Origin: Neorhizobium alkalisoli
GTDB lineage: Bacteria; Pseudomonadota; Alphaproteobacteria; Rhizobiales; Rhizobiaceae
DNA: 64,000 bases
Assembly: GCF_007829835.1 (NCBI RefSeq)
Contig: NZ_VIWP01000004.1
Span: forward strand, 623,340 to 687,339
Direction: 5' to 3'
Both the position numbers and the translations under genes were made by a program. Of this stretch, positions 1 through 64,000 are shown in pieces. The number at the start of each line of letters is the position of its first letter. The stretch's first letter is position 1. Below the pieces are notes generated by a model. It saw only the letters and a program-made list of their open reading frames with translations, did no database searches and had not been told where the DNA came from.

Positions 1-773
1 CCGACGCTGATCCGATCGATCCGACCGACGCAGCTGGTGTCTCCAACTCTGCGACCACGCAGTACACCGACAAGAGCTCGCTCGTCGCTTACGACAGCCT
101 GGGCCGCAAGGTTCTGTACGATTTCTACTACACGAAGACCGCCGACAACGAATGGCAGGTCGCCGTGTATCGCCAGGACCAGGCTACCGCCGGCACCGGC
201 TTCCCGTATGCAACGGTTCCGACCGACAATACCTTCACGCTGAACTTCGACGACACGACGGGTGCTCTGACCACCGATCCTGCTGTCATCTCGTTCACCG
301 ATACGCTTTCGCCGCCGACCGGCACTGGCCAGACGATCTCGATCGACTTTGCCGGCACCACCCAGAAGGCCTTCGCCTTCACCCCGGGCAATGCCACCGT
401 CGACGGCAGCGCGCCGAGCGCGATCGACAGCGTCAGCATCGACAATTCGGGTGTTGTCTACGCCGTTTACGCGGATGGCCAGAAGGAGCCGCTTTACCGG
501 ATCCCGCTCGCAACCGTGCAGAGCCCGGACAACCTGACGCCGCTGAACGGCAACGTCTACGCCCAGGGCAACGACTCCGGCATCATCACCACCGGCTTCC
601 CGGGCAGCGGCAATTTCGGTTCGATCTATTCCGGCGCACTGGAAAACTCGAACGTCGATATCGCCAGCGAACTGACCGAGATGATCGAGGCTCAGCGTAT
701 CTACACAGCCAACTCCAAGGTCTTCCAGACCGGCTCCGATTTGATGGACGTTCTCATCAACTTGAAGAGATAA
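1..773 (+). CDS. flgE: Flagellar hook protein FlgE, 3' part (cut by window start)
   Basis: This is the C-terminal part of the hook subunit, exported through the flagellar type III apparatus to build the extracellular hook. The open frame enters at position 3 and runs to the TAA at 771-773, so about 256 residues are visible. The last 50 residues carry the axial-protein C-terminal pattern (SGALENSNVDIASELTEMI, then an AQRIYTANSKVF-type helix) shared by rod, hook and hook-associated proteins. The variable surface domain lies before it. flgK follows after 34 bases, the usual rhizobial order. The start codon lies outside the window. Confidence 0.93.
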   Translation, partial: DADPIDPTDAAGVSNSATTQYTDKSSLVAYDSLGRKVLYDFYYTKTADNEWQVAVYRQDQATAGTGFPYATVPTDNTFTLNFDDTTGALTTDPAVISFTDTLSPPTGTGQTISIDFAGTTQKAFAFTPGNATVDGSAPSAIDSVSIDNSGVVYAVYADGQKEPLYRIPLATVQSPDNLTPLNGNVYAQGNDSGIITTGFPGSGNFGSIYSGALENSNVDIASELTEMIEAQRIYTANSKVFQTGSDLMDVLINLKR

Positions 774-807
774 CCGCGAGAATTAATCTCCAAAAGGTTA
801 GTACAAG

Positions 808-2337
808 ATGTCGCTTGCTTCTGCATTGTCCTCGGCTCAGTCGATCTTCACCAATACCGGCACGCAATCGTCGGTAACGTCGAAGAACATCGCCAACGCC
901 CAGAACCCCGACTACGTCCGCCGTTCGGCGGTCGTCGTCACCGGAGGCAACGGCGCCATGATCGGCGACACGGTGCGTTCAGCCAATCAGCCGCTGCTGC
1001 GGCAGACGCTGGAGAGCACTGCATCGTCCAGTGGTCAGCGTACGCTTCTGAACGGCCTTGAGGAGATCAAGAGCCTGATGGGCGGCAACGATTACGAATC
1101 GTCGCCGGCCACGCTTCTTGCTGCCTTCCGCAACAATCTGGATGCCTATTCGTCCAAGGCGAATGACAACGGTCTGGCCCTGGCGGTCGTTTCTAGCGCC
1201 CAGGACGTAGTGACCTCGCTCAACTCGGCGTCCAATCAGTTGCAGTCGATCCGCAAGCGCGCGGATGACAGCATTCAGGAAAATGTCAGCGATCTCAACA
1301 CGCTGCTTTCCAAGTTCCAGGACGCCAACGATCAGGTCAAGAACCTGACGGCGACCGGCGGTGACCCGAACGACGCGCTCGACACGCGTGACAGCCTGCT
1401 GAAGCAGATCTCCGAAATCGTCGGCGTTTCGTCCTATACACGCACCAATAACGACATGGTTCTCTACACTTCGGATGGCACGATGCTGTTCGAAGGCGTC
1501 GCCCGCAAGGTGACGTTCCAGCCGACTTCGAGCTATGACGCGAGCACCGTCGGCAACGCGGTCTATATCGATGGCGTCCAGCTCAAGGCCGGCACGAATG
1601 GCGACACGAGCGCCAAGGGTTCGCTTGCCTCCTATCTGCAGCTGCGCGACGATATCGCTCCGACTTTCCAGGGCCAGCTTGACGAAATCGCGCGCGGCCT
1701 GATCACCTCCTTCGCGGAAACCGATCCGAACGATCCGGCTACGCTGGATCCAGCACCGGGCCTGTTCACCTGGACCGATGGCGGCGTGCAGCAGACAACG
1801 GTTCCGGACGGCGTCGAATTTGTCGATAACGACGGCGACGGCGTGGACGAAACTCCGGTTTCGGGTTCGGCGACTGTTGCCGGTCTTGCTTCGCGCATCA
1901 AGGTCAATCCGGCAGTCGTGCCGCCGGCCGGCAGCACCGATCTGATCCGCGATGGCGGCATCAACGGCACCGATTATGTCGTCAATACCGATGGCGGCAG
2001 CAGCTACAGCGATCTGCTCGACAAGTACAATCAGGCGCTTGAGGATCCGATGGCATTCGATCCCAGCACCCAGATCGCCGACTCGTCGAACCTCATGTCC
2101 CTGGCATCGAACTCGGTCGGCTGGCTCGAACAGCTTCGCAGCTCCGCCACCACCGCTGACGAAACCAAATATGCCATGCTGACGCGCAGCGTAGAAGCCT
2201 ATTCCAGCGAAACCGGTGTCAGCCTCGACGAGGAACTGTCCCTGCTTCTGGATATCGAACAGTCCTACAAGGCAGGAGCCAAGCTCATGTCGACGGTGGA
2301 CGAAATGATGAAAGCCCTGATGGACATCGCGAGCTGA
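808..2337 (+). CDS. flgK: Flagellar hook-associated protein 1 FlgK
   Basis: FlgK is the first hook-filament junction protein. The 509-residue product begins with the axial-protein N-terminal helix containing NIANAQNPDYVRR, the FlgK/FlgE type of rod-box motif. It ends with the matching C-terminal helix (LDEELSLLLDIEQSYKAGAK, then TVDEMMKAL). The middle (about residues 100-420) is the variable D2/D3 region and is rich in Asp, Thr and Gly. The ATG at 808 has only a weak AAAAGG-like upstream element. The stop is two bases before the flgL start, so the two junction proteins are probably translationally coupled. Confidence 0.95.
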   Translation: MSLASALSSAQSIFTNTGTQSSVTSKNIANAQNPDYVRRSAVVVTGGNGAMIGDTVRSANQPLLRQTLESTASSSGQRTLLNGLEEIKSLMGGNDYESSPATLLAAFRNNLDAYSSKANDNGLALAVVSSAQDVVTSLNSASNQLQSIRKRADDSIQENVSDLNTLLSKFQDANDQVKNLTATGGDPNDALDTRDSLLKQISEIVGVSSYTRTNNDMVLYTSDGTMLFEGVARKVTFQPTSSYDASTVGNAVYIDGVQLKAGTNGDTSAKGSLASYLQLRDDIAPTFQGQLDEIARGLITSFAETDPNDPATLDPAPGLFTWTDGGVQQTTVPDGVEFVDNDGDGVDETPVSGSATVAGLASRIKVNPAVVPPAGSTDLIRDGGINGTDYVVNTDGGSSYSDLLDKYNQALEDPMAFDPSTQIADSSNLMSLASNSVGWLEQLRSSATTADETKYAMLTRSVEAYSSETGVSLDEELSLLLDIEQSYKAGAKLMSTVDEMMKALMDIAS

Positions 2338-2339
2338 TC

Positions 2340-3437
2340 ATGAAGACCTCATTCATCTCCTCCATGTCGGTCCAGACCACGATGCGCAACTCGATTGCGA
2401 GTGCGCAGCGCGATCTCGTCGATGCCAATACCGAAGCCGTCAGCGGTCGTTATGCGGATATCGGCGCCCAGCTCGGCGCCAGCACATCGCGCGCTCTGGA
2501 TCTCACCCGGGACATTTCGCGCATCGACAGCCTTTACAGCACGGCAGCACTCGCGACCCAGCGGCTGGACAGCGCCGAACTTTCGCTCTCCAATATCAAC
2601 GATCTCACGACCGAGATGCAGAATGCCATTCTGACGCTCGGCGGCACTTCGGACGAGACGAGCCTTTCGACGGCGCGCACGACGATGAGCTCCGCGCTCG
2701 ATGCATTTACCGGATTTGTGAACACCGCCGTTAACGGGGAATACATCTTTTCGGGCATCAATACCGATGTGAAGCCGATGAACGACCTTCTGTCGGACGA
2801 TTCCAAGGCGAAGAAGGCTTTCGACGACGAGCTGAACTGGTATATTGCCGACAAGGGCATTGGTTCGAAGGAAGCAATGACGGCCGATGACATGACTGAC
2901 TTCCTGGCTGACATGGAAGAGAAGTTCAACGGCACGAAGCTCATGGAAGCGCCCGAGAACGTCGATGATAACGGCGATCCCGTCGATTTCTGGTCGACTT
3001 ACGTCTCGAACGCGACCGACGAAAACATGAAGAGCCGCATCAGCCCGACTGAAGTGGTGGACACGTCGACCAATGCCAACAGCAAGGGCATGCGCTATTT
3101 TGCATTGTCCGCCATGGTCGCGACCACCTTCATGCAGACCGGCATGAGCAATGAAGCCCGCGGTGTCGTTGCCGAACAGACGCGCAGCTACATCAGCCAG
3201 GCTTCAAGCGGCATAAACCAGCAGCGGACGACGATTGGTGTTGCCACCGAACGCGTATCCAAGGCTGAGGAAAGCTTGCAGGCGCAAAAAGATATTCTGA
3301 CGACTCACTTGGGCAGTCTTGAGAATGTCGACGCGGCCGAGGCCGCCACGCGTGTCAACACGCTACAGACGCTTCTTGAAACTGCCTACTCGGTGACGGC
3401 GAAGATACAGAACCTGAGTTTGGTTAACTACCTTTGA
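2340..3437 (+). CDS. flgL: Flagellar hook-associated protein 3 FlgL
   Basis: FlgL is the second junction protein linking hook to filament. The 365-residue product has flagellin-type coiled ends: an N-terminal segment (SMSVQTTMRNSIASAQRDL, then VDANTEAVSGR) and a C-terminal helix (AATRVNTLQTLLETAYSVTA). No signal peptide is present, as expected for a type III exported protein. The ATG lies two bases after the flgK stop. The last codons and stop fall inside the 5' arm of a hairpin that precedes flaF. Confidence 0.93.
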   Translation: MKTSFISSMSVQTTMRNSIASAQRDLVDANTEAVSGRYADIGAQLGASTSRALDLTRDISRIDSLYSTAALATQRLDSAELSLSNINDLTTEMQNAILTLGGTSDETSLSTARTTMSSALDAFTGFVNTAVNGEYIFSGINTDVKPMNDLLSDDSKAKKAFDDELNWYIADKGIGSKEAMTADDMTDFLADMEEKFNGTKLMEAPENVDDNGDPVDFWSTYVSNATDENMKSRISPTEVVDTSTNANSKGMRYFALSAMVATTFMQTGMSNEARGVVAEQTRSYISQASSGINQQRTTIGVATERVSKAEESLQAQKDILTTHLGSLENVDAAEAATRVNTLQTLLETAYSVTAKIQNLSLVNYL

Positions 3438-3451
3438 TGACAAAGGGTAGT
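3427..3451 (+). promoter_or_regulatory. Hairpin over the flgL stop, before flaF
   Basis: ACTACC-TTTG (3427-3436) pairs with CAAA-GGGTAGT (3441-3451) across an ATGA loop, with one bulged base. The flgL stop codon (3435-3437) is inside the structure. No T-run follows, so this is more likely an intercistronic processing or stability hairpin than a terminator. The function is inferred. Confidence 0.45.
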
Positions 3452-3475
3452 CGAATGAAAATGAAGGATACATGA

Positions 3476-3823
3476 ATGTACCAGTTTTCATATGCCGAGA
3501 TCATGGAGGATGGCGTCGCAGACGCCAAGGAACGTGAACGGCAGGCGCTTGATCGATCGATCGAGCTGCTCGTCGCGGCGCAGAGAGAAGCGAATTACTC
3601 TCGCGTTACGATCGAAGCACTTTTTTACACCCGGCGCGTCTGGATCAGGTTCATTGAGGACCTGAAGCAGCCGGACAATGAACTGGCCATGGAACTGCGG
3701 GCTGACCTTATCTCGATCGCGATCTGGATTCTGAAAGAATGCGAGAAGATCAGGAAACGTGAAGCAGCCAATTTCCAGGGCATCATCGACGTGACCACCA
3801 TCATCAGGGATGGACTTAAATGA
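3476..3823 (+). CDS. flaF: Flagellar biosynthesis regulator FlaF
   Basis: FlaF is a small alphaproteobacterial protein that acts with FlbT to control flagellin synthesis and secretion; in Caulobacter it promotes flagellin translation. The 115-residue product begins [20 protein letters not shown] and is mainly helical, with the typical [18 protein letters not shown] core. It has no membrane segment. The stop overlaps the start of flbT (ATGA), so the antagonistic pair is translationally coupled. The assignment rests on family pattern plus the flaF-flbT neighbourhood. Confidence 0.93.
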
Positions 3824-4269
3824 AAAGTACGCTTCGTATCTCTCTGAAATCCGGCGAGCGGATCTTCATCAATGGCGCGGTTCTGCGCGTTGATCGCAAG
3901 GTCGCCCTGGAATTCCTCAACGACGTCACGTTCCTCTTGGAAAATCACGTATTGCAGCCGGAAGACGCGACCACGCCTCTCCGCCAGCTCTATTTCATCG
4001 CCCAGATGATGCTGATCAACCCCGAGGGCAAGGAACAGTCGATGACGCTGTTCCGCAAGTCGGTCGCCATGCTTCTGACCTGCTTCCAGGACGAGGAAGT
4101 CCTGGCCGAACTGAAGCGGGTCGACGGCATGGTTGCCTCCGGACGCGCCTTTGACGCGCTCAAGGCAATCCGCGGCCTCTACACGATTGAAGACCGGATC
4201 CTCAACAACCACGAAATCACGCCGGCTACGGTCGAGCAGATTCGCAAGGAGATCGCCCCATGGCGGTAG
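3820..4269 (+). CDS. flbT: Flagellin translational regulator FlbT
   Basis: FlbT is the alphaproteobacterial post-transcriptional flagellin regulator; in Caulobacter it binds the 5' leader of flagellin mRNA and couples synthesis to hook completion. The 149-residue product shows the family opening [20 protein letters not shown] and a helical C-terminal half. It overlaps flaF by 4 bases and flgD by 10 bases, so flaF-flbT-flgD are tightly coupled. Confidence 0.94.
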
Positions 4270-4721
4270 ACGCAATCAACTCCGCGACCAACCCCTATGC
4301 GTCCGGCAGCAGCACCACGTCGACTGCCGACTCCTCGGCAGCATCGCTGAACTACGACAACTTCATCCAGCTCTTGATCGCGCAGATGAAGAACCAGGAT
4401 CCGACCGATCCGATGGATGCTACCGAACAGGTTTCGCAGCTCGCCACCTTCTCGCAGGTCGAGCAATCGGTTAAGATGAATACGAATCTGTCGTCGCTGA
4501 TTCAGGCAAATTCGTTCTCCCAGGCATCGGACATGGTCGGCAAGACGATCACCAGCGCCGATGACAAGGTTACCGGCGTCGTGAAGGAAGTTGAAGTTTA
4601 CACCGATGGTCTGGTCGCCATCACCCAGGCGGGTGACAAGGTCCTGATCCAGCCGGGTATCATCATCTCCAACGGGACGTCGTCGAGCGATACGAGCACT
4701 GACAGCGACAGCAGCAGCTGA
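4260..4721 (+). CDS. flgD: Flagellar hook capping protein FlgD (short form)
   Basis: FlgD forms the transient cap that lets FlgE subunits assemble. The 153-residue product has the conserved N-terminal FlgD core: [20 protein letters not shown] followed by [18 protein letters not shown]. It stops after about 120 structured residues and ends in an Asp/Ser/Thr tail ([13 protein letters not shown]). The C-terminal beta domains of enterobacterial FlgD (about 230 residues) are missing; short forms are usual in rhizobia. It overlaps the end of flbT. Confidence 0.93.
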
Positions 4722-4756
4722 TCGTTAGAAGACGCAAATGCACTGGAGTGGCCGCA

Positions 4757-5023
4757 ATGAATGAGGCCGATGCCCTTGATATTCTGAGGGCCGCAATCTG
4801 GACTATTCTCATGGCCTGTGGTCCGGCCGTCATGGTTGCCATGGTGGTCGGTCTTGCAATCGCGCTGATCCAGGCGCTGACGCAGATCCAGGAGATGACG
4901 CTGACCTTCGTCCCGAAGATCGTTGCGATCATGGTGACGGTGGCCGTGACCGCCCCCTTTATCGGCGGCCAGATCAACCTCTTCGCCAATCTGGTGTTTT
5001 CCCGCGTACAATCCGGCTTCTAG
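4757..5023 (+). CDS. fliQ: Flagellar export gate protein FliQ
   Basis: FliQ is one of the integral membrane components of the type III export gate. The 88-residue product has two hydrophobic helices (about residues 16-40 and 53-75) separated by the conserved stretch LTQIQEMTLTFVPKI. I chose ATG 4757 over the in-frame GTG 4748 because TGGAG at 4744-4748 is 8 bases upstream and the family normally starts MNEADALD. It lies 35 bases after flgD. Confidence 0.94.
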   Translation: MNEADALDILRAAIWTILMACGPAVMVAMVVGLAIALIQALTQIQEMTLTFVPKIVAIMVTVAVTAPFIGGQINLFANLVFSRVQSGF

Positions 5024-5044
5024 GGCGCTTTTTCGAAGGCGCCC
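5023..5044 (+). promoter_or_regulatory. UUCG-loop hairpin between fliQ and flhA
   Basis: GGGCGCTTT (5023-5031) pairs with AAGGCGCCC (5036-5044) across a TTCG tetraloop, with one G.T pair. It begins on the last base of the fliQ stop. No T-run follows, so it may mark mRNA processing or partial termination in the 139-base fliQ-flhA gap rather than a strong terminator. Confidence 0.5.
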
Positions 5045-5162
5045 TTCGCCTTTACCGCCAGCGCGATCATGCCACCCTCGCGCAAGCTTCATGCTCTAGT
5101 CTCGACAGCGAACCGGCGGGATAAACTCCGCCGCCTTCTCATGAAGAGACGGACGAGTAGCC

Positions 5163-7250
5163 ATGGCGCAACCACCTGCATTACCGATTCCTAAGTCGGC
5201 CCCGAGCGGCCGCGATATTGGCTTTGCCACTGGCATTATCGCCATCCTCTGCATCCTCTTCCTGCCGATACCGTCATTCCTGATCGATATCGGCCTGGCC
5301 TTCTCGATCGCCCTCTCGGTGCTGATCCTGATGGTCGCCTTGTGGATTCAGCGGCCGCTGGAATTCTCGTCCTTCCCGACCATCCTGCTGATCGCGACCA
5401 TGGTGCGCCTGTCGCTCAATATCGCGACGACGCGCGTCATCCTTTCGCACGGCAATGAAGGTCATGGTGCAGCCGGTCACGTGATCTCCGGCTTCTCCAG
5501 CCTCGTCATGTCGGGCGACTTCGTGATCGGTGTGATCGTCTTCATGATCCTGGTCACGGTCAATTTCATCGTCATCACCAAGGGTGCCACGCGTATCGCG
5601 GAAGTCGGCGCCCGCTTCACCCTCGACGCCATCCCCGGCAAGCAGATGTCGATCGACGCCGACCTCTCGGCCGGCATGATCGACGAGAAGGAAGCCCGTC
5701 GCCGCCGTTCAGAACTGGAGGAAGAATCATCCTTCTTCGGTGCCATGGACGGTGCGTCGAAATTCGTGCGCGGCGATGCCGTCGCCGGCCTCATCATCAC
5801 CGCCATCAACGTTTTCGGCGGCATCATCATCGGTTACTTCCGCCACGGCATGCCGATCGGCGAAGCAGCCGACGTTTTCGTCAAACTGTCCGTCGGTGAC
5901 GGTATCGTCACGCAGATCCCGGCTCTGATCGTTTCGCTCGCAGCCGGCCTTCTCGTCACCCGTGGCGGCACGTCCGGTTCCACCGACAAGGCCGTTGTCG
6001 ATCAGCTCGCCGGTTATCCGAAGGCGCTCTGGATGGCTGCCGGCCTGATGGGCATGTTGTCGATCATTCCGGGCCTGCCCTTCGTGCCGTTCATGGGACT
6101 TTGCGGCATGCTCAGCTTTGCTGCATGGGCTGTTCCGCGCCGTGTCGAGGCCGAAAACAAGGCTCGCCGCGAGGAAGAGGAAAAGAAGGTCGTTCAGACC
6201 AAGGAATCCGAAAAGGAATCGGTCAAGTCGGTTCTCAAGACTTCCGAGATCGAGCTTGCGCTTGGCAAGCAGGTTTCCACCCGTCTGCTCGGCGCCCATC
6301 AGGAACTGGCCTTCCGCGTCGGCAAGATGCGCAAGAAGTTCGCGAGCCAGTACGGTTTCGTGGTTCCGGAAATCAAGGTCGCCGACGATATCGCGATTGC
6401 CGAGAAGTCTTATCAGATCCGTATCCACGGCACGACGATCGCCTCGAACAACCTGCGCGTCGGCGACGTTCTGGTCGTCACCGGTTCCGGCCGCAAGCCG
6501 AGCATTCCGGGCGACGAGATCCGCGAACCCGCTTTCGGCATGCCGGCCGTCTCGATCCTCGAGACCTTTGCCGAAGACCTGAAGCGCGAAGGCTTCCACC
6601 CGATCGACAACGTCTCGGTCGTGCTGACCCACCTGTCGGAAGTCATCCGCAACAACCTGCCGCAGCTTCTCTCCTACAAGGACGTGAAGATCCTGATCGA
6701 ACGTCTCGATCCGGAATACAAGAAGCTGGCCGACGAGATCTGCTCGTCGCACATGTCCTATTCCGGCCTGCAGGCTGTTTTGAAACTGCTCCTTGCCGAG
6801 CGCGTCTCGATCCGCAACCTGCATCTCATTCTCGAAGCCGTCGCCGAACTTGCGCCGCATGTGCGCAAGACAGAGCAGATCGTCGAACACGTGCGTGTCC
6901 GCATGTCGCAGCAGCTCTGCGGCGATCTGGCCGACAATGGCGTGCTGCGCGTCCTGCGTCTTGGCAGCAAGTGGGATATGCTGTTCCACCAGGCCCTCAA
7001 GCGCGATGCCAAGGGCGAAGTGGTTGAGTTCGACATCGACCCGCGCACGCTGGAAGAGTTTTCCGAACAGGCGACCAAAGTTATCCGTGAATTCATGGAC
7101 CGCGGCCTGCCTTTCGTTCTTGTCACCTCGCCGGAAACGCGCTCCTATGTCCGCATGATCATCGAGCGCCTGTTCGCGACGCTGCCGGTGCTCTCCCATG
7201 TGGAACTCGCGAAGGGTCTGGAAATCAAGATCCTGGGTGCCATCTCGTGA
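5163..7250 (+). CDS. flhA: Flagellar export apparatus protein FlhA
   Basis: FlhA is the large export-gate subunit that docks chaperone-substrate complexes and uses the proton-motive force. The 695-residue product matches the family length. The N-terminal half (about residues 20-325) contains some eight membrane helices and the FHIPEP signature region ([20 protein letters not shown], then [13 protein letters not shown]). A Lys/Glu-rich linker (about 330-360) leads to the cytoplasmic domain. The ATG follows a 139-base gap after fliQ. fliR begins 28 bases after the stop. Confidence 0.96.
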
Positions 7251-7278
7251 TATCCCGTCCTTGAGGGGACATTTTCGA

Positions 7279-8031
7279 ATGCTGACCGATCCCCAGGGAA
7301 GTGTACTGGCGCTGTTTCTGACGTTCTGCCGGATCGGCAGCTGCATCATGGTCCTTCCCGGCTTCAGCAGCGCCCGCATCCCGGGCAATGTGCGCCTTCT
7401 CACCGCGATCGCCCTGTCGCTCGCGGTGCTTCCCGTTCTCTGGGACGTCGTTTATCCCAAGGCGACGGCGCCAGGCGCGACCTATATCGGCCTGATCTTC
7501 ACCGAAATGCTGGTCGGCGTCACCTATGGGCTGATCGCGCGTCTTTATACGCTCGGCCTGCAGTTCTCGGCGACGATCATCTCGACCGTCATCGGCCTCA
7601 CGGCGCCGGGTGGGCAGGACCTGCTGGAAGATACGAGCGAAAGCCAGCTCGTCAGCTTCCTGACGCTAAGCGGGCTCCTTATTCTTTTCATGATGGACTT
7701 CCATCATGTGGTGATCCACGCAATGATCGATTCCTATCAGACGACCCCGGTCGGCGCGTTGATCGATTCGCGCAAGATGCTGATCACGCTCACCGACACG
7801 CTGCGGGCCTCGACGATGATCATGCTGCGGCTGGCAAGCCCGTTTCTGATCTTCGGATTGATGTTCAACGTCGCGATCGGCATGGTCAACAAGATGGCGC
7901 CGCAGCTTCCGGTCTTCTTCATTTCGACGCCGCTCCTGCTTCTGGGCGGCCTGTTTCTGCTTTACCTTTCCGTTGCGGCGCTGATTACCCAGTATGCCAA
8001 CGGCTTCATTCCCATCTTCACGTCGTTCTAG
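7279..8031 (+). CDS. fliR: Flagellar export gate protein FliR
   Basis: FliR is the third core export-gate membrane protein beside FliP and FliQ. The 250-residue product has about six hydrophobic helices, beginning MLTDPQGSVLALFLTFCRIG and ending near ITQYANGFIPIFTSF. The frame is open from 7198 inside flhA, but GAGGGG at 7263-7268 sits 10 bases before ATG 7279, which gives the family length. It is co-transcribed with flhA. Confidence 0.94.
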   Translation: MLTDPQGSVLALFLTFCRIGSCIMVLPGFSSARIPGNVRLLTAIALSLAVLPVLWDVVYPKATAPGATYIGLIFTEMLVGVTYGLIARLYTLGLQFSATIISTVIGLTAPGGQDLLEDTSESQLVSFLTLSGLLILFMMDFHHVVIHAMIDSYQTTPVGALIDSRKMLITLTDTLRASTMIMLRLASPFLIFGLMFNVAIGMVNKMAPQLPVFFISTPLLLLGGLFLLYLSVAALITQYANGFIPIFTSF

Positions 8032-8046
8032 GGCGAGGGCATTCAC

Positions 8047-8466
8047 GTGGCAGGCGGCGCAACGACACGATCGGCAAAACTCAAGCGGCTGGTAAAGGTC
8101 CAGCGGCATATGGAGAAAATGGCCGAGCAGGAACTGGCGGCGACCACGCGTCATCGTGCCGAGGTCAACGAGCAGAAGGAAGTCGTCATCGAGGCGCTCG
8201 GTTCGCTTGAGCCGATCCACCGCCAGTTCGCCAATCATTATGCCGAGCGTTACGGCCGCCTGACCGTCAAGGAAAGGCAGCTCGCAGGCGTGCAGCAGAT
8301 CCAGGAAATGAAGGTCATGAAGGAACGCACCAAGGGTGACCGCCTGGAAGAAAACATGAAGGAAGCTCGGGATTTAGAGGATCGCGAGAGCGCCGACAAC
8401 GCCATTTACGAACTCATCGAAATGACCCTGGCAGCACCAGCCTCCAGCAAGCTTCAATCGTCATAG
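8047..8466 (+). CDS. FliJ-like coiled-coil protein of the flagellar operon
   Basis: This is a 139-residue, highly charged, almost entirely helical protein with no membrane segment or signal peptide. It starts with GTG 8047 after a GAGGG element and lies 15 bases behind fliR. Its size, coiled-coil character and position suggest a FliJ-type export chaperone or ATPase-ring stalk protein. Sequence similarity to FliJ cannot be shown by eye, so the name is an inference. The 116 bases after it contain only the weak start region of the next gene. Confidence 0.6.
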   Translation: MAGGATTRSAKLKRLVKVQRHMEKMAEQELAATTRHRAEVNEQKEVVIEALGSLEPIHRQFANHYAERYGRLTVKERQLAGVQQIQEMKVMKERTKGDRLEENMKEARDLEDRESADNAIYELIEMTLAAPASSKLQSS

Positions 8467-8582
8467 TCCCGTCATTCGCTCCGGCCCTGATTAAAAAATC
8501 GCTTATCGCCGGTGCATTTGAGCAGTCCTTGGGCAGGCTTGATTCGAAAAGCCGATCCCCGTTGTGATTGAAAGGATAAGAC

Positions 8583-9176
8583 GTGGCAATTTCTCCTCCG
8601 AGCGACTTGGTCCTGGACGTTGTCCGCAATGCGGACCCGATGGCACTTCAGGAAGCCCAGGATAAGTTGAAGGCCAGCAAGGCCGCCTTCGCAGCGCACA
8701 GCCTTGCCGATTCCGGCAAGGGTTTTGGTGCCGCCGTGGATATGATGAGCTCGACCTCGGCCTCTTCCAGGGCCGGCCTCGATCACGCCGAAAAGAGCAA
8801 GAAGACGGCTGAAATGCCGGAAGAATATCGCAAGTTCGAAGCCTCCATCCTCTCGACCTTCGTCAACAACATGATGCCGAAGGAAACCGAGGACGTTTAC
8901 GGCAAGGGTTCCGCCGGCGAATTCTGGAAGGGCATGATGGCCGAGAAGATCTCGGACGAAATGTCCAAGCGCGGCGGCGTCGGCATTGCCGAACAGATGT
9001 ATTCCCAGGCGCTGGCAAAGGCCAAGAACCACGTCACGGTCAATGCCGCAACTGACGAAAACGATCGCAGCCAGGCCCTGAGCGCAGTCACCGACTTCCA
9101 GCGCAAGGTTCTCGACGTTGCCCAAAGCGACAAGACCGAGACCGGCGTTATGAAATCCGCCAAGAGCGACACCTAA
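8583..9176 (+). CDS. flgJ: FlgJ-type rod-binding protein
   Basis: The 197-residue product carries the rod-binding domain found at the N-terminus of enterobacterial FlgJ (about residues 75-135: FEASILSTFVNNMMPKETED, then SAGEFWKGMMAEKISDEMSK and GVGIAEQMY). The muramidase domain of gamma-proteobacterial FlgJ is absent, as usual in alphaproteobacteria. It should act as a rod scaffold or cap in the periplasm. The start is GTG 8583 with AAGGA about 10 bases upstream. It lies just before the FlgN-like gene. Confidence 0.82.
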   Translation: MAISPPSDLVLDVVRNADPMALQEAQDKLKASKAAFAAHSLADSGKGFGAAVDMMSSTSASSRAGLDHAEKSKKTAEMPEEYRKFEASILSTFVNNMMPKETEDVYGKGSAGEFWKGMMAEKISDEMSKRGGVGIAEQMYSQALAKAKNHVTVNAATDENDRSQALSAVTDFQRKVLDVAQSDKTETGVMKSAKSDT

Positions 9177-9200
9177 ATGCATCACACTGGGACAGAAAAT

Positions 9201-9566
9201 ATGGAAGTTGTTTCGACGGATTATCGCATCAAGACGGTCCTCGGTCGGCTGGAGCTGATCATCGACAACGAGAACCAGCGTATCGGCAAGGATCCGGAAT
9301 TCGACCTCAAGGTTTCGAATGCGCACAAGAGCCGCTGCCTTTACGAACTCACCATGCTCTTCCGCGGTACCGATCTGAAGCAGCTTGCCGTCAGCCATCT
9401 TGACCAGATGCACGGCCTGAAGGCGAAGCTCGCGCTGAACGCGCGCCGCGTCGAAGCCCATCTGCATGCCGTCCGGGCGGTTGCCGATCTCCTCAAGAAC
9501 GCGGTCCGCGAGGCCGATGGCGACGGTACCTATACCCAGGAACAGTTCGTCTATAGCGAGGCCTGA
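9201..9566 (+). CDS. flgN: FlgN-like flagellar export chaperone
   Basis: This is a 121-residue helical protein with LGRLELIIDNENQRIGKDPE near its start and long amphipathic helices, which fits FlgN, the cytoplasmic chaperone of the junction proteins FlgK and FlgL encoded upstream. ATG 9201 is chosen because GGGAC (9189-9193) sits 7 bases upstream. The earlier in-frame ATG 9177 directly follows the flgJ stop and has no ribosome-binding site of its own. It overlaps the next gene in a TGATG. Confidence 0.7.
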   Translation: MEVVSTDYRIKTVLGRLELIIDNENQRIGKDPEFDLKVSNAHKSRCLYELTMLFRGTDLKQLAVSHLDQMHGLKAKLALNARRVEAHLHAVRAVADLLKNAVREADGDGTYTQEQFVYSEA

Positions 9567-10102
9567 TGCTCAAGCTGATCCTCACCGGCCTCTGGGTCTG
9601 CGTTGTCACGCTCGGCGCCGTGTATTTCTCGGTGCAGATGTCGGCCGCCCCGGCTCCTGTCGATGAGGAGGCCCTCAAGAAGGAAAAGCAGGAACTGGTA
9701 AAGGGTGAATCTGTCACCGTTCCTGTGATCACCAACGGTATGGTGACCGGCTATTTCCTCGGCCGTATTTCTTTCATGATGGACAAGGAAAAGATCAAGG
9801 ACGTCAAGCTGCCGGTAACGGAATTGACGACCGATGAGCTGTTCAATCTCCTGGTCGGCAACAAGATGGTCGACCTCTCCAATCCGGGCAATTTCGACCT
9901 CGAAAAATTCCGCTCCAGCATCAAGGACGGAATGAACAAGAAGCTCGGCGACCAGTATGTCGCGGAAGTTCTGGTCGAGCAGCTCGACTACATGTCCAAG
10001 GACGATATCCGCAACAATGCGGCGAAGGGCGGCAAGCCGCCGGTTCCGAAGAAGATCGTCGAAGGCACGCCCGTCGGCGAGGCCAAGGCTGAGGGCCACT
10101 GA
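9566..10102 (+). CDS. Membrane-anchored protein at the end of the flagellar operon
   Basis: This is a 178-residue protein with one N-terminal membrane segment (about residues 4-22, LILTGLWVCVVTLGAVYF) and a predicted periplasmic remainder. A short region (DQYVAEVLVEQLDYMSKDDI) vaguely recalls FliL-type basal-body proteins, but I cannot assign the family. The C-terminus is Lys/Pro-rich. The ATG overlaps the FlgN-like stop and the operon terminator follows 30 bases after the stop, so it belongs to the flagellar transcript. Its function is unknown. Confidence 0.72.
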   Translation: MLKLILTGLWVCVVTLGAVYFSVQMSAAPAPVDEEALKKEKQELVKGESVTVPVITNGMVTGYFLGRISFMMDKEKIKDVKLPVTELTTDELFNLLVGNKMVDLSNPGNFDLEKFRSSIKDGMNKKLGDQYVAEVLVEQLDYMSKDDIRNNAAKGGKPPVPKKIVEGTPVGEAKAEGH

Positions 10103-10131
10103 GCCTCTATGCTTGCATGGCGAACTTGAAG

Positions 10132-10153
10132 AGGCCGGGTCTCCGGCCTTTTT
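10132..10153 (+). terminator. Rho-independent terminator of the flagellar operon
   Basis: AGGCCGG (10132-10138) and CCGGCCT (10143-10149) form a perfect 7-bp stem with a GTCT loop, followed directly by five T (10149-10153). This is the only clear terminator in the first 10 kb, so fliQ through this point may be one transcript. Confidence 0.85.
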
Positions 10154-10263
10154 CTGTGCCATAAACGCCTGAATCGCTAGAGTTTTAGCATTCGATTTAA
10201 AATGATCTTGAACGCGGCCTGCTAGAACCTTGGGACAGTCTTGGTTCTTGCTTGGAGCGCATC

Positions 10264-10860
10264 GTGACCGCATCAGGACAATTTGCCGCCGCCGGTCCCG
10301 CTCGGACCATGTTCGACCTGCCTTTTGACCAGTCGGGCACCGAACCGGGCTGGATGACTGCATTGGTGCAGATCGAGCATCTGGCGGATTTCAGATCCGG
10401 CCGTCAGGGCAGCCCCGTCACGGTCACTTTCGAAAAAGAACGCCTCCCGTTGAAGCATGTTTTTGCCGGCAATGCTCATCCCGTATCGGATGCCCGCATC
10501 GTCCTGCCGGTCAGGAACGCGCTGTCGGACCGCTTGCGCCGGCTCTCCGGCTCAAAGTCGCCGACGCGTTTTGCACCTGACGCCTTCACCCTTTCGCTTC
10601 TGACCTTCCTTGAGCGCAACCGGCGCATCGGGCTTGTTGGCGACGACACGAACCAGCTGAAGGCGGCTCTTGTCCGCCATGCGCCATGGCACGATTTCGT
10701 CGAGATCGACATGTCGGGCAAGGATACTGGCGATTTCGATCTCGTCATCGTCGATCTCAAGCGCCGCGAACATCAGTCGCGCGCCGCGCAGAGCCTTGCC
10801 GGATTGCAGACCGGCCTTGTGATCGTCACCGACGGAAGCCTCGGGCGTCTTGAAGCCTGA
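10264..10860 (+). CDS. Conserved-looking protein of unknown function
   Basis: This is a 198-residue soluble protein without signal peptide or membrane segment. GTG 10264 is chosen because GGAG (10254-10257) lies 6 bases upstream; the in-frame TTG 10252 would place the start within that element. The C-terminal half shows alternating strands (RRIGLVGDD, DFDLVIVDL, GLVIVTDGS) suggesting a Rossmann-like fold, but no motif names a family. It lies between the flagellar operon and a polysaccharide co-polymerase gene on the same strand. Confidence 0.65.
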   Translation: MTASGQFAAAGPARTMFDLPFDQSGTEPGWMTALVQIEHLADFRSGRQGSPVTVTFEKERLPLKHVFAGNAHPVSDARIVLPVRNALSDRLRRLSGSKSPTRFAPDAFTLSLLTFLERNRRIGLVGDDTNQLKAALVRHAPWHDFVEIDMSGKDTGDFDLVIVDLKRREHQSRAAQSLAGLQTGLVIVTDGSLGRLEA

Positions 10861-10874
10861 TTGCCGGGATTGAC

Positions 10875-10894
10875 CGTTAACGGCCGCGTTAACG
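10875..10894 (+). promoter_or_regulatory. Paired GTTAAC palindromes upstream of the ExoP-like gene
   Basis: CGTTAACG occurs twice (10875-10882 and 10887-10894) around GCCG, making a 20-base palindrome about 84 bases before the ATG at 10978. It resembles two CtrA half-sites, but the TTAA words are 8 bases apart, not the canonical 7. It may be an operator; the regulator is not known. Confidence 0.35.
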
Positions 10895-10977
10895 TTTTGT
10901 TTGCCATGAAAATTTAGACTGTGTTCATGAAGGCGTTGGCTATCGACCGGTAACGCCGCACATTGCGGTCTATTCTC

Positions 10978-12954
10978 ATGGTTCAGCATGCCCACATTCT
11001 TGATGAACAGGCTCCTGTGTCGCACGACGCACGGGAGAAGACGGTATCGTCGGAGCGCAGGTTCTGGACGACGATAGGCGCTTTCGGCCTGATCGGCGCA
11101 CTTGTTCCGCTTTTCGTTTTCGGCCTTCCCGATCGCGGTTATGTCGCGACCACGAGCCTGAAGGTGGAGGCGGCCAGCAGTGCCGATGTCGAGGCCGCGA
11201 TCGCCAGATTGCGCTCGAAAGCCTCTCTCGACAATCTCGTTCGTGCCCTCAATCTCAGCCAGGCGGGTGATTTCTCCGCAAGCCGGCCAAGCGTCTTCGG
11301 CGTGTTCTCGGATATCATCTCCGGCGGCGGAATGACCGTATCCGAACAGGAAACCGAATTGCGCAATCGCCTCCTGGAGGCGATCCATCTTTCCTATGCA
11401 TCCGGCCAGCTGTCGATCCAGGCGCAGGCGAGCTCGAATGATGAGGCCCGTCGTGTCGCCGCCATGCTTGCCGTCATGTTCGGCCAGCAATTGGCAGGCG
11501 TCGCCGAGACGGCTGCCAATCCGGCATTGACCGGAATGCGTCAGGCGGTCGAACGCGCCGAAGCGGCACTTTCCGGCTTCGAGACACAGGCAGGCACTGA
11601 AAAACTTGCCGAAATGCGCCGCTTCAGCACGGATGCCGAGCGGCTGGGCTCTGAAAAGGACCAGGCCGAAACCGAATTGCAGGCCACGCGCGAAAAGGCA
11701 GCCGAAGCCGCATTGATGAAATTTGCCGATGTGCTGAGCAAGCCGCTGCCGGACAGCCTCGAATTCACCGCCCTCGAATATCAGCGCCAGCGTTATGTGG
11801 ATGCCAAGCTGACGCTCGACCAGCTGTCGAGCGATCTCGGCCCGCGGCATCCGCGCTTCCAGGCGGCACAGGCTGCGGTGGATGTCGTCCGCAAGGATAT
11901 CGAGGATGCGCTGAAGCGTCTCTCCACGTCGCTGCGGCAGCAGGAAGCAACGGCCGCCAAGACCTTCTCCGAAGCCAAGGCGCGCGCCGATGCCCTGACG
12001 GCACAGCAGGATCTAGCCGATGGCGCGACAAAGCTTCTGTCGCTGCAGGCCGCTGCCGAGGAAGCGCGCGAAAACTATCTCCAGGCACAGGGCCGAACCC
12101 GTGCGCAGCCGGCTGCTTCCGGAAGCATACAGGTATTGCGGCCCCTGGCGACGGTTGCGACCGGCTGGTCCTGGTTCGATTATCTGCCGCTTGTTGCCGG
12201 CGGTGCTTTTGCCGGCGGTCTGGTCGGGCTGGCGGTCAATGCCGCAAGCCTCGGTCGCCGTGAAGAAGAAGCCGAGTGGCAGGACGAGGCGGTCGAGCAG
12301 ATCGAACCGCATCTTGCGGATGAGCAAGTCGTCGCCCACGGTGTCGAGGAACAGACCGATACCGATGAATGGGACGATGCCGCGGCGTTCGATATCGAGC
12401 CGGCTGCAATCACCGATTATCAGGCGCGGGCCTATTATCCGAAGACCAACGAGGCCGACGATGACGAGATGGAGGATTATGACCTCCAGGCAGATTATGA
12501 CCGCGATGACGATCGAGCCGTCTACGCCTTTGCTGCCAATGACCATCGCACGGAACGCGGCCAGGCAGAACTGGCCGACGCTTGGGATCGGGACGAATGG
12601 CAGGCGAATGACTGGGAAGACCGGTCGCCCGACTATGCTGATCGCTACGAGAACCAGCTTGATGACAAATTCGAGCAGGATACGGACGTTCATGATCCGG
12701 AGGAGGAAGAAAAGCCGCTCTCCGACCGTATCCGAGAGATCCTGATCGCCAATCGCCGGCCAGTTGATACGAGCTTCCTGCCGCCATTGCTTGCCGCTGC
12801 CCTGGCAGGCGACGGCCGAGTGGAGCAGCGTGCTGCCAATGACGGTTATGCCCCGGATGGCAGCGCTGAGGAGTTCCAGGAGCTCCGCCGCGAAATGGCG
12901 GAGCTGCGCGAGCGGGTGCAACTTTATTCCGACCGCCGCACCGCATCTCGCTGA
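10978..12954 (+). CDS. Wzz/ExoP-like polysaccharide co-polymerase with long acidic tail
   Basis: This is a 658-residue inner-membrane protein of the chain-length-determinant type. TM1 (about residues 32-52) is followed by a periplasmic Wzz-like region starting GYVATTSLKVEAASSADVEA and a long coiled coil (about 185-375). TM2 (about 405-425, LVAGGAFAGGLVGLAVNAAS) leads to a cytoplasmic tail. The tail (about 430-600) is very rich in Asp and Glu and ends in a short coiled coil. No Walker A or tyrosine-kinase motif is seen, unlike ExoP/Wzc. ATG 10978 is preferred over TTG 10963. It probably sets export or chain length of a surface polysaccharide. Confidence 0.75.
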   Translation: MVQHAHILDEQAPVSHDAREKTVSSERRFWTTIGAFGLIGALVPLFVFGLPDRGYVATTSLKVEAASSADVEAAIARLRSKASLDNLVRALNLSQAGDFSASRPSVFGVFSDIISGGGMTVSEQETELRNRLLEAIHLSYASGQLSIQAQASSNDEARRVAAMLAVMFGQQLAGVAETAANPALTGMRQAVERAEAALSGFETQAGTEKLAEMRRFSTDAERLGSEKDQAETELQATREKAAEAALMKFADVLSKPLPDSLEFTALEYQRQRYVDAKLTLDQLSSDLGPRHPRFQAAQAAVDVVRKDIEDALKRLSTSLRQQEATAAKTFSEAKARADALTAQQDLADGATKLLSLQAAAEEARENYLQAQGRTRAQPAASGSIQVLRPLATVATGWSWFDYLPLVAGGAFAGGLVGLAVNAASLGRREEEAEWQDEAVEQIEPHLADEQVVAHGVEEQTDTDEWDDAAAFDIEPAAITDYQARAYYPKTNEADDDEMEDYDLQADYDRDDDRAVYAFAANDHRTERGQAELADAWDRDEWQANDWEDRSPDYADRYENQLDDKFEQDTDVHDPEEEEKPLSDRIREILIANRRPVDTSFLPPLLAAALAGDGRVEQRAANDGYAPDGSAEEFQELRREMAELRERVQLYSDRRTASR

Positions 12955-13087
12955 TCGGCCTGCGTGACAAATCGACCGACGATTTCCGCTTGCATTTGCC
13001 GGCCGCCGACAGCATAGGGCGCAGGCGGGCCAGTCAGGACGGGGCCTGCCGGCTTAGGTTCGGCCGGGAAAAATCGGGAGATGCAAT

Positions 13088-13987
13088 ATGGCGACCTTGA
13101 TCGATGGCAAGGAAGCGGCTGCGACCGTAATTGCGCAGGTGAGCGAAGCAGCTGCAGGACTTGAGAAACAGACCGGCGTAAAACCGGGTCTCGCAGTCGT
13201 CATCGTCGGCAACGATCCTGCCAGCCACGCTTATGTCAATTCCAAGAGCCGCATGGCCAAACAATGCGGTTTCAACTCGATCCAGCACAGCTTGGCCGAA
13301 GAGACGACCCAGGCCGAGCTAGAAAAGCTTGTTTCCGAGCTGAACGCAGATCCGTCCATCCATGGCATTCTCGTGCAGCTGCCGCTGCCGAAACATCTGA
13401 ATTCCGAGCCGGTGATCCAGGCGATCTCGCCGGAAAAGGATGTCGATGGTCTCAGCACCGTCAATGCCGGCAAGATCGCCACGGGCGACCTTTCGACCGG
13501 CCTCATCTCCTGCACGCCGGCCGGCGCCATGCTTCTGGTCAAGAAGATCCACGGCGCGGACCTCTCCGGCCTCAACGCTGTCGTGATCGGCCGTTCCAAC
13601 CTGTTTGGCAAGCCGATGGGTCTGCTGCTTCTCGCCGCCAATGCGACGGTGACCATGGCCCATTCCAAGACCACCGATCTCGCTTCCGTCTGCCGTCAGG
13701 CCGATATTCTGGTCGCTGCCGTCGGCCGCCCGCAAATGGTCAAGGCCGATTGGGTGAAGCCCGGCGCGACCGTGATCGATGTCGGCATCAATCGCATCGA
13801 TGCGCCTGAAAAGGGCGAAGGCAAGAGCCGGCTGGTCGGCGATGTGGCCTTTGCGGAAGCGGAAGGCGTCGCCGGTGCCATTACCCCCGTTCCGGGTGGC
13901 GTTGGACCGATGACGATCGCCATGCTGATGGCCAATACGGTGATCGCCGCCCATCGCACCGCAGGCCTCGCCGCGCCGAAATTCTGA
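13088..13987 (+). CDS. folD: Bifunctional methylenetetrahydrofolate dehydrogenase/cyclohydrolase FolD
   Basis: FolD interconverts 5,10-methylene-, 5,10-methenyl- and 10-formyl-tetrahydrofolate in the cytoplasm. The 299-residue product shows the YxxxK catalytic pair (Y49, K53 in [12 protein letters not shown]), the substrate region [12 protein letters not shown] and the NADP loop [14 protein letters not shown], and ends with [16 protein letters not shown]. It has its own ribosome-binding site (GGGAG, 13077-13081). It stands alone between the polysaccharide gene and the agl operon. Confidence 0.97.
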
Positions 13988-14109
13988 AGCCGGGGAGGGG
14001 CCGGCGCGAGGAATGCTCCAGCGCCGCCCTTGACTCCTCGCCAGTTGCCTTAAATCTCTACTCAATCCGCGATTGTTCCAGCCGCGGTTTAAAAGGGGAG
14101 GAGATTTTC

Positions 14110-15474
14110 ATGAAGGCTTCGTTTTACATCGTCACCGCCGTTGCAGTCCTGATGGCCGGCAGCTCTGCCATGGCCCAGGAACTGAAATTCCAGCCGGGCC
14201 AGGACAGCCGCTTCAACTGGAAGAGTTTTGAAGACTTCAAGGCGGCCCATGCCGATCTCAAGGGCCAGACCATCACGCTGTTCGGCCCCTGGCGCGGCGA
14301 GGACGAAGTCCTGTTCAACAGCGTGCTTGCCTATTTCAACGCCGCGACCGGCGCGAACGGCAAATATTCCTCCTCGGAAAATTACGAGCAGCAGATCGTC
14401 ATCGACACCCAGGCCGGTTCGCCGCCGAATATCGCGGTCATCCCGCAGCCCGGCCTGCTTGCCGATCTCGCCGCCAAGGGCTTTCTGACCCCGCTTGGCA
14501 CCGAAAACGCCGACTGGGTGAAGACCAATTACGGGTCCGGCGAAGACTGGGTCAAATATGGCACCTACAAGGGCAAGGACGGCAAGGACGCCTATTTCGG
14601 CTTTCCCTTCAAGGCCGACCTGAAATCGCTGATCTGGTACGTGCCGGAAAATTTTGAGGAGGCCGGTTACGAAGTTCCGAAGACGATGGAGGAGCTGATC
14701 AAGCTTTCGGACAAGATCGTCGAAGATGGCGGCGTGCCCTGGTGCATCGGTCTCGGTTCCGGTGGCGCCACCGGCTGGCCGGCGACCGACTGGGTCGAGG
14801 ACATGATGCTGCGCACCCAGTCGCCGGAAACCTATGACAAATGGGTCTCGAACGAGATCAAGTTCGACGATCCGGCCGTCACTGGCGCGATCGATGAATT
14901 CGGCCGTTTTGCCAAGAACGACAAATATGTCAGCGGCGGTGTCGCAGCTGTCGCCTCGACCGATTTTCGTGACAGCCCGAAGGGCCTCTTCGATATTCCG
15001 CCGAAATGCTACATGCACCACCAGGCATCCTTCGTGCCGTCCTTCTTCCCGCCGGACAAGAAGCTTGGCACCGATGCCGACTTCTTCTACCTGCCGACCT
15101 ATGCCTCCAAGCCTGAACTCGGCACGCCGGTCCTCGGCGCCGGCACGTTCTTCGCGATCACCAAGGATTCGCCTGCCGCAAAAGCCTTCATCGAATTCCT
15201 GAAGACGCCGATCGCCCATGAAGTCTGGATGGCGCAGACCTCGTTCCTGACGCCGTTCAAGGGCGTAAAGCCGGAAGCCTATGCCAATGACGTGATGCGC
15301 AAGGAAGGCGAGCTTCTGACCAAGGCCACCACGTTCCGCTTCGACGCATCCGACATGATGCCCGGCAAGATCGGCGCCGGCGCCTTCTGGACCGGCATGA
15401 TCGATTATGTCGGCGGCAAGGATGCCAAGACGGTCGGTGGGAATATCCAGAAGGCCTGGGATGGGTTGAAGTAG
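14110..15474 (+). CDS. aglE: Alpha-glucoside ABC transporter, periplasmic binding protein AglE
   Basis: AglE captures alpha-glucosides (maltose, sucrose, trehalose type) for the AglEFGK importer. The 454-residue product has a clear signal peptide (about residues 1-22, cleavage after AMA) and the body of a family 1 solute-binding protein (NIAVIPQPGLLADLAAKGFL, then FGFPFKADLKSLIWYVP). AGGGGAGGAG precedes the ATG. It is the first gene of aglEFGAK. The AglR repressor gene, often next to agl in rhizobia, is not found upstream; folD is there instead. Confidence 0.93.
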   Translation: MKASFYIVTAVAVLMAGSSAMAQELKFQPGQDSRFNWKSFEDFKAAHADLKGQTITLFGPWRGEDEVLFNSVLAYFNAATGANGKYSSSENYEQQIVIDTQAGSPPNIAVIPQPGLLADLAAKGFLTPLGTENADWVKTNYGSGEDWVKYGTYKGKDGKDAYFGFPFKADLKSLIWYVPENFEEAGYEVPKTMEELIKLSDKIVEDGGVPWCIGLGSGGATGWPATDWVEDMMLRTQSPETYDKWVSNEIKFDDPAVTGAIDEFGRFAKNDKYVSGGVAAVASTDFRDSPKGLFDIPPKCYMHHQASFVPSFFPPDKKLGTDADFFYLPTYASKPELGTPVLGAGTFFAITKDSPAAKAFIEFLKTPIAHEVWMAQTSFLTPFKGVKPEAYANDVMRKEGELLTKATTFRFDASDMMPGKIGAGAFWTGMIDYVGGKDAKTVGGNIQKAWDGLK

Positions 15475-15489
15475 GGGCGAGTTCTGCGC

Positions 15490-15626
15490 CTGCCCCTCAT
15501 CCGCCTGCCGGCACCTTCTCCCCGTTCTGACGGGGAGAAGGGATATGCCGCGGCCTCGCCGTTTCCCCTCGCCCCGTTTACGGGGAGAGGGTGCGCCGAG
15601 CGAAGCGGAGGCGGGGTGAGGGGCAG
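15490..15626. repeat. RIME-like intergenic palindromic repeat inside the agl operon
   Basis: CTGCCCCTCA (15490-15499) and TGAGGGGCAG (15617-15626) are perfect outer inverted arms. Between them are two hairpins: CCTTCTCCCCG/CGGGGAGAAGG (15514-15524/15531-15541, 11 bp) and CCCTC-G-CCCCG/CGGGG-A-GAGGG around TTTA (15566-15591). This is the layout of the rhizobial intergenic mosaic elements (RIME). It lies between aglE and aglF, so its RNA fold may protect or separate the abundant binding-protein message. That role is inferred. Confidence 0.85.
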
Positions 15627-15681
15627 ACGTACGACAAAATACGGCGACCGCTAAAAGCGGCAACAAAAGGGGGAGGGGCAT

Positions 15682-16695
15682 ATGATGACACAGATCGTCT
15701 CAGCCATCGGCGTCATGGTGGCAGGCGTCTTTGCCTGCGCGCTCTATTATTGGCTTTCCGACAAGCTGCTCGCAGCCGTCCTGCCCGTTCCGGATAACAA
15801 TGTCCGTCTCGCCTCGCAAAACCTCAATCGTCGCGCCGCCATCCGCCCCTGGCTTTTCCTCGGTCCGGCGCTGATCCTGCTCGCCGTCTACTTGGTCTAT
15901 CCCGTCATCGCGACCTTCATCCTCTCCTTCTACGATCGCTCCGGCGGCACTTTCGTCGGTTTTGCCAATTACCGCTGGGCCTTTTTCGACGCGCAGTTCC
16001 GCCAGTCGATCTTCAACAACATCCTCTGGCTCGCCGTCGTGCCCGCCGCCTGCACCTTCTTCGGCCTCGTCATCGCCGTGCTCACCGACCGCATCTGGTG
16101 GGGAAATATCGCCAAAAGCCTGATCTTCATGCCGATGGCGATCTCCTTCGTCGGCGCCTCCGTCATCTGGAAGTTCATCTATGAATTCCGCGGCGGCAAG
16201 GAAACGCAGATTGGCCTGCTCAACGCCATCGTCCAGGCGATCGGCGGCGATCCGCAGGTCTGGATCTCGCTGCCCTTCTGGAACAGCTTTTTCCTGATGG
16301 CGATCCTGATCTGGATCCAGACCGGCTTTGCCATGGTCATCCTCTCGGCGGCGCTGCGCGGCATTCCCGAAGAGACGATCGAAGCCGCCGTCATCGACGG
16401 CGCCAGCGGCTGGCAGATTTTCTGGAAGATCATGGTGCCGCAGATCTGGGGCACGATCGCCGTCGTCTGGACGACGATCACCATTCTGGTCCTCAAAGTT
16501 TTCGACATCGTGCTGACTATGACCAATGGCCAGTGGAACACGATGGTTCTCGCCAACCTGATGTTCGACTGGATGTTCCGCGGTGGCGGTGACAGCGGCC
16601 GAAGCGCCGTCATCGCGCTGGTCATCATGGCGGCGGTGACGCCGATCATGATCTGGAATATCCGTCAGGCGAACAAGGAAACGGGAGGCCATTGA
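15682..16695 (+). CDS. aglF: Alpha-glucoside ABC transporter permease AglF
   Basis: AglF is the MalF-type inner-membrane permease. The 337-residue product has an extra N-terminal membrane helix (about residues 4-30) and then the six-helix permease core. The EAA loop that contacts the ATPase reads EETIEAAVIDGASGWQIFWK (about 234-253). AGGGGGAGG precedes the ATG. It is followed by aglG after one base. The RIME-like repeat separates it from aglE. Confidence 0.94.
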   Translation: MMTQIVSAIGVMVAGVFACALYYWLSDKLLAAVLPVPDNNVRLASQNLNRRAAIRPWLFLGPALILLAVYLVYPVIATFILSFYDRSGGTFVGFANYRWAFFDAQFRQSIFNNILWLAVVPAACTFFGLVIAVLTDRIWWGNIAKSLIFMPMAISFVGASVIWKFIYEFRGGKETQIGLLNAIVQAIGGDPQVWISLPFWNSFFLMAILIWIQTGFAMVILSAALRGIPEETIEAAVIDGASGWQIFWKIMVPQIWGTIAVVWTTITILVLKVFDIVLTMTNGQWNTMVLANLMFDWMFRGGGDSGRSAVIALVIMAAVTPIMIWNIRQANKETGGH

Positions 16696-16696
16696 G

Positions 16697-17866
16697 ATGA
16701 GTGCGATCAACCCCGCAGCCAGCCTCCGCCGCATCGGCCTTCCGCGCCTCGTCGTGCATCTCTCCGTTCTGGTGATCTGCATCATCTGGCTCATCCCGAC
16801 GCTCGGCATCCTCGTCACATCTTTCCGCGATGCGGGCCAGATCGCCTCATCCGGCTGGTGGACGGCCTTTACCGGTGCCGCCGAGACCAGCGCCGCAAGG
16901 CTCGGCGAGCCATCGACGGCAAAACAGGATGGCCCGAACTACGTCATCTCCGGTTCCGTTTTCGAAAAGGGCAAGGGTGGCTCTGTTCTCGCCTTCGGCA
17001 CCAAGGTCGCCTCTCCGACCGAATTCGAGGCCGGCAAGCCCGCCGATATCGGCGAGGGCGAAACGCTCACCGTCAACAAGGACGGGAGTTATACCTATAC
17101 GAAGAACGCGCCCTTCTCCGGCGATCGCGGCAAGCGCATCTATCTCTCGGTCTCCTCACCACCATCCTTCACGACCGACAATTACCGCACCGTGCTCACC
17201 TCGCAGGGCATCGGCCAGTCCTTCGTCAATTCGCTGACGGTTGCCATTCCCGCGACGATCATCCCGATCCTGATCGCCGCCTTCGCAGCCTATGCGCTGT
17301 CATGGATGCAATTCCCTGGCCGCGCCCTGATCATCGCCCTGGTTGTCGGCCTGATCGTCGTGCCGCTGCAGATGTCGCTCATCCCGCTTCTAAAGATGTA
17401 TAACGAGATCGGCAGCTTCTTCGGCGTCCCCTCGCGAAGCTATGCGGGTATCTGGCTGGCGCATTCGGCCTTCGGCATGCCGCTCGCCATCTATCTCCTG
17501 CGCAATTACATTTCCGGCCTGCCGAAGGAGATCATCGAATCCGCCCGGGTCGATGGCGCCAGCGATTTCGAGATCTTTGTCAAACTCATCCTGCCTCTGT
17601 CCTTCCCGGCGCTCGCCTCCTTCTCGATCTTCCAGTTCCTCTGGACCTGGAACGACCTGCTGGTGGCCATGGTCTTCCTCGGCACGGGCAAGGATCAGCT
17701 GGTTCTGACCGGCGCGCTGAATGCGCTTTTAGGCTCCATGGGCGGCAAGTGGGAAATCCTCACGGCGTCCGCCTTCATCACCATCATCGTCCCGATTGTC
17801 GTCTTTTTTGCGCTGCAACGATATCTCGTGCGCGGCCTCTTGGCGGGATCGGTCAAGGGCGGCTAG
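16697..17866 (+). CDS. aglG: Alpha-glucoside ABC transporter permease AglG with periplasmic insert
   Basis: AglG is the MalG-type permease partner of AglF. TM1 lies at about residues 16-38, and the remaining helices fall between about 175 and 385, with the EAA loop KEIIESARVDGASDFEIF. Between them (about 45-160) is an extra beta-rich periplasmic segment (ETLTVNKDGSYTYTKNAPFS) not found in Escherichia coli MalG. That explains the length of 389 against about 296 residues. One base separates it from aglF. Confidence 0.93.
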   Translation: MSAINPAASLRRIGLPRLVVHLSVLVICIIWLIPTLGILVTSFRDAGQIASSGWWTAFTGAAETSAARLGEPSTAKQDGPNYVISGSVFEKGKGGSVLAFGTKVASPTEFEAGKPADIGEGETLTVNKDGSYTYTKNAPFSGDRGKRIYLSVSSPPSFTTDNYRTVLTSQGIGQSFVNSLTVAIPATIIPILIAAFAAYALSWMQFPGRALIIALVVGLIVVPLQMSLIPLLKMYNEIGSFFGVPSRSYAGIWLAHSAFGMPLAIYLLRNYISGLPKEIIESARVDGASDFEIFVKLILPLSFPALASFSIFQFLWTWNDLLVAMVFLGTGKDQLVLTGALNALLGSMGGKWEILTASAFITIIVPIVVFFALQRYLVRGLLAGSVKGG

Positions 17867-17911
17867 ACCTTACTCATCCATCATCTTTTTCGCAGACTTG
17901 GCAGGATTTGA

Positions 17912-19567
17912 ATGACGATTGCAGCAGAAACGACGACGGGACCGGACAAGGATTGGTGGCGCGGCGCGGTGATCTACCAGATCTACCCGCGCTCCTATCA
18001 GGACTCAAACGGCGACGGCATCGGTGACCTCAAGGGCATTTCCGCCCGCCTGCCGCATATCGCGGCGCTGGGCGCCGATGCGATCTGGATCTCGCCCTTC
18101 TTCCCGTCGCCGATGAAGGATTTCGGCTACGACGTGTCGAACTATACCGATGTCGATCCGATGTTCGGCTCGCTCTCGGATTTCGACGGCCTGATCGCCG
18201 AGGCGCATCGCCTCAATCTCAAGGTGATGATCGATCTCGTCATGTCGCATTCCTCGGACCAGCATGCCTGGTTCATCGAAAGCCGTTCGAGCCGATTCAA
18301 TCCCAAGGCCGACTGGTATGTCTGGGCCGACGCCAAGCCGGACGGCACGCCGCCGAACAACTGGCTGTCGATCTTCGGCGGTTCGGCCTGGCACTGGGAT
18401 CCGACCCGCATGCAATATTACATGCACAATTTCCTGACATCGCAGCCGGATCTCAACCTGCACAATGCCGAAGTACAGGATGCGCTGCTCGACATGACCC
18501 GCTTCTGGCTGAAGCGCGGTGTCGATGGCTTCCGCCTCGACACGATCAACTTCTACTTCCAGGACAGGGACCTGCGCGACAATCCGGCGCTCGATCCGTC
18601 CCGCCGCAACGCCTCCACGGCGCCAGCGGTGAACCCCTATAATTTCCAGGAACATCTCTACGACAAGAACCGCCCGGAGAACCTCGAATTCCTGAAGCGT
18701 TTTCGCGCGGTGCTCGACGAATTCCCGGCAATTGCGGCGGTCGGCGAGGTGGGCGACAGCCAGCGCGGTCTCGAAATCGTCGGCGAATACACGTCCGGCA
18801 ATGACAAGATGCAGATGTGCTACGCCTTCGAATTCCTGGCGCCCGATGCGCTGACGCCGGAACGCGTCGCCGAAGTCCAGACTGCTTTCTCCGCCGCAGC
18901 CCCGGATGGCTGGGCCTGCTGGGCCTTTTCCAACCACGACGTCATCCGCCATGTCAGCCGCTGGGGCCAGGAGGTGCTGGACCGCGACGCTTTCGCAAAA
19001 ATGCTGTCCGGCATCCTTCTCACCCAGCGCGGTTCCGTCTGCATCTATCAGGGCGAGGAACTGGGCCTGACCGAAGCTGATATCGCCTATGCCGACCTGC
19101 AGGATCCCTATGGCATCCAGTTCTGGCCGGAATTCAAGGGCCGTGACGGTTGCCGCACGCCGATGGTCTGGGATGCGCAGGCGCTGAAGGCCGGTTTCTC
19201 GACCGCGGAAAAGACCTGGCTGCCGATCCCGGTCGAACACCAGCTGCGCGCCGTCAGCGCCCAATATGGCGATCCGGCCTCGGTGCTGGAACAGTATCGC
19301 CGTTTCCTCGCCTTCCGCAAACAGCACGCGGCGCTTTCGAAGGGCGACATGCTGTTCCTGCCGCAGCAGGGCACGGTGCTCGCCTACAAGCGCCAGTTCG
19401 GTAACGAGATCGTGCTCTGCCTGTTCAACATGAGCGCCACCGAAACGAGGACGGAACTGCCGACCGGCAATTGGGAGGTGCTGGAAGGTCACGGCTTTGA
19501 AAGCATGCTGGATGGCACGCGTCTCGAACTGCCGGCCTGGGGCGGATTTTTTGCGCGTTACGCCTAG
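17912..19567 (+). CDS. aglA: Alpha-glucosidase AglA (GH13)
   Basis: AglA hydrolyses imported alpha-glucosides to glucose in the cytoplasm; it has no signal peptide. The 551-residue product shows the GH13 regions in order: DLVMSHSSDQHAWF, GFRLDTINF with nucleophile D210, AVGEVGD with acid/base E279, and FSNHD with D343. It belongs to the oligo-1,6-glucosidase/alpha-glucosidase branch. It lies between the permeases and aglK, so uptake and hydrolysis are co-expressed and the glucose can enter the Entner-Doudoroff pathway encoded nearby. Confidence 0.94.
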   Translation: MTIAAETTTGPDKDWWRGAVIYQIYPRSYQDSNGDGIGDLKGISARLPHIAALGADAIWISPFFPSPMKDFGYDVSNYTDVDPMFGSLSDFDGLIAEAHRLNLKVMIDLVMSHSSDQHAWFIESRSSRFNPKADWYVWADAKPDGTPPNNWLSIFGGSAWHWDPTRMQYYMHNFLTSQPDLNLHNAEVQDALLDMTRFWLKRGVDGFRLDTINFYFQDRDLRDNPALDPSRRNASTAPAVNPYNFQEHLYDKNRPENLEFLKRFRAVLDEFPAIAAVGEVGDSQRGLEIVGEYTSGNDKMQMCYAFEFLAPDALTPERVAEVQTAFSAAAPDGWACWAFSNHDVIRHVSRWGQEVLDRDAFAKMLSGILLTQRGSVCIYQGEELGLTEADIAYADLQDPYGIQFWPEFKGRDGCRTPMVWDAQALKAGFSTAEKTWLPIPVEHQLRAVSAQYGDPASVLEQYRRFLAFRKQHAALSKGDMLFLPQQGTVLAYKRQFGNEIVLCLFNMSATETRTELPTGNWEVLEGHGFESMLDGTRLELPAWGGFFARYA

Positions 19568-19602
19568 ATAAAATCGAACAATCAAAAGGGAAGGAGAGGC
19601 AG

Positions 19603-20691
19603 ATGACCGGCGTTACGTTGAAGGATATCCGCAAGGCCTATGGCCAGGTCAAGGTGCTGCACGGCATCGACCTGGAAATCGCCCAAGGGGAATTCGTGGT
19701 TTTCGTCGGTCCCTCCGGCTGCGGCAAGTCCACGCTGCTGCGCATGATCGCCGGCCTCGAAAACATCACCTCGGGGGAAATGTTTATCGATGGCGATCTG
19801 GTCAATGACGTGCCGCCCTCCAAGCGCGGCATCGCCATGGTTTTTCAGTCTTATGCGCTCTACCCGCATATGACCGTTTACGACAACATGGCCTTCGGCA
19901 TGCGGATCGCGAAGGAGAGCAAGCAGGAGGTTGACCGGCGTGTCCGCGCGGCAGCCGATATCCTGCAGCTCACCCAATATCTCGACCGCCTGCCCAAGGC
20001 GCTATCCGGTGGCCAGCGTCAGCGCGTGGCGATCGGCCGGGCGATCTGCCGCGACCCAAAAGTGTTTCTATTCGACGAGCCGCTTTCCAATCTCGATGCG
20101 GCGCTGCGCGTCGCGACCCGTATCGAGATCGCCAAGCTTAAAGAACAGATGCCCGACACGACCATGGTCTATGTCACCCATGACCAGGTCGAGGCGATGA
20201 CACTGGCCGACCGGATCGTCGTCCTTTCCGCCGGCCGGATCGAACAGGTCGGCGCACCGCTTGAACTTTATGAGCGGCCGAACAACCTCTTCGTCGCTCG
20301 CTTCATCGGCTCGCCCGCCATGAACATCGTGCCGGCCACGATCGTCGAGACCGGGGCGGCAACCCGCGTAAAACTTGCCGGTGACAGGGTGGTCAGCCTG
20401 CCGGTCGAGACCAGTGCCGGCGAACTGGAAAACAAGGCGAGCTTCGGCGTCCGGCCGGAAGATCTCACCGTGGCGACCGGCGACGATTACCTGTTCGAAG
20501 GCACGATCAGCCTCGTCGAGGCACTGGGCGAAGTTACGCTTCTTTACGTCGAAAATCCCGCCGTGAAGGAGCCGCTGATCGCCAAGCTGCCCGGAATAGT
20601 CGGCCTCAAGAAGGGTGATCGCGTCAGGCTTTCGGCGGATCCGGTAAAGCTGCATCTCTTCGATGCAGAGGGCAATGCCTACAGACGGTAG
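19603..20691 (+). CDS. aglK: Alpha-glucoside ABC transporter ATPase AglK
   Basis: AglK is the MalK-type ATPase energising AglEFG. The 362-residue product has Walker A GPSGCGKST, the ABC signature LSGGQRQRVAIGRAI, Walker B VFLFDEPLSNLDA and the H-loop VTHDQ, followed by a C-terminal regulatory beta domain (about residues 240-362). GGGAAGGAGAGG before the ATG is a strong ribosome-binding site. It is the last agl gene. Confidence 0.95.
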   Translation: MTGVTLKDIRKAYGQVKVLHGIDLEIAQGEFVVFVGPSGCGKSTLLRMIAGLENITSGEMFIDGDLVNDVPPSKRGIAMVFQSYALYPHMTVYDNMAFGMRIAKESKQEVDRRVRAAADILQLTQYLDRLPKALSGGQRQRVAIGRAICRDPKVFLFDEPLSNLDAALRVATRIEIAKLKEQMPDTTMVYVTHDQVEAMTLADRIVVLSAGRIEQVGAPLELYERPNNLFVARFIGSPAMNIVPATIVETGAATRVKLAGDRVVSLPVETSAGELENKASFGVRPEDLTVATGDDYLFEGTISLVEALGEVTLLYVENPAVKEPLIAKLPGIVGLKKGDRVRLSADPVKLHLFDAEGNAYRR

Positions 20692-20781
20692 TGTAACACC
20701 GTATTCACCAAGTTGAAGGATGCCGGCCGTTTCGGCTCCGGCGTCGGGAACCTTCGAACGCTATATTAATTATCACGGCCT

Positions 20782-20810
20782 ACGTTCTCCCAATAAGAAA
20801 AGGAGAACGT
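20782..20810 (+). promoter_or_regulatory. Hairpin sequestering the ribosome-binding site of the PilZ-like gene
   Basis: ACGTTCTCC (20782-20790) and GGAGAACGT (20802-20810) are a perfect 9-bp inverted repeat with an 11-base A-rich loop. The 3' arm contains the GGAG of the Shine-Dalgarno sequence AAGGAG (20800-20805), which is 8 bases before GTG 20814. A folded leader would hide the ribosome-binding site. A possible -10 (TATATT, 20762-20767) would start the mRNA just before the hairpin. Confidence 0.65.
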
Positions 20811-20813
20811 GTC

Positions 20814-21224
20814 GTGAGCGCGGCGCCCAGTAATAAAAATCACTTTTTGAACAAGGAAGAGTCTTTCATGTACGACCGCGAGGCGCGGTACAAGATGGAA
20901 GACACGATGAATGCCGGACGTATTGAATATACTGAAAAAGCAATTCTGAATATGGCGCAGCGTCGCTGCGACGTGCTGCGTATTTCCATGAGCGGTGCCG
21001 TTTTGGGCATTCTCACCCAGTACAATCTTCCGCAGCAGTTTTATCTGGATATTCCGGATGCCCGCATCATGAAGGTCGGTTGCCTGCTGATGCGCACCAA
21101 TGCCAACAACACGATCGAAGTCCGCTTCCTGCGCCTGATGACGCAGAAGGAACTGGACCGGATCTTCGTCTTCTCGACGCATCCGAACCACCGCGACCGG
21201 ACGCTCAACGTCCGCTCCTGGTAA
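20814..21224 (+). CDS. PilZ-like small protein
   Basis: This is a 136-residue cytoplasmic protein. The middle (about residues 50-110) follows the PilZ beta-barrel pattern of small rhizobial proteins: RRCDVLRISMSGAVLGI, a LPQQFYLDIP strand, then VGCLLMRT and a final EVRFLRL. The c-di-GMP motifs are degenerate: RISMSG stands in place of D/NxSxxG, and there is no obvious RxxxR. It may therefore be a non-binding PilZ homologue. GTG 20814 is chosen by AAGGAG 8 bases upstream; ATG 20868 is an alternative. Confidence 0.6.
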   Translation: MSAAPSNKNHFLNKEESFMYDREARYKMEDTMNAGRIEYTEKAILNMAQRRCDVLRISMSGAVLGILTQYNLPQQFYLDIPDARIMKVGCLLMRTNANNTIEVRFLRLMTQKELDRIFVFSTHPNHRDRTLNVRSW

Positions 21225-22160
21225 TCAGCCCAGCCTCTGCCTCGCCTGCCATTGCATGGGGGTGAGGCCGAGCTCGGCACGAAAGGCCGTTCTCAAGGAT
21301 TTCGCATCGGGAAAGCCGCATCGCTCGGCAACCTGATCGAGCCCGCCACCACCGGCGAGCAGCATTTCCTGCGCGCGCGAGACACGCGCCCGCCGCAGCC
21401 AGCCACCAAGATTGTCCCCCGTGCGCGCCCTGATATGACGGGTCAGACTGCGCCGGCTCATGCCCGCGCGATCCGCAAGTTCATCCAGCGACGGCACGCC
21501 CGTCGGATCCCCGACAAGCCCATCGAGAAGTTCCGCGACACGCAGTTCTGCCGAAGAGCCAGGCGCCGGCCTCTCGACCAGCTGTGGCTGCTCGCCCTGC
21601 CGCTGCGGCGCAAGAACGAGATGGCGGGCCACGCGGTTGGCCTCGCCCTTGCCCGATAGCCGGGCGAGAAGATGCAGGCAGCAATCCAGCCCGGATGCAA
21701 TTCCCGCCGATGTCAAAATATCTCCCTCGTCGACGAAGATCGCATGCGGATCGACTTCGATATCCGGATACCGCGTCGCAAAAGTCTCAATCCGCGCCCA
21801 ATGGGTCGTCGCGCGGCGCCCCGTAAGGAGACCGGCTTCTGCCAGGCCGAATGCGCCGAGGCAGAGGCCGACCACGGTCGCACCACGCGCACCTGCCGCC
21901 TTGATCTCGGCCAGTATTTCAGGCGCCACCGGCTCGTCCGCATGCCGCCAGCCGGGCAGGATGACGATATCGGCCTCTCCGGCTTTCTTAAGCTCATGCG
22001 GTGTTTCGATGAACAACCCGCCCGTCGCCGATACGCGGCCATTCTGCCCGCAGATCAGCACGTCATGGCCATTGGATACGAAAGGCTCGCCAAACACGGC
22101 AAGCGGTGTGGACAGCATGAACGGGCTGATACCGTCATAGGCAAGGATCGCGATACGCAT
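21225..22160 (-). CDS. GlxA-family transcriptional regulator (DJ-1/PfpI + AraC HTH)
   Basis: The 311-residue product has an N-terminal DJ-1/PfpI-like domain (about residues 1-170, with the elbow VVGLCLGAFGLAEAG) and a C-terminal double AraC-type helix-turn-helix (about 210-311: SRRSLTRHIRARTG, then GFPDAKSLRTAFRAELGLTP). It is a one-component regulator of the GlxA/FtrA type. It is divergent from the cysteine hydrolase gene across 96 bases, which is the likely target. Its stop directly abuts the end of the PilZ-like gene (21224/21225). Confidence 0.9.
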   Translation of the reverse strand: MRIAILAYDGISPFMLSTPLAVFGEPFVSNGHDVLICGQNGRVSATGGLFIETPHELKKAGEADIVILPGWRHADEPVAPEILAEIKAAGARGATVVGLCLGAFGLAEAGLLTGRRATTHWARIETFATRYPDIEVDPHAIFVDEGDILTSAGIASGLDCCLHLLARLSGKGEANRVARHLVLAPQRQGEQPQLVERPAPGSSAELRVAELLDGLVGDPTGVPSLDELADRAGMSRRSLTRHIRARTGDNLGGWLRRARVSRAQEMLLAGGGGLDQVAERCGFPDAKSLRTAFRAELGLTPMQWQARQRLG

Positions 22161-22256
22161 TGGCCTGATTTACCCCAAACATGTCCATCGGGCCACTGCA
22201 TTTCGTCGAGGCCCAAGGATAGGAATGGTCATCGTCAATTTTCGGAGATTTTTGGA

Positions 22257-22760
22257 ATGAGCCGGGCGCTTCTCGTGATCGATATACAGAACGAATATTT
22301 TCCAGGCGGCGGCCTGCCGCTGCACCAGGCTGAGGAGGTGGAAGGGAAGATCGTGGCGGCGATGGCCGAAGCGCGCCGGGCAGGCGACCGCATCATCCTC
22401 GTGCAGCATGTCTCGGCGTCCGAAACGGGCCTGTTCGCTTCCGGCAGTTCCGGCAGCCGCATCCGCCCGGCTATCGAGAGCGCGGCCGGCGACGCGCCGG
22501 TGGTGGTCAAGCGTTTTGCCGATGCCTTTCAGGAAACGGATCTGAAAATCCATCTCGAAGGCGTCACGTCGCTGCTCATCTGCGGAATGATGACCCAGAA
22601 CTGCGTCGTCTTCACCGCCATGTCGCGTTTGGCCGATGGGCTGGAGATCACGGTCGTCGAAGATCTCTGCGCAGCCCCGACACCGGTCGTGCATGCGATC
22701 GCGCTCAGTGCGCTGAAATCGAAACTGCCGGTCAAAAGCGCTGCGGAAATCTGGCGTTGA
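22257..22760 (+). CDS. Isochorismatase-family cysteine hydrolase
   Basis: The 167-residue cytoplasmic enzyme shows the family triad D9 ([11 protein letters not shown]), K85 ([10 protein letters not shown]) and C116 ([15 protein letters not shown]). Such enzymes hydrolyse amides or related bonds (nicotinamidase, biuret or carbamoyl hydrolases). The substrate cannot be read from sequence. ATG 22257 is chosen because GGAG (22244-22247) sits 9 bases upstream, although the frame is open much further upstream. It is divergent from the GlxA-type regulator. Confidence 0.9.
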
Positions 22761-22764
22761 TACC

Positions 22765-22796
22765 AAAACAGCCGCAGGGAAACCTGCGGCTGTTTT
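22765..22796. terminator. Bidirectional terminator between the hydrolase and edd
   Basis: AAAACAGCCGCAGG (22765-22778) and CCTGCGGCTGTTTT (22783-22796) form a perfect 14-bp stem with a GAAA loop. The T-run on one side and A-run on the other allow termination of both convergent transcripts: the hydrolase (plus) and zwf-pgl-edd (minus). Confidence 0.9.
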
Positions 22797-22823
22797 ATCG
22801 CATGTTGATATGCGGATGATCGT

Positions 22824-24641
22824 TCAGGCGAATACGCTCGCGCCGCGATCTGCCTCGCCGACGCTGCGGCGGAAGGGGGCGAAGAGCTCGCGGCCCATGC
22901 CGAATTCGTTCTCGGACAGATCGGCCTCGGCGAGTGGCCGGCTTGCGAACTCGCGGGCATCAACCAGCACTTCCAGCGTTCCCGCCACCGCATCGAGGCG
23001 GATCATGTCGCCATCCTGGATCCGGGCGATCGGGCCGCCATCGGAGGCTTCCGGCGTCATGTGGATCGCGGCCGGCACCTTGCCGGATGCGCCGGACATG
23101 CGCCCGTCCGTGACCAGAGCAACCTTGAAGCCGCGGTCCTGCAGCACGCCGAGCGGCGGCGTCAGGCGGTGCAGTTCCGGCATGCCGTTCGCCTTCGGAC
23201 CCTGGAAACGCACGACCGCGATGAAATCGCGGTTCAGGTCGCCGCGCTTGAAGGCGTCCTGCAATTCCTGCTGGCCATGGAAGACGATCGCCGGTGCCTC
23301 GATGATATGGCGCTCCGGCTTGACGGCAGAGATCTTGATGACCGAGCGGCCGATATTGCCGGCGAGCATCTTGAGGCCACCGGTCGCCTGGAACGGCGTC
23401 TCGATCGGTGCAAGCACCTTCGGGTCGCCGCTGACCTCAGGGGTCTTCTCGCGACAGATCTGGCCCTTTTCGTCGAGCTTGGCTTCGACCGTATAGGCTT
23501 CGAGGCCCTGGCCGAAGACGGTACGCACATCGTCATGCACCATGCCGGTCTTGAGCAGCTGCTTGATGAGGAAACCCATGCCGCCGGCGGCGTGGAAATG
23601 GTTCACGTCGGCCAGCCCGTTCGGATAGACGCGGGCAAGCAGCGGCACGGTGTCCGAAAGCTCGGAAATATCCTGCCAGGTGAGGAGAATGCCGGCCGCA
23701 CGCGCCATGGCGACAAGGTGCAGCGTGTGGTTGGTCGAGCCGCCCGTCGCATGCAGGCCGACAACGCCGTTGACGATCGAACGCTCATCGATCATCTCGC
23801 CGGCCGGGGTAAATTCGTTGCCGAGTGCCGTGATCGCCAGCGCTCGCTTGGCCGCCTCGCGGGTCAGCGCATCGCGCAGCGGCGTGCCGGGATTGACGAA
23901 GGAGGCGCCGGGCAGGTGAAAGCCCATGATCTCCATCAGCATCTGGTTGGAATTGGCGGTGCCGTAGAAGGTGCAGGTGCCGGGGCCATGATAGGACTTG
24001 GACTCGGCCTCCAGCAGCTCAGTACGGCCGACCTTGCCTTCCGCATAAAGCTGGCGGATGCGCGACTTCTCGTCGTTCGGCAGGCCAGACGTCATCGGGC
24101 CAGCGGGAACGAAGACTGCCGGCAGATGGCCGAAGGTCAGAGCGGCGATCACGAGACCGGGCACGATCTTGTCGCAGATGCCGAGATAGACGGAACTGTC
24201 GAACATGTTGTGGGAGAGGCCGATACCGGCCGCCATGGCGATCGCGTCGCGCGAAAACAGCGACAGTTCCATGCCCGGCTGGCCCTGGGTGACACCGTCG
24301 CACATGGCGGGCACGCCGCCTGCGACCTGCGCGATACCGCCAGCCTCGCGGGCCGCCTCGCGGATCAAGGCCGGATAGGTCTCGTAGGGCTGATGCGCCG
24401 AGAGCATGTCGTTATAGGCGGTGATGATGCCGAGGTTCGGAACGACGTCGCCAGCGAGCGCCTCCTTCTCGGCGGGGGAACAGACGGCAAAGCCATGGGC
24501 AAGGTTACCGCAGGAAAGCGTCGACCGATGCGGTCCTCGCGATGCCGCCCGGCGAACCCGGTCGATATAGGCTTCGCGATGCGGTTTCGAGCGTTCCACG
24601 ATACGGGCAGTGATTGCCTCGATGCTGGAATGGGCGGCCAT
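22824..24641 (-). CDS. edd: 6-phosphogluconate dehydratase Edd
   Basis: Edd converts 6-phosphogluconate to 2-keto-3-deoxy-6-phosphogluconate, the first committed Entner-Doudoroff step. The 605-residue product matches the family length and shows the IlvD/Edd iron-sulphur dehydratase signatures ([40 protein letters not shown]). It is the last gene of zwf-pgl-edd, 104 bases after pgl. An eda aldolase gene is not seen in the window. Confidence 0.97.
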
Positions 24642-24660
24642 GCTTTTTCCTCCGTCGAGT

Positions 24661-24756
24661 CAATCCCGGTCGGGAGAGGTTAAGAACCACCGGGATTGAG
24701 GATGTTGAAGATCCGGTGCCCTCCGGCACCGGGGGAGGGCGCCTGTTAGGGCGCCC
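24661..24756 (-). promoter_or_regulatory. Three stacked hairpins between pgl and edd
   Basis: The pgl-edd gap holds three perfect inverted repeats: CAATCCCGGT/ACCGGGATTG (24661-24670/24689-24698), CCGGTGCC/GGCACCGG (24713-24720/24725-24732) and GGGCGCC/GGCGCCC (24737-24743/24750-24756). The last one contains the pgl stop codon. No T-run follows. The likely role is mRNA processing or tuning of edd relative to zwf-pgl, by inference. Confidence 0.6.
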
Positions 24757-25444
24757 AGTAGATCTGCAGCGGCGATACGGCCCGGTTGAGGACCGCACGG
24801 ATCGGCATCTCGTTCTCGTCGGATCCGGCTTTCGCCTTTTCCAGAACGTCCTTCTTGCCGTCGCCCTCGATATGCAGGGCCAGGAACCGTGCATCCGAAA
24901 GGCTGGAGAAGGTGAAGGTAAGGCGTTCCTCGCCGGCGCCTTCCGCCTGCATCGTCATCACGCCGCGCGGCGTCGAAAGATCGATCGCCTTTGCCAGGTG
25001 ATTGCCGTTCGGGAAGAAGGAAGCGGTGTGCCCGTCTCCTCCCATGCCGAGGATCGCCACGTCGAATGGCGTACCGATCGCTGCTGTCTCTTCCGTTGCC
25101 TTGACCGCAGCGTCCTCGATGGAGGCCACGTCGTAATAAAGCGGAATGAACTTGGCGCTCGCCGCCTTGTCCTTCAGCAGGTGCTGCAGGACAAGCAGGT
25201 GATTGGAGCGCGGGCTGTCTGCCGGCACGAAACGCTCGTCAACAAGCGTGACGGTTACCTTGCTCCAATCGATGTCGCGCGTCGAGAGGGTCTCGAAGAA
25301 CTTCTTGGGCGTCGAGCCGCCCGACACTGCGATGGATGCAGTGCCGCGCTGTTCGATTGCCGAGGAGAGCTCAGCCGCAACCTTGTCCGCGAGAGCGGAG
25401 GCAAGGCCTGCGGCATCGTCGAATTGATGCAACTGTGCGCTCAT
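24746..25444 (-). CDS. pgl: 6-phosphogluconolactonase Pgl
   Basis: Pgl hydrolyses 6-phosphogluconolactone made by Zwf. The 232-residue product (NagB/SOL-like fold) has the family motifs SIAVSGGSTPKKFFE, VTLVDERFVP and ILGMGGDGHTASFFP. ATG 25444, 4 bases after the zwf stop, gives the usual length; the longer frame from GTG 25477 would overlap zwf. It is the middle gene of zwf-pgl-edd. Confidence 0.95.
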   Translation of the reverse strand: MSAQLHQFDDAAGLASALADKVAAELSSAIEQRGTASIAVSGGSTPKKFFETLSTRDIDWSKVTVTLVDERFVPADSPRSNHLLVLQHLLKDKAASAKFIPLYYDVASIEDAAVKATEETAAIGTPFDVAILGMGGDGHTASFFPNGNHLAKAIDLSTPRGVMTMQAEGAGEERLTFTFSSLSDARFLALHIEGDGKKDVLEKAKAGSDENEMPIRAVLNRAVSPLQIYWAP

Positions 25445-25448
25445 CGGA

Positions 25449-26921
25449 TCAGCTCTCGTGCCAGGTACGTCCGTCACGTTCGATCAGTGCAATTGCCTGG
25501 CTCGGTCCCCAGGTGCCGGCCGTATAACCCTGCACCTGCTGGCCTGCCGCTTCCCATCCCTTCAGGATCGGATCGACAAAGCGCCATGCCGCCTCGACTT
25601 CGTCGCGGCGCATGAACAGCGTCTGGTTGGCGCGGATCGTATCCATCAGCAGGCGTTCGTAGGCGTCCGGATTACGGACGTTGAAGGCCTCGGCAAAGCT
25701 CATGTCGAGCGAGACTTCGCGCAGGCGCATGCCGCCCGGACCCGGATCCTTGATCATCAGCGACTGCTTGACGCCTTCATCCGGCTGCAGGCGGATGATC
25801 AGCTGGTTGGCGGCAATGCGGCCGGCAGCTGCGTCGAAGATGTTGTGCGGGATCGGCTTGAAGGTGATGACGATCTCCGACATGCGCGCAGCCAGGCGCT
25901 TGCCCGTGCGGATGTAGAAGGGAACGCCTGCCCAGCGCCAATTGCCGATCTCGGCCTTGATGGCGACGAAGGTCTCGGTGTTGGAAACGCCTCCTTCGAG
26001 TTCTTCGAGGTAACCCTTGACCGGGCCGCCTGCGGAAGCGCCGGCGCGGTACTGGCCACGCACCGTCATTTGCTCGACATTGGCTTCGGTGATCGGCTTC
26101 AAGGCGCGCAGCACCTTCAGCTTCTCGTCGCGCACGGCTTCCGAATCCATCGAAGAGGGAACTTCCATGGCGACAAGGCACACGAGCTGCATGATGTGGT
26201 TCTGCACCATGTCGCGCAGCGCACCGGCCGTATCGTAATAACCGGCGCGGCCCTCGAGACCGACCGATTCAGCGACCGTGATCTGCACGTGGTCGATATG
26301 CTGGGCGTTCCACAGCGGCTCGTAGAGCGCGTTGGCAAAGCGCAGCGCCATCAGGTTCTGCACCGTCTCTTTGCCGAGATAGTGGTCGATACGGTAGATC
26401 TGCTCTTCCTTGAACACCCGGCCGATCGTGTCGTTCAGTTCCAGCGCCGAGGCGAGGTCGCGGCCGATCGGCTTTTCGACGACGATGCGGGTCGACTTGG
26501 TGATCAGCTTGTGGTCGCGGATCTTTTCGGAGATCGGTCCGAAAATGCCCGGAGCAACGGCGAGATAGAAGACGCGGATGCGCTCCTTGCCATCGTCGAG
26601 CAGCTTCTTCAGCTCGCCCCAGCCCTGTTCGGCCTTGGCATCGACGGGGACGTAATAAAGGCGTTCGCAGAACTTCGCGACTTCCGCTTCGTCATATTCG
26701 CCCTTCTTGAGATGCTCCTTGAGAGCGTCCTGGGCAAACTTGCGGTATTCTTCGTGGCTGAGCGCGCTGCGCGAGGCACCGATGATGCGAGTCGGTTCGG
26801 TAAACTGGCCTTCCACCTGCCGATGGTAGAGCGCCGGAAGGAGCTTGCGTTCCGCAAGGTCGCCGGTGCCGCCGAAGACGACGCAATCAAAGGGTTCGAC
26901 TGGGATGATCTGGCTGCTCAT
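25449..26921 (-). CDS. zwf: Glucose-6-phosphate 1-dehydrogenase Zwf
   Basis: Zwf oxidises glucose 6-phosphate with NAD(P)+. The 490-residue product has the nucleotide-binding loop FGGTGDLAERKLLPALY near the N-terminus and the active-site signature RIDHYLGKETVQN (about residues 178-190). It is the first gene of zwf-pgl-edd. The 97-base upstream gap to the neighbouring oxidoreductase holds that gene's terminator and so must also hold the zwf promoter. Confidence 0.97.
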   Translation of the reverse strand: MSSQIIPVEPFDCVVFGGTGDLAERKLLPALYHRQVEGQFTEPTRIIGASRSALSHEEYRKFAQDALKEHLKKGEYDEAEVAKFCERLYYVPVDAKAEQGWGELKKLLDDGKERIRVFYLAVAPGIFGPISEKIRDHKLITKSTRIVVEKPIGRDLASALELNDTIGRVFKEEQIYRIDHYLGKETVQNLMALRFANALYEPLWNAQHIDHVQITVAESVGLEGRAGYYDTAGALRDMVQNHIMQLVCLVAMEVPSSMDSEAVRDEKLKVLRALKPITEANVEQMTVRGQYRAGASAGGPVKGYLEELEGGVSNTETFVAIKAEIGNWRWAGVPFYIRTGKRLAARMSEIVITFKPIPHNIFDAAAGRIAANQLIIRLQPDEGVKQSLMIKDPGPGGMRLREVSLDMSFAEAFNVRNPDAYERLLMDTIRANQTLFMRRDEVEAAWRFVDPILKGWEAAGQQVQGYTAGTWGPSQAIALIERDGRTWHES

Positions 26922-26981
26922 CGCTTTTCTTTCATCTCATGTGGTTGAGGGGACACTTAATCTAATCGATTTAAAAACGCC

Positions 26982-27003
26982 AGCCCGAATTCGCTTTCGG
27001 GCT
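26982..27003 (-). terminator. Terminator of the glutamylpolyamine oxidase transcript
   Basis: AGCCCGAA (26982-26989) and TTCGGGCT (26996-27003) form an 8-bp stem with a 6-base loop. Read on the minus strand it is followed by GGCGTTTTTAAA, a good intrinsic terminator 16 bases after the oxidoreductase stop. Confidence 0.8.
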
Positions 27004-27018
27004 TTGGGAATTGTCGTT

Positions 27019-28311
27019 CTATATCCTGTCGCGAAGCGCGAACCATGTCAGGGCAAGGAACAACAGAGGGCTCCGCATGCGAGATCCGCCCGGGAATGGC
27101 GGGATTTTGAGGTGGGCAAGTTGGTCAAGTTCGGTCGCCTTTCCCTGCGCCATGTCTGCATATAGTTTGCCGCAATAATTTGACAGCATTACTCCATGGC
27201 CGGAATAACCGCCGATCGAGGTGACGCCGGGCATGACCTCCCGGACGAAGGGCTGGCGCGGCATGGTAATCCCGACATTTCCGCCCCAGGCATGGGTGAT
27301 TTCGACGTTTTTCAGGGCCGGATAGGTATCGACGATCTGCTTGCGGATGGCATTGGCGGTATCCTTCGGATCACTCGACGAATAGACCTCGCGGCCACCG
27401 AACAGCAGCCTGTTGTCGCGCGACTTGCGGAAATAACGCACGACGAAGCGCGAATCACACACCGCCTCGCTGCCGGGAATGACATGCGGGAAAGCATCGA
27501 GCGGTTCGGTCGCGGCGATGAAAGAGCCGATCGGCATGATATGTGATGCCGTCACCGGCTCCAGGTTGCCGATATAGGCATTGGTCGCGATCAGCACCCG
27601 ATCGGCCTTGAGCACGCCCCGCGGCGTCTCGATTACCGTTTTGCCGCCCACCTTGCGGATCGCGGTCGCCCGCGTCATCTCGTGGATCCTGGCGCCGGCC
27701 GCTGCCGCCACGCGGGCAAGCCCGACCAGCAGTTTCAGCGGGTGGATATGACCCGTCCCCATGTCGCGGACGCCGCAATAATAGTCCTTCGTGCCGACGC
27801 GCTCGGCCGTTTCGCGCGCATCCATATAGGTCACATGCGGATAGTCGTAGCGCTCGGCTGCGATCTCCGCATTGGCGCGATAATCCCGCTCGTAACCCTT
27901 CTTGTGCGCAACGTTCATCTGGCCGGGCAAATAATCCATGTCGATGCCATGGATATTGGCGAAATCGAGAAGATGGCGCTTGGCGTTTTCCGCCATGTCG
28001 AACAGCGCCTTTGAACGTTCGTATCCGAGTTCCTTCTCGAGATCTTCCGGCCACCAGCGTTGGCCCGTGCCCATCTGGCCGCCATTGCGGCCCGAGGCGC
28101 CGTCACCAAAACGCTCTGCTTCGATCAGCACGACCGAAACGCCGGCCTTGGCAAGGTTATAGGCGGCCTGCAGGCCGGTATAACCACCGCCGATGATTGC
28201 TACGTCGGCGGTCTGCGAACCATCCAGCGCCGGATAGGCCGGCCGGTCGGCCACGCCGTCCTGATACCAGGAGATGCCCGGTGCGATCGGGCTCTGCCAT
28301 CTGTCTGCCAT
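27019..28311 (-). CDS. puuB: FAD-dependent oxidoreductase, gamma-glutamylputrescine oxidase type
   Basis: The 430-residue DAO-family flavoprotein has the FAD dinucleotide loop VAIIGGGYTGLQAAYNLAKA and the DGASGRNGGQMG motif typical of PuuB/OrdL. It probably oxidises gamma-glutamyl-polyamines made by the adjacent synthetase. ATG 28311 is chosen (GAGG 8 bases upstream, 10 bases after the synthetase stop); the longer frame would run back into the synthetase gene. A second paralogue is at 56366-57664. The exact substrate is inferred from the gene pair. Confidence 0.85.
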   Translation of the reverse strand: MADRWQSPIAPGISWYQDGVADRPAYPALDGSQTADVAIIGGGYTGLQAAYNLAKAGVSVVLIEAERFGDGASGRNGGQMGTGQRWWPEDLEKELGYERSKALFDMAENAKRHLLDFANIHGIDMDYLPGQMNVAHKKGYERDYRANAEIAAERYDYPHVTYMDARETAERVGTKDYYCGVRDMGTGHIHPLKLLVGLARVAAAAGARIHEMTRATAIRKVGGKTVIETPRGVLKADRVLIATNAYIGNLEPVTASHIMPIGSFIAATEPLDAFPHVIPGSEAVCDSRFVVRYFRKSRDNRLLFGGREVYSSSDPKDTANAIRKQIVDTYPALKNVEITHAWGGNVGITMPRQPFVREVMPGVTSIGGYSGHGVMLSNYCGKLYADMAQGKATELDQLAHLKIPPFPGGSRMRSPLLFLALTWFALRDRI

Positions 28312-28321
28312 CGGACAAGCC

Positions 28322-29761
28322 TCAGACGTTAAGAAGCAGGAATTCCCGCTCCCAGGGGCTGATAACCTGCATGAAGGTCTCGAACTCGCCGCGTTTGACG
28401 CCGGCATAGATGCCGATGAATTCCGGGCTGAAGACTTCGGCGACCGCCGGATCGGATTCGAGCAGCGACACGGCTTCGAGCAGGCCGCGCGGCAGGTCGA
28501 TCGCGCCCTCGTTGGCGGTCTCCTCGGTCGGCGCCGAAGGTTCGATCGAATTCATGATGCCGAGCAGGCCGCAACCGAGTGATGCTGCCAGCGCCAGATA
28601 GGGATTGGCGTCCGAGCTCGGCAGCCGGTTTTCGACACGGCGTGCATTCGGATCGGAGACCGGCACACGGAAGGCTGTCGTTCGGTTATCGTAACCCCAG
28701 GCCGTGTTGACCGGCGCCGACATGTCGGGCGTCAGGCGGCGGTAGGAATTCACATAAGGCGCCATCATCGCCAGCGTCTTCGGGATATAGGTCTGCATGC
28801 CCCCGATGAAGTGGAAGAAGTGCTTCGAAGCCGACCCATCCTTGTTGGAGAAGATATTCTTGCCGGTTTCGATATCCACCACCGACTGATGGATATGCAT
28901 GGCTGAACCCGCCTGCCCCTGCATCGGCTTTGCCATGAAGGTGGCATAGATGCCGTGCTTGAGTGCGGCCTCGCGGATGGTCCGCTTGAACATGAAGACC
29001 TGGTCGGCAAGCTCGATCGGATCGCCATGGCGAAGGTTGATTTCCAGCTGCGCCGGACCTTCTTCATGGATCAGCGTGTCGATCTCCAGGCCCTGTTTTT
29101 CAGAGAAATGGTAGATGTCGTCGATCAACTCGTCGAATTCGTTGATGCCGGCGATCGAATAGCCCTGGCCACCGAGGATGGAGCGGCCCGAACGGCCCTT
29201 CGGCGGATGCAGCGGATAGTCCGGATCGTCGTTCTTGGCGACGAGATAGAATTCGATTTCCGGCGCCACGACCGGCTTCCAGCCGCGCTCGGTATAGAGC
29301 CGCATTATGTTCTTCAGCACGTTGCGCGGCGTGTAGGGAACGTCATTGCCATTCGTATCGACGATGTCGCAGATGACCTGCGCGGTCGGATCGGTTTCCC
29401 AGGGCACGACGGAAAGCGTCGAAAGATCGGGCACGAGCTTCAGGTCGCTGTCGCGTGGCTCGTAGCGGAAACTTGCCGTTTCCTCGGGGTATTCGCCGGA
29501 AATCGTGTGGCGATAGATGGCCGAGGGCAGGGCGAGCGAGGTGTTAGAGGTGAACTTCGACGACGGCATCATCTTGCCGCGCGGAACGCCTGCAAGGTCG
29601 GGCGTGATGCATTCGATGTCCTCGATACCGCGGGCCCGGAGCCAGGCGGCTGCCTCGCGCCAGTCCTCGACCCCTCGAAGCGAGGTCAGGGTCGGCTGGG
29701 CAGTGGCGGCTTTCGCAACCGTTCCGGTCGCAAGGGCGGGGGCTGGCTTCTTTCGCGGCAT
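28322..29761 (-). CDS. puuA: Glutamine synthetase family protein, gamma-glutamylpolyamine synthetase type
   Basis: The 479-residue product has the glutamine synthetase catalytic domain: APEIEFYLVA, GPAQLEINLRHGDP, AGSAMHIHQSV and NRLPSSDANPYLALA. It lacks the adenylylation-site context of GlnA. Together with the downstream PuuB-like oxidase it fits the first step of polyamine breakdown (ATP-dependent gamma-glutamylation). An Ala/Pro/Lys-rich N-terminal extension of about 30 residues precedes the domain. It is divergent from the HI0933-type gene. Confidence 0.87.
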   Translation of the reverse strand: MPRKKPAPALATGTVAKAATAQPTLTSLRGVEDWREAAAWLRARGIEDIECITPDLAGVPRGKMMPSSKFTSNTSLALPSAIYRHTISGEYPEETASFRYEPRDSDLKLVPDLSTLSVVPWETDPTAQVICDIVDTNGNDVPYTPRNVLKNIMRLYTERGWKPVVAPEIEFYLVAKNDDPDYPLHPPKGRSGRSILGGQGYSIAGINEFDELIDDIYHFSEKQGLEIDTLIHEEGPAQLEINLRHGDPIELADQVFMFKRTIREAALKHGIYATFMAKPMQGQAGSAMHIHQSVVDIETGKNIFSNKDGSASKHFFHFIGGMQTYIPKTLAMMAPYVNSYRRLTPDMSAPVNTAWGYDNRTTAFRVPVSDPNARRVENRLPSSDANPYLALAASLGCGLLGIMNSIEPSAPTEETANEGAIDLPRGLLEAVSLLESDPAVAEVFSPEFIGIYAGVKRGEFETFMQVISPWEREFLLLNV

Positions 29762-29898
29762 GACACATCGCAGTGAGGTTGATCGGTTCGCCCATCATAG
29801 CCACGGATTGGCAATTGGCGAGGGGGTCTCGCCATCGCCCTGGCCATTGACTTTGCCGTGCCGATCGAAAACAGCAGGAGATCAAAGACAGGAGCGAC

Positions 29899-31083
29899 GT
29901 GTTGGCGCAAACATTCGACGTGGTGATATTGGGGGCAGGGGCAGCAGGCATGATGTGCGCCATCATGGCCGGCCGAAAGGGTCGCCGCGTCCTGCTGCTC
30001 GACCACGCAAAGACTCCGGGCGAAAAGATCCGCATTTCCGGTGGCGGGCGCTGCAATTTCACCAATATCCATGCAAGTGGCCGCAACTATCTTTCCGGCA
30101 ATCCGCATTTCGTCAAATCCGCACTCGCCCGTTTCACGGCGCGGGATTTTCTGGCCATGGTCGAAGGACACGGTATCCCCTGGCACGAAAAAACGCTTGG
30201 CCAGCTGTTCTGCGACAACAGCGCCAAGGACATCATCGCAATGCTCATGTCCGAGATGAAAGCGGCCAATGTAGAGATGCGGCTCCAGACGGAGGTGAAC
30301 ACGGTCGAGAAAACCGAAGGCGGTTTTCGCCTTGCCACGTCGTCCGGTCCGGTCGAAGCGAAATCCGTCGTCGTCGCCACCGGCGGCAAATCCATCCCGA
30401 AAATGGGTGCGACCGGTTTTGCCTATGATATCGCCCGCCAGTTCGGTCTTAAACTCATCGAGACACGGCCGGGCCTCGTGCCCTTCACGCTCGATCCCAA
30501 TACGCTGGAAAAGCTGGCGCCGCTGGCCGGCGTCGCGGTCGATGCCGAAGTCCGGCACGGCAAGACGGCGTTCCGCGAGGCGTTGCTCTTCACCCATCGT
30601 GGACTGAGCGGCCCCGCCATCCTGCAGATCTCTTCCTTTTGGCGGGAAGGTGACGACGTGACGATCTCGATCGAGCCGGATGCGCCGATCGCCGATGTGC
30701 TGAAAGCCGCTCGCAAGTCGAATGGAAAGCAGGCGGCCCAGACCGTGCTTTCAGAAATTCTGCCAAAGCGGCTGGCCCAGTTCTTCGCCGAAAACCAGGG
30801 TTTGAAGGGCCATGTTGCCGATCTCTCCGACAAGGCGATCCAGTCGCTTGCCGCCTCCATTCAGAGCTGGGTGATCCGCCCGGCCGGCTCCGAAGGTTAC
30901 CGCACGGCGGAAGTAACCCTCGGTGGTATCGACACGCAGGAGCTGGATTCGAAGACGATGCAGGCGAAATCCGTGCCCGGCCTTTATTTCATCGGTGAGT
31001 GCGTCGACGTCACCGGCTGGCTCGGCGGTTATAATTTCCAATGGGCCTGGTCGTCCGGATATGCATGCGGCGACGCTTTGTAG
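29899..31083 (+). CDS. HI0933-family NAD(P)/FAD flavoprotein
   Basis: The 394-residue flavoprotein opens with VVILGAGAAGMMCAIMAGRK and the family signature EKIRISGGGRCNFTN. It closes with a second FAD contact region (GLYFIGECVDVTGWLGGYN). The biochemical role of this widespread BaiN/HI0933 family is poorly defined. AGGAG (29890-29894) precedes GTG 29899; TTG 29902 would have better spacing (7 bases) and is a possible start. It is transcribed alone, divergent from puuA. Confidence 0.9.
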   Translation: MLAQTFDVVILGAGAAGMMCAIMAGRKGRRVLLLDHAKTPGEKIRISGGGRCNFTNIHASGRNYLSGNPHFVKSALARFTARDFLAMVEGHGIPWHEKTLGQLFCDNSAKDIIAMLMSEMKAANVEMRLQTEVNTVEKTEGGFRLATSSGPVEAKSVVVATGGKSIPKMGATGFAYDIARQFGLKLIETRPGLVPFTLDPNTLEKLAPLAGVAVDAEVRHGKTAFREALLFTHRGLSGPAILQISSFWREGDDVTISIEPDAPIADVLKAARKSNGKQAAQTVLSEILPKRLAQFFAENQGLKGHVADLSDKAIQSLAASIQSWVIRPAGSEGYRTAEVTLGGIDTQELDSKTMQAKSVPGLYFIGECVDVTGWLGGYNFQWAWSSGYACGDAL

Positions 31084-31224
31084 TTGCAGTTGATTCAGCT
31101 CTTGTTAATGTACGTGTCGGATGCTGCCTTAATACCATCCAATTTTCGCGTTTTATGGGATGGTAAGGGCTCTGCCGGTCCACGGCAGCAGGCCATTGAC
31201 GACGCGCTTTGGAGACCGAAGTTC

Positions 31225-31359
31225 ATGCAGAACAACCGCCGTGCCCGCGCTATTGCCATTGCGAAGACCGAGGACAGCGCCAAGCTGTTCCGTTTCCGCC
31301 TCCTGATGATCGCGATCGGCGCGACCGCGGCCCTGCTGGCTGTTCCGGTCCTTTTCTGA
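31225..31359 (+). CDS. Small membrane protein, 44 residues
   Basis: A basic N-terminus (MQNNRRARAIAIAKTEDSAK) is followed by one hydrophobic helix (LLMIAIGATAALLAVPVLF). GGAG (31211-31214) is 10 bases before ATG 31225. The open frame extends upstream to 31084 but with no better start. No family is recognised. It lies between the HI0933-type gene and the chemoreceptor. Confidence 0.5.
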   Translation: MQNNRRARAIAIAKTEDSAKLFRFRLLMIAIGATAALLAVPVLF

Positions 31360-31502
31360 CGCTTTGCCCATCGATCTGGAGCCTTTTGACGGTTGTAACC
31401 GGCTCAAGAATCACGCGCGTCGAACAAAACTCCTTTGAGGCTTAAAAAAATACAAACCGGACCCGGCAAAATTTAGTGAATCTTCACCTTGGCAGGCAAT
31501 GA

Positions 31503-33374
31503 ATGGAGAGGGAGCCCGTTCACGCCATGAAGAGACTTCTGCCCATGAAGAAGATTTTGCCATCCTCGATCGTATCTCGAATTGTTATTCTGTGCCTGTT
31601 TCTGATCTCGATCGCTGTCGTCGCGGTCGGTGGTCTCGCCTATAACAATATCCGTCGCGACATTCTTGATACGGCCGGTGATGATACGCGCAAGGCCATG
31701 CGCACCATGGCTCTTCTTTACGAACTGGAATTGCCGGGCGCCAAGGCAGAGCTGCGCGAGCAGGTCGTAACCGGCATCGTCAAGGGCGAGGGTGCCCTCA
31801 AGGATCATGACCTCGTCGATCGTGCCGCCAGCGCAATCGGCGGCGTTGCGACCGTCTTCGAAAAGCAGGGCAGCGATTACGTCCGCGTTTCGACCAATGT
31901 GAAGACGGAAAAGGGCGACCGCGCCGTCGGCACCAAGCTTGCCGCAGAACATCCGGCTCAGCCGCTTCTCGCCAAGGGGCAGCCCTTCTTCGGCGCCGCC
32001 GTCCTGTTCGGCAAGGACTACATGACCGGCTATTTCCCGATCAAGGATGGCGCCGGTGCCGTGACCGGCGTGCTCTTCGTCGGCATTCCGATGCAGGTCT
32101 ATTTCGCCCATATCAATTCGGCCGGTTTCGTCGTCATTGCCAGCTCGCTGGCGGCGCTTCTCGTCATTGCATTCCTGAGCTTCTTCGCGATCCGCGCCCT
32201 GATCCGTCCGCTCGGTGTCCTGACCAATACCGTCCGCGCCATCTCGCAAGGCGATAACGACGCGACCATTCTTTACCTCGATCACCAGAACGAGTTCGGC
32301 AACATTGCCCGTGCACTTGCCGGCTTCCGCGACAGCGCTCGCGAAAAGCAGGAAATCGAAGCCCGCAGCGCCGCCGAACGGGCGGAGGCAGAAGCCGAGC
32401 GCGAGCGCAACGATGTCGAAAAGCAGCTCGTCGACCGCCATATCGATCATGCCGTCAGCGAACTCGGCTCTGCTCTGTCGCGCCTCGCCCAGGGCGATCT
32501 GACGACCACGATCGAAAGCACCTTTGCCGGCCGGCTTGAACAGCTGCGCAAGGATTTTAACGGCTCGATCGTCCGCCTGCGCGACACGCTCTCCCACATC
32601 CGCACCAGCACGCTGTCGATCCAGAAGAGCAGTGCCGATCTCAGCCATTCCTCGAGCGAACTGTCGCGCCGCACCGAAAGCCAGGCCGCATCGCTGGAAG
32701 AAACCGCTGCCGCCGTCGACGAAATCACGGTCACGGTCCGCTCCTCTGCCGAGCGTGCGCGCGAAGCCAATGACGCGGTGTCGCTGACGAAGAAGAGCGC
32801 CGATAGCTCCGGCACGGTCGTCAAGAACGCCGTCGAGGCCATGGACCGCATCGAGGACGCTTCCCAGAAGATTGAGCTGATCATCGAAGTCATCGATGAC
32901 ATCGCCTTCCAGACCAATCTGCTGGCGCTGAATGCCGGTATCGAGGCCGCTCGCGCCGGTGAGGCCGGCAAGGGTTTTGCCGTCGTGGCACAGGAAGTCC
33001 GCGAACTGGCACAGCGCTCCGCCGGTGCCGCCAAGGAGATCAAGGATCTCATCAACCAGTCGTCCCGCGAAGTCTCCTCCGGTGCATCGCTGGTGCAACA
33101 GGCCGGCGAGGTTCTGGCGACGATCAGCCACGACATCACCGCGATCAGCAAGCATGTCGAGACGATTTCCACTGCCAGCCAGGACCAGTCCGCGGCACTG
33201 CAGGAGATCAACAGCTCGGTCAACCGCATGGACCAGATGACCCAGCAGAACGGCGCCATGGTCGGCGAAACCAGCGAGGCCTGCCGTCGTCTGGCCGAAG
33301 AGGCGGATGGCCTGCTCGGCCTCGTCCAGCAGTTCCGCATCGAGGAAAGCTTCCGCCGGTCGCGAGCCGCCTGA
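31503..33374 (+). CDS. Methyl-accepting chemotaxis protein with periplasmic Cache-type sensor
   Basis: This is a 623-residue inner-membrane chemoreceptor. TM1 (about residues 22-45) is followed by a periplasmic sensor region of about 155 residues (motifs [20 protein letters not shown] and [20 protein letters not shown], like single Cache sensors). TM2 (about 202-225), a HAMP domain, a second HAMP-like segment (about 322-365) and the signalling hairpin ([20 protein letters not shown], about 463-482) follow. There is no CheR-tethering pentapeptide at the C-terminus. The start is uncertain: ATG 31503, 31527 or 31545. It should feed the CheA pathway controlling the flagella. Confidence 0.93.
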
Positions 33375-33408
33375 CAAGAGGCCGGGCTGAAAGAACGCAT
33401 AAAATGAA

Positions 33409-33431
33409 ACGGGGGCGCAAGGCGCCCCCGT
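33409..33431. terminator. Hairpin between convergent chemoreceptor and methyltransferase genes
   Basis: ACGGGGGCGC (33409-33418) and GCGCCCCCGT (33422-33431) form a perfect 10-bp stem with a 3-base loop, centred between the two convergent stops. The T-run is weak on both sides, but position and stability suggest a bidirectional terminator. Confidence 0.7.
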
Positions 33432-33455
33432 ATTCGTTCAGCTCGGATGAATGTC

Positions 33456-35348
33456 TCAGGCTGCGCCGCTGCGCTGACCGAGCAGCGTTGCGATCTGCTC
33501 GTCCTTCTCGCGCAGCTGGCGATGGGCTTCACCAAGCTTCGCTTCCAGCGAGCGATTGAACTCGCTCACCTTCGTGCGCATCTGGTCGGTTGCCTCGGCG
33601 ATCTGCTTTAGCTCTTCGTCACGGGTCTTCAGCGCCCGTTCCAGCTGCATCATCATCGACACGGGTGTAATCCGCGGCGGCAGTTTTTTGCCCAGAACAG
33701 CCAGATTGCCGCTGATCTGCTTGCCATGCACGGCCGACTGGAAGCGGTATTCCTCGGCGAAATAACGCATGACGTCGTCTTCGTTCATCGACAGGCCAAG
33801 GTAACGGGCCATGCTCAGCAGCAGCGCTCCGACTTCACGCGGTGTGTCCGCGGCGGGATTGCCACAGCTGCTGACGCCGAGGATCGCATCATAGAGCGAA
33901 CGGAACAGGATATAGCCCGCCTCGACCTCACCCTCGCGGCACCATTCCTGGTCGATGAAATTCGTGCTTCCGTCAGCGGCGACGAGGAGGTTGCGGGGCG
34001 AGGCATCGAGATGGACGCCGGAGACCAGCGTGCGATGTTCGATCCTGGCGGATGCATCGCCGTTGCTGACCTGCTTCTTGAAGGCATCCCACCATACCTT
34101 CACCCAGACTCCGGTTTCATCTGCAGTCCAGCCATCCTTCATCATGATATAGCGAAGCTCTTCGCGCCAGGTCAGGCCTGCGTAAAGCGGCTCGCGCCCG
34201 AGAGCGAGCTTGAAGTGACGTGCTTCTGAGGATTTGGCCACGGCGTCCGGATAGGTCTTGCGTCGCTCGACGTAATAACCGCTCTCTTCCTTGCCGAATT
34301 CGACGGTCTTCTTGAACGCGGGATCACGCGGGCCGCCATAATGGAAACCGATCGCCGTCGGCTTGGCGATGTCCTTTGCCGAGGCCATCAGCACGAAGGA
34401 ATTGGCAAGCTCGTCAACCAGGTTGTTGCGCACGATCGCCTTCCAGGCGAAGTCCATCGAGAAATAGGGCAGTCTCGGGGCCTGCTTGTCGGTGGCGCAG
34501 GCGCCGCTGATCATGCTGGTGAAATCCGCCGGCACTTCGTCCTTCAGGGCTTCGTCCGAAAGAACCGAAACCGGGAGCTTGTAGTCGGGGAAGGGGTACC
34601 ACCATTCGTGCTTGTCGAGGCCGACATTGGCCATGCGCTCGCCCAGTTCCTTCTTGCCGAAGGTGACGGCGGACGTTGCCGTGTAGCGGCTCTCGATGCC
34701 GGCCATCGGCTGGCCGATATGGTCTTCCGGGAAACCGGCGAAATATTTGAGGCCGATCTGGTTCTCGATCGCGATGACGAGCACGCCGTCCGGCTCGAGA
34801 AGCGATGTCACCTTCTTCAGCATCATGTCGATCGGATCTTCGATGCTGGAGCGGTCGTAGAACATGCGGGCATATTCAAGAACGCCGATCAGGGTGATGG
34901 TCTTGAATTTCTGGCCGATATCGAAATTCTGGAACGGGTCGGCAACGAAATTGACATTGGGAAGGTCCTGGCAGCGGGCGGCGCCGATGGCGGCGCGGCG
35001 CGGGCTTCCCTCGACGGCAACGACGTCAAAGCCCTGTTCGCCCAGGAACCGGGAAATGGCGCCACAGCCCGAGCCGATTTCGAGGATCGGACCTTCCAGT
35101 CGGTCGGCGATCGGACGCAGCACGTTCGCGCGTTCCGAAGAGAGATGGTAGAGTGTTGCCCAGTCGCGAATGGCGTCCTGCAGCTCGCCCGAGGTTACAG
35201 ACTTGTCCTTTGCACCGCGGATGACACGAAAAATGTGGTTTTCGGTCTGATCGCCGTCGGAATAGCCAAAGCTGGCGCTCTGTCCCGGCCTGGCCCAGGT
35301 GTTGGTCTCGGCATTATACTGGTACTGGGAGCTAAGCGCAGTCTTCAT
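33456..35348 (-). CDS. Methyltransferase / kinase-like / coiled-coil fusion (WbdD-like architecture)
   Basis: The 630-residue product shows three parts. The first is a class I SAM methyltransferase (about residues 60-215; motif I ILEIGSGCGAISRFLG, then VVAVEGSP). The second is a region with kinase-type catalytic signatures (about 290-520): HxDxxxxN as H446/D448/N453 in GVHLDASPRNLLV, then D466/E468 in NFIDQEW, as in aminoglycoside-phosphotransferase-like and ABC1-like kinases. The third is a C-terminal coiled coil (about 562-625). This order matches WbdD, which caps O-antigen chains and measures their length. The start at 35348 is preferred (AGAGG 7 bases upstream). No wzm/wzt or glycosyltransferase genes are adjacent, so the role is inferred. 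Confidence 0.8.
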   Translation of the reverse strand: MKTALSSQYQYNAETNTWARPGQSASFGYSDGDQTENHIFRVIRGAKDKSVTSGELQDAIRDWATLYHLSSERANVLRPIADRLEGPILEIGSGCGAISRFLGEQGFDVVAVEGSPRRAAIGAARCQDLPNVNFVADPFQNFDIGQKFKTITLIGVLEYARMFYDRSSIEDPIDMMLKKVTSLLEPDGVLVIAIENQIGLKYFAGFPEDHIGQPMAGIESRYTATSAVTFGKKELGERMANVGLDKHEWWYPFPDYKLPVSVLSDEALKDEVPADFTSMISGACATDKQAPRLPYFSMDFAWKAIVRNNLVDELANSFVLMASAKDIAKPTAIGFHYGGPRDPAFKKTVEFGKEESGYYVERRKTYPDAVAKSSEARHFKLALGREPLYAGLTWREELRYIMMKDGWTADETGVWVKVWWDAFKKQVSNGDASARIEHRTLVSGVHLDASPRNLLVAADGSTNFIDQEWCREGEVEAGYILFRSLYDAILGVSSCGNPAADTPREVGALLLSMARYLGLSMNEDDVMRYFAEEYRFQSAVHGKQISGNLAVLGKKLPPRITPVSMMMQLERALKTRDEELKQIAEATDQMRTKVSEFNRSLEAKLGEAHRQLREKDEQIATLLGQRSGAA

Positions 35349-35667
35349 CATCAGGCCTCTCGTCATCGTTTAAGGCAGACGGCACGCCAGCCCCGCCGAT
35401 ACGGCGTAGAGAACGCGCGCTGGCGAAATGAGAGTTCCGGACCTGCTTGCCCCGAACTACCCAACGTTGCTTGTGCAAGGCTGACTTGAAATACTTGCCC
35501 GGCACGTTCACTGCCATGAGCACGGATGTTGAGTGACTTTTCCCGGAATTGTGGCTGGTCTGTAGATTCCCCTTGTGGCAGCAAAAAATCCTTTTTACTC
35601 TTCTTAAAAATATTGGGGAATCTGCGCCCGATCTGACATTGCGCATAAAATTAAAACAGGAGAGATC
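35349..35667. other. 319-base intergenic region between the fusion gene and potF
   Basis: No credible gene is present. The region should hold the divergent promoters of the methyltransferase-kinase fusion (minus) and potFGHI (plus). An A/T-rich patch lies at 35579-35612 (AAAAAATCC, CTTCTTAAAAATATTG) and another just before the strong potF ribosome-binding site CAGGAGAG (35658-35665). I see no clear palindromic operator. Confidence 0.6.
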
Positions 35668-36765
35668 ATGAAACGCCATTTGCTGAGCCTCGTTGCTGCA
35701 TTTGCCGCAACGGCCTTCGGTGCTGTCACCGCTTCCGCGCAGGAGCGCCAGGTCCATGTCTACAACTGGTCCGATTATATCGATGAATCGATCCTGACCG
35801 ACTTCACCAAGGAAACCGGCATCAAGGTCGTCTACGACGTATTCGACAGCAACGACCTGCTCGAGACCAAGCTGCTCGCAGGTGGTTCTGGTTATGACGT
35901 CGTCGTCCCGACCGGCCCGTTCCTTGCCCGTCAGATCCAGGCTGGCGTCTTCCAGAAGCTCGACAAGTCCAAGCTGCCGAACCTTTCCAACATGTGGCCG
36001 CAGATCTCCGAGCGTCTCGCCAAGTATGATCCCGGCAACCAGTATGCCGTCAATTACATGTGGGGCACGACCGGCATCGGCTACAATGTCGACAAGGTCA
36101 AGAAGGCGCTCGGTGACGTGCCGATCGACAGCTGGGACGTTCTCTTCAAGCCGGAAAACGCCAAGAAGCTGAAGTCCTGCGGCGTCAACATCCTCGATGC
36201 CTCCGACGAAACCTTCGCGATCGGCATGAATTATGTCGGCAAGAACCCCGACAGCAAGGAAACCAAGGATCTCGAAGCCGGCGGCAAGGTCTATTCCGCC
36301 ATCCGTTCCTCGGCCAAGACCTTCAACTCTGCCGCCTATATCGACGATCTCGCCAATGGCGACATCTGCATCACGATCGGCTGGTCAGGCGACGTTCTCC
36401 AGGCAAAGACCCGCGCCGAGGAAGCCAAGAACGGCGTCAATATCGAGTTCGTCATCCCCAAGGAAGGCACGTATATGTGGTTCGACAACCTCGCGATCCC
36501 GGCGGATGCGAAGAATGTCGACGAGGCACATGCCTTCATCAACTACCTGATGAAGCCGGAAGTCATCGCCAAGGCCTCCAACTATGTCCAGTATGCGAAC
36601 GGCAACCTTGCCTCGCAGAAGTTCATCGACAAGGACGTGCTGGACAACCCGAATGTCTATCCGCCGGAAGACGTGGTGAAGAAGCTCTTCACCATCTCGC
36701 CCTACGGCCCCAAGGAACAGCGTGTGCTGAACCGGCTCTGGACCCAGATCAAGACCGGCAAGTAA
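35668..36765 (+). CDS. potF: Polyamine ABC transporter, periplasmic binding protein PotF
   Basis: The 365-residue product has a signal peptide (about residues 1-25, cleavage after ASA) and a PotF/PotD-type ligand-binding body. Conserved putrescine-site elements include VHVYNWSDYIDE near the mature N-terminus, SGYDVVVPTGPF and TIGWSGDVLQAK. CAGGAGAG precedes the ATG. It is the first gene of potFGHI, downstream of the polyamine-degrading puuA/puuB pair, so uptake and breakdown are neighbours. Confidence 0.94.
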   Translation: MKRHLLSLVAAFAATAFGAVTASAQERQVHVYNWSDYIDESILTDFTKETGIKVVYDVFDSNDLLETKLLAGGSGYDVVVPTGPFLARQIQAGVFQKLDKSKLPNLSNMWPQISERLAKYDPGNQYAVNYMWGTTGIGYNVDKVKKALGDVPIDSWDVLFKPENAKKLKSCGVNILDASDETFAIGMNYVGKNPDSKETKDLEAGGKVYSAIRSSAKTFNSAAYIDDLANGDICITIGWSGDVLQAKTRAEEAKNGVNIEFVIPKEGTYMWFDNLAIPADAKNVDEAHAFINYLMKPEVIAKASNYVQYANGNLASQKFIDKDVLDNPNVYPPEDVVKKLFTISPYGPKEQRVLNRLWTQIKTGK

Positions 36766-36837
36766 CAGGATCAAGGGGGCAGGCCGATGGGCCTGCCCTT
36801 CTCCTTTCAAGATGACTTCGGGCGAAATGGGGCACCT

Positions 36838-37995
36838 ATGGCGAAAACTCTCGGACCGGTTAAACGCAAATTTTCTCCCTGGACCGATCCGTCGGCCGTT
36901 CCTTTCATCCGTTTCGAGAACATCACCAAGCGCTTCGGCAATTTCACCGCCGTCGATAATCTGACGCTGGATATCTACGAGCGCGAATTCTTCTCGCTGC
37001 TCGGCCCGTCCGGCTGTGGAAAGACGACGCTGATGCGCATGCTGGCTGGCTTTGATGAGCCGACCGAGGGCCGCATCCTCCTGCAGGGCAAGGATATTTC
37101 CGGCGTCCCGCCCTATCGCCGCCCGACCAACATGATGTTCCAGTCCTATGCGCTTTTTCCGCATATGACGGTCGAGAAGAACATCGCCTTCGGCCTCGAA
37201 CAGGACAAGCTGCCCAAGGGCGAGATCACCGCCCGCGTCGAGGAAATGCTGAAGCTCGTGAAGCTGGAGCAGTTCGCCAAGCGCAAGCCGAACCAGCTGT
37301 CCGGCGGCCAGCGCCAGCGCGTGGCGCTTGCCCGTTCGCTTGCCAAGCGGCCCAAGGTCCTGCTTCTCGACGAGCCGCTCGGCGCGCTCGACAAGAAACT
37401 GCGCGAAGAAACCCAGTTCGAGCTGATGGATATCCAGCACACGCTCGGCCTCACCTTCCTCATCGTCACCCACGACCAGGAAGAGGCGATGACCGTGTCC
37501 GACCGTATCGCGGTCATGGAGCGTGGCGTCATCGTTCAGGTCGCGACCCCGGCGGAAATCTACGAGGCGCCGAACAGCCGCTACGTTGCCGACTTCATCG
37601 GCGACATCAACATCGTCGACGGCACGGTCAAGAAGACCGACAGTGCGCTCGGTGCGCCGGGAGCGGTCACGATCGATTGTGGTGGATTGACCTTTGCCGC
37701 CGAACAGGAATGCCAGGCCGTCGTCGGCGACAACGTGGCCTATGCCGTGCGTCCGGAAAAGGTGCGGATCTCGCCTGAACAGCCTGCCGATACAAGCGTC
37801 AACGCCGTTAATGGCGAGGTCTGGGATATCGGCTACCTCGGCGATTTCTCGGTCTTCATCGTCAAGCTCGACGATGGCAGGGTCATGCGCGCCGCCCAGG
37901 CCAATGTCTCGCGCCTCGTCGACCGTCCGATCACTTTCGGCGACCGGGTCTGGCTGTCATGGCCGCTTGATGCGGGCCTCGTGCTGACCCGCTGA
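36838..37995 (+). CDS. potG: Polyamine ABC transporter ATPase PotG
   Basis: The 385-residue ATPase has Walker A GPSGCGKTT, signature LSGGQRQRVALARSL, Walker B VLLLDEPLGALDKK and H-loop VTHDQEEAM, followed by a C-terminal TOBE-type regulatory domain. ATG 36838 begins the family-like MAKTLGPVKRKFSPWTDP; an in-frame ATG at 36787 would add 17 residues. It is the second gene of potFGHI. Confidence 0.94.
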   Translation: MAKTLGPVKRKFSPWTDPSAVPFIRFENITKRFGNFTAVDNLTLDIYEREFFSLLGPSGCGKTTLMRMLAGFDEPTEGRILLQGKDISGVPPYRRPTNMMFQSYALFPHMTVEKNIAFGLEQDKLPKGEITARVEEMLKLVKLEQFAKRKPNQLSGGQRQRVALARSLAKRPKVLLLDEPLGALDKKLREETQFELMDIQHTLGLTFLIVTHDQEEAMTVSDRIAVMERGVIVQVATPAEIYEAPNSRYVADFIGDINIVDGTVKKTDSALGAPGAVTIDCGGLTFAAEQECQAVVGDNVAYAVRPEKVRISPEQPADTSVNAVNGEVWDIGYLGDFSVFIVKLDDGRVMRAAQANVSRLVDRPITFGDRVWLSWPLDAGLVLTR

Positions 37996-38003
37996 AGGAG
38001 GGG

Positions 38004-38927
38004 ATGATGGCAAGTGTTTCCAATGATGCCGCCACCCACCGCGGTCCAGGCCGTGCCCGTTGGCTGGTCGTCCTCGTGCCCTATGTCTGGCTGCTGCTGT
38101 TCTTCGTCGCGCCGTTCCTGATCATTCTGAAGATCTCGCTCTCCGACACGGCGATCTCGATGCCGCCCTATACGCCGGTCTTCGAAGGCTTTGGCGCGAT
38201 CGGCGATTTCATCTCCGAGCTCGATTTCGAAAACTACGTCTTCCTGACCGACGACCCGCTCTACATCCAGGCCTATATCTCGTCGCTGCGTATCGCGGTG
38301 ATTTCGACCCTGCTTCTGCTTTTGATCGGTTATCCGATGGCGCTGGCCATGGCGCGCGCGCCGACCTCGATCAGGCCGACGCTTGTCATGCTCGTCATCC
38401 TGCCCTTCTGGACCTCGTTCCTGATCCGCGTTTACGCCTGGATCGGCATACTCAAGCCGGATGGGCTGCTGACGCTTCTGCTCCAGACCATCGGCCTGAT
38501 GGGACCGGACGACCAGATACAGATCTTCCGCACCGATACCGCGGTGTTTATCGGCATCGTCTATTCCTATCTGCCCTTCATGGTCCTGCCGCTCTATTCG
38601 GCGCTGGAAAAGATGGACAATACGCTGCTTGAAGCGGCCAACGATCTCGGCTGCCCGCCGCTCAAGGCCTTCTGGCGCATCACGTTCCCGCTTTCGCTGC
38701 CCGGCGTCATCGCCGGCTCGATGATCTGCTTCATTCCGATCACCGGTGAATTCGTCATTCCCGACCTGCTCGGCGGCGCCGACACGCTGATGATCGGCAA
38801 GACACTGTGGACGGAGTTCTTCGGCAATCGCGACTGGCCACTCGCCTCGGCGGTTGCCGTCATTCTCCTGCTCGCGCTCGTGGTGCCGATCATGATCTTC
38901 CAGAACCAGCAGAAGAAGGTGGCCTGA
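38004..38927 (+). CDS. potH: Polyamine ABC transporter permease PotH
   Basis: The 307-residue inner-membrane permease has six hydrophobic helices and the EAA loop LLEAANDLGCPPLKAFWRIT that docks on PotG. AAGGAGGGG at the potG stop serves as ribosome-binding site for ATG 38004 (or ATG 38007). It lies 8 bases after potG and 1 base before potI. Confidence 0.95.
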   Translation: MMASVSNDAATHRGPGRARWLVVLVPYVWLLLFFVAPFLIILKISLSDTAISMPPYTPVFEGFGAIGDFISELDFENYVFLTDDPLYIQAYISSLRIAVISTLLLLLIGYPMALAMARAPTSIRPTLVMLVILPFWTSFLIRVYAWIGILKPDGLLTLLLQTIGLMGPDDQIQIFRTDTAVFIGIVYSYLPFMVLPLYSALEKMDNTLLEAANDLGCPPLKAFWRITFPLSLPGVIAGSMICFIPITGEFVIPDLLGGADTLMIGKTLWTEFFGNRDWPLASAVAVILLLALVVPIMIFQNQQKKVA

Positions 38928-38928
38928 G

Positions 38929-39747
38929 ATGAAGTCATCCCGCTTCGATATCACCGTCCTGACGCTGGGCTTTGCCTTCCTCTATATCCCGATCGTCATC
39001 CTCGTCGTTTATTCCTTCAATGCTTCCAGGCTGGTGACCGTCTGGGGCGGGTTCTCGCTGCACTGGTACGCATCCATGTGGTCGAACGAGGGACTGATGG
39101 ATGCCGCCTGGGTGACGGCGCGCGTCGGCGTGCTCAGCGCCACGCTCGGCACCGTCCTTGGCACTCTTGCCGCGCTGGCTCTGGTGCGTTTTCAGAAATT
39201 TCCCGGCCGCATGCTGTTTTCCGGCATGATCTACGCGCCGCTTGTCATGCCTGAGGTCATTACCGGCCTCTCCATGCTGCTTCTCTTCGTGGCGCTCGGT
39301 GTCGACCGAGGCTTCTGGACGGTCATCATCGCCCATACGACCTTCACCATGTGCTATGTCGCGATCGTCGTTCAGTCCCGGCTTCTGACCTTCGATCGCA
39401 GCCTCGAAGAAGCAGCTCTTGATCTCGGCTGCCCGCCGGTCAAGACCTTCTTCAAGATCACGCTACCGTTGATCCTGCCGGCTGTGGTTGCAGGCTGGAT
39501 GCTCGCCTTTACCCTGTCGCTCGACGATCTCGTGATTGCCAGCTTCAATACCGGCCCGGGCGCGACGACGCTGCCGATAAAAATTTATTCGCAGGTTCGC
39601 CTTGGCGTGACACCGGAAATCAACGCGATCTGCACGATCCTGATCGGACTGGTGACGATCGGCGTCATCGTCGCATCGCTCTCCACCAAGCGTGCCGAGA
39701 TCCGCCGCATCCGCGACGAGCATCTCGCCCAACGCCAGGGAATTTAG
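38929..39747 (+). CDS. potI: Polyamine ABC transporter permease PotI
   Basis: The 272-residue permease is the partner of PotH, with six membrane helices and the EAA loop LEEAALDLGCPPVKTFFKIT. It is the last gene of potFGHI. The stop is only 16 bases from the stop of the convergent AsmA-like gene, with no clear terminator between them, so the two transcripts may overlap. Confidence 0.95.
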   Translation: MKSSRFDITVLTLGFAFLYIPIVILVVYSFNASRLVTVWGGFSLHWYASMWSNEGLMDAAWVTARVGVLSATLGTVLGTLAALALVRFQKFPGRMLFSGMIYAPLVMPEVITGLSMLLLFVALGVDRGFWTVIIAHTTFTMCYVAIVVQSRLLTFDRSLEEAALDLGCPPVKTFFKITLPLILPAVVAGWMLAFTLSLDDLVIASFNTGPGATTLPIKIYSQVRLGVTPEINAICTILIGLVTIGVIVASLSTKRAEIRRIRDEHLAQRQGI

Positions 39748-39763
39748 CGGAGAAAAGTGCGGC

Positions 39764-41638
39764 TCAGTCGCCGAGCTTCGGCACGTTCTGGTGCAATGGC
39801 CAAATGACCGGGTCCGGCCATGAGCCGCCGATGAAGAATGTTGCAGGGGCAATCGGCGTATTGCCGCCGCGTGCGTCGCTGCCGGGCCTGTCGATCGTCG
39901 CGGAAAGCGCGAGGCTGCTGTTGATATAGGGCACGATACCGCTCAGCGAAATCGTGTCACTCGCCCCGACAATGCGCCCCTGGGTGATATCTGCCGAGCC
40001 ATTCGCAAGTGTGGCGGCAATATCGATGCTGTTGAATTCGAAACCGCCGGTTCCCTTTGCATCGTCGAGCGAGAAATACGGCTTTTGCGCCGCCAGCTGC
40101 CGGATATTTGCAAGGTCCACGCCCGGCAGCACGCCGCCATCTGCGGTGAAATGGAAGGATCCTTTTGCCTTTCGCCAGGCAACGGCGGTCAGCGGCCGCG
40201 CGACATCCATCGCCAGTTCGAACGAACCCTTGCCGGCGGGCAGGGGGCCTTGCAGGCCGAGCCTCTGGATGATGGTGGCAAAATCCGCGCCATGCACGGA
40301 AAGCCGTGCGGCCACGCCGCCTGCATCACCTTCCTTGATCGTACCGATCCTGCCGGTCAGGCGCCCGCCTTCGAAATCGCTGTCGAGAATATCGACGCGG
40401 GACTGGGCGCCGATATTCATCACGCCGATCGCCACTTCGCTGAGGCCGAACGGGCCGAGGGCAGCGTTTTGCGCGGATAGTCTGAGATCGAGATCGAACC
40501 GGTTGCGGAACTGCCCGGCCGGATCGTTCTCGTCGAGCAGCCGCGGCGCGATCTCGGCCAGCAGCGGCGAAAAATCGATCCGGTTGAGGGCAAGCGTCCC
40601 GGTCAGCCGCGGTTGCGCATTCGGCTTGAGGGCGAGATCGAGAATGCCCGTTGCATGCACGTCATTGATATCGAGCGACAGGCCTTCGAAACGCACGGCA
40701 TCGGCGCTGGTGATCAGCTTTGCCTGCAGCGAAAGCGCCTTCATATGGTCTGCGGCCGGAAAATCGATGCCGAACCATGTCATCAGTTCAGGCAGATCGA
40801 CCGTCGAAAGCTCGGCATTGCCGGACAGGAAACCGTGTTCGGCAAGGTTCACGATGCCGCTGAACTGGGCGTTGAAAAGGTCCGAACGGATCGTTCCGTT
40901 GGTATTGCTGCTGCGCCCGGAAAACAGCAGAAGCGGCTGGCTGGAGCTGATTTCGGCACTCACCTTGCGCCCGGCAACCACCGCCTCGCCGGTCAGGCTC
41001 GCACCCTCCGACAGGTGCGGCCAGCGCACCCGGCCGCTGATGCCTTCGATGCGGGTGACGGTGCCTTCCGGCGCCTGGTTGATCTCGACACTGCCGTCAT
41101 GGACGCGGATTTCGCCGATCGGGGCGTCATAGGAAACGGAAAGCGACTGCCCGTTTCCGCTTGGCCTGACATCCGCGACCGCATGGGCAAGCAGGCCGGC
41201 ATCCGACCAGTCGAGCGTGCCGTCCGCCTGCCGCGTCACGAAGATCTTCGGTTCCCTCAGGCGAAAATCCTTGAAGATCGGCCGGCCGATCAACGCGCCA
41301 AAGAGGTCGAATGCGGCCGAAAGCTCCGATACATGGCCGATCGTCCGCTTCTGCTCGTCGTCCCGGCGGATCGTCACGTCCGACAGCGTGATGCGGGCCT
41401 TTGGCCAGAAACGCAGCGTCGGCGCGCCACCGATGGTCACGTCCTGACCGATCCAGCGCTCGACGGCAGTCTCCATCCTGTCACGCACCAGAACGGTGGA
41501 GATCAGCAGCGGTGCGACGGTCTCGAAAAGCACGAAAATGACCAGCGCGATCAGGCAGACCAGCAGAATAGAACGCGCGCGGCGCCCGACCGGGCGTCCG
41601 CGCCTATCCAGCAGATGTCTCATTCGATCAAGGAGCAT
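39764..41638 (-). CDS. AsmA-family inner-membrane protein
   Basis: This is a 624-residue protein with an N-terminal membrane anchor (about residues 20-42) and a large periplasmic part of repetitive beta structure. The AsmA opening follows the anchor (DVTIGGAPTLRFWPKARITL) and the C-terminal AsmA module contains AKGSFHFTADGGVLPGVDLA. Family members bridge inner and outer membranes and affect lipid transport and outer-membrane assembly. Start ATG 41638 is preferred over the longer frame from 41731, but no good ribosome-binding site decides it. Confidence 0.87.
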   Translation of the reverse strand: MLLDRMRHLLDRRGRPVGRRARSILLVCLIALVIFVLFETVAPLLISTVLVRDRMETAVERWIGQDVTIGGAPTLRFWPKARITLSDVTIRRDDEQKRTIGHVSELSAAFDLFGALIGRPIFKDFRLREPKIFVTRQADGTLDWSDAGLLAHAVADVRPSGNGQSLSVSYDAPIGEIRVHDGSVEINQAPEGTVTRIEGISGRVRWPHLSEGASLTGEAVVAGRKVSAEISSSQPLLLFSGRSSNTNGTIRSDLFNAQFSGIVNLAEHGFLSGNAELSTVDLPELMTWFGIDFPAADHMKALSLQAKLITSADAVRFEGLSLDINDVHATGILDLALKPNAQPRLTGTLALNRIDFSPLLAEIAPRLLDENDPAGQFRNRFDLDLRLSAQNAALGPFGLSEVAIGVMNIGAQSRVDILDSDFEGGRLTGRIGTIKEGDAGGVAARLSVHGADFATIIQRLGLQGPLPAGKGSFELAMDVARPLTAVAWRKAKGSFHFTADGGVLPGVDLANIRQLAAQKPYFSLDDAKGTGGFEFNSIDIAATLANGSADITQGRIVGASDTISLSGIVPYINSSLALSATIDRPGSDARGGNTPIAPATFFIGGSWPDPVIWPLHQNVPKLGD

Positions 41639-41815
41639 GGCAGGCGCATATAGGAAATGACATTGAGGCGCAAATAGGAGCATTGCCGGCTGGCCGTGGC
41701 CCTTTATCGCCGAAAACCCCATGCTATACAAATGCTGATGCCCAGCTGAACTTGCAACAGTCAGGCAGGGCGCAAAACGCTTCCGGGGAGGAGGCGGCAG
41801 CAGTGGAGGATTTGC

Positions 41816-43768
41816 ATGAGCATGGACAGGCCGCTATGGGCGCCATCGGCAGAGGCGAAGAGGGATGCGCCGCTATCGCACTTCATGACATGGTGCGCAG
41901 AGCGTCATGCTCGGGTGTTTTCCGATTACGATGCCTTTTATGCATGGTCGATTGCCGAGCGTGCCGATTTCTGGTCCGCAGTCTGGGATTATTGCGGCGT
42001 AAAGGGCGAGCGCGGCGAGCGGGCCCTCATTCACGGCGACGACATGCTGGCCGCCCGTTTCTTCCCCGATGCGACGCTCAATTTTGCAGAGAACCTGTTG
42101 CGCGGTGAAGGCACCGGTGATGCGCTCGTCTTCTGGGGTGAGGACAAAGTGAAGGACCGCTGGTCCTGGGACAGGCTGCGCGCGGAAGTCTCCCGGCTGC
42201 AGCAGGCTTTTCGGGCCATGGGGATCGTCAAGGGCGATCGCATTGCTGCGATGATGCCGAACATGCCGGAGACGATTGCCTGCATGCTGGCCACGGCCTC
42301 GCTCGGCGCCATCTGGTCCTCCTGCTCGCCCGATTTCGGCGAACAGGGCGTGCTCGACAGGTTCGGGCAGATCGGCCCAAAGCTCTTCATCACCTGCGAT
42401 GCCTATTGGTATAATGGCAAACTGCAGGATGTGTCGCCCAAGGTGCGGGCGGTCTCGGAAAAGCTCGCTGCACCGGTTCTGGTCATACCCTATGCCGGAG
42501 ATGCCGAAGCGCTGGCAGCATCTCTGTCAGACGGAAAAACGCTTGCCGTTTTCACAGCGCCCTTCGAACCGCGTGCGCTGGAATTCGAGCCGCTTCCCTT
42601 CTCGCATCCGCTTTACATCCTGTTTTCGTCGGGCACGACCGGCGTGCCCAAATGCATCGTCCATTCGGCCGGCGGCACGCTTCTGCAGCATCTGAAGGAA
42701 CATCGTTTCCATTGCAGCGTCAGCCCTGGCGACCGGGTCTTCTATTTCACCACCTGCGGCTGGATGATGTGGAATTGGCTGGTTTCCGGCCTTGCGGCAG
42801 GCGCCACCCTTTGCCTTTACGACGGCTCTCCCTTTGCACCGGACGGCAATATCCTGTTCGACTATGCGCAGAAGGAGAAGTTCGCGGTCTTCGGCACATC
42901 CGCCAAATATATCGACGCCGTCCGCAAGGGCGGGCTCGTGCCGAAGGAGAGCCATGACCTTTCGAGCCTGAGGCTGATGGCCTCGACCGGCTCGCCGCTG
43001 TCGCCCGAATGCTTCTCCTTCGTCTACGAAGGCATCAAGGCCGATCTGCATCTGGCGTCCATTTCCGGCGGCACCGATATCGTCTCCTGCTTCGTGCTCG
43101 GCAATCCGCTGAAACCGGTCTGGCGTGGCGAGATCCAGGGACCGGGCCTTGGCCTTGCCGTCGATGTCTGGAGCGAGGACGGCAGGTCCGTGCGCGGTGA
43201 AAAGGGCGAGCTCGTCTGCACCTCCGCCTTTCCTTCCATGCCGATCATGTTCTGGAACGATCCCGATCAGGCGAAATATCGCGCTGCCTATTTCGAGCGG
43301 TTCGACAATATCTGGTGCCACGGTGATTTCGCCGAATGGACGCAGCATGGCGGCATCGTCATTCACGGCCGCTCGGATGCGACGCTTAACCCCGGCGGCG
43401 TCCGGATCGGCACGGCCGAGATCTACAATCAGGTCGAACAGATGGCGGAGGTGGCCGAGGCGATCTGCATCGGCCAGGACTGGCAGGACGATGTGCGTGT
43501 CGTTCTTTTCGTGCGCCTGTCGGGCGGCATCTCGCTCGATGCGAAGCTCGAAGGAGAGATCAAGAGCCGCATCCGCTCCGGCGCTTCACCACGGCATGTG
43601 CCGGCCAAGATCATTCAGGTTGCCGACATTCCCAGGACCAAGTCCGGCAAGATCGTCGAGCTTGCGGTCCGCGAAGTCGTGCATGGCCGACCGGTAAAGA
43701 ACAAGGAGGCGCTGGCCAATCCCGAGGCTCTCGACCTCTATGCGGGCATAGCCGAACTTGCGCGCTGA
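41816..43768 (+). CDS. aacS: Acetoacetyl-CoA synthetase
   Basis: The enzyme activates acetoacetate with ATP and CoA, letting the cell recover carbon from poly-3-hydroxybutyrate. The 650-residue product has the acyl-adenylate motif [18 protein letters not shown], the acetoacetyl-CoA synthetase N-terminal region ([20 protein letters not shown]) and the C-terminal catalytic lysine motif [15 protein letters not shown] is 7 bases before ATG 41816. The rhizobial gene is also called acsA2. The phasin gene 5 kb away fits the same polyester theme. Confidence 0.94.
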
Positions 43769-43850
43769 ATCAGACATTTGCTGGATCGGTGTGCCACTCT
43801 GGCACGCCGTTGCAGCGGTCCTGCCGGCACTCTAAAACCGGGACAACTCT

Positions 43851-43865
43851 TTAACGTCCTGTTAA
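43851..43865 (+). promoter_or_regulatory. CtrA-type box upstream of the small-RNA candidate
   Basis: TTAA-CGTCCTG-TTAA is an exact TTAA-N7-TTAA match to the binding site of the cell-cycle regulator CtrA. It lies about 45 bases before the first stem of a structured RNA candidate on the plus strand. The site is seen in sequence; binding is inferred. Confidence 0.6.
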
Positions 43866-43889
43866 GTCGGATCGACCAAAAGTGACTCA

Positions 43890-44008
43890 GCATGAAGCAT
43901 TTCGTGTAAGGAAGACCGGAGGCCCGCGAGCTTCCGCAGACATGACGTCTTCCATCCCTTTTTGAACAGCATTCAACTCAAAGGCAGCTTCGGCTGCCTT
44001 TCTTTTAT
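43890..44008 (+). ncRNA. Candidate trans-acting small RNA with UUCG-loop terminator
   Basis: Between the convergent aacS and histidine kinase genes, the plus strand can fold into nested stems: GGAAGAC/GTCTTCC (43910-43916/43947-43953) enclosing CGGAGGC/GCTTCCG (43917-43923/43930-43936, one G.T). An unpaired stretch follows, then a perfect 9-bp stem AAAGGCAGC/GCTGCCTTT (43980-43988/43993-44001) with a TTCG loop and a T-rich tail. The terminator is too far from the aacS stop (211 bases) to be its obvious end, and a CtrA box is placed like a promoter. The 5' end is a guess. I cannot assign a named rhizobial sRNA. Confidence 0.55.
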
Positions 44009-44040
44009 GTGCTTTTTAGTTGAATGCGTTTTGACGCGGG

Positions 44041-47000
44041 TTACGTCGCAAGCACCCGCGGCGATGGGAAGGTGATCTCGACCAGCGTGCCTTCATTGGG
44101 TGCCGAGCTGATCGCAAAGGCGGCGCGGTTTGCATCCACCATTGCCTTGGTCAGCGGCAGGCCAAGCCCGGTGCCGTCGCCCCGCTTGCGGGCAGCGCCT
44201 GCGACCTGACGGAACGGTTTCATGGCCAGTTCCAGCTCGGACCGCGTCATGCCGATCCCCGTATCCCGCACCCGCAAGACGACATTGCCGTTTGGCTCAT
44301 AGGCGCTCGAAACCACGATCTGCCCGCCGGATGGCGTGAAGCGGATGGCGTTCGACAGGATGTTGAGCACGATCTGCTTGATCGAGCGAAGATCCGCAAC
44401 CACGGGCGGCACCGCCTGCGACAGCGCCGTGCGGATGATAACCCGCTGGCTGTTCGCCTGCGGCTGCACCAGTGACACGGCCTCAGACACGGTCTCGTTA
44501 AGGCCGACAGAGGTGAAATCCATCTCCATCTCGCCCGCCTCGATCTTGGAAATGTCGAGCAGGTCGTTGACGATGTCGAGGACGTGGCGACCGGAGCGGC
44601 CGATATCGTTGGAATATTCGACATAACGCGGATGGCCGATCGGGCCGAAGCGCTCACCCGCCATCATGTCGGCAAAACCGATAATGGCGTTCAGCGGCGT
44701 GCGGATTTCGTGGCTGACATGCGCCAGGAATTCGCTCTTGTGCGCATTGGCCGTCTCGGCGGCACGTTTGGCGGTGCGCAATTCGTCTTCGGTGCGCTTC
44801 CACTGCGTGATGTCGCGGATGACGGCGCAATAACCGTTCGACGAGGTGAGCTTGCCGATCGTCATGAACAGCGGCAGGAAACCGCCGGAAGCCTCGCGGC
44901 CGATCACTTCGCGCCCGTCGTTCAGGACGCTTGCAACACCATGGCCTGAAAGGCCGGAGAGGTAATCGATGATCGCCCTCTGGCTTTCATGCGCGAACAG
45001 CATGACGAAGGGTTTGCCGTTGATTTCGTCGTCATCGTAATTGAACAGGGCGCTGGCGGCACGGTTCATCGAGCGCACTTCGCCGCTCGCATCGATGATC
45101 ACGACGCCATCGGTCGCCGTTTCGAGAATGGCGCGCAGCTCTTCGACTTCCACCTGGAGCCGGGCCAGCTGGTCTGCCGGCCGGTTGTTGCGGAAGGGAA
45201 TGATCTCTGCCTGGCCATCGGCCTCGACCGGGCCTGCCGCTTCCGTCTCGGAGGCGATCGGCATCAATACCAGCATCAGCGCGCTGTTATCGCCCCAGCG
45301 GACGGATTGCAGCTTGGCAGTGACCGGCAGGATGTCGTCATTCGCCTTGACGACGACCATGCTGCCGGCTCCCGACGTCTTGTCGTCGAGGTCCTGCCGC
45401 TGCAACAGCGCATCGAGCCCGCCGACCGCATCGAGTTCCTCGAGCGACGCATAACCGGTCAGTTTCAAAAATTCCGGATTGCCGTGAATGAGCGTGTCGC
45501 CGCTATGGACCAGCAGTGCCACCGGCATCTGGTCGACGATATCGGCCGAAAGCCCGATGCGCTCACGGATCGGAAGCATGGTCTGCAGCAGCTCGCGATC
45601 GCTGAGATGCGAATGTGCATCATCATCTGTTGGTGTTGCGGACAGAGGCTCAGTTTCGGCCTTCTGAATCTCTTCTTCTGCCGGGATTTCGTTCTGTTCG
45701 GTCAAATCTTGCTCGTCGGTCACAACCGGCTCGTCCTCGGGCGCTGCAGGCAGATCTTCCGCAGCCTCGGGCTCAGCCGCGGCCTCGGATTCGATCGCTG
45801 CCGCGCCGGAATGGGCATCCACCGCTGCGATTTCTTCTGCCGGCGCGTCTTCGACGACCGGATCGACGCTCTCGGCAACGGGATGGCCATCAGCCTGTTC
45901 GGAAACGGTGTTTTGGTCTTCCGATAGCTCCGACTCATCCTGCTGATCCGCTGAAACCGCGACTTCGACGTCCTGCTCCGGAGATGTCTGGTCCGGTGTG
46001 GCAACTGCCTCGTTCACAGCTTCTGTCGACGCTTCGGTAGCGTCAGCCGCGATCGGCGACACGTCCGCAGTGCTGGCATCGTCAGTCGCCACAATATTCT
46101 GCGCGGAACCCACGGCTGCGGCATCCTGTGTTGCTGCGGCATTATCCTCGCCGCCGACAAAACGGTCGAGCTGCCGGGCGATCTCGCGGAATGCGGCCTG
46201 CTCGACGGGCGTCAGGCGGGTCCGGTGTTCCTCGAGCTGAATGATCTTGTCCGATTGGCGGCGGCCCGGATTGTCGACGAGCCTTAGCGCTGGCCGCTCG
46301 CCGTTCGGCCAGTCGGTCGCCGGATTGAGCGGCAGTGTCGGGGCAGGGGCTTCGTCCTGACCTTGCGTTTCGGCGGCGAAATCATCCGCCTCATCGTTCT
46401 CTGCAACGATCTCGTCGTGCGTCTCGTCGGCAATGCCTTCGACGGGCTCTGAGTAGCCTGTAGCGAGCGTGTCATATGCCTTGTCGATAAAGGCAATTTC
46501 TTCGGCCTTATCCGCCGTTATGCTGTTAGTGGCTTGCTCGTCGGCTTCCACCGTGTCCAGCTCGTCATCCGCGGCAAAATCTTCCGTCGCAGACGGCACG
46601 AGCGACAGGCCGATCGCATGCGGATCTTCCGCCGCATCGGCAATCCGCACGATGCCGAAGCCTCGAAAACCATCGAATTCACGGCTGCGGGTATAGGTCG
46701 GCAGGGCGGCGAGATCGACGGGCACGATCAGTGAGGTGCCCTCGACCGGCCACCAGATGGTCTTGCCGGACCAGGTGTCGCGCTTGTTGAGAAGCTCGAT
46801 GATCCGGCCTTCGGGATCGAGATGGAAGAGCGCGGCCATATCGGAAAAGGCCATGCCGATGATATCGGCCGCATGCGGACCGACCGTCGCCGCGAATTCG
46901 CTCGAAACCTCGGTAAAATGCCCGGTGGCATCGATTTTCCAGACGAAACGCGTCGCCCGCGCCTCGCTGCGGAACGAGAAATTTTCGGTGTCCGATGGTG

Positions 47001-48204
47001 CGTCGACTGCGCTGGCGGTCGCCGCATGGAGAGGTTCGTCGGCGGGAACCGCTTGCGGCTCCGGCGCTGCCGGTTCCACGAATGCCACATCCGCATCTGC
47101 GTCAAGCGCCGTCTCTTCGTCCTCTGGCGAAACCGTCGGGATCAACGCCGATGAATCTTCTTCGCCAGGCGCAGCGGGCTCTTCCGCCATCAGCGAAATC
47201 GCCTCTTCTTCCAGCTCCGGCGCGGTCTCGTCGGATATCGGCAGCTCCGCGCTCTCGTTTTCCGCTTCTGCCGTCACCGCTTCGGTTGCGTTGGAAACGT
47301 CAGCTTCAGTCTGACCGACATCATTTGCACTATCCGCTTCAGCCGGTGCCGGGGCTTCCTCGTCGAACAGCGAAATTTCGTCCTGCTGTTCCGGCGCTTC
47401 CTCGATCTCGGCAATTGCGTCGAGAGCTTCTGTTTCACCACCATTCTCTGGCGGCAGAACCACGGCATTTTCCGAAACCGCGTCAACCACAACCGGAGCG
47501 GCGGAGACAGGCTCGGGCACCTGCGCCGAAGGAATGTCGTCCTCGGCCATATCCACGGTGAAAAGCAGGAAGAAGGCCGGGTCGTCCGCAAGCTTGCCCA
47601 TCGCGGCCGGCAGGTAGCCCTTGACCGTCGAGATCGGCCGCTTGGCGAGCCGGCTCGGATCACCGTCCGCCATGGCAGACAGCATGCCGATCGTTTGCTG
47701 CGAGATGTCGAGTTCGGCAAAGCGCGCGGAAGCCGCGATCACCTTGCCCGTCTTGTCGAACACCGCCATGTAGGTATCGGGGTCTTCGAAACCCTCGATC
47801 ATCCGGGCGGCGCAGATTTCCGGCGAGGTGCCGGACTGCGCGGTCGCCGCGGAAAACAGGACTGCGCGCTCGCCGGAAATTTCCACGAGCTCGCAGACGC
47901 CCTGGATGATCACGCGCTGGAAACCGGAGGTGACACGCACGACGACGTTACGGGTATCACCCGTCCGTGCCAGCTGTCGTGCCGTCGCCTCGATCTGGCG
48001 GAAAGCCACGTCGTTGCGGTTCGGGCCCTGGTCGATGAAATCGTAGATCGAGCTGAAGCCGAACAGGCCGGCGCCCTGGCCATTGGCCCAGAGCGGGTAG
48101 CGCATGTCGGAGGAGAAAAGCACCATTCCTTCGCCCGCCGAAAAGCGTGCCCGGACGCGCTCGTTTACGGCAATGTCGATGAACGGATACTGGACTGCGG
48201 ACAT
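44041..48204 (-). CDS. PdhS-like PAS sensor histidine kinase with acidic linkers
   Basis: This is a 1387-residue cytoplasmic kinase. PAS-like regions are recognisable near about 380-520 and 1000-1130 (ILETATDGVVIIDASGEVRS). The H-box HVSHEIRTPLNAIIGFADMM puts the phospho-acceptor at H1165. The N-box (N1285 in ILSNAIRFTP), DTGIGM and GDGTGLGLPL follow. The H-box neighbourhood (ERFGPIGHPRYVEY) is typical of the PleC/DivJ/PdhS group that controls DivK and hence CtrA. Two long Ala/Glu/Asp-rich blocks (about 225-400 and 560-890) separate the domains. A CtrA box lies 42 bases upstream of the start. The target is inferred. Confidence 0.87.
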   Translation of the reverse strand: MSAVQYPFIDIAVNERVRARFSAGEGMVLFSSDMRYPLWANGQGAGLFGFSSIYDFIDQGPNRNDVAFRQIEATARQLARTGDTRNVVVRVTSGFQRVIIQGVCELVEISGERAVLFSAATAQSGTSPEICAARMIEGFEDPDTYMAVFDKTGKVIAASARFAELDISQQTIGMLSAMADGDPSRLAKRPISTVKGYLPAAMGKLADDPAFFLLFTVDMAEDDIPSAQVPEPVSAAPVVVDAVSENAVVLPPENGGETEALDAIAEIEEAPEQQDEISLFDEEAPAPAEADSANDVGQTEADVSNATEAVTAEAENESAELPISDETAPELEEEAISLMAEEPAAPGEEDSSALIPTVSPEDEETALDADADVAFVEPAAPEPQAVPADEPLHAATASAVDAPSDTENFSFRSEARATRFVWKIDATGHFTEVSSEFAATVGPHAADIIGMAFSDMAALFHLDPEGRIIELLNKRDTWSGKTIWWPVEGTSLIVPVDLAALPTYTRSREFDGFRGFGIVRIADAAEDPHAIGLSLVPSATEDFAADDELDTVEADEQATNSITADKAEEIAFIDKAYDTLATGYSEPVEGIADETHDEIVAENDEADDFAAETQGQDEAPAPTLPLNPATDWPNGERPALRLVDNPGRRQSDKIIQLEEHRTRLTPVEQAAFREIARQLDRFVGGEDNAAATQDAAAVGSAQNIVATDDASTADVSPIAADATEASTEAVNEAVATPDQTSPEQDVEVAVSADQQDESELSEDQNTVSEQADGHPVAESVDPVVEDAPAEEIAAVDAHSGAAAIESEAAAEPEAAEDLPAAPEDEPVVTDEQDLTEQNEIPAEEEIQKAETEPLSATPTDDDAHSHLSDRELLQTMLPIRERIGLSADIVDQMPVALLVHSGDTLIHGNPEFLKLTGYASLEELDAVGGLDALLQRQDLDDKTSGAGSMVVVKANDDILPVTAKLQSVRWGDNSALMLVLMPIASETEAAGPVEADGQAEIIPFRNNRPADQLARLQVEVEELRAILETATDGVVIIDASGEVRSMNRAASALFNYDDDEINGKPFVMLFAHESQRAIIDYLSGLSGHGVASVLNDGREVIGREASGGFLPLFMTIGKLTSSNGYCAVIRDITQWKRTEDELRTAKRAAETANAHKSEFLAHVSHEIRTPLNAIIGFADMMAGERFGPIGHPRYVEYSNDIGRSGRHVLDIVNDLLDISKIEAGEMEMDFTSVGLNETVSEAVSLVQPQANSQRVIIRTALSQAVPPVVADLRSIKQIVLNILSNAIRFTPSGGQIVVSSAYEPNGNVVLRVRDTGIGMTRSELELAMKPFRQVAGAARKRGDGTGLGLPLTKAMVDANRAAFAISSAPNEGTLVEITFPSPRVLAT

Positions 48205-48245
48205 AAGCGACCTGTCGGTTTAGTGACTGGCATTCTTCGGAAATA

Positions 48246-48260
48246 TTAATCGATCGTTAA
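48246..48260 (-). promoter_or_regulatory. CtrA-type box upstream of the PdhS-like kinase
   Basis: TTAA-TCGATCG-TTAA (TTAA-N7-TTAA, nearly palindromic) lies 42 bases upstream of the kinase ATG on the minus strand, a distance that fits a CtrA-activated promoter. It is about 185 bases from the divergent phasin start, so the kinase is the more likely target. Confidence 0.6.
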
Positions 48261-48326
48261 TAACCCGCCGGGCTTTGCGGGTCCACAGGAATGGCTTTCA
48301 ACCTGCTCCCAAGGTTAACGCGGGCA

Positions 48327-48359
48327 TTGTGCGGCGCACAAATTTATTGCGTTGCACAA
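48327..48359 (+). promoter_or_regulatory. Two TGC-N3-GCA sites upstream of the phasin gene
   Basis: TTGTGC-GGC-GCACAA (48327-48341) is a perfect palindrome with a 3-base spacer. TTGC-GTT-GCACAA (48347-48359) repeats the TGC-N3-GCA core (48348-48356). Both lie about 90-120 bases before the phasin ATG. The core resembles the TGC...GCA-type operator described for the PHA regulator PhaR in Paracoccus. Regulator identity is inferred. Confidence 0.5.
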
Positions 48360-48445
48360 GTAATTCGATTACAATTCAGGCAAGAAGTCTTCGGTTATTG
48401 CCTGTTTTTAGGCCGGAGACGGGAATCAACGGAGGATGTGATCCC

Positions 48446-48892
48446 ATGGCATACGGCACTGACGATATCTTTTCTTTCTCTGCTTTCGATCCGGCAAAGG
48501 TGACCGAGAGCTTTCGCGATTTCGCTGAGAAGGGCGCGACCCAGTCTCGCGAGGCCTATGCTAAGATGAAAACGGCAGCGGAGGAAGCCACCCGCACCGT
48601 TGAATCCACAGTCCATTCCGCCCAGTCGGGCACGGTCGAGCTTGGCCTGAAGGCGATCGACGCGCTGCGCGCCAATGCCGATCTGTCGCTGTCCCACATG
48701 GAAGCACTGATGGGCGTGCGTTCCGTTTCCGAATTCTTTGAACTGCAGACCAGCTTCGTTCGCCGCCAGGCCGAAGCGACCGTCGGACAGGCAAAGACCA
48801 TGCAGGAAGCCGCCCGCAAGCTCGCCGACGACGTTTCAAAGCCCGGCAAGGAAGCCGCGGAAAAGGTCATGGCAAGCTTCCGCGCTGCCTGA
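48446..48892 (+). CDS. Phasin family protein
   Basis: This is a 148-residue, helix-only protein without signal peptide. It contains the phasin core (about residues 40-130: TVELGLKAIDALRANADLSL, then EALMGVRSVSEFFELQTSFV and RRQAEATVGQAK) and an Ala/Lys-rich C-terminus. Phasins coat polyhydroxybutyrate granules. GGAGG (48431-48435) is 10 bases before ATG 48446; the longer upstream frame is not used. A hairpin follows the stop. The neighbouring acetoacetyl-CoA synthetase supports a storage-polymer role. Confidence 0.9.
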   Translation: MAYGTDDIFSFSAFDPAKVTESFRDFAEKGATQSREAYAKMKTAAEEATRTVESTVHSAQSGTVELGLKAIDALRANADLSLSHMEALMGVRSVSEFFELQTSFVRRQAEATVGQAKTMQEAARKLADDVSKPGKEAAEKVMASFRAA

Positions 48893-48910
48893 TCGATAAC
48901 AAGCCTTTGG

Positions 48911-48935
48911 GAATGGCCGCCAATCGCGGCCATTC
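48911..48935 (+). terminator. Hairpin after the phasin gene
   Basis: GAATGGCCGC (48911-48920) and GCGGCCATTC (48926-48935) form a perfect 10-bp stem with a CAATC loop, 19 bases after the phasin stop, followed by TCATTTCC. It is a probable terminator with a weak T-tract. Confidence 0.7.
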
Positions 48936-49022
48936 TCATTTCCAGCATTCATTTGCGGAAGGGGCTTGCAAAAGAAACGCGATGGCCGTATTGGACCCGG
49001 CAACGCTTTAAAGGCGTTCCGT

Positions 49023-49099
49023 GCGGTTGTAGCTCAGTTGGTTAGAGCGCAGGTTTGTGGCACCTGAGGTCGGAGGTTCGAGACCCCCCAACCGTACCA
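49023..49099 (+). tRNA. tRNA-His (anticodon GTG)
   Basis: A 77-base cloverleaf: acceptor GCGGTTG (49023-49029) pairs with CAACCGT (49089-49095, G1.T72 wobble). The D-arm is GCTCAGTTGGTTAGAGC. The anticodon stem CAGGT/ACCTG encloses loop TTGTGGC with anticodon GTG, and the T-loop is TTCGAGA. CCA is encoded (49097-49099). Position 73 is A and the base before G1 is T, so G-1 is not encoded. That is the known alphaproteobacterial exception to the usual G-1/C73 histidine identity. The T-stem carries one A.C mismatch. Confidence 0.95.
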
Positions 49100-49131
49100 T
49101 TTCTCCCACACCATGATTTTGATGCTTCCAT

Positions 49132-49599
49132 TCACGCGTGATGGAACGGTCGCCTTTCGGCGATATTCTGCGCACTCTGGAAAACCCGGCCGAGCCTTAT
49201 CCGCTCTTCTCCGAGCTTCAGGAGTGCAAGATCGAAGCGCCGCAACCGTGCGGGATCGGCCTTCCGGCGCTCGTCGCTTCGGTTCATGATCGGCTCGGTT
49301 ACCGGTCGTATGACCATCGGCTGGCCGATATCGTCCTGAAACTGTGCGAGCGTCATGCCGGCCTTGATCAGCAGTGCACGGATGTTCGGCCGGTTTTCCG
49401 TGGCGATGACGATCCGGAACGCATTGACTAGCGATTCCTTCGAGATCGGTAGTTCGCGTGTGTCGAACAGGTCGTTCCTCGTCTCGTGTTCACGCAGATA
49501 GACAAGGTAGATTTCCACCTGCTGATGGGCGGATTGCAAGAGTTCTGCATCCGTTGGCGGACGTATCTTTTCTCGATTGTTCTGCGTGGAATGAAACAT
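49132..49599 (-). CDS. Conserved-looking protein of unknown function, 155 residues
   Basis: This is a soluble, mostly helical protein with no membrane segment or recognised motif. It contains SAHQQVEIYLVYLREHETRN near the N-terminus and a basic C-terminal third. GAGG lies 9 bases before its ATG (49599, minus strand). It is divergent from a small helix-turn-helix gene across 249 bases that hold a TGC-N3-GCA palindrome. No function can be assigned. Confidence 0.7.
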   Translation of the reverse strand: MFHSTQNNREKIRPPTDAELLQSAHQQVEIYLVYLREHETRNDLFDTRELPISKESLVNAFRIVIATENRPNIRALLIKAGMTLAQFQDDIGQPMVIRPVTEPIMNRSDERRKADPARLRRFDLALLKLGEERIRLGRVFQSAQNIAERRPFHHA

Positions 49600-49683
49600 C
49601 TGCGCATCCTCGTTTGGTTAACAAACGCGAAGCGGGGGATTTTGTTCGGCTGCCTCAGAAAATGGCATGCGTGACTACACAAT

Positions 49684-49700
49684 TTGTTGCAATGCAACAA
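49684..49700. promoter_or_regulatory. Perfect palindrome TTGTTGC-AAT-GCAACAA
   Basis: Seven-base arms surround a 3-base spacer (TGC-AAT-GCA core), in the gap between the divergent 155-residue gene and the HTH gene. It has the same TGC-N3-GCA layout as the two sites before the phasin gene 1.3 kb away, suggesting a shared regulator. Confidence 0.5.
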
Positions 49701-49848
49701 TTGCCCTTGTCGTCGCCACACATTTGCTTATCTATTGTGCGCCGGCTGCCTAACATTTTGGACGCAGACGTCTCGAAGTTGGACATCCAGACCTTGGGCG
49801 ATTGGCCCTTCACTGCCTTGGGCAGATTGTCACGGAAGGAAAATGACC

Positions 49849-50091
49849 ATGACAGTTTCCATAAGCAATTTCCATGCTTCGACTGAAAACATGCTGGCTG
49901 CCGATCAGGTGGCCTCGCTCGTAGCCCAGGCCCGCGTTGCCGCAGGTTACAGCGTCGACGATCTCGCCGTCACGACCGGTCTGGTCAATGACGAAATCGT
50001 CGAAATCGAAAACGGCTCGGTTTCCGATCCGGCCAAGCTGAAGCGTATTGCCGCGGCCCTGCGCCTGCCGGCCTCCGCTTTCCACGCCTGA
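49849..50091 (+). CDS. Small helix-turn-helix (XRE-type) protein
   Basis: The 80-residue product has a lambda-repressor-like HTH from about residue 18 to 75 (VASLVAQARVAAGYSVDDLA, then GLVNDEIVEIENG and KLKRIAAALRLPASAF). AAGGA (49836-49840) lies 8 bases before ATG 49849; ATG 49843 is a close alternative. No partner domain is present. It could regulate its divergent neighbour or itself. Confidence 0.75.
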   Translation: MTVSISNFHASTENMLAADQVASLVAQARVAAGYSVDDLAVTTGLVNDEIVEIENGSVSDPAKLKRIAAALRLPASAFHA

Positions 50092-50106
50092 TATTATCAA
50101 GCACCC

Positions 50107-50137
50107 GAGGCTTCGTCCGCATGGCGGGCGAGGCCTC
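50107..50137. terminator. Hairpin between convergent HTH and LysR genes
   Basis: GAGGCTTCGTCCGC (50107-50120) pairs with GCGGGCGAGGCCTC (50124-50137), 14 bp with two G.T pairs and a 3-base loop. It lies 15 bases after the HTH stop; no T-run follows. It is a probable weak or bidirectional terminator. Confidence 0.55.
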
Positions 50138-50193
50138 CTATAGTCGCGGTTCGCCGCAATTTTGCCGCCCTGTCTGATCGGGGCCTGCAGCGG

Positions 50194-51087
50194 TCACTCC
50201 GGGGATCGCACGAAAATGCCACCTTCTCCGCCGACAATTTCCTTCAGAAAATCTGCCACCGTGCGGACCCGCATCAGGTCACGCGCGCTTTCATGATAGC
50301 TGCTCCAATAGGCGCGGCGAATGACGAGCTTTGGCAATACAGGCACGAGTTCGGCATAGTCCCGCGCCACGTAGTCATGCAGGATACCGATCCCGGCACC
50401 TGATCGAACGGCCTCCGTCTGGCCGATCGCGCTGGAAATCTCGAAACCGGCATCCCAGTCCCGCATCACTTCCCCGGTAAAGTTCAGGGATGGCGAAAAG
50501 ATCAGGTCGTCCACATAGCCGATGCGGCGATGGGTTTTCAGAGCCTCGATCGTCTCCGGCATGCCCGCTTCCCCGATATAGGCCCGCGAGGCATAAAGAC
50601 TAAGCGTATAATCGGTGAGTTTAGACGAGACGAGCCGGCCCTGCTGCGGCCGATCGATCGTAATCGCGATATCCGCTTCCCGCTGCGACAGCGAAAACGA
50701 GCGCGGCACCGGCACGAGCTGCAGCTTGAGTTCCGGATGACGGCGCCGCAGCCGCCCGAGCCTCGACGCCAGAAACGACACGCCGAACCCGTCCGGTGCG
50801 CCGATACGGACGGTGCCGGCGACAGCGGCATCGATCCGGCCGGTGCTTGCCTGCGCCGCCAGCATCTCCGTTTCCATCCTCTCCGCCGCGCGAAAAAACA
50901 CCTCTCCCTCGGCGGTCAGCTCGCAGCCATTGGTGCGGCGAACGAGGAGGCGGGTGCGCAGATCTTCCTCGAGCGCGGTGATCCGGCGCCCCAGCGTTGC
51001 ATGGTTGATGCCGAGCCGTCGCGAGGCCGAGAGAATCTGGCCGGTGCGGGCAACTGCGAGGAACATGCGCACATCGTCCCAGTTCAT
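50194..51087 (-). CDS. LysR-family transcriptional regulator
   Basis: The 297-residue product has an N-terminal winged HTH (about residues 1-60: NWDDVRMFLAVARTGQILSA, then RRLGINHATLGRRITALEED) and a LysR effector domain. ATG 51087 is chosen with GGAGAG upstream; the longer frame (51138) is less likely. It is divergent from mmsA across 177 bases and is the natural candidate regulator of it, which is inference. Confidence 0.92.
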   Translation of the reverse strand: MNWDDVRMFLAVARTGQILSASRRLGINHATLGRRITALEEDLRTRLLVRRTNGCELTAEGEVFFRAAERMETEMLAAQASTGRIDAAVAGTVRIGAPDGFGVSFLASRLGRLRRRHPELKLQLVPVPRSFSLSQREADIAITIDRPQQGRLVSSKLTDYTLSLYASRAYIGEAGMPETIEALKTHRRIGYVDDLIFSPSLNFTGEVMRDWDAGFEISSAIGQTEAVRSGAGIGILHDYVARDYAELVPVLPKLVIRRAYWSSYHESARDLMRVRTVADFLKEIVGGEGGIFVRSPE

Positions 51088-51264
51088 TGTTCTCTCCACA
51101 GCATGCCGCGCAAATGTGTGCAGCGGTTTTGAGTCCACGGTATGCCTATGCCTTTAATGTCGAAATTTGCACAACGGATGCGTAAACTAAGGCGTTGCGG
51201 CATGCAAATCTGCGAGTATCCTCGGCCCTCGATAAAGGGATCCTAAAAACCAGGAGGAACATCC

Positions 51265-52761
51265 ATGCTCGAAATCGGTCATTTCATCGGCGGCAAGCAT
51301 GTTGCCGGCACCAGCGGCCGCACGGCGGACGTCTTCAACCCGGCAACCGGCGAAGTGCAGGCCAAGGTCGCGCTTGCCAGCGTTTCGGAAATCCGCGCAG
51401 CGGTCGAGAACGCCAAGGAAGCGCAGCCGAAATGGGCTGCCACCAATCCGCAGCGCCGCGCCCGCGTCTTCATGAAATTCGTCGACCTGCTTAACCAGAA
51501 CATGGACGAGCTGGCCGTCATGCTGTCGAAGGAACACGGCAAGACGGTCGAGGATTCCAAGGGCGATATCGTCCGCGGCCTGGAAGTCTGCGAATTCGTC
51601 ATCGGCATCCCGCATCTTTCCAAGGGCGAGTTCACCGAAGGCGCTGGTCCGCAGATCGACATGTATTCGATCCGCCAGCCGGTCGGCATCGGCGCCGGCA
51701 TTACGCCTTTCAACTTTCCGGGCATGATCCCGATGTGGATGTTCGCGCCGGCCATCGCCTGCGGCAATGCCTTCATCCTCAAGCCCTCCGAGCGCGATCC
51801 GTCGCTGCCGATCCGCCTTGCCGAACTGATGATCGAAGCAGGTCTGCCTGCCGGCATCCTCAACGTCATCAATGGTGACAAGGCTGCGGTCGACGCAATC
51901 CTCACTGATCCGGATATCGGCGCGGTCTCCTTCGTCGGCTCCACCCCGATTGCCCGTTATGTTTACGGAACCGCAGCTGCCAACGGCAAGCGCGCCCAGT
52001 GCTTCGGCGGTGCCAAGAACCACATGATCATCATGCCGGATGCCGATCTCGATCAGGCCGTCAACGCTTTGATGGGTGCAGGCTACGGTTCTGCCGGCGA
52101 GCGCTGCATGGCCGTTTCGGTCGCAGTGCCGGTCGGCGAGGAAACCGCCAACCGACTCGTCGAAAAGCTGGTTCCGAAAATCGAATCCCTGCGCATCGGC
52201 CCCTATACCGATGACAAGGCCGATATGGGCCCTGTTGTCACCAAGGAAGCCCATGCCCGCATCAACGGCCTGATTGACAAGGGTGTCGCAGAAGGCGCCA
52301 AGCTCGTCGTCGATGGCCGCGGCTTCAAGCTGCAGGGTTACGAAAACGGCTATTTCGTCGGCGGCACACTGTTCGACAACGTCACGCCGGACATGGATAT
52401 CTACAAGCAGGAAATCTTCGGCCCGGTCCTTTCGGTGGTTCGCGCACCGAACTACGAGGAAGCCCTGTCGCTGCCGATGAAGCACGAATACGGCAATGGC
52501 GTTGCGATCTTCACCCGCGATGGTGATGCGGCCCGCGATTTCGCAAGCCGCGTCAATATCGGCATGATCGGCATCAACGTGCCGATCCCGGTTCCGCTCG
52601 CATACCATTCCTTCGGCGGCTGGAAGGCTTCGTCCTTCGGCGATCTCAACCAGCACGGCACTGATTCGATCAAGTTCTGGACCAAGACCAAGACGATCAC
52701 CGCCCGCTGGCCCTCCGGCATCAAGGATGGCGCCGAATTCGTCATGCCGGTGATGAAGTAA
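51265..52761 (+). CDS. mmsA: Methylmalonate-semialdehyde dehydrogenase (CoA-acylating) MmsA
   Basis: MmsA converts methylmalonate or malonate semialdehyde to propionyl-CoA or acetyl-CoA in valine and myo-inositol breakdown. The 498-residue aldehyde dehydrogenase has GAGITPFNFPGMIPMWMFAP, the cofactor region SFVGSTPIARYVY and the catalytic cysteine in GSAGERCMAVS, diagnostic of the CoA-acylating branch. AGGAGGAAC precedes the ATG. It is transcribed alone, divergent from the LysR gene; an iol cluster is not present. Confidence 0.95.
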   Translation: MLEIGHFIGGKHVAGTSGRTADVFNPATGEVQAKVALASVSEIRAAVENAKEAQPKWAATNPQRRARVFMKFVDLLNQNMDELAVMLSKEHGKTVEDSKGDIVRGLEVCEFVIGIPHLSKGEFTEGAGPQIDMYSIRQPVGIGAGITPFNFPGMIPMWMFAPAIACGNAFILKPSERDPSLPIRLAELMIEAGLPAGILNVINGDKAAVDAILTDPDIGAVSFVGSTPIARYVYGTAAANGKRAQCFGGAKNHMIIMPDADLDQAVNALMGAGYGSAGERCMAVSVAVPVGEETANRLVEKLVPKIESLRIGPYTDDKADMGPVVTKEAHARINGLIDKGVAEGAKLVVDGRGFKLQGYENGYFVGGTLFDNVTPDMDIYKQEIFGPVLSVVRAPNYEEALSLPMKHEYGNGVAIFTRDGDAARDFASRVNIGMIGINVPIPVPLAYHSFGGWKASSFGDLNQHGTDSIKFWTKTKTITARWPSGIKDGAEFVMPVMK

Positions 52762-52770
52762 TATCGCAGG

Positions 52771-52797
52771 AACCGGCGGGCTTCTGTCCCGCCGGTT
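52771..52797 (+). terminator. Hairpin after mmsA
   Basis: AACCGGCGGG (52771-52780) and CCCGCCGGTT (52788-52797) form a perfect 10-bp stem with a 7-base loop, 9 bases after the mmsA stop. The T-tract is poor. Confidence 0.65.
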
Positions 52798-52898
52798 CAT
52801 CCTGCCGGCTTAAAAGTCGGTGCATACCGCCTATCCGGGCATTGACCTCATGACGCCCTCCGCTAGGTTTAGCCCCGAGTGGCGTGGGGTTCGGTGTC

Positions 52899-53030
52899 AT
52901 GGTCTACGAGTGGGATGCGAAGCGTGCGCGCCGCACGCGTCTTGCAAGACGAAGTGCGGTTCTTTTCGCTATGATCTGTCTGGTCGCCGGTCCGGTCTGG
53001 ATCGCAGTCCGTTTTGGCATGATCGGCTAG
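52899..53030 (+). CDS. Small membrane protein, 43 residues
   Basis: The product has a strongly basic N-terminus (MVYEWDAKRARRTRLARRS) and one hydrophobic helix (AVLFAMICLVAGPVWIAV), which suggests inner-membrane insertion with the basic end inside. A GTGGGG element lies about 10 bases before the ATG. It sits between mmsA and rirA. No family is recognised; the coding call rests on the ATG, the membrane-protein pattern and the gap it fills. Confidence 0.5.
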   Translation: MVYEWDAKRARRTRLARRSAVLFAMICLVAGPVWIAVRFGMIG

Positions 53031-53150
53031 ACCTTTCGAAGCCCGTCGCGCTGAAGTGTTCAGCATGCGACGATAATTCTTCAAATTTGGAATTGTTCAA
53101 AACTAGCGAAGCCCTTATATAAACAGTCAACGGAATTTCTGGAGACCGGC

Positions 53151-53621
53151 ATGCGCTTGACCAAACAGACGAACTACGCAGTCCGCATGTTGATGTACTG
53201 TGCAGCAAACGAAGGCCACCTGAGCCGCATTCCTGAAATCGCCAAGGCTTATGGTGTTTCGGAACTGTTCCTCTTCAAGATCCTTCAGCCTTTGACCAAG
53301 GCCGGCCTCGTCGAGACCGTGCGTGGCCGCAATGGTGGCGTGAAGCTTGGCCGTGCTGCCGAGCGCATCACCCTGTTCGATGTCGTCAGGGTCACCGAAG
53401 ACAGCTTCGCCATGGCCGAATGTTTTGAGGACGGCGTGGCTGAATGCCCGCTGGTCGACAGCTGTGGCCTCAACTCGGCGCTGCGCAAGGCACTCAACGC
53501 CTTCTTTGACGTGCTGGCCGAGTACACGATCGACGATCTCGTAAAGGCCCGCCCGCAGATCAACTTCCTGCTTGGCCTCGAAGATCTGCATATGCCGAAG
53601 ATCTCGGCTCCGGCCGCCTGA
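53151..53621 (+). CDS. rirA: Rhizobial iron regulator RirA (Rrf2 family)
   Basis: RirA is the iron-sulphur global repressor of iron uptake genes in Rhizobiaceae, replacing Fur. The 156-residue product has the Rrf2 winged HTH (MRLTKQTNYAVRMLMYCAAN, then RIPEIAKAYGVSELFLFKIL) and three cysteines for cluster binding at C91, C99 and C105 (ECFEDGVAECPLVDSCGL). The whole protein matches the remembered rhizobial RirA sequence closely. CTGGAGA precedes the ATG. A strong terminator follows, so it is monocistronic. Confidence 0.95.
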   Translation: MRLTKQTNYAVRMLMYCAANEGHLSRIPEIAKAYGVSELFLFKILQPLTKAGLVETVRGRNGGVKLGRAAERITLFDVVRVTEDSFAMAECFEDGVAECPLVDSCGLNSALRKALNAFFDVLAEYTIDDLVKARPQINFLLGLEDLHMPKISAPAA

Positions 53622-53645
53622 TAGGGCCCATGCTTCACTATGAAG

Positions 53646-53673
53646 AGCCGGTTGGTTTCCAGCCGGCTTTTTT
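53646..53673 (+). terminator. Rho-independent terminator of rirA
   Basis: AGCCGGTTGG (53646-53655) pairs with CCAGCCGGCT (53659-53668) across TTT, with one G.T pair. T residues run from 53668 to 53673. It is a strong intrinsic terminator 24 bases after the rirA stop. Confidence 0.9.
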
Positions 53674-53828
53674 GTTTCAAGCTCTTGTTCCTGCACCTTT
53701 TCGCTTTGATTGCCGCGATTGCGATTGACCTTGTTCGCAATTGCAATAGAAGCGGACGGCATCCTTCGCCTTCCGCCTTATGATTTCCGGGCGGTTCCTT
53801 GAGAAACGATCGCCGCTTCCGGGTCGCC

Positions 53829-54860
53829 ATGTCTTTCCTTGAAATGCGAGAATTCCTGCTCACCGCGCTGATCGGGGCGCTTGGAGCGCTTCTCGCATCG
53901 CTGATCGGCCTGCCGGCGCCCTATCTGATCGGGCCAGCCGTCGGGGTGACCGTGGCAGGCATTGCCGGCCTCCGCCTTTCGGTACCGCGCATTTTTCGCA
54001 ATGCAAGCTTCGTTGTCGTCGGTGTCTCCATGGGCTCCACGGTCACGCCGGATATCGTCGTGGCGGTGCGAAAATGGCCGTTCAGCTTCTTCATGGTTCT
54101 GGTGGCGATCGTCATTCTTCTCTTTGTGGCCGCCTGGGTGCTTCGGCGCTTCTTTCATTATGACCGCACGACTGCGCTTCTCGCCGCATCGCCCGGTCAT
54201 CTGAGCTATGTCTTGAGCCTTGCAGCGGAGATGCGCTGCGACCTGCGCACCGTCAGCATCTCGCAGAGTGTGCGGGTTCTGGCGCTGACGATCAGCGTTC
54301 CACTCATCGTCACGGTCTTCGACCTCGGCGGTTCGTCGGTTATCATCCCCATTCCGCCGATGGACTTCTGGGTCCTGATGGCCATGCTGACCGCCTCGGC
54401 GGTTCTCGGCATGCTGTTCCAGCGCCTGCGTTTTCCCGCAGCGCTGCTGCTTGGCGGCGTCTTCGTATCGATCGCCATGCATGTGACGGGCACCGTCAGC
54501 GGCGGCATTCCGAACTGGCTGCTCGTCCCGACCTATGTCCTTCTCGGTTCGGTCATCGGTACGCGTTTCTGCGGCGTGTCGATCGGCGAGCTGCGCCTCG
54601 CTTTCGTCTCCGGCCTCGTCGTCACCTTCGTGGTTACGGCGCTGGCGGGCGCGATCGCGGTAATGGTGTCTTACGTCACAGGTGTACCGCTCGATGCCGC
54701 GCTGATCGCCTTTTCGCCGGGCGGCCTGGAAACGATGGCGGCCATGGCCGTCATGCTGAATGCCGACCCGACCTATGTCGGCGCCCATCACGTCCTGCGC
54801 CTGATGTTCCTGTCGGTGCTGATGCCGCTCGTCCTTGGCAAGCAGGCCCGCCAGAACTGA
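53829..54860 (+). CDS. AbrB-family integral membrane protein
   Basis: This is a 343-residue protein with about nine to ten hydrophobic helices in two similar halves, typical of the AbrB/ammonia-monooxygenase-like family (GLPAPYLIGPAVGVTVAGIA in the first half, PGGLETMAAMAVMLNADPTY in the second). These are membrane proteins of uncertain function, not the DNA-binding AbrB of Bacillus. ATG 53829 is preferred over TTG 53799, but the ribosome-binding site is weak for both. The gene precedes gntK. Confidence 0.82.
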   Translation: MSFLEMREFLLTALIGALGALLASLIGLPAPYLIGPAVGVTVAGIAGLRLSVPRIFRNASFVVVGVSMGSTVTPDIVVAVRKWPFSFFMVLVAIVILLFVAAWVLRRFFHYDRTTALLAASPGHLSYVLSLAAEMRCDLRTVSISQSVRVLALTISVPLIVTVFDLGGSSVIIPIPPMDFWVLMAMLTASAVLGMLFQRLRFPAALLLGGVFVSIAMHVTGTVSGGIPNWLLVPTYVLLGSVIGTRFCGVSIGELRLAFVSGLVVTFVVTALAGAIAVMVSYVTGVPLDAALIAFSPGGLETMAAMAVMLNADPTYVGAHHVLRLMFLSVLMPLVLGKQARQN

Positions 54861-54965
54861 GGAGGCCGGGCTGAAGAGGCCGAGCTGAGTGGTCCGGGCT
54901 TGTGCTTTCCGGTTGAACCGGGCATGCAGACAGCGAAAGACAGGAAGTGGTGCAGGGAGGCGCAT

Positions 54966-55493
54966 ATGTCCGGAAAAGACGTCAGAGCAGTCATCGTCAT
55001 GGGTGTGAGCGGTGCGGGCAAGAGCTCGGTTGCCGAGCTTCTGGCAAAGAACCTGGGCAGTGCGTTTGTGGAAGGCGACAGCCTTCACCCCAAGGCCAAT
55101 ATCGACAAGATGGCGCACGGCATTCCTCTGACCGATGAGGATCGCTGGCCGTGGCTTGATGTGATCGGCAAGGAAATCGCTGGTCTGACGGATCAGGGCA
55201 AGAGTGTCGTTGCGACCTGCTCGTCCCTGAAGCGCGCCTATCGCGACCGGCTTCGCAAGGCCGCCGGCGGCAAGCTCTACTTCGTTTTCCTCAAGGGCGC
55301 GGAAGATCTTCTGTCCCGGCGCATGGGCGAAAGAAAAGGCCATTTCATGCCGGCCGCCCTGCTTCAGAGCCAGCTTGCGACGCTCGAAAGCCCGGAGGGG
55401 GAGGAGGGCGTGGTCACTGTCGATATCGATGCCAGCATCGAGACTATAGTCGAGAATGCCCGGTCCGGACTTGACCAGATCATGGCCCAGTGA
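54966..55493 (+). CDS. gntK: Gluconokinase
   Basis: This enzyme phosphorylates gluconate to 6-phosphogluconate, the substrate of Edd encoded at 22.8 kb. The 175-residue product has the P-loop GVSGAGKSS, the family motif EGDSLHPKANIDKMAHGIPL and a basic RRMGERKGHFMP stretch. GGAGG lies 6 bases before ATG 54966; the frame is open from 54900 but that start has no support. It follows the AbrB-family gene by 105 bases. Confidence 0.93.
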   Translation: MSGKDVRAVIVMGVSGAGKSSVAELLAKNLGSAFVEGDSLHPKANIDKMAHGIPLTDEDRWPWLDVIGKEIAGLTDQGKSVVATCSSLKRAYRDRLRKAAGGKLYFVFLKGAEDLLSRRMGERKGHFMPAALLQSQLATLESPEGEEGVVTVDIDASIETIVENARSGLDQIMAQ

Positions 55494-55686
55494 GATACGA
55501 TAAGTAATCACGTATCGGAAAGGTATGGCTGTACCTTCGAAAATTCAGCTATTTTAAAAAAACATTTACCGGCGTGATCCGAAAAACTATTTCCCCCGTA
55601 TAGATGTCAGGTTTGGTGTACCTAGCCCCCGCGTCGCAAGACCGGTGCGGGTTGCGCATGGGAAGTAGTTAGGAGACGGATTGCGG

Positions 55687-56352
55687 ATGCCAGGAACAGT
55701 GCAAGGTGCGGGTGGATCGCTTCGCCGGGTGCCAAAACAGGAAAGAAGCCGCGAACGTATCGACGAAATCCTCAAGGTTTCCATGGAGCTGATCGGCCAG
55801 AAGGGCATCGACGCGGTCACCATGAAGGAAATCGCAGCTTTGTCCGGCGGCCCGATCGCTTCCGTCTACCAGTATTTCCCGAACAAGTCGGCGATCATCG
55901 CCATGCTCCACGAGCGTTACGTGGAAGAAGTTCGCGGCATCATCGCCAGCCATGTGCCGATCATCAACAATTCCGATGATGCACTTCGCGCGACCGACAC
56001 GCTGTTCGACATCTATTATAACCGCATGCGCGAACAGCCCTCGACCCAGGATCTCCTGAACGCGATCCAGGCCGACAAGGCGCTGGCGGACCGTGACACG
56101 GCCGAAACCCGCTTCCAGGCGGAAATCTTCTTCGAGATAACCAAGCGCTTCGTCAACGAAAAGCTCTGGGAAGCCTATTCGCGCACGCTGTTCATCATGT
56201 TCCACATGGCGTCTGCAACTCTGCGCCTTGCTCTCATGGTCCCGGCGGAAGAGGCGCTCAAGATCGTCGCGCAGTTCAAGTCGATCGTCCGCGCCCAGTC
56301 GACCTATTATTTCACCGGCAGTTTTCCCGAAAACCTCGCAGCTTCCGCCTAA
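55687..56352 (+). CDS. TetR/AcrR-family transcriptional regulator
   Basis: The 221-residue regulator has an N-terminal TetR HTH (about residues 20-65: ELIGQKGIDAVTMKEIAALS, then GPIASVYQYFPNKSAI) and a helical ligand-binding domain. AGGAG (55671-55675) lies 5 bases before TTG 55681 and 11 before ATG 55687, so either may be used. It converges on the oxidoreductase gene at 56366. The target is unknown. Confidence 0.92.
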   Translation: MPGTVQGAGGSLRRVPKQERSRERIDEILKVSMELIGQKGIDAVTMKEIAALSGGPIASVYQYFPNKSAIIAMLHERYVEEVRGIIASHVPIINNSDDALRATDTLFDIYYNRMREQPSTQDLLNAIQADKALADRDTAETRFQAEIFFEITKRFVNEKLWEAYSRTLFIMFHMASATLRLALMVPAEEALKIVAQFKSIVRAQSTYYFTGSFPENLAASA

Positions 56353-56365
56353 GATCAGGCGGAGG

Positions 56366-57664
56366 CTAAAGCCCCAGCCGGTCGCGTAAGCCGTACCACC
56401 ATGCCCCGAGCATGGTGAGCGGCACGCGAAACGTCTTGCCGCCGGGGAAGGGCAGGTTGGGCAGCGATGCCCAGACATCGAAACGTTCCGCATGGCCGGC
56501 AACCACTTCGCCTAGAATCTTGCCAAGCAGATGCGTCGTCGTAACGCCATGGCCACTGTCGCCATGCGAGAAGAAGACGGTGTCGGACAGCTTGCCGATA
56601 TGCGGGATGCGGGTCAGCGTCAGCGCAAAATTGCCGCTCCAGGCGTAATCGATCCGGACATCCTTCAGCTGCGGAAACGTCTTCAGCATGTTCGGGCGGA
56701 TCACGCCCGTCAGATCCTTCGGATCATTGCCGCCATACCCGATGCCGCCGCCATAAAGCAGCCGGTTGTCGGAGGTGCGGCGGTAATAATCGAGAATGTA
56801 GTTGGCATCCTCGACGCAATAATTCGCCGGCAGCAGGCTTTCGATCAGGCCTGCATCGAGCGGTTCCGTCGCCATCACCTGGCTGGAGACGGGCATCATC
56901 CGGCCGCTGATCTCCGGAAATTCCGGCGAGAGATAGGCATTGCCGCAGACGAGCACATAGCTTGCCGCGACCGAGCCGGAAGCTGTCCGCACCACTTGCC
57001 GAGCGCCGGTATCGAGCCCGATCACCCGCGAGCATTCGAAGATCCGGCCGCCGAGGCCTTCGACCGCCGCCGCTTCGCCGAGAACCAGATTGAGCGGGTG
57101 GATATGCCCGCCGAGCCTGTCGATCATGCCGCCGGCATACCGGTCGGTGCGGACGTATTTTTGGACATCCGCCTTGGAGACCATTTCCAGCCCCGTATGA
57201 CCGTATCGCTCCCAGTCGGTCTTCGACGCTTCCATCTCACGGATCTGCTTGTCGGTAAAGGCCGCGAAAAAGCCGCCCTCCACGAGATCGCATTCGATGC
57301 CGTATTTCGCGACGCGGCTGCGGATGATATCGCCTCCCTCGAGCGACATCTTTCCGAGCTCCACCGCCTTGCCGCGGCCGTAACGCCCGGCAATCGTTTC
57401 GAGATCGCGGCTGTAGCCGTTGACGATCTGCCCGCCATTGCGGCCCGAGGCACCGAACCCGATGCGTTCGGCCTCCAGCACGACCACCGAATAACCGCGC
57501 TCGCACAGTTCGAGCGCCGCCGAAATCCCGGTAAAACCGGCGCCGATGATGCAGACATCCGCTTCGACAGCGCCTTCCAGCGCCGGCCGGACGTGTTTGT
57601 CATTGGCGGAGGCCGCGTACCAGCTGTCCGTATGTCCCGGGTTTTGGGCTGTCCTGAAATTCAT
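56366..57664 (-). CDS. FAD-dependent oxidoreductase, PuuB/OrdL type (second copy)
   Basis: The 432-residue DAO-family flavoprotein has the FAD loop VCIIGAGFTGISAALELCER and the GFGASGRNGGQIVNG motif. It is a paralogue of the enzyme at 27019-28311. ATG 57664 lies one base after the synthetase stop, so the two are translationally coupled. It should oxidise a gamma-glutamylated amine produced by that synthetase; the amine is not known. Confidence 0.86.
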   Translation of the reverse strand: MNFRTAQNPGHTDSWYAASANDKHVRPALEGAVEADVCIIGAGFTGISAALELCERGYSVVVLEAERIGFGASGRNGGQIVNGYSRDLETIAGRYGRGKAVELGKMSLEGGDIIRSRVAKYGIECDLVEGGFFAAFTDKQIREMEASKTDWERYGHTGLEMVSKADVQKYVRTDRYAGGMIDRLGGHIHPLNLVLGEAAAVEGLGGRIFECSRVIGLDTGARQVVRTASGSVAASYVLVCGNAYLSPEFPEISGRMMPVSSQVMATEPLDAGLIESLLPANYCVEDANYILDYYRRTSDNRLLYGGGIGYGGNDPKDLTGVIRPNMLKTFPQLKDVRIDYAWSGNFALTLTRIPHIGKLSDTVFFSHGDSGHGVTTTHLLGKILGEVVAGHAERFDVWASLPNLPFPGGKTFRVPLTMLGAWWYGLRDRLGL

Positions 57665-57665
57665 C

Positions 57666-59024
57666 TCACACCGTCCGGATATAGGCGTCGTATTCGACAT
57701 CGGTGACGCGCAGGGCAAATTCCGCCAGTTCCTGCATCTTGCAGGTCGTATAGAGCGAGCGGTATTTCGGCCCGAGCGTCGCATAGGCGAAGGTCGAGCG
57801 GGAAAACTGCTGCAGCGCATGGTCCCAGTTGGTCGGCAGAGGCTCGTGGCTGATCGAATGGTCGTCACCGGTGATCGCACCGCCCGGATGACGCTTCTCC
57901 TTGATGCCGGCAAGGGCGGCACTCAGGATCATCGCAAGCACGAGATAGGGATTGCTGTCGGAACCGGCAACGCGATGTTCGATACGGGTCGCCGGTTTCG
58001 GCGAGGTGATGACGCGCACGGCTGCCGACCGGTTGTCAAAGCCCCATGAGGCATAGGTCGGCGCATGTTCGCTCGGCCGCAGGCGCCGGTAGGAATTGGC
58101 ATGCGGCGCAAACACCGCCATGCTTTCCCCCATGTTTTCCAGAAGCCCGCCGACCGAATGGAACAGTGCTTCCGAAGGGCCGTCATCGCCGGCATAGACA
58201 TTGCGCCCGTTCTCGTCGAGCAGCGAGAAATGCACATGCATGCCGCTGCCGGCCTGGCTGCCATAGGGTTTTGCCATGAAAGTGGCGTCGAGATCGTTGG
58301 CGCGCGCCATGCCCTTGACGATCCGCTTCAAAAGCACGGCATAATCCGCTGCCTTCAGCGCATCCGGCACATGGTTGAGATTGATCTCGTATTGGCCGGG
58401 ACCGTTTTCCCGCAATGTCGTGTCCGCCGGAATGCCCTGCGCGCGGGCGGCACTGGCAATGCCGTGGAACACGTCCTCGAAATCCTGCAGTTCCGAAATC
58501 GACAGAACCTGCGTCTGGCCGGCATGCCAGCGGCCGTCGCGGGAATTCGGCGGTCGGACCGGGTCGAGCGCCGAACGCACCGGGTCGATCAGATAAAATT
58601 CAAGCTCCGTCGCCACGACCGGCGTCAGGCCGATCTTCTCGAACCCCTTGAGCACATTGGCGAGAACCTGCCGCGGATCGCCGTAAAAGCCGTTGCCATC
58701 GGCATCGCGCATGCCCAGCAGAACCTGCGCCGTCGGCCGCTTCAGCCAGCCGACGCGCGACAGCGTGCCGGGAATGGGAAAGCACAGCCCGTCCGGATCG
58801 CCAGTGCCTTCCGCGAGCCCCGCGCTGTTGACGTCGCGGCCCCAGACATCGAGCGCATAAACGGAGCGCGGCATCGCCATGCCGTTTTCGAGCACGTCGA
58901 GCGCGCGCTCCCGCGGGATCCATTTGCCGCGCGGCACGCCGTTCACATCGATGACGAAAGCTTCGAGGACCTCGATATCGGGGTTCTGTTCGAAGAATAT
59001 GCGGGCTGTACTGATATCAATCAT
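57666..59024 (-). CDS. Glutamine synthetase family protein, gamma-glutamyl-amine ligase type (second copy)
   Basis: The 452-residue product has the glutamine synthetase motifs ATELEFYLIDP, GPGQYEINLNHVPD, QAGSGMHVHFSLLD and RIEHRVAGSDSNPYLVLA. It is a paralogue of the enzyme at 28322-29761 but lacks that protein's N-terminal extension. It sits in dadA-like/glutamine-synthetase/oxidase order, suggesting breakdown of an amine or ethanolamine-like compound by the gamma-glutamylation route. The substrate is unknown. Confidence 0.86.
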   Translation of the reverse strand: MIDISTARIFFEQNPDIEVLEAFVIDVNGVPRGKWIPRERALDVLENGMAMPRSVYALDVWGRDVNSAGLAEGTGDPDGLCFPIPGTLSRVGWLKRPTAQVLLGMRDADGNGFYGDPRQVLANVLKGFEKIGLTPVVATELEFYLIDPVRSALDPVRPPNSRDGRWHAGQTQVLSISELQDFEDVFHGIASAARAQGIPADTTLRENGPGQYEINLNHVPDALKAADYAVLLKRIVKGMARANDLDATFMAKPYGSQAGSGMHVHFSLLDENGRNVYAGDDGPSEALFHSVGGLLENMGESMAVFAPHANSYRRLRPSEHAPTYASWGFDNRSAAVRVITSPKPATRIEHRVAGSDSNPYLVLAMILSAALAGIKEKRHPGGAITGDDHSISHEPLPTNWDHALQQFSRSTFAYATLGPKYRSLYTTCKMQELAEFALRVTDVEYDAYIRTV

Positions 59025-59057
59025 GCAACACCAGATAGACCAGCTTTCGTGCGGCGG

Positions 59058-60305
59058 CTAGGCTCTGAAACGTTCCGGCCTGTAGGCGGAGATATCGATC
59101 AGCGTCTTTTCGCCGGTTATGGCCTCGGCGATCACCTGGCCGGTCACCGGCCCCAGCGTCAGGCCATGATGGGCATGGCCGAAGGCAAACCACAGGCCTT
59201 CATGCCGCGGCGCCTTGCCGATGACCGGCATCATGTCGGGCGTGCAGGGCCGCGCGCCCATCCAGGGTTCCTTGTCCAGCCGCTCGCCCAGCGGAAAGGT
59301 TTCTCGCGCCACGGCTTCGGCGCGCGCAAGCTGCACCGGCGTTTTCGGAGCATCGCGCCGCGCAAACTCGGCGCCGGTCGTCAGGCGGATGCCCTGGTTC
59401 ATCGGGGCGAGGAAATAGCCGCGCTCGGCATCCATCGTCCAGCCGTTCAGCTTGGCATTGCCCTTCGGCGCATAATGCATGTGATAGCCGCGCTTCACAC
59501 CGACGAGGAAATGATAACCGAGCGGCTTGGTGACGGTATCCGACCACGGCCCGAGCGCCACGACCACGTCCTTTGCCTCGACAATCCCGTCACCGGCAAC
59601 CATCCGCCAGCCGGTCTTCGTCTGCGACAGGCTTTTCGCATCGCCCTTCAGCACCCGGCCGCCAAGGCTTTCGAACAGTTTGACATAGGCGCGGGTCAGC
59701 GCCAGCGGGTCACGCACCGACCACGGATCCTGCCAGTGCAGGCCACCGACGAAATCGCCCGACAGGTTGGGTTCCTTGGCTGCAATATCGGCCGCCGAAA
59801 GCTCGCTGAACTCGACGCCGTATTCGCGCCTCAGCCGCGATGCCTCGGCAATCTCGCCATCATGCTTGACCCTCGTGCGAAAAACCTCAGTCCAGCCCTG
59901 CTTGGCGATCAGGTCCTGCGCGCCGGCCGCCTCGATCAGTTCGTTATGGGTCGAGACGGAATGTTCGATCAGCGGCGCATAGGCCCGCGCGATCAACTGG
60001 TGCCGCGACAGGTTCGAATGCCACCAGTAACGGGCGAGGAAGGAGGAAACGGAGGGGATCGCCTTCCAGTGAAAATGGGCGTCGATCCGGTTGTTCAGCG
60101 CATAACGCAGGATCGTGCCGAACTGCTGCGGAAAGCCATAAGGCACGACGCCCTCGCGCTGGATCAGCCCGGCATTGCCATAGGAGGTTTCGAGACCCGG
60201 TTCCTTCCGGTCGATCAGCACCACGGATTTTCCCCGCCGTGCCAGCTGCAATGCCGTCGAAACGCCGATGATCCCGGCTCCGAGTACGATCGCATCCGCT
60301 GCCAT
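59058..60305 (-). CDS. dadA: D-amino-acid dehydrogenase-like FAD oxidoreductase
   Basis: The 415-residue DadA-like flavoprotein has the FAD loop AIVLGAGIIGVSTALQLARR, ETSYGNAGLIQREGV and the C-terminal GLWFAFGHAHHGLTLGPVTG typical of DadA. It probably passes electrons from a D-amino acid to the respiratory chain. It is the first gene of a three-gene operon with the second synthetase/oxidase pair (33-base gap). The substrate is not readable from sequence and other secondary amines are possible. Confidence 0.85.
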   Translation of the reverse strand: MAADAIVLGAGIIGVSTALQLARRGKSVVLIDRKEPGLETSYGNAGLIQREGVVPYGFPQQFGTILRYALNNRIDAHFHWKAIPSVSSFLARYWWHSNLSRHQLIARAYAPLIEHSVSTHNELIEAAGAQDLIAKQGWTEVFRTRVKHDGEIAEASRLRREYGVEFSELSAADIAAKEPNLSGDFVGGLHWQDPWSVRDPLALTRAYVKLFESLGGRVLKGDAKSLSQTKTGWRMVAGDGIVEAKDVVVALGPWSDTVTKPLGYHFLVGVKRGYHMHYAPKGNAKLNGWTMDAERGYFLAPMNQGIRLTTGAEFARRDAPKTPVQLARAEAVARETFPLGERLDKEPWMGARPCTPDMMPVIGKAPRHEGLWFAFGHAHHGLTLGPVTGQVIAEAITGEKTLIDISAYRPERFRA

Positions 60306-60508
60306 GCAAATTCCACTCTCGTTTTATCGTCGAGACCGGAGCATGCAGCCCGTCCTGTCGCGGTGCAATGGAAAAATCCGGTACGGCTATGGAATCCCTA
60401 TTTCTTCGCGCGCCGCTTCCAATCGAATGCCTATGCGTCCCTCGTTACCTTTGTCTCCAGGTATCCGCGATTTCAGCCGGAACCGAAGACCGACAAAGGA
60501 GTGATCTC

Positions 60509-60691
60509 ATGCCCGCTCGTATGGGAAGCGTCTATCTCTTGCACCTTGCCGAAGCGCTGGCCCAGCGCCGCCGGCTGGCCCGCAGCCAGCCCTATCACCG
60601 CACCGAGAACCTCGGCATGTTTCTGCGCCTGTTCGGTGTGCTGGGCGTCGGCGTGACCGGCCTCTGCCTTCTCGTTCTGTCGCTCGGTTGA
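60509..60691 (+). CDS. Small membrane protein, 60 residues
   Basis: The product has a basic N-terminal half (LAEALAQRRRLARSQPYHRT) and one C-terminal membrane helix (LFGVLGVGVTGLCLLVLSLG). AAGGAG lies about 8 bases before ATG 60509. It is the first of three small genes ahead of the kdp locus. No family is recognised. Confidence 0.6.
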   Translation: MPARMGSVYLLHLAEALAQRRRLARSQPYHRTENLGMFLRLFGVLGVGVTGLCLLVLSLG

Positions 60692-60703
60692 AGGGAAGCG
60701 GAT

Positions 60704-60991
60704 ATGGGCCAGGCTGCATTCGAGCTGATACCGCATCATGCGGGCGTACGTTTCACCGTCGGCCGCGATGCCGGCGGGCGCTGGGTGGTTTCAGACAATC
60801 AGGGCCTTGTCGGCGGCCTTTTCACCGACCGCAATTCTGCAATCCGGTTTGCGATGTTCGAGAGCGACCATATGCCGGGCGCGGTTCTCTGCGTTCCGGA
60901 TGGACAGACGCTTAATCCAGGACGCGGTTTCGAAAACCGCTCTACCGACCAGGCTGCTGGACCAGCCCTGAAGCTCGTCGGCCGGTCTTGA
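60704..60991 (+). CDS. Small protein of unknown function, 95 residues
   Basis: This is a soluble protein with alternating strands (GVRFTVGRDAGGRWVVSDNQ, then GGLFTDRNSAIRFAMFESD) that recalls small single-domain RAG/DUF-type rhizobial proteins. No catalytic motif is seen. AAGGGAAG precedes the ATG, 12 bases after the previous stop, so it is probably co-transcribed with both small membrane-protein genes around it. Confidence 0.62.
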   Translation: MGQAAFELIPHHAGVRFTVGRDAGGRWVVSDNQGLVGGLFTDRNSAIRFAMFESDHMPGAVLCVPDGQTLNPGRGFENRSTDQAAGPALKLVGRS

Positions 60992-61003
60992 GGAGCAGTG
61001 TCC

Positions 61004-61156
61004 ATGTCCGCCGCAATCGATCGCCTGCGCGCTTTCGTCTATCCGCGCAGGCTGGAGACTGACCAGCTCCACGCATCCGACCTGCTTCTCGGCATGGTCG
61101 TGGTCATGCTTGCCGTCCTCTGCATCGCTTATGGGATCACGATTGCGGCGGCGTGA
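61004..61156 (+). CDS. Small membrane protein, 50 residues
   Basis: The product starts MSAAIDRLRAFVYPRRLETD and ends with one membrane helix (LLGMVVVMLAVLCIAYGITI). AGGAG (60991-60995) is 8 bases before ATG 61004, overlapping the previous stop. It closes the small-gene trio. No family is recognised. Confidence 0.6.
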   Translation: MSAAIDRLRAFVYPRRLETDQLHASDLLLGMVVVMLAVLCIAYGITIAAA

Positions 61157-61212
61157 CCGGCGTATTCGGGACCGGAGTTCGCGACCTGAGCACAGGCCGC
61201 ATCCCTATCCGT

Positions 61213-61329
61213 CCTCATTCCTGTGCTTGTCACAGGAATCCAGCCAGCCCAAGTCTTTGGGCTGAAAGAACTCCTTTCGCCGCGTAGACGCGCGTCGGCT
61301 GGATCCCTGTGATAAGCACAGGGATGAGG
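61213..61329. repeat. Palindromic intergenic repeat with 33-base arms
   Basis: The arms at 61213-61245 and 61297-61329 are reverse complements over 33 bases with 3 differences (left arm begins CCTCATTCCTGTGCTTGTCA). A further perfect hairpin AGCCCAA/TTGGGCT (61246-61252/61257-61263) lies inside. It looks like a member of a dispersed rhizobial palindromic family; copy number elsewhere cannot be judged from one window. Confidence 0.8.
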
Positions 61330-61481
61330 AGAGGTGGAGCGTGCCTTCGAACCCCTACTACTCACGTCACCCAACGCTCTGCTTTATCCCCTATGCGGCA
61401 GCGCTGTGTGCGCCAGCCTCGGGATGACCGGACCCAAATTCCTATAAGATTCCTATTTCTTTCCTCCCTCGCCAATCTCGA

Positions 61482-61512
61482 ACCCCTATGCGCTCCGGCC
61501 GCATATTGGGGT
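61482..61512. promoter_or_regulatory. Palindrome upstream of the kdp locus
   Basis: TATGCG (61487-61492) and CGCATA (61500-61505) are perfect arms, extended outward by ACCCC and GGGGT with two unpaired T. The site lies about 105 bases before the first kdp-locus start. It could be an operator or an mRNA-leader hairpin; no regulator is assigned. Confidence 0.4.
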
Positions 61513-61616
61513 CGGGAAGATCGAGATCCTCCCCAGCAATACAGCGTTAAAGGTGTCGCCAGCCCGGCGGCACCCTTCGTCCTGTCTGCTGCCATCAACA
61601 CCAGGAGCCAGCTTCG

Positions 61617-61700
61617 ATGATGGATGTCATTCTCCTCGGCACGACGATCGTCTTTTTCGTCCTGTGCCTCGCCTACACCTCGGCCTGCGACCGGCTCTGA
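61617..61700 (+). CDS. Kdp-locus small membrane peptide, 27 residues
   Basis: The peptide MMDVILLGTTIVFFVLCLAY followed by TSACDRL is one membrane helix with a polar tail. AGGAG (61602-61606) is 10 bases upstream and kdpF follows after 13 bases. I recall similar unnamed peptides ending in a Cys-Glu/Asp-Arg-Leu tail ahead of kdpF in other proteobacteria, so it may be a conserved extra subunit or regulator of the Kdp pump. That link is inference. Confidence 0.65.
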   Translation: MMDVILLGTTIVFFVLCLAYTSACDRL

Positions 61701-61713
61701 GAAGGAAAACCCG

Positions 61714-61803
61714 ATGACCCTCGACTATGTCCTGAGCGGTGCGGTGACCGTGTTTCTCGCCGTCTACCTCACCTATGCGCTCATCCGCCCCGAGCGTTTC
61801 TGA
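61714..61803 (+). CDS. kdpF: KdpF subunit of the potassium-transporting ATPase
   Basis: The product is 29 residues (MTLDYVLSGAVTVFLAVYLT, then YALIRPERF): one membrane helix ending in the YALxRPERF pattern that defines KdpF. KdpF stabilises the KdpFABC complex in the inner membrane. GAAGGA precedes the ATG. kdpA follows after 66 bases. Confidence 0.9.
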   Translation: MTLDYVLSGAVTVFLAVYLTYALIRPERF

Positions 61804-61869
61804 CCCCGCTTTTGAAAAGAACCGGCGCTCCCTTTCTGTGACGCTGCCGGGCATTGAAAGTTACCCCAA

Positions 61870-63573
<1,704 letters not shown>

Positions 63574-63584
63574 GGGCTGTGACC

Positions 63585-63737
63585 ATGAGCATCCGCCAAG
63601 CCCTTCGCAGACAATCGGACCTCGCTTCGGGAAAACAAAGCGGGGAGACCACCCCGCGCTGCGCCTCAAACGCAATTCTCGCGATGATGGCGGCGATCTT
63701 CGCCATCGTCTGCGCCGTCGAAATCCTTCACGGCTGA
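63585..63737 (+). CDS. Small protein between kdpA and kdpB, 50 residues
   Basis: The product has a basic polar N-terminal half (MSIRQALRRQSDLASGKQSG) and one membrane helix (NAILAMMAAIFAIVCAVEIL). GAGGG lies about 9 bases before ATG 63585, 11 bases after kdpA. In enterobacteria kdpA and kdpB are adjacent, so this is an inserted gene. Its function is unknown; a pump-associated small protein is possible. Confidence 0.6.
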   Translation: MSIRQALRRQSDLASGKQSGETTPRCASNAILAMMAAIFAIVCAVEILHG

Positions 63738-63776
63738 CCGTTTCGGTCGCCGCTCCTTGAAAAGCTGGAGCCTCTT

Positions 63777-64000
63777 ATGAGCCAGGCAAAATCCGCGAGT
63801 ATCCTCGATAGTCGCATTCTCGTTCCCGCAATCGGCGCAGCCTTCACCAAGCTGAACCCGCGCACGCTTGCGAAGAACCCCGTCATGTTCGTCGTCGCCA
63901 CCGTATCGGTGCTGACCACGGTCCTTTTCCTGCGCGATCTCGCCATTGGCAGCGGCGATCTCGGCTTCTCCTTCCAGATCAATCTCTGGCTCTGGTTCAC
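63777..64000 (+). CDS. kdpB: Potassium-transporting ATPase subunit KdpB, 5' part (cut by window end)
   Basis: KdpB is the P-type ATPase subunit of KdpFABC. Only about 74 N-terminal residues are visible (MSQAKSASILDSRILVPAIG, then AFTKLNPRTLAKNPVMFVVA and the first membrane helix). The segment matches the KdpB N-terminus, in which KLNPR and KNPVMFVV are characteristic. CTGGAG lies 7 bases before the ATG. The phosphorylation domain is outside the window. Confidence 0.93.
   Translation, partial: MSQAKSASILDSRILVPAIGAAFTKLNPRTLAKNPVMFVVATVSVLTTVLFLRDLAIGSGDLGFSFQINLWLWF

Follow-up and report, generated by a model that had tools for sequence, protein, structure and literature searches.

Genomic setting of the gene

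The stretch of Neorhizobium alkalisoli DNA analysed here, 64 000 nucleotides long and referred to as the window (G000:C4:623340-687339, contig C4 of the strain's genome G000), carries a whole gene for an O7-type methyltransferase-kinase of 630 residues at 33456..35348 on the minus strand, with the ATG at 35348 and the stop codon included; the longest open reading frame starts at 35366. The gene is intact, and the initial annotation's observation of a methyltransferase, kinase-like and coiled-coil protein at this locus is real. Frame 1 of the plus strand contains two stops across the same interval, and plus-strand ORFs of 167 and 382 residues overlap the gene. A terminator-like hairpin (ten pairs, nine of them GC) lies 3' of the gene at 33409..33431 on the minus strand; it is a consensus match only, and three such hairpins were found in the region against 2.6 expected. 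A promoter-like site for the gene was looked for and none was found.

The gene lies between two plus-strand genes. It is convergent with a gene for a methyl-accepting chemotaxis protein (MCP; 31503..33374, assigned by domain scan and synteny) and divergent from potF (35668..36765), which opens an ABC gene set of putrescine type extending to 39747. Elsewhere in the window a flagellar set spans 808..8031 on the plus strand and includes, by domain scan, a FlgK-type gene (808-2337), a gene for a flagellin-domain protein (2340-3437), an FlhA-type gene (5163-7250) and a FliR-type gene (7198-8031). The window has 107 ORFs of at least 150 residues, many of them overlapping; 49 different proteins were scanned, that of the gene itself included, and none matched a glycosyltransferase or polysaccharide-exporter family, in agreement with the initial annotation that the gene stands alone, away from glycosyltransferase and wzm/wzt genes.

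The gene was found in two of the 57 genomes of the genus, its own included, one copy being intact and the other broken and adjoining transposase-like pieces, while PotF is present in all 57. At 30 potF loci, with about 1.5 kb visible upstream, the gene was seen at its own locus only. In four genomes (G255, G264, G281 and G286) the MCP gene directly precedes potF, which leaves no room for a methyltransferase-kinase gene; at the remaining 25 loci neither the MCP gene nor the methyltransferase-kinase gene is visible. Compared with the four sister genomes, the gene is a single-gene difference between the MCP gene and potF. Insertion is the simplest reading of this site, loss in the other genomes being the alternative. 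The gene is dispensable, because only these two genomes of the genus carry it and one of the copies is broken.

Domain architecture and predicted fold

A class I SAM methyltransferase domain at about residues 26-265 (34554..35273, minus strand) is identified by Pfam and by structure matches of a model of residues 25-326. The Pfam match is to Methyltransf_23 (residues 82-256, E = 1.9e-8), and methyltransferase families, in the same interval, are the only supported Pfam families in the protein. The SAM-binding loop, recognized from its sequence, is LEIGSGCGAI (residues 89-98, with G92 and G94; 35055..35084, minus strand). A kinase-like domain follows at about residues 315-553 (33690..34406, minus strand), with an APH/choline-kinase-like fold in the predicted model and no Pfam kinase match. 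The protein ends after a single C-terminal helix (residues 562-629; 33462..33665, minus strand), which is predicted to form a coiled coil from the model and a heptad test, the heptad contrast being equalled in 20 of 20 000 shuffles. The full-length AlphaFold2 model (54 aligned sequences; mean pLDDT of 94.1, pTM of 0.89) ends in this one helix of 68 residues, without a folded domain between it and the kinase. Pfam, the models and the heptad test thus bear out the domain order initially proposed.

No kinase match to the protein was obtained in Pfam, NCBIfam or PDB-sequence searches, and a Pfam kinase is absent from the 25 families listed for 54 family members (37 matched at E 0.1). A model of residues 262-630 alone (AlphaFold, pLDDT of 93.9) gave kinases as its top-ranking Foldseek matches, yet none of these reached E ≤ 0.001. 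A second structural aligner matched the same model to APH(3')-Ia (Z of 8.6, r.m.s.d. of 3.4, 156 aligned), the choline kinase LicA (Z of 8.4), APH(3')-IIIa (Z of 8.1) and the amicoumacin kinase AmiN (Z of 7.6, r.m.s.d. of 4.2, 174 aligned), a Z of 7.6 being within the aligner's range for a possible common arrangement. Nearly all of the 50 rows that it listed are titled kinase or phosphotransferase. That WbdD is not among these 50 rows shows nothing by itself. In the model, residues 262-630 appear to resemble aminoglycoside, choline and amicoumacin kinases, and the fold match is modest; the earlier suggestion that the region 290-520 is kinase-like survived this check. The main text of PMC11231755 gives AmiN, with a Z of 7.4, as the best DALI match of the kinase of ORF6 from Klebsiella pneumoniae O7 (ORF6-O7).

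Family membership

A tblastn search of plasmid records returned two relatives, in Citrobacter braakii pF217-3 and Pseudomonas asturiensis pCC1524, each with genes for an ABC permease and ATPase immediately before it. A class-wide search gave matches in four of 240 genomes, the strain's own included, two of them to the methyltransferase part only. Two unannotated faecal 'phage' contigs also gave matches to the window protein at 27-31%. While a single-protein scan of genome contigs found no relatives, an alignment-based scan found 362, of which the best 80 were kept. The resulting alignment of relatives and window protein (P0001) has 83 rows; the 82 relatives are L002, L005, L006 and L009-L088 without L020. 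The rows dropped were L001 (the window's own locus), L003 and L004 (methyltransferase only), L007, L008 and L020 (the broken copy), and L085 was additionally left out of the tree.

At the 94 columns that are conserved at 90% or more in the 82 relatives, the window protein departs from the consensus once, with I198 for L. This retention of 93 of the 94 columns, the 630 open codons and a G+C content of 60% (GC3 of 76%) similar to that of the surroundings argue against a recently arrived or decaying orphan without present function, a reading that would suit the patchy distribution in the genus (one intact and one broken copy) and the single-gene difference at the site but that we consider quite improbable.

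ORF6-O7 combines a methyltransferase with a kinase that has no sequence similarity to known kinases; in vitro it phosphorylated and methylated a mimic of the repeat unit, giving a methylphosphate terminator, and the D441A substitution abolished phosphorylation (main text of PMC11231755). Compared through the published residue numbers, its SAM-site residues Y28, Y66, G91, G93, E112 and Y158 correspond to Y29, Y67, G92, G94, E113 and Y159 of the window protein at identical spacing (offset +1), and its catalytic D441 corresponds to D448 (offset +7). All seven residues are present in 79 of 81 rows, five of which match every spacing. The N-terminal part of ORF6 thus shares with the window protein a methyltransferase, an AmiN-like unannotated kinase, a coiled coil and these seven residues. 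ORF6-O7 differs in having a CBM-like domain along with a pair of fused GT2 modules, and it is part of an ABC-exporter O-antigen system, as described in the same text (PMC11231755), whereas searches of the window's genome revealed no exporter.

The putative catalytic loop is D448-x-x-P-x-N453 (33990..34007, minus strand; D448 by analogy with D441 in PMC11231755). D448 and N453 are each conserved in all 82 rows with letters, whereas position 446 is variable (Y in 31 rows, L in 23, F in nine, A in five, C in four and H in three), so that the HxDxxxxN signature initially described reduces to its Asp and Asn. In the motif D466-x-E468-W469 (33942..33953, minus strand), which would form the metal site, D466 is found in 81 of 82 rows with letters and E468 in all 82. 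By this alignment DxE is the normal motif of the O7-type family, and the 'DQE rather than DFG' first noted as peculiar to this protein is family-wide. Aminoglycoside and choline kinases likewise have DxE in place of DFG.

In a quick IQ-TREE tree with SH-aLRT support only, the window protein groups with alphaproteobacterial and actinobacterial members (unstarred support of 87-90), none of which is adjacent to Wzm and Wzt genes. The closest relative among the best 80 of 362 is from Agrobacterium larrymoorei, at 44% identity. The coiled coil is common in the family, not universal, 23 of the 82 rows ending less than 50 residues after the kinase; 41 of the 82 lie in ORFs of at least 1000 residues, several of them joined to glycosyltransferase domains. 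From the aligned sequences, membership of the window protein in the O7-type (ORF6-O7-N) methyltransferase-kinase family can be inferred.

The Lcin_0519 family, reported from Legionella and 333 other species as a prediction without an assay, has the same order of methyltransferase, kinase and coiled coil; its authors describe it as 'clearly different, remotely related' to WbdD, call its kinase different from that of WbdD, and note that some of its neighbourhoods include Wzm, Wzt and a glycosyltransferase (by the account in PMC9758233). This Wzm-Wzt-enzyme-glycosyltransferase neighbourhood is seen in the Legionella locus L058 and, as far as the contig end, in L059; the window gene lacks it. Because these two Legionella loci, with the published Wzm-Wzt order, fall inside the same alignment and tree as the window protein, we infer that the Klebsiella ORF6-O7 and Legionella Lcin_0519 families are one, which would unite an assayed with a predicted family. 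The main text of PMC11231755 (2024) does not mention Legionella, and the two family names occur in two papers among the main texts searched, a literature without most subscription journals and preprints.

The initial annotation had recognized the plan of WbdD in this protein. The domain order stands, and a methylphosphate cap is the probable product of both enzymes, as far as WbdD of Escherichia coli O9a is described in PMC3482155, but the sequence relation does not hold. No WbdD chain was returned by phmmer (to E 1) or by PDB profile searches (to E 10), and membership of the WbdD family was rejected on this result in favour of the distinct ORF6-O7-type family. In a Foldseek search with the whole model, WbdD (4azs) ranked 34th (E = 1.8e-8, 11% identity, TM of 0.23/0.30), the kinase model is nearest to APH and choline kinases, and the helix of 68 residues compares with a WbdD C-terminal region that spans 460-708 (PMC3482155). 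NoeA/Lani_1194, also a methyltransferase-kinase fusion and present in rhizobia, is a separate family with another domain orientation, set apart here by the description in PMC9758233.

ABC exporters near the relatives and in the genome

A relative was classed as adjacent to an exporter where Wzm and Wzt matches (E < 1e-20) lay within 3.5 kb on either side. Of the 82 loci, 38 are beside both genes, four beside one, two far from them and 34 without either (in 14 of these 34 less than 5 kb is visible on one side), and four lie too close to the end of their contig; L002, from the same class as the window, is counted among these edge loci and outside the eight named alphaproteobacteria. The Wzm/Wzt pair at L088 is on the other strand. 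One group of 34 rows in the tree consists of 31 adjacent and three half-adjacent members. The co-occurrence with O-antigen loci for which the initial annotation proposed a search therefore holds for 38 of the 82 relatives but for none of the eight named alphaproteobacterial ones.

On the first reading of the gene, the enzyme would be a classical chain terminator or ruler of an ABC-exported O-antigen or capsule, like WbdD and ORF6-O7. The 38 adjacent loci are in line with this role, as are the Legionella and the Citrobacter and Pseudomonas plasmid members directly after wzm-wzt and the coiled coil of the window protein itself. So is the Ensifer locus L010, one of the eight named alphaproteobacterial ones, where a sugar cluster includes, 4.9 kb upstream, a short ABC ATPase with similarity to Wzt (3e-38); this ATPase also speaks against a clean split between exporter-linked and exporter-free members. 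The named alphaproteobacterial loci point the other way: besides the lack of adjacent Wzm and Wzt genes in all eight, seven of their genomes have no Wzt_C protein and the eighth (G308) has a sub-cutoff match only. The 49 window proteins scanned, with no polysaccharide family among them, also argue against such a role.

The genome of the strain, assembled in 40 contigs and scored as 100% complete, gave no match to a Wzm query or to a Wzt query (searches without controls of their own) and none to the Wzt_C family, which was positive in three of 14 control genomes. It encodes two ABC2_membrane (PF01061) proteins. For one of these permeases, homologues at E 1e-111 or better occur in a further eight alphaproteobacterial genomes, and the other lies among genes of PQQ/cytochrome type, as judged from sequence. 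A profile built from 38 Wzm proteins matched neither of the two. Its three strongest 'controls' belong to its training set; two Wzm-like proteins from outside that set are recovered at 3.6e-38 and 5e-52. Homologues of the strain's own C7 permease in other genomes match the profile weakly (1e-6 to 1e-9), as members of the same superfamily. A classical terminator coupled to an exporter is unlikely in this strain, since the genome searches revealed neither a Wzt_C protein nor a permease of Wzm type; with none of the eight alphaproteobacterial relatives adjacent to Wzm and Wzt either, we regard this reading as highly doubtful. What is retained of the surface-polysaccharide terminator first suggested is a likely glycan-capping role; its coupling to an ABC exporter of O-antigen is not favoured.

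Flagellin genes near the relatives and in the genome

A flagellin gene was found by a single phmmer query in 14 of the 34 exporter-free loci and in none of the 38 exporter-linked ones, a count that is inflated by near-copies (three lineages, the label needing five to six changes on the tree) and in which three of the 14 matches are backed by Pfam. The minor locus groups gave 0/4, 0/2 and 0/4. Five of the 14 loci are from Nitrospirales, eight from Methylophilaceae and one from Cellulomonas citrea, and the gap between the flagellin and the enzyme ORF is 0.6-7.4 kb. In the Methylophilus locus L037, a protein of 2493 residues carries TPR and GT41 parts ahead of the methyltransferase-kinase, and the same joined ORF occurs in five further Methylophilus loci. 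The Nitrospirales locus L030 contains, in this order, FlgK, an FlgL-like ORF (assigned from sequence), FliW, an enzyme ORF of 1548 residues, a GT9 and a further glycosyltransferase, with the flagellin after two more ORFs.

GT41 enzymes glycosylate proteins. In the strain's own genome, four flagellin genes at C4:610,089-616,155 have a GT41 gene (E = 4.8e-62) and a GT2 gene alongside, on the same contig and 41-51 kb before the methyltransferase-kinase gene. The four sister genomes, which lack the gene at the site, show synteny across the flagellar cluster. Two of the four have a GT41 among the flagellins (44% identity), each of the four has a less similar GT41 (35-37%) at least 14 kb away, and the GT2 of the flagellin set was found in none of the four sister stretches. 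Identity to the four sisters is 47-50% for FlgK, 57-59% for FliR and 37-68% for the flagellins (end pieces only), compared with 83-88% for FlhA, 75-81% for MCP and 90-93% for PotF. The pattern of divergence, from one strain against four, is compatible with a changed filament surface accompanying a gained enzyme.

These observations suggest that the enzyme may cap a glycan that is linked to flagellin and synthesized in the cytoplasm, for which an exporter would not be needed. The flagellin genes of three exporter-free lineages, the fusion to TPR-GT41 in Methylophilus, the place of the L030 enzyme ORF between flagellar genes on one side and glycosyltransferases and flagellin on the other, and the strain's own GT41-GT2 set and divergent FlgK and flagellins all favour this acceptor. 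However, none of the eight named alphaproteobacterial loci contains a flagellin gene, a distance of 41 kb does not make an operon, and two of the sisters have a GT41 beside their flagellins without the gene. We therefore treat a flagellin acceptor as a serious possibility that stops well short of probable.

Proposed function

We consider it likely that the window protein, encoded by a gene standing alone, belongs to the O7-type family and caps a non-reducing terminal sugar with methylphosphate, acting in trans. By analogy with the Klebsiella enzyme, the APH-like kinase would use ATP and the site formed by D448 and D466/E468 to place a phosphate on the sugar at the non-reducing end of a glycan, and the methyltransferase, as in ORF6-O7, would then methylate the terminal phosphate with SAM to give the methylphosphate cap. 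The coiled-coil helix would oligomerize the protein and may serve as a short spacer or docking rod. The acceptor in this strain would be a glycan made elsewhere and, as no ABC exporter was found, should be one that is completed in the cytoplasm or is exported in some other way. The most likely single acceptor, and the boldest, is a flagellin glycan, with a cluster of rhamnan type on contig C2 as the second candidate. We know of no biochemistry for any stand-alone alphaproteobacterial member. The distance to the closest relative, which is only 44% identical, the modest kinase fold match, the rarity of the gene in its genus and the negative search for a promoter-like site also count against the proposal.

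The enzyme family is known; what is unusual here is the orphan setting, and a family-wide connection to flagellin was not found described. In existing descriptions, such terminators belong to O-antigen machines that depend on an ABC exporter. It is conceivable, if not quite an even prospect, that the family has two careers, one on ABC-exported polysaccharides and one on flagellin glycans, and that the window enzyme is a detached member placing methylphosphate (+94 Da) on variant flagellins. A protein-linked glycan made in the cytoplasm would then need no exporter, an exporter-free member with flagellin-side relatives would mean that the same cap can be placed on glycoproteins, and methylphosphate would be predicted on flagella. 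There is a precedent for phospho-groups on flagellin glycans in Pseudomonas PAO1, where the flagellin deoxyhexose bears a methylated amino acid in phospho-linkage (as described in PMC11833859). The flagellins of Rhizobium leguminosarum give a glycoprotein stain, and the authors call them 'possibly glycosylated' (PMC2936354). In the literature searched, again without most subscription journals and preprints, no description was found of methylphosphate on flagella or of flagellin glycosylation with WbdD, the papers matched being about fish vaccination and Salmonella LPS, respectively. Among the literature matches listed, there was nothing specific on methylphosphate in Rhizobium, on a Shinella O-antigen or rhamnan, or on flagellin glycosylation with a methyltransferase or in Rhizobium.

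The second candidate acceptor is a rhamnan-like glycan of the C2 cluster in the strain's own genome, which comprises dTDP-rhamnose-type genes, RgpF-GT4-GT2 and TPR-GT2 proteins. In Methylobacterium indicum (L071), a gene 2.1 kb ahead of that for the relative encodes a homologue of the cluster's RgpF (852 bits), and an RgpF-type partner lies next to or is fused with the enzyme in A. larrymoorei, where the gene is away from exporters, in Ancylobacter and in the two Actinomycetes scanned. The cluster is, however, on a different contig from the gene and without a known exporter or product, and rhamnose genes are common, rfbA-type matches occurring also in 14 of the 38 exporter-linked loci; this acceptor is rather unlikely. 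An RTX-glycoprotein acceptor was dropped, an RTX gene being found in none of the 34 exporter-free loci against two of the 38 exporter-linked ones. In the strain's own genome, an RTX gene adjoins the C2 cluster.

Relatives of the methyltransferase-kinase

Among the 57 genomes of the genus, which include that of the window, the only further copy of the O7-type methyltransferase-kinase that we found is in Shinella sp. UYSO24 (loci L007 and L020). The frame of this copy is interrupted by stops, and transposase-like pieces adjoin it.

In open reading frames from Methylophilus (L037–L041 and L051), a GT41 glycosyltransferase and the methyltransferase-kinase form a single chain of approximately 2500 amino acids; for L037, TPR and GT41 domains were identified by Pfam. 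The enzyme type also occurs on a Citrobacter braakii plasmid that is typed as conjugative, in an O-antigen-type cluster lying amid insertion sequences (L005; NZ_CP136728.1, 82180–108000). This cluster holds dTDP-rhamnose genes, an ABC permease and ATPase, the O7-type enzyme and glycosyltransferases. A full-length relative is present in an archaeal bin, a metagenome-assembled Methanosarcina genome (L022), where it lies 2 kb from genes judged by sequence to be ribosomal-protein-like. Matches of 27–31% were found on two faecal contigs that bear a phage label (MT839147.1 and MT836085.1).

Other features of the window and its genome

A minus-strand gene at window 44041–48204 encodes a histidine kinase of 1387 residues, the PAS, HisKA and HATPase domains of which are confined to the last 370 residues; the first ~1000 residues match no Pfam family at an E-value of 1e-5. 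The 863-residue open frame on the plus strand at window 58065–60656 is probably spurious: it has no Pfam match and overlies genes for a glutamine synthetase and an FAD-oxidoreductase on the minus strand.

Compared with four sister genomes of the same genus, FlhA, MCP and PotF are far less divergent than FlgK, FliR and the flagellins (window 808–8031; C4:610089–616155 on the same contig). Judged from the divergence of the latter proteins, it is as if the filament genes of this strain had been exchanged.

Elsewhere in this genome, genes for TPR-GT2 and RgpF-GT glycosyltransferase proteins and dTDP-rhamnose-type genes adjoin a gene for a protein with an RTX/serralysin C-terminus (L170, 547–1545; L169, 9539–19899), which is possibly a glycosylated secreted protein.
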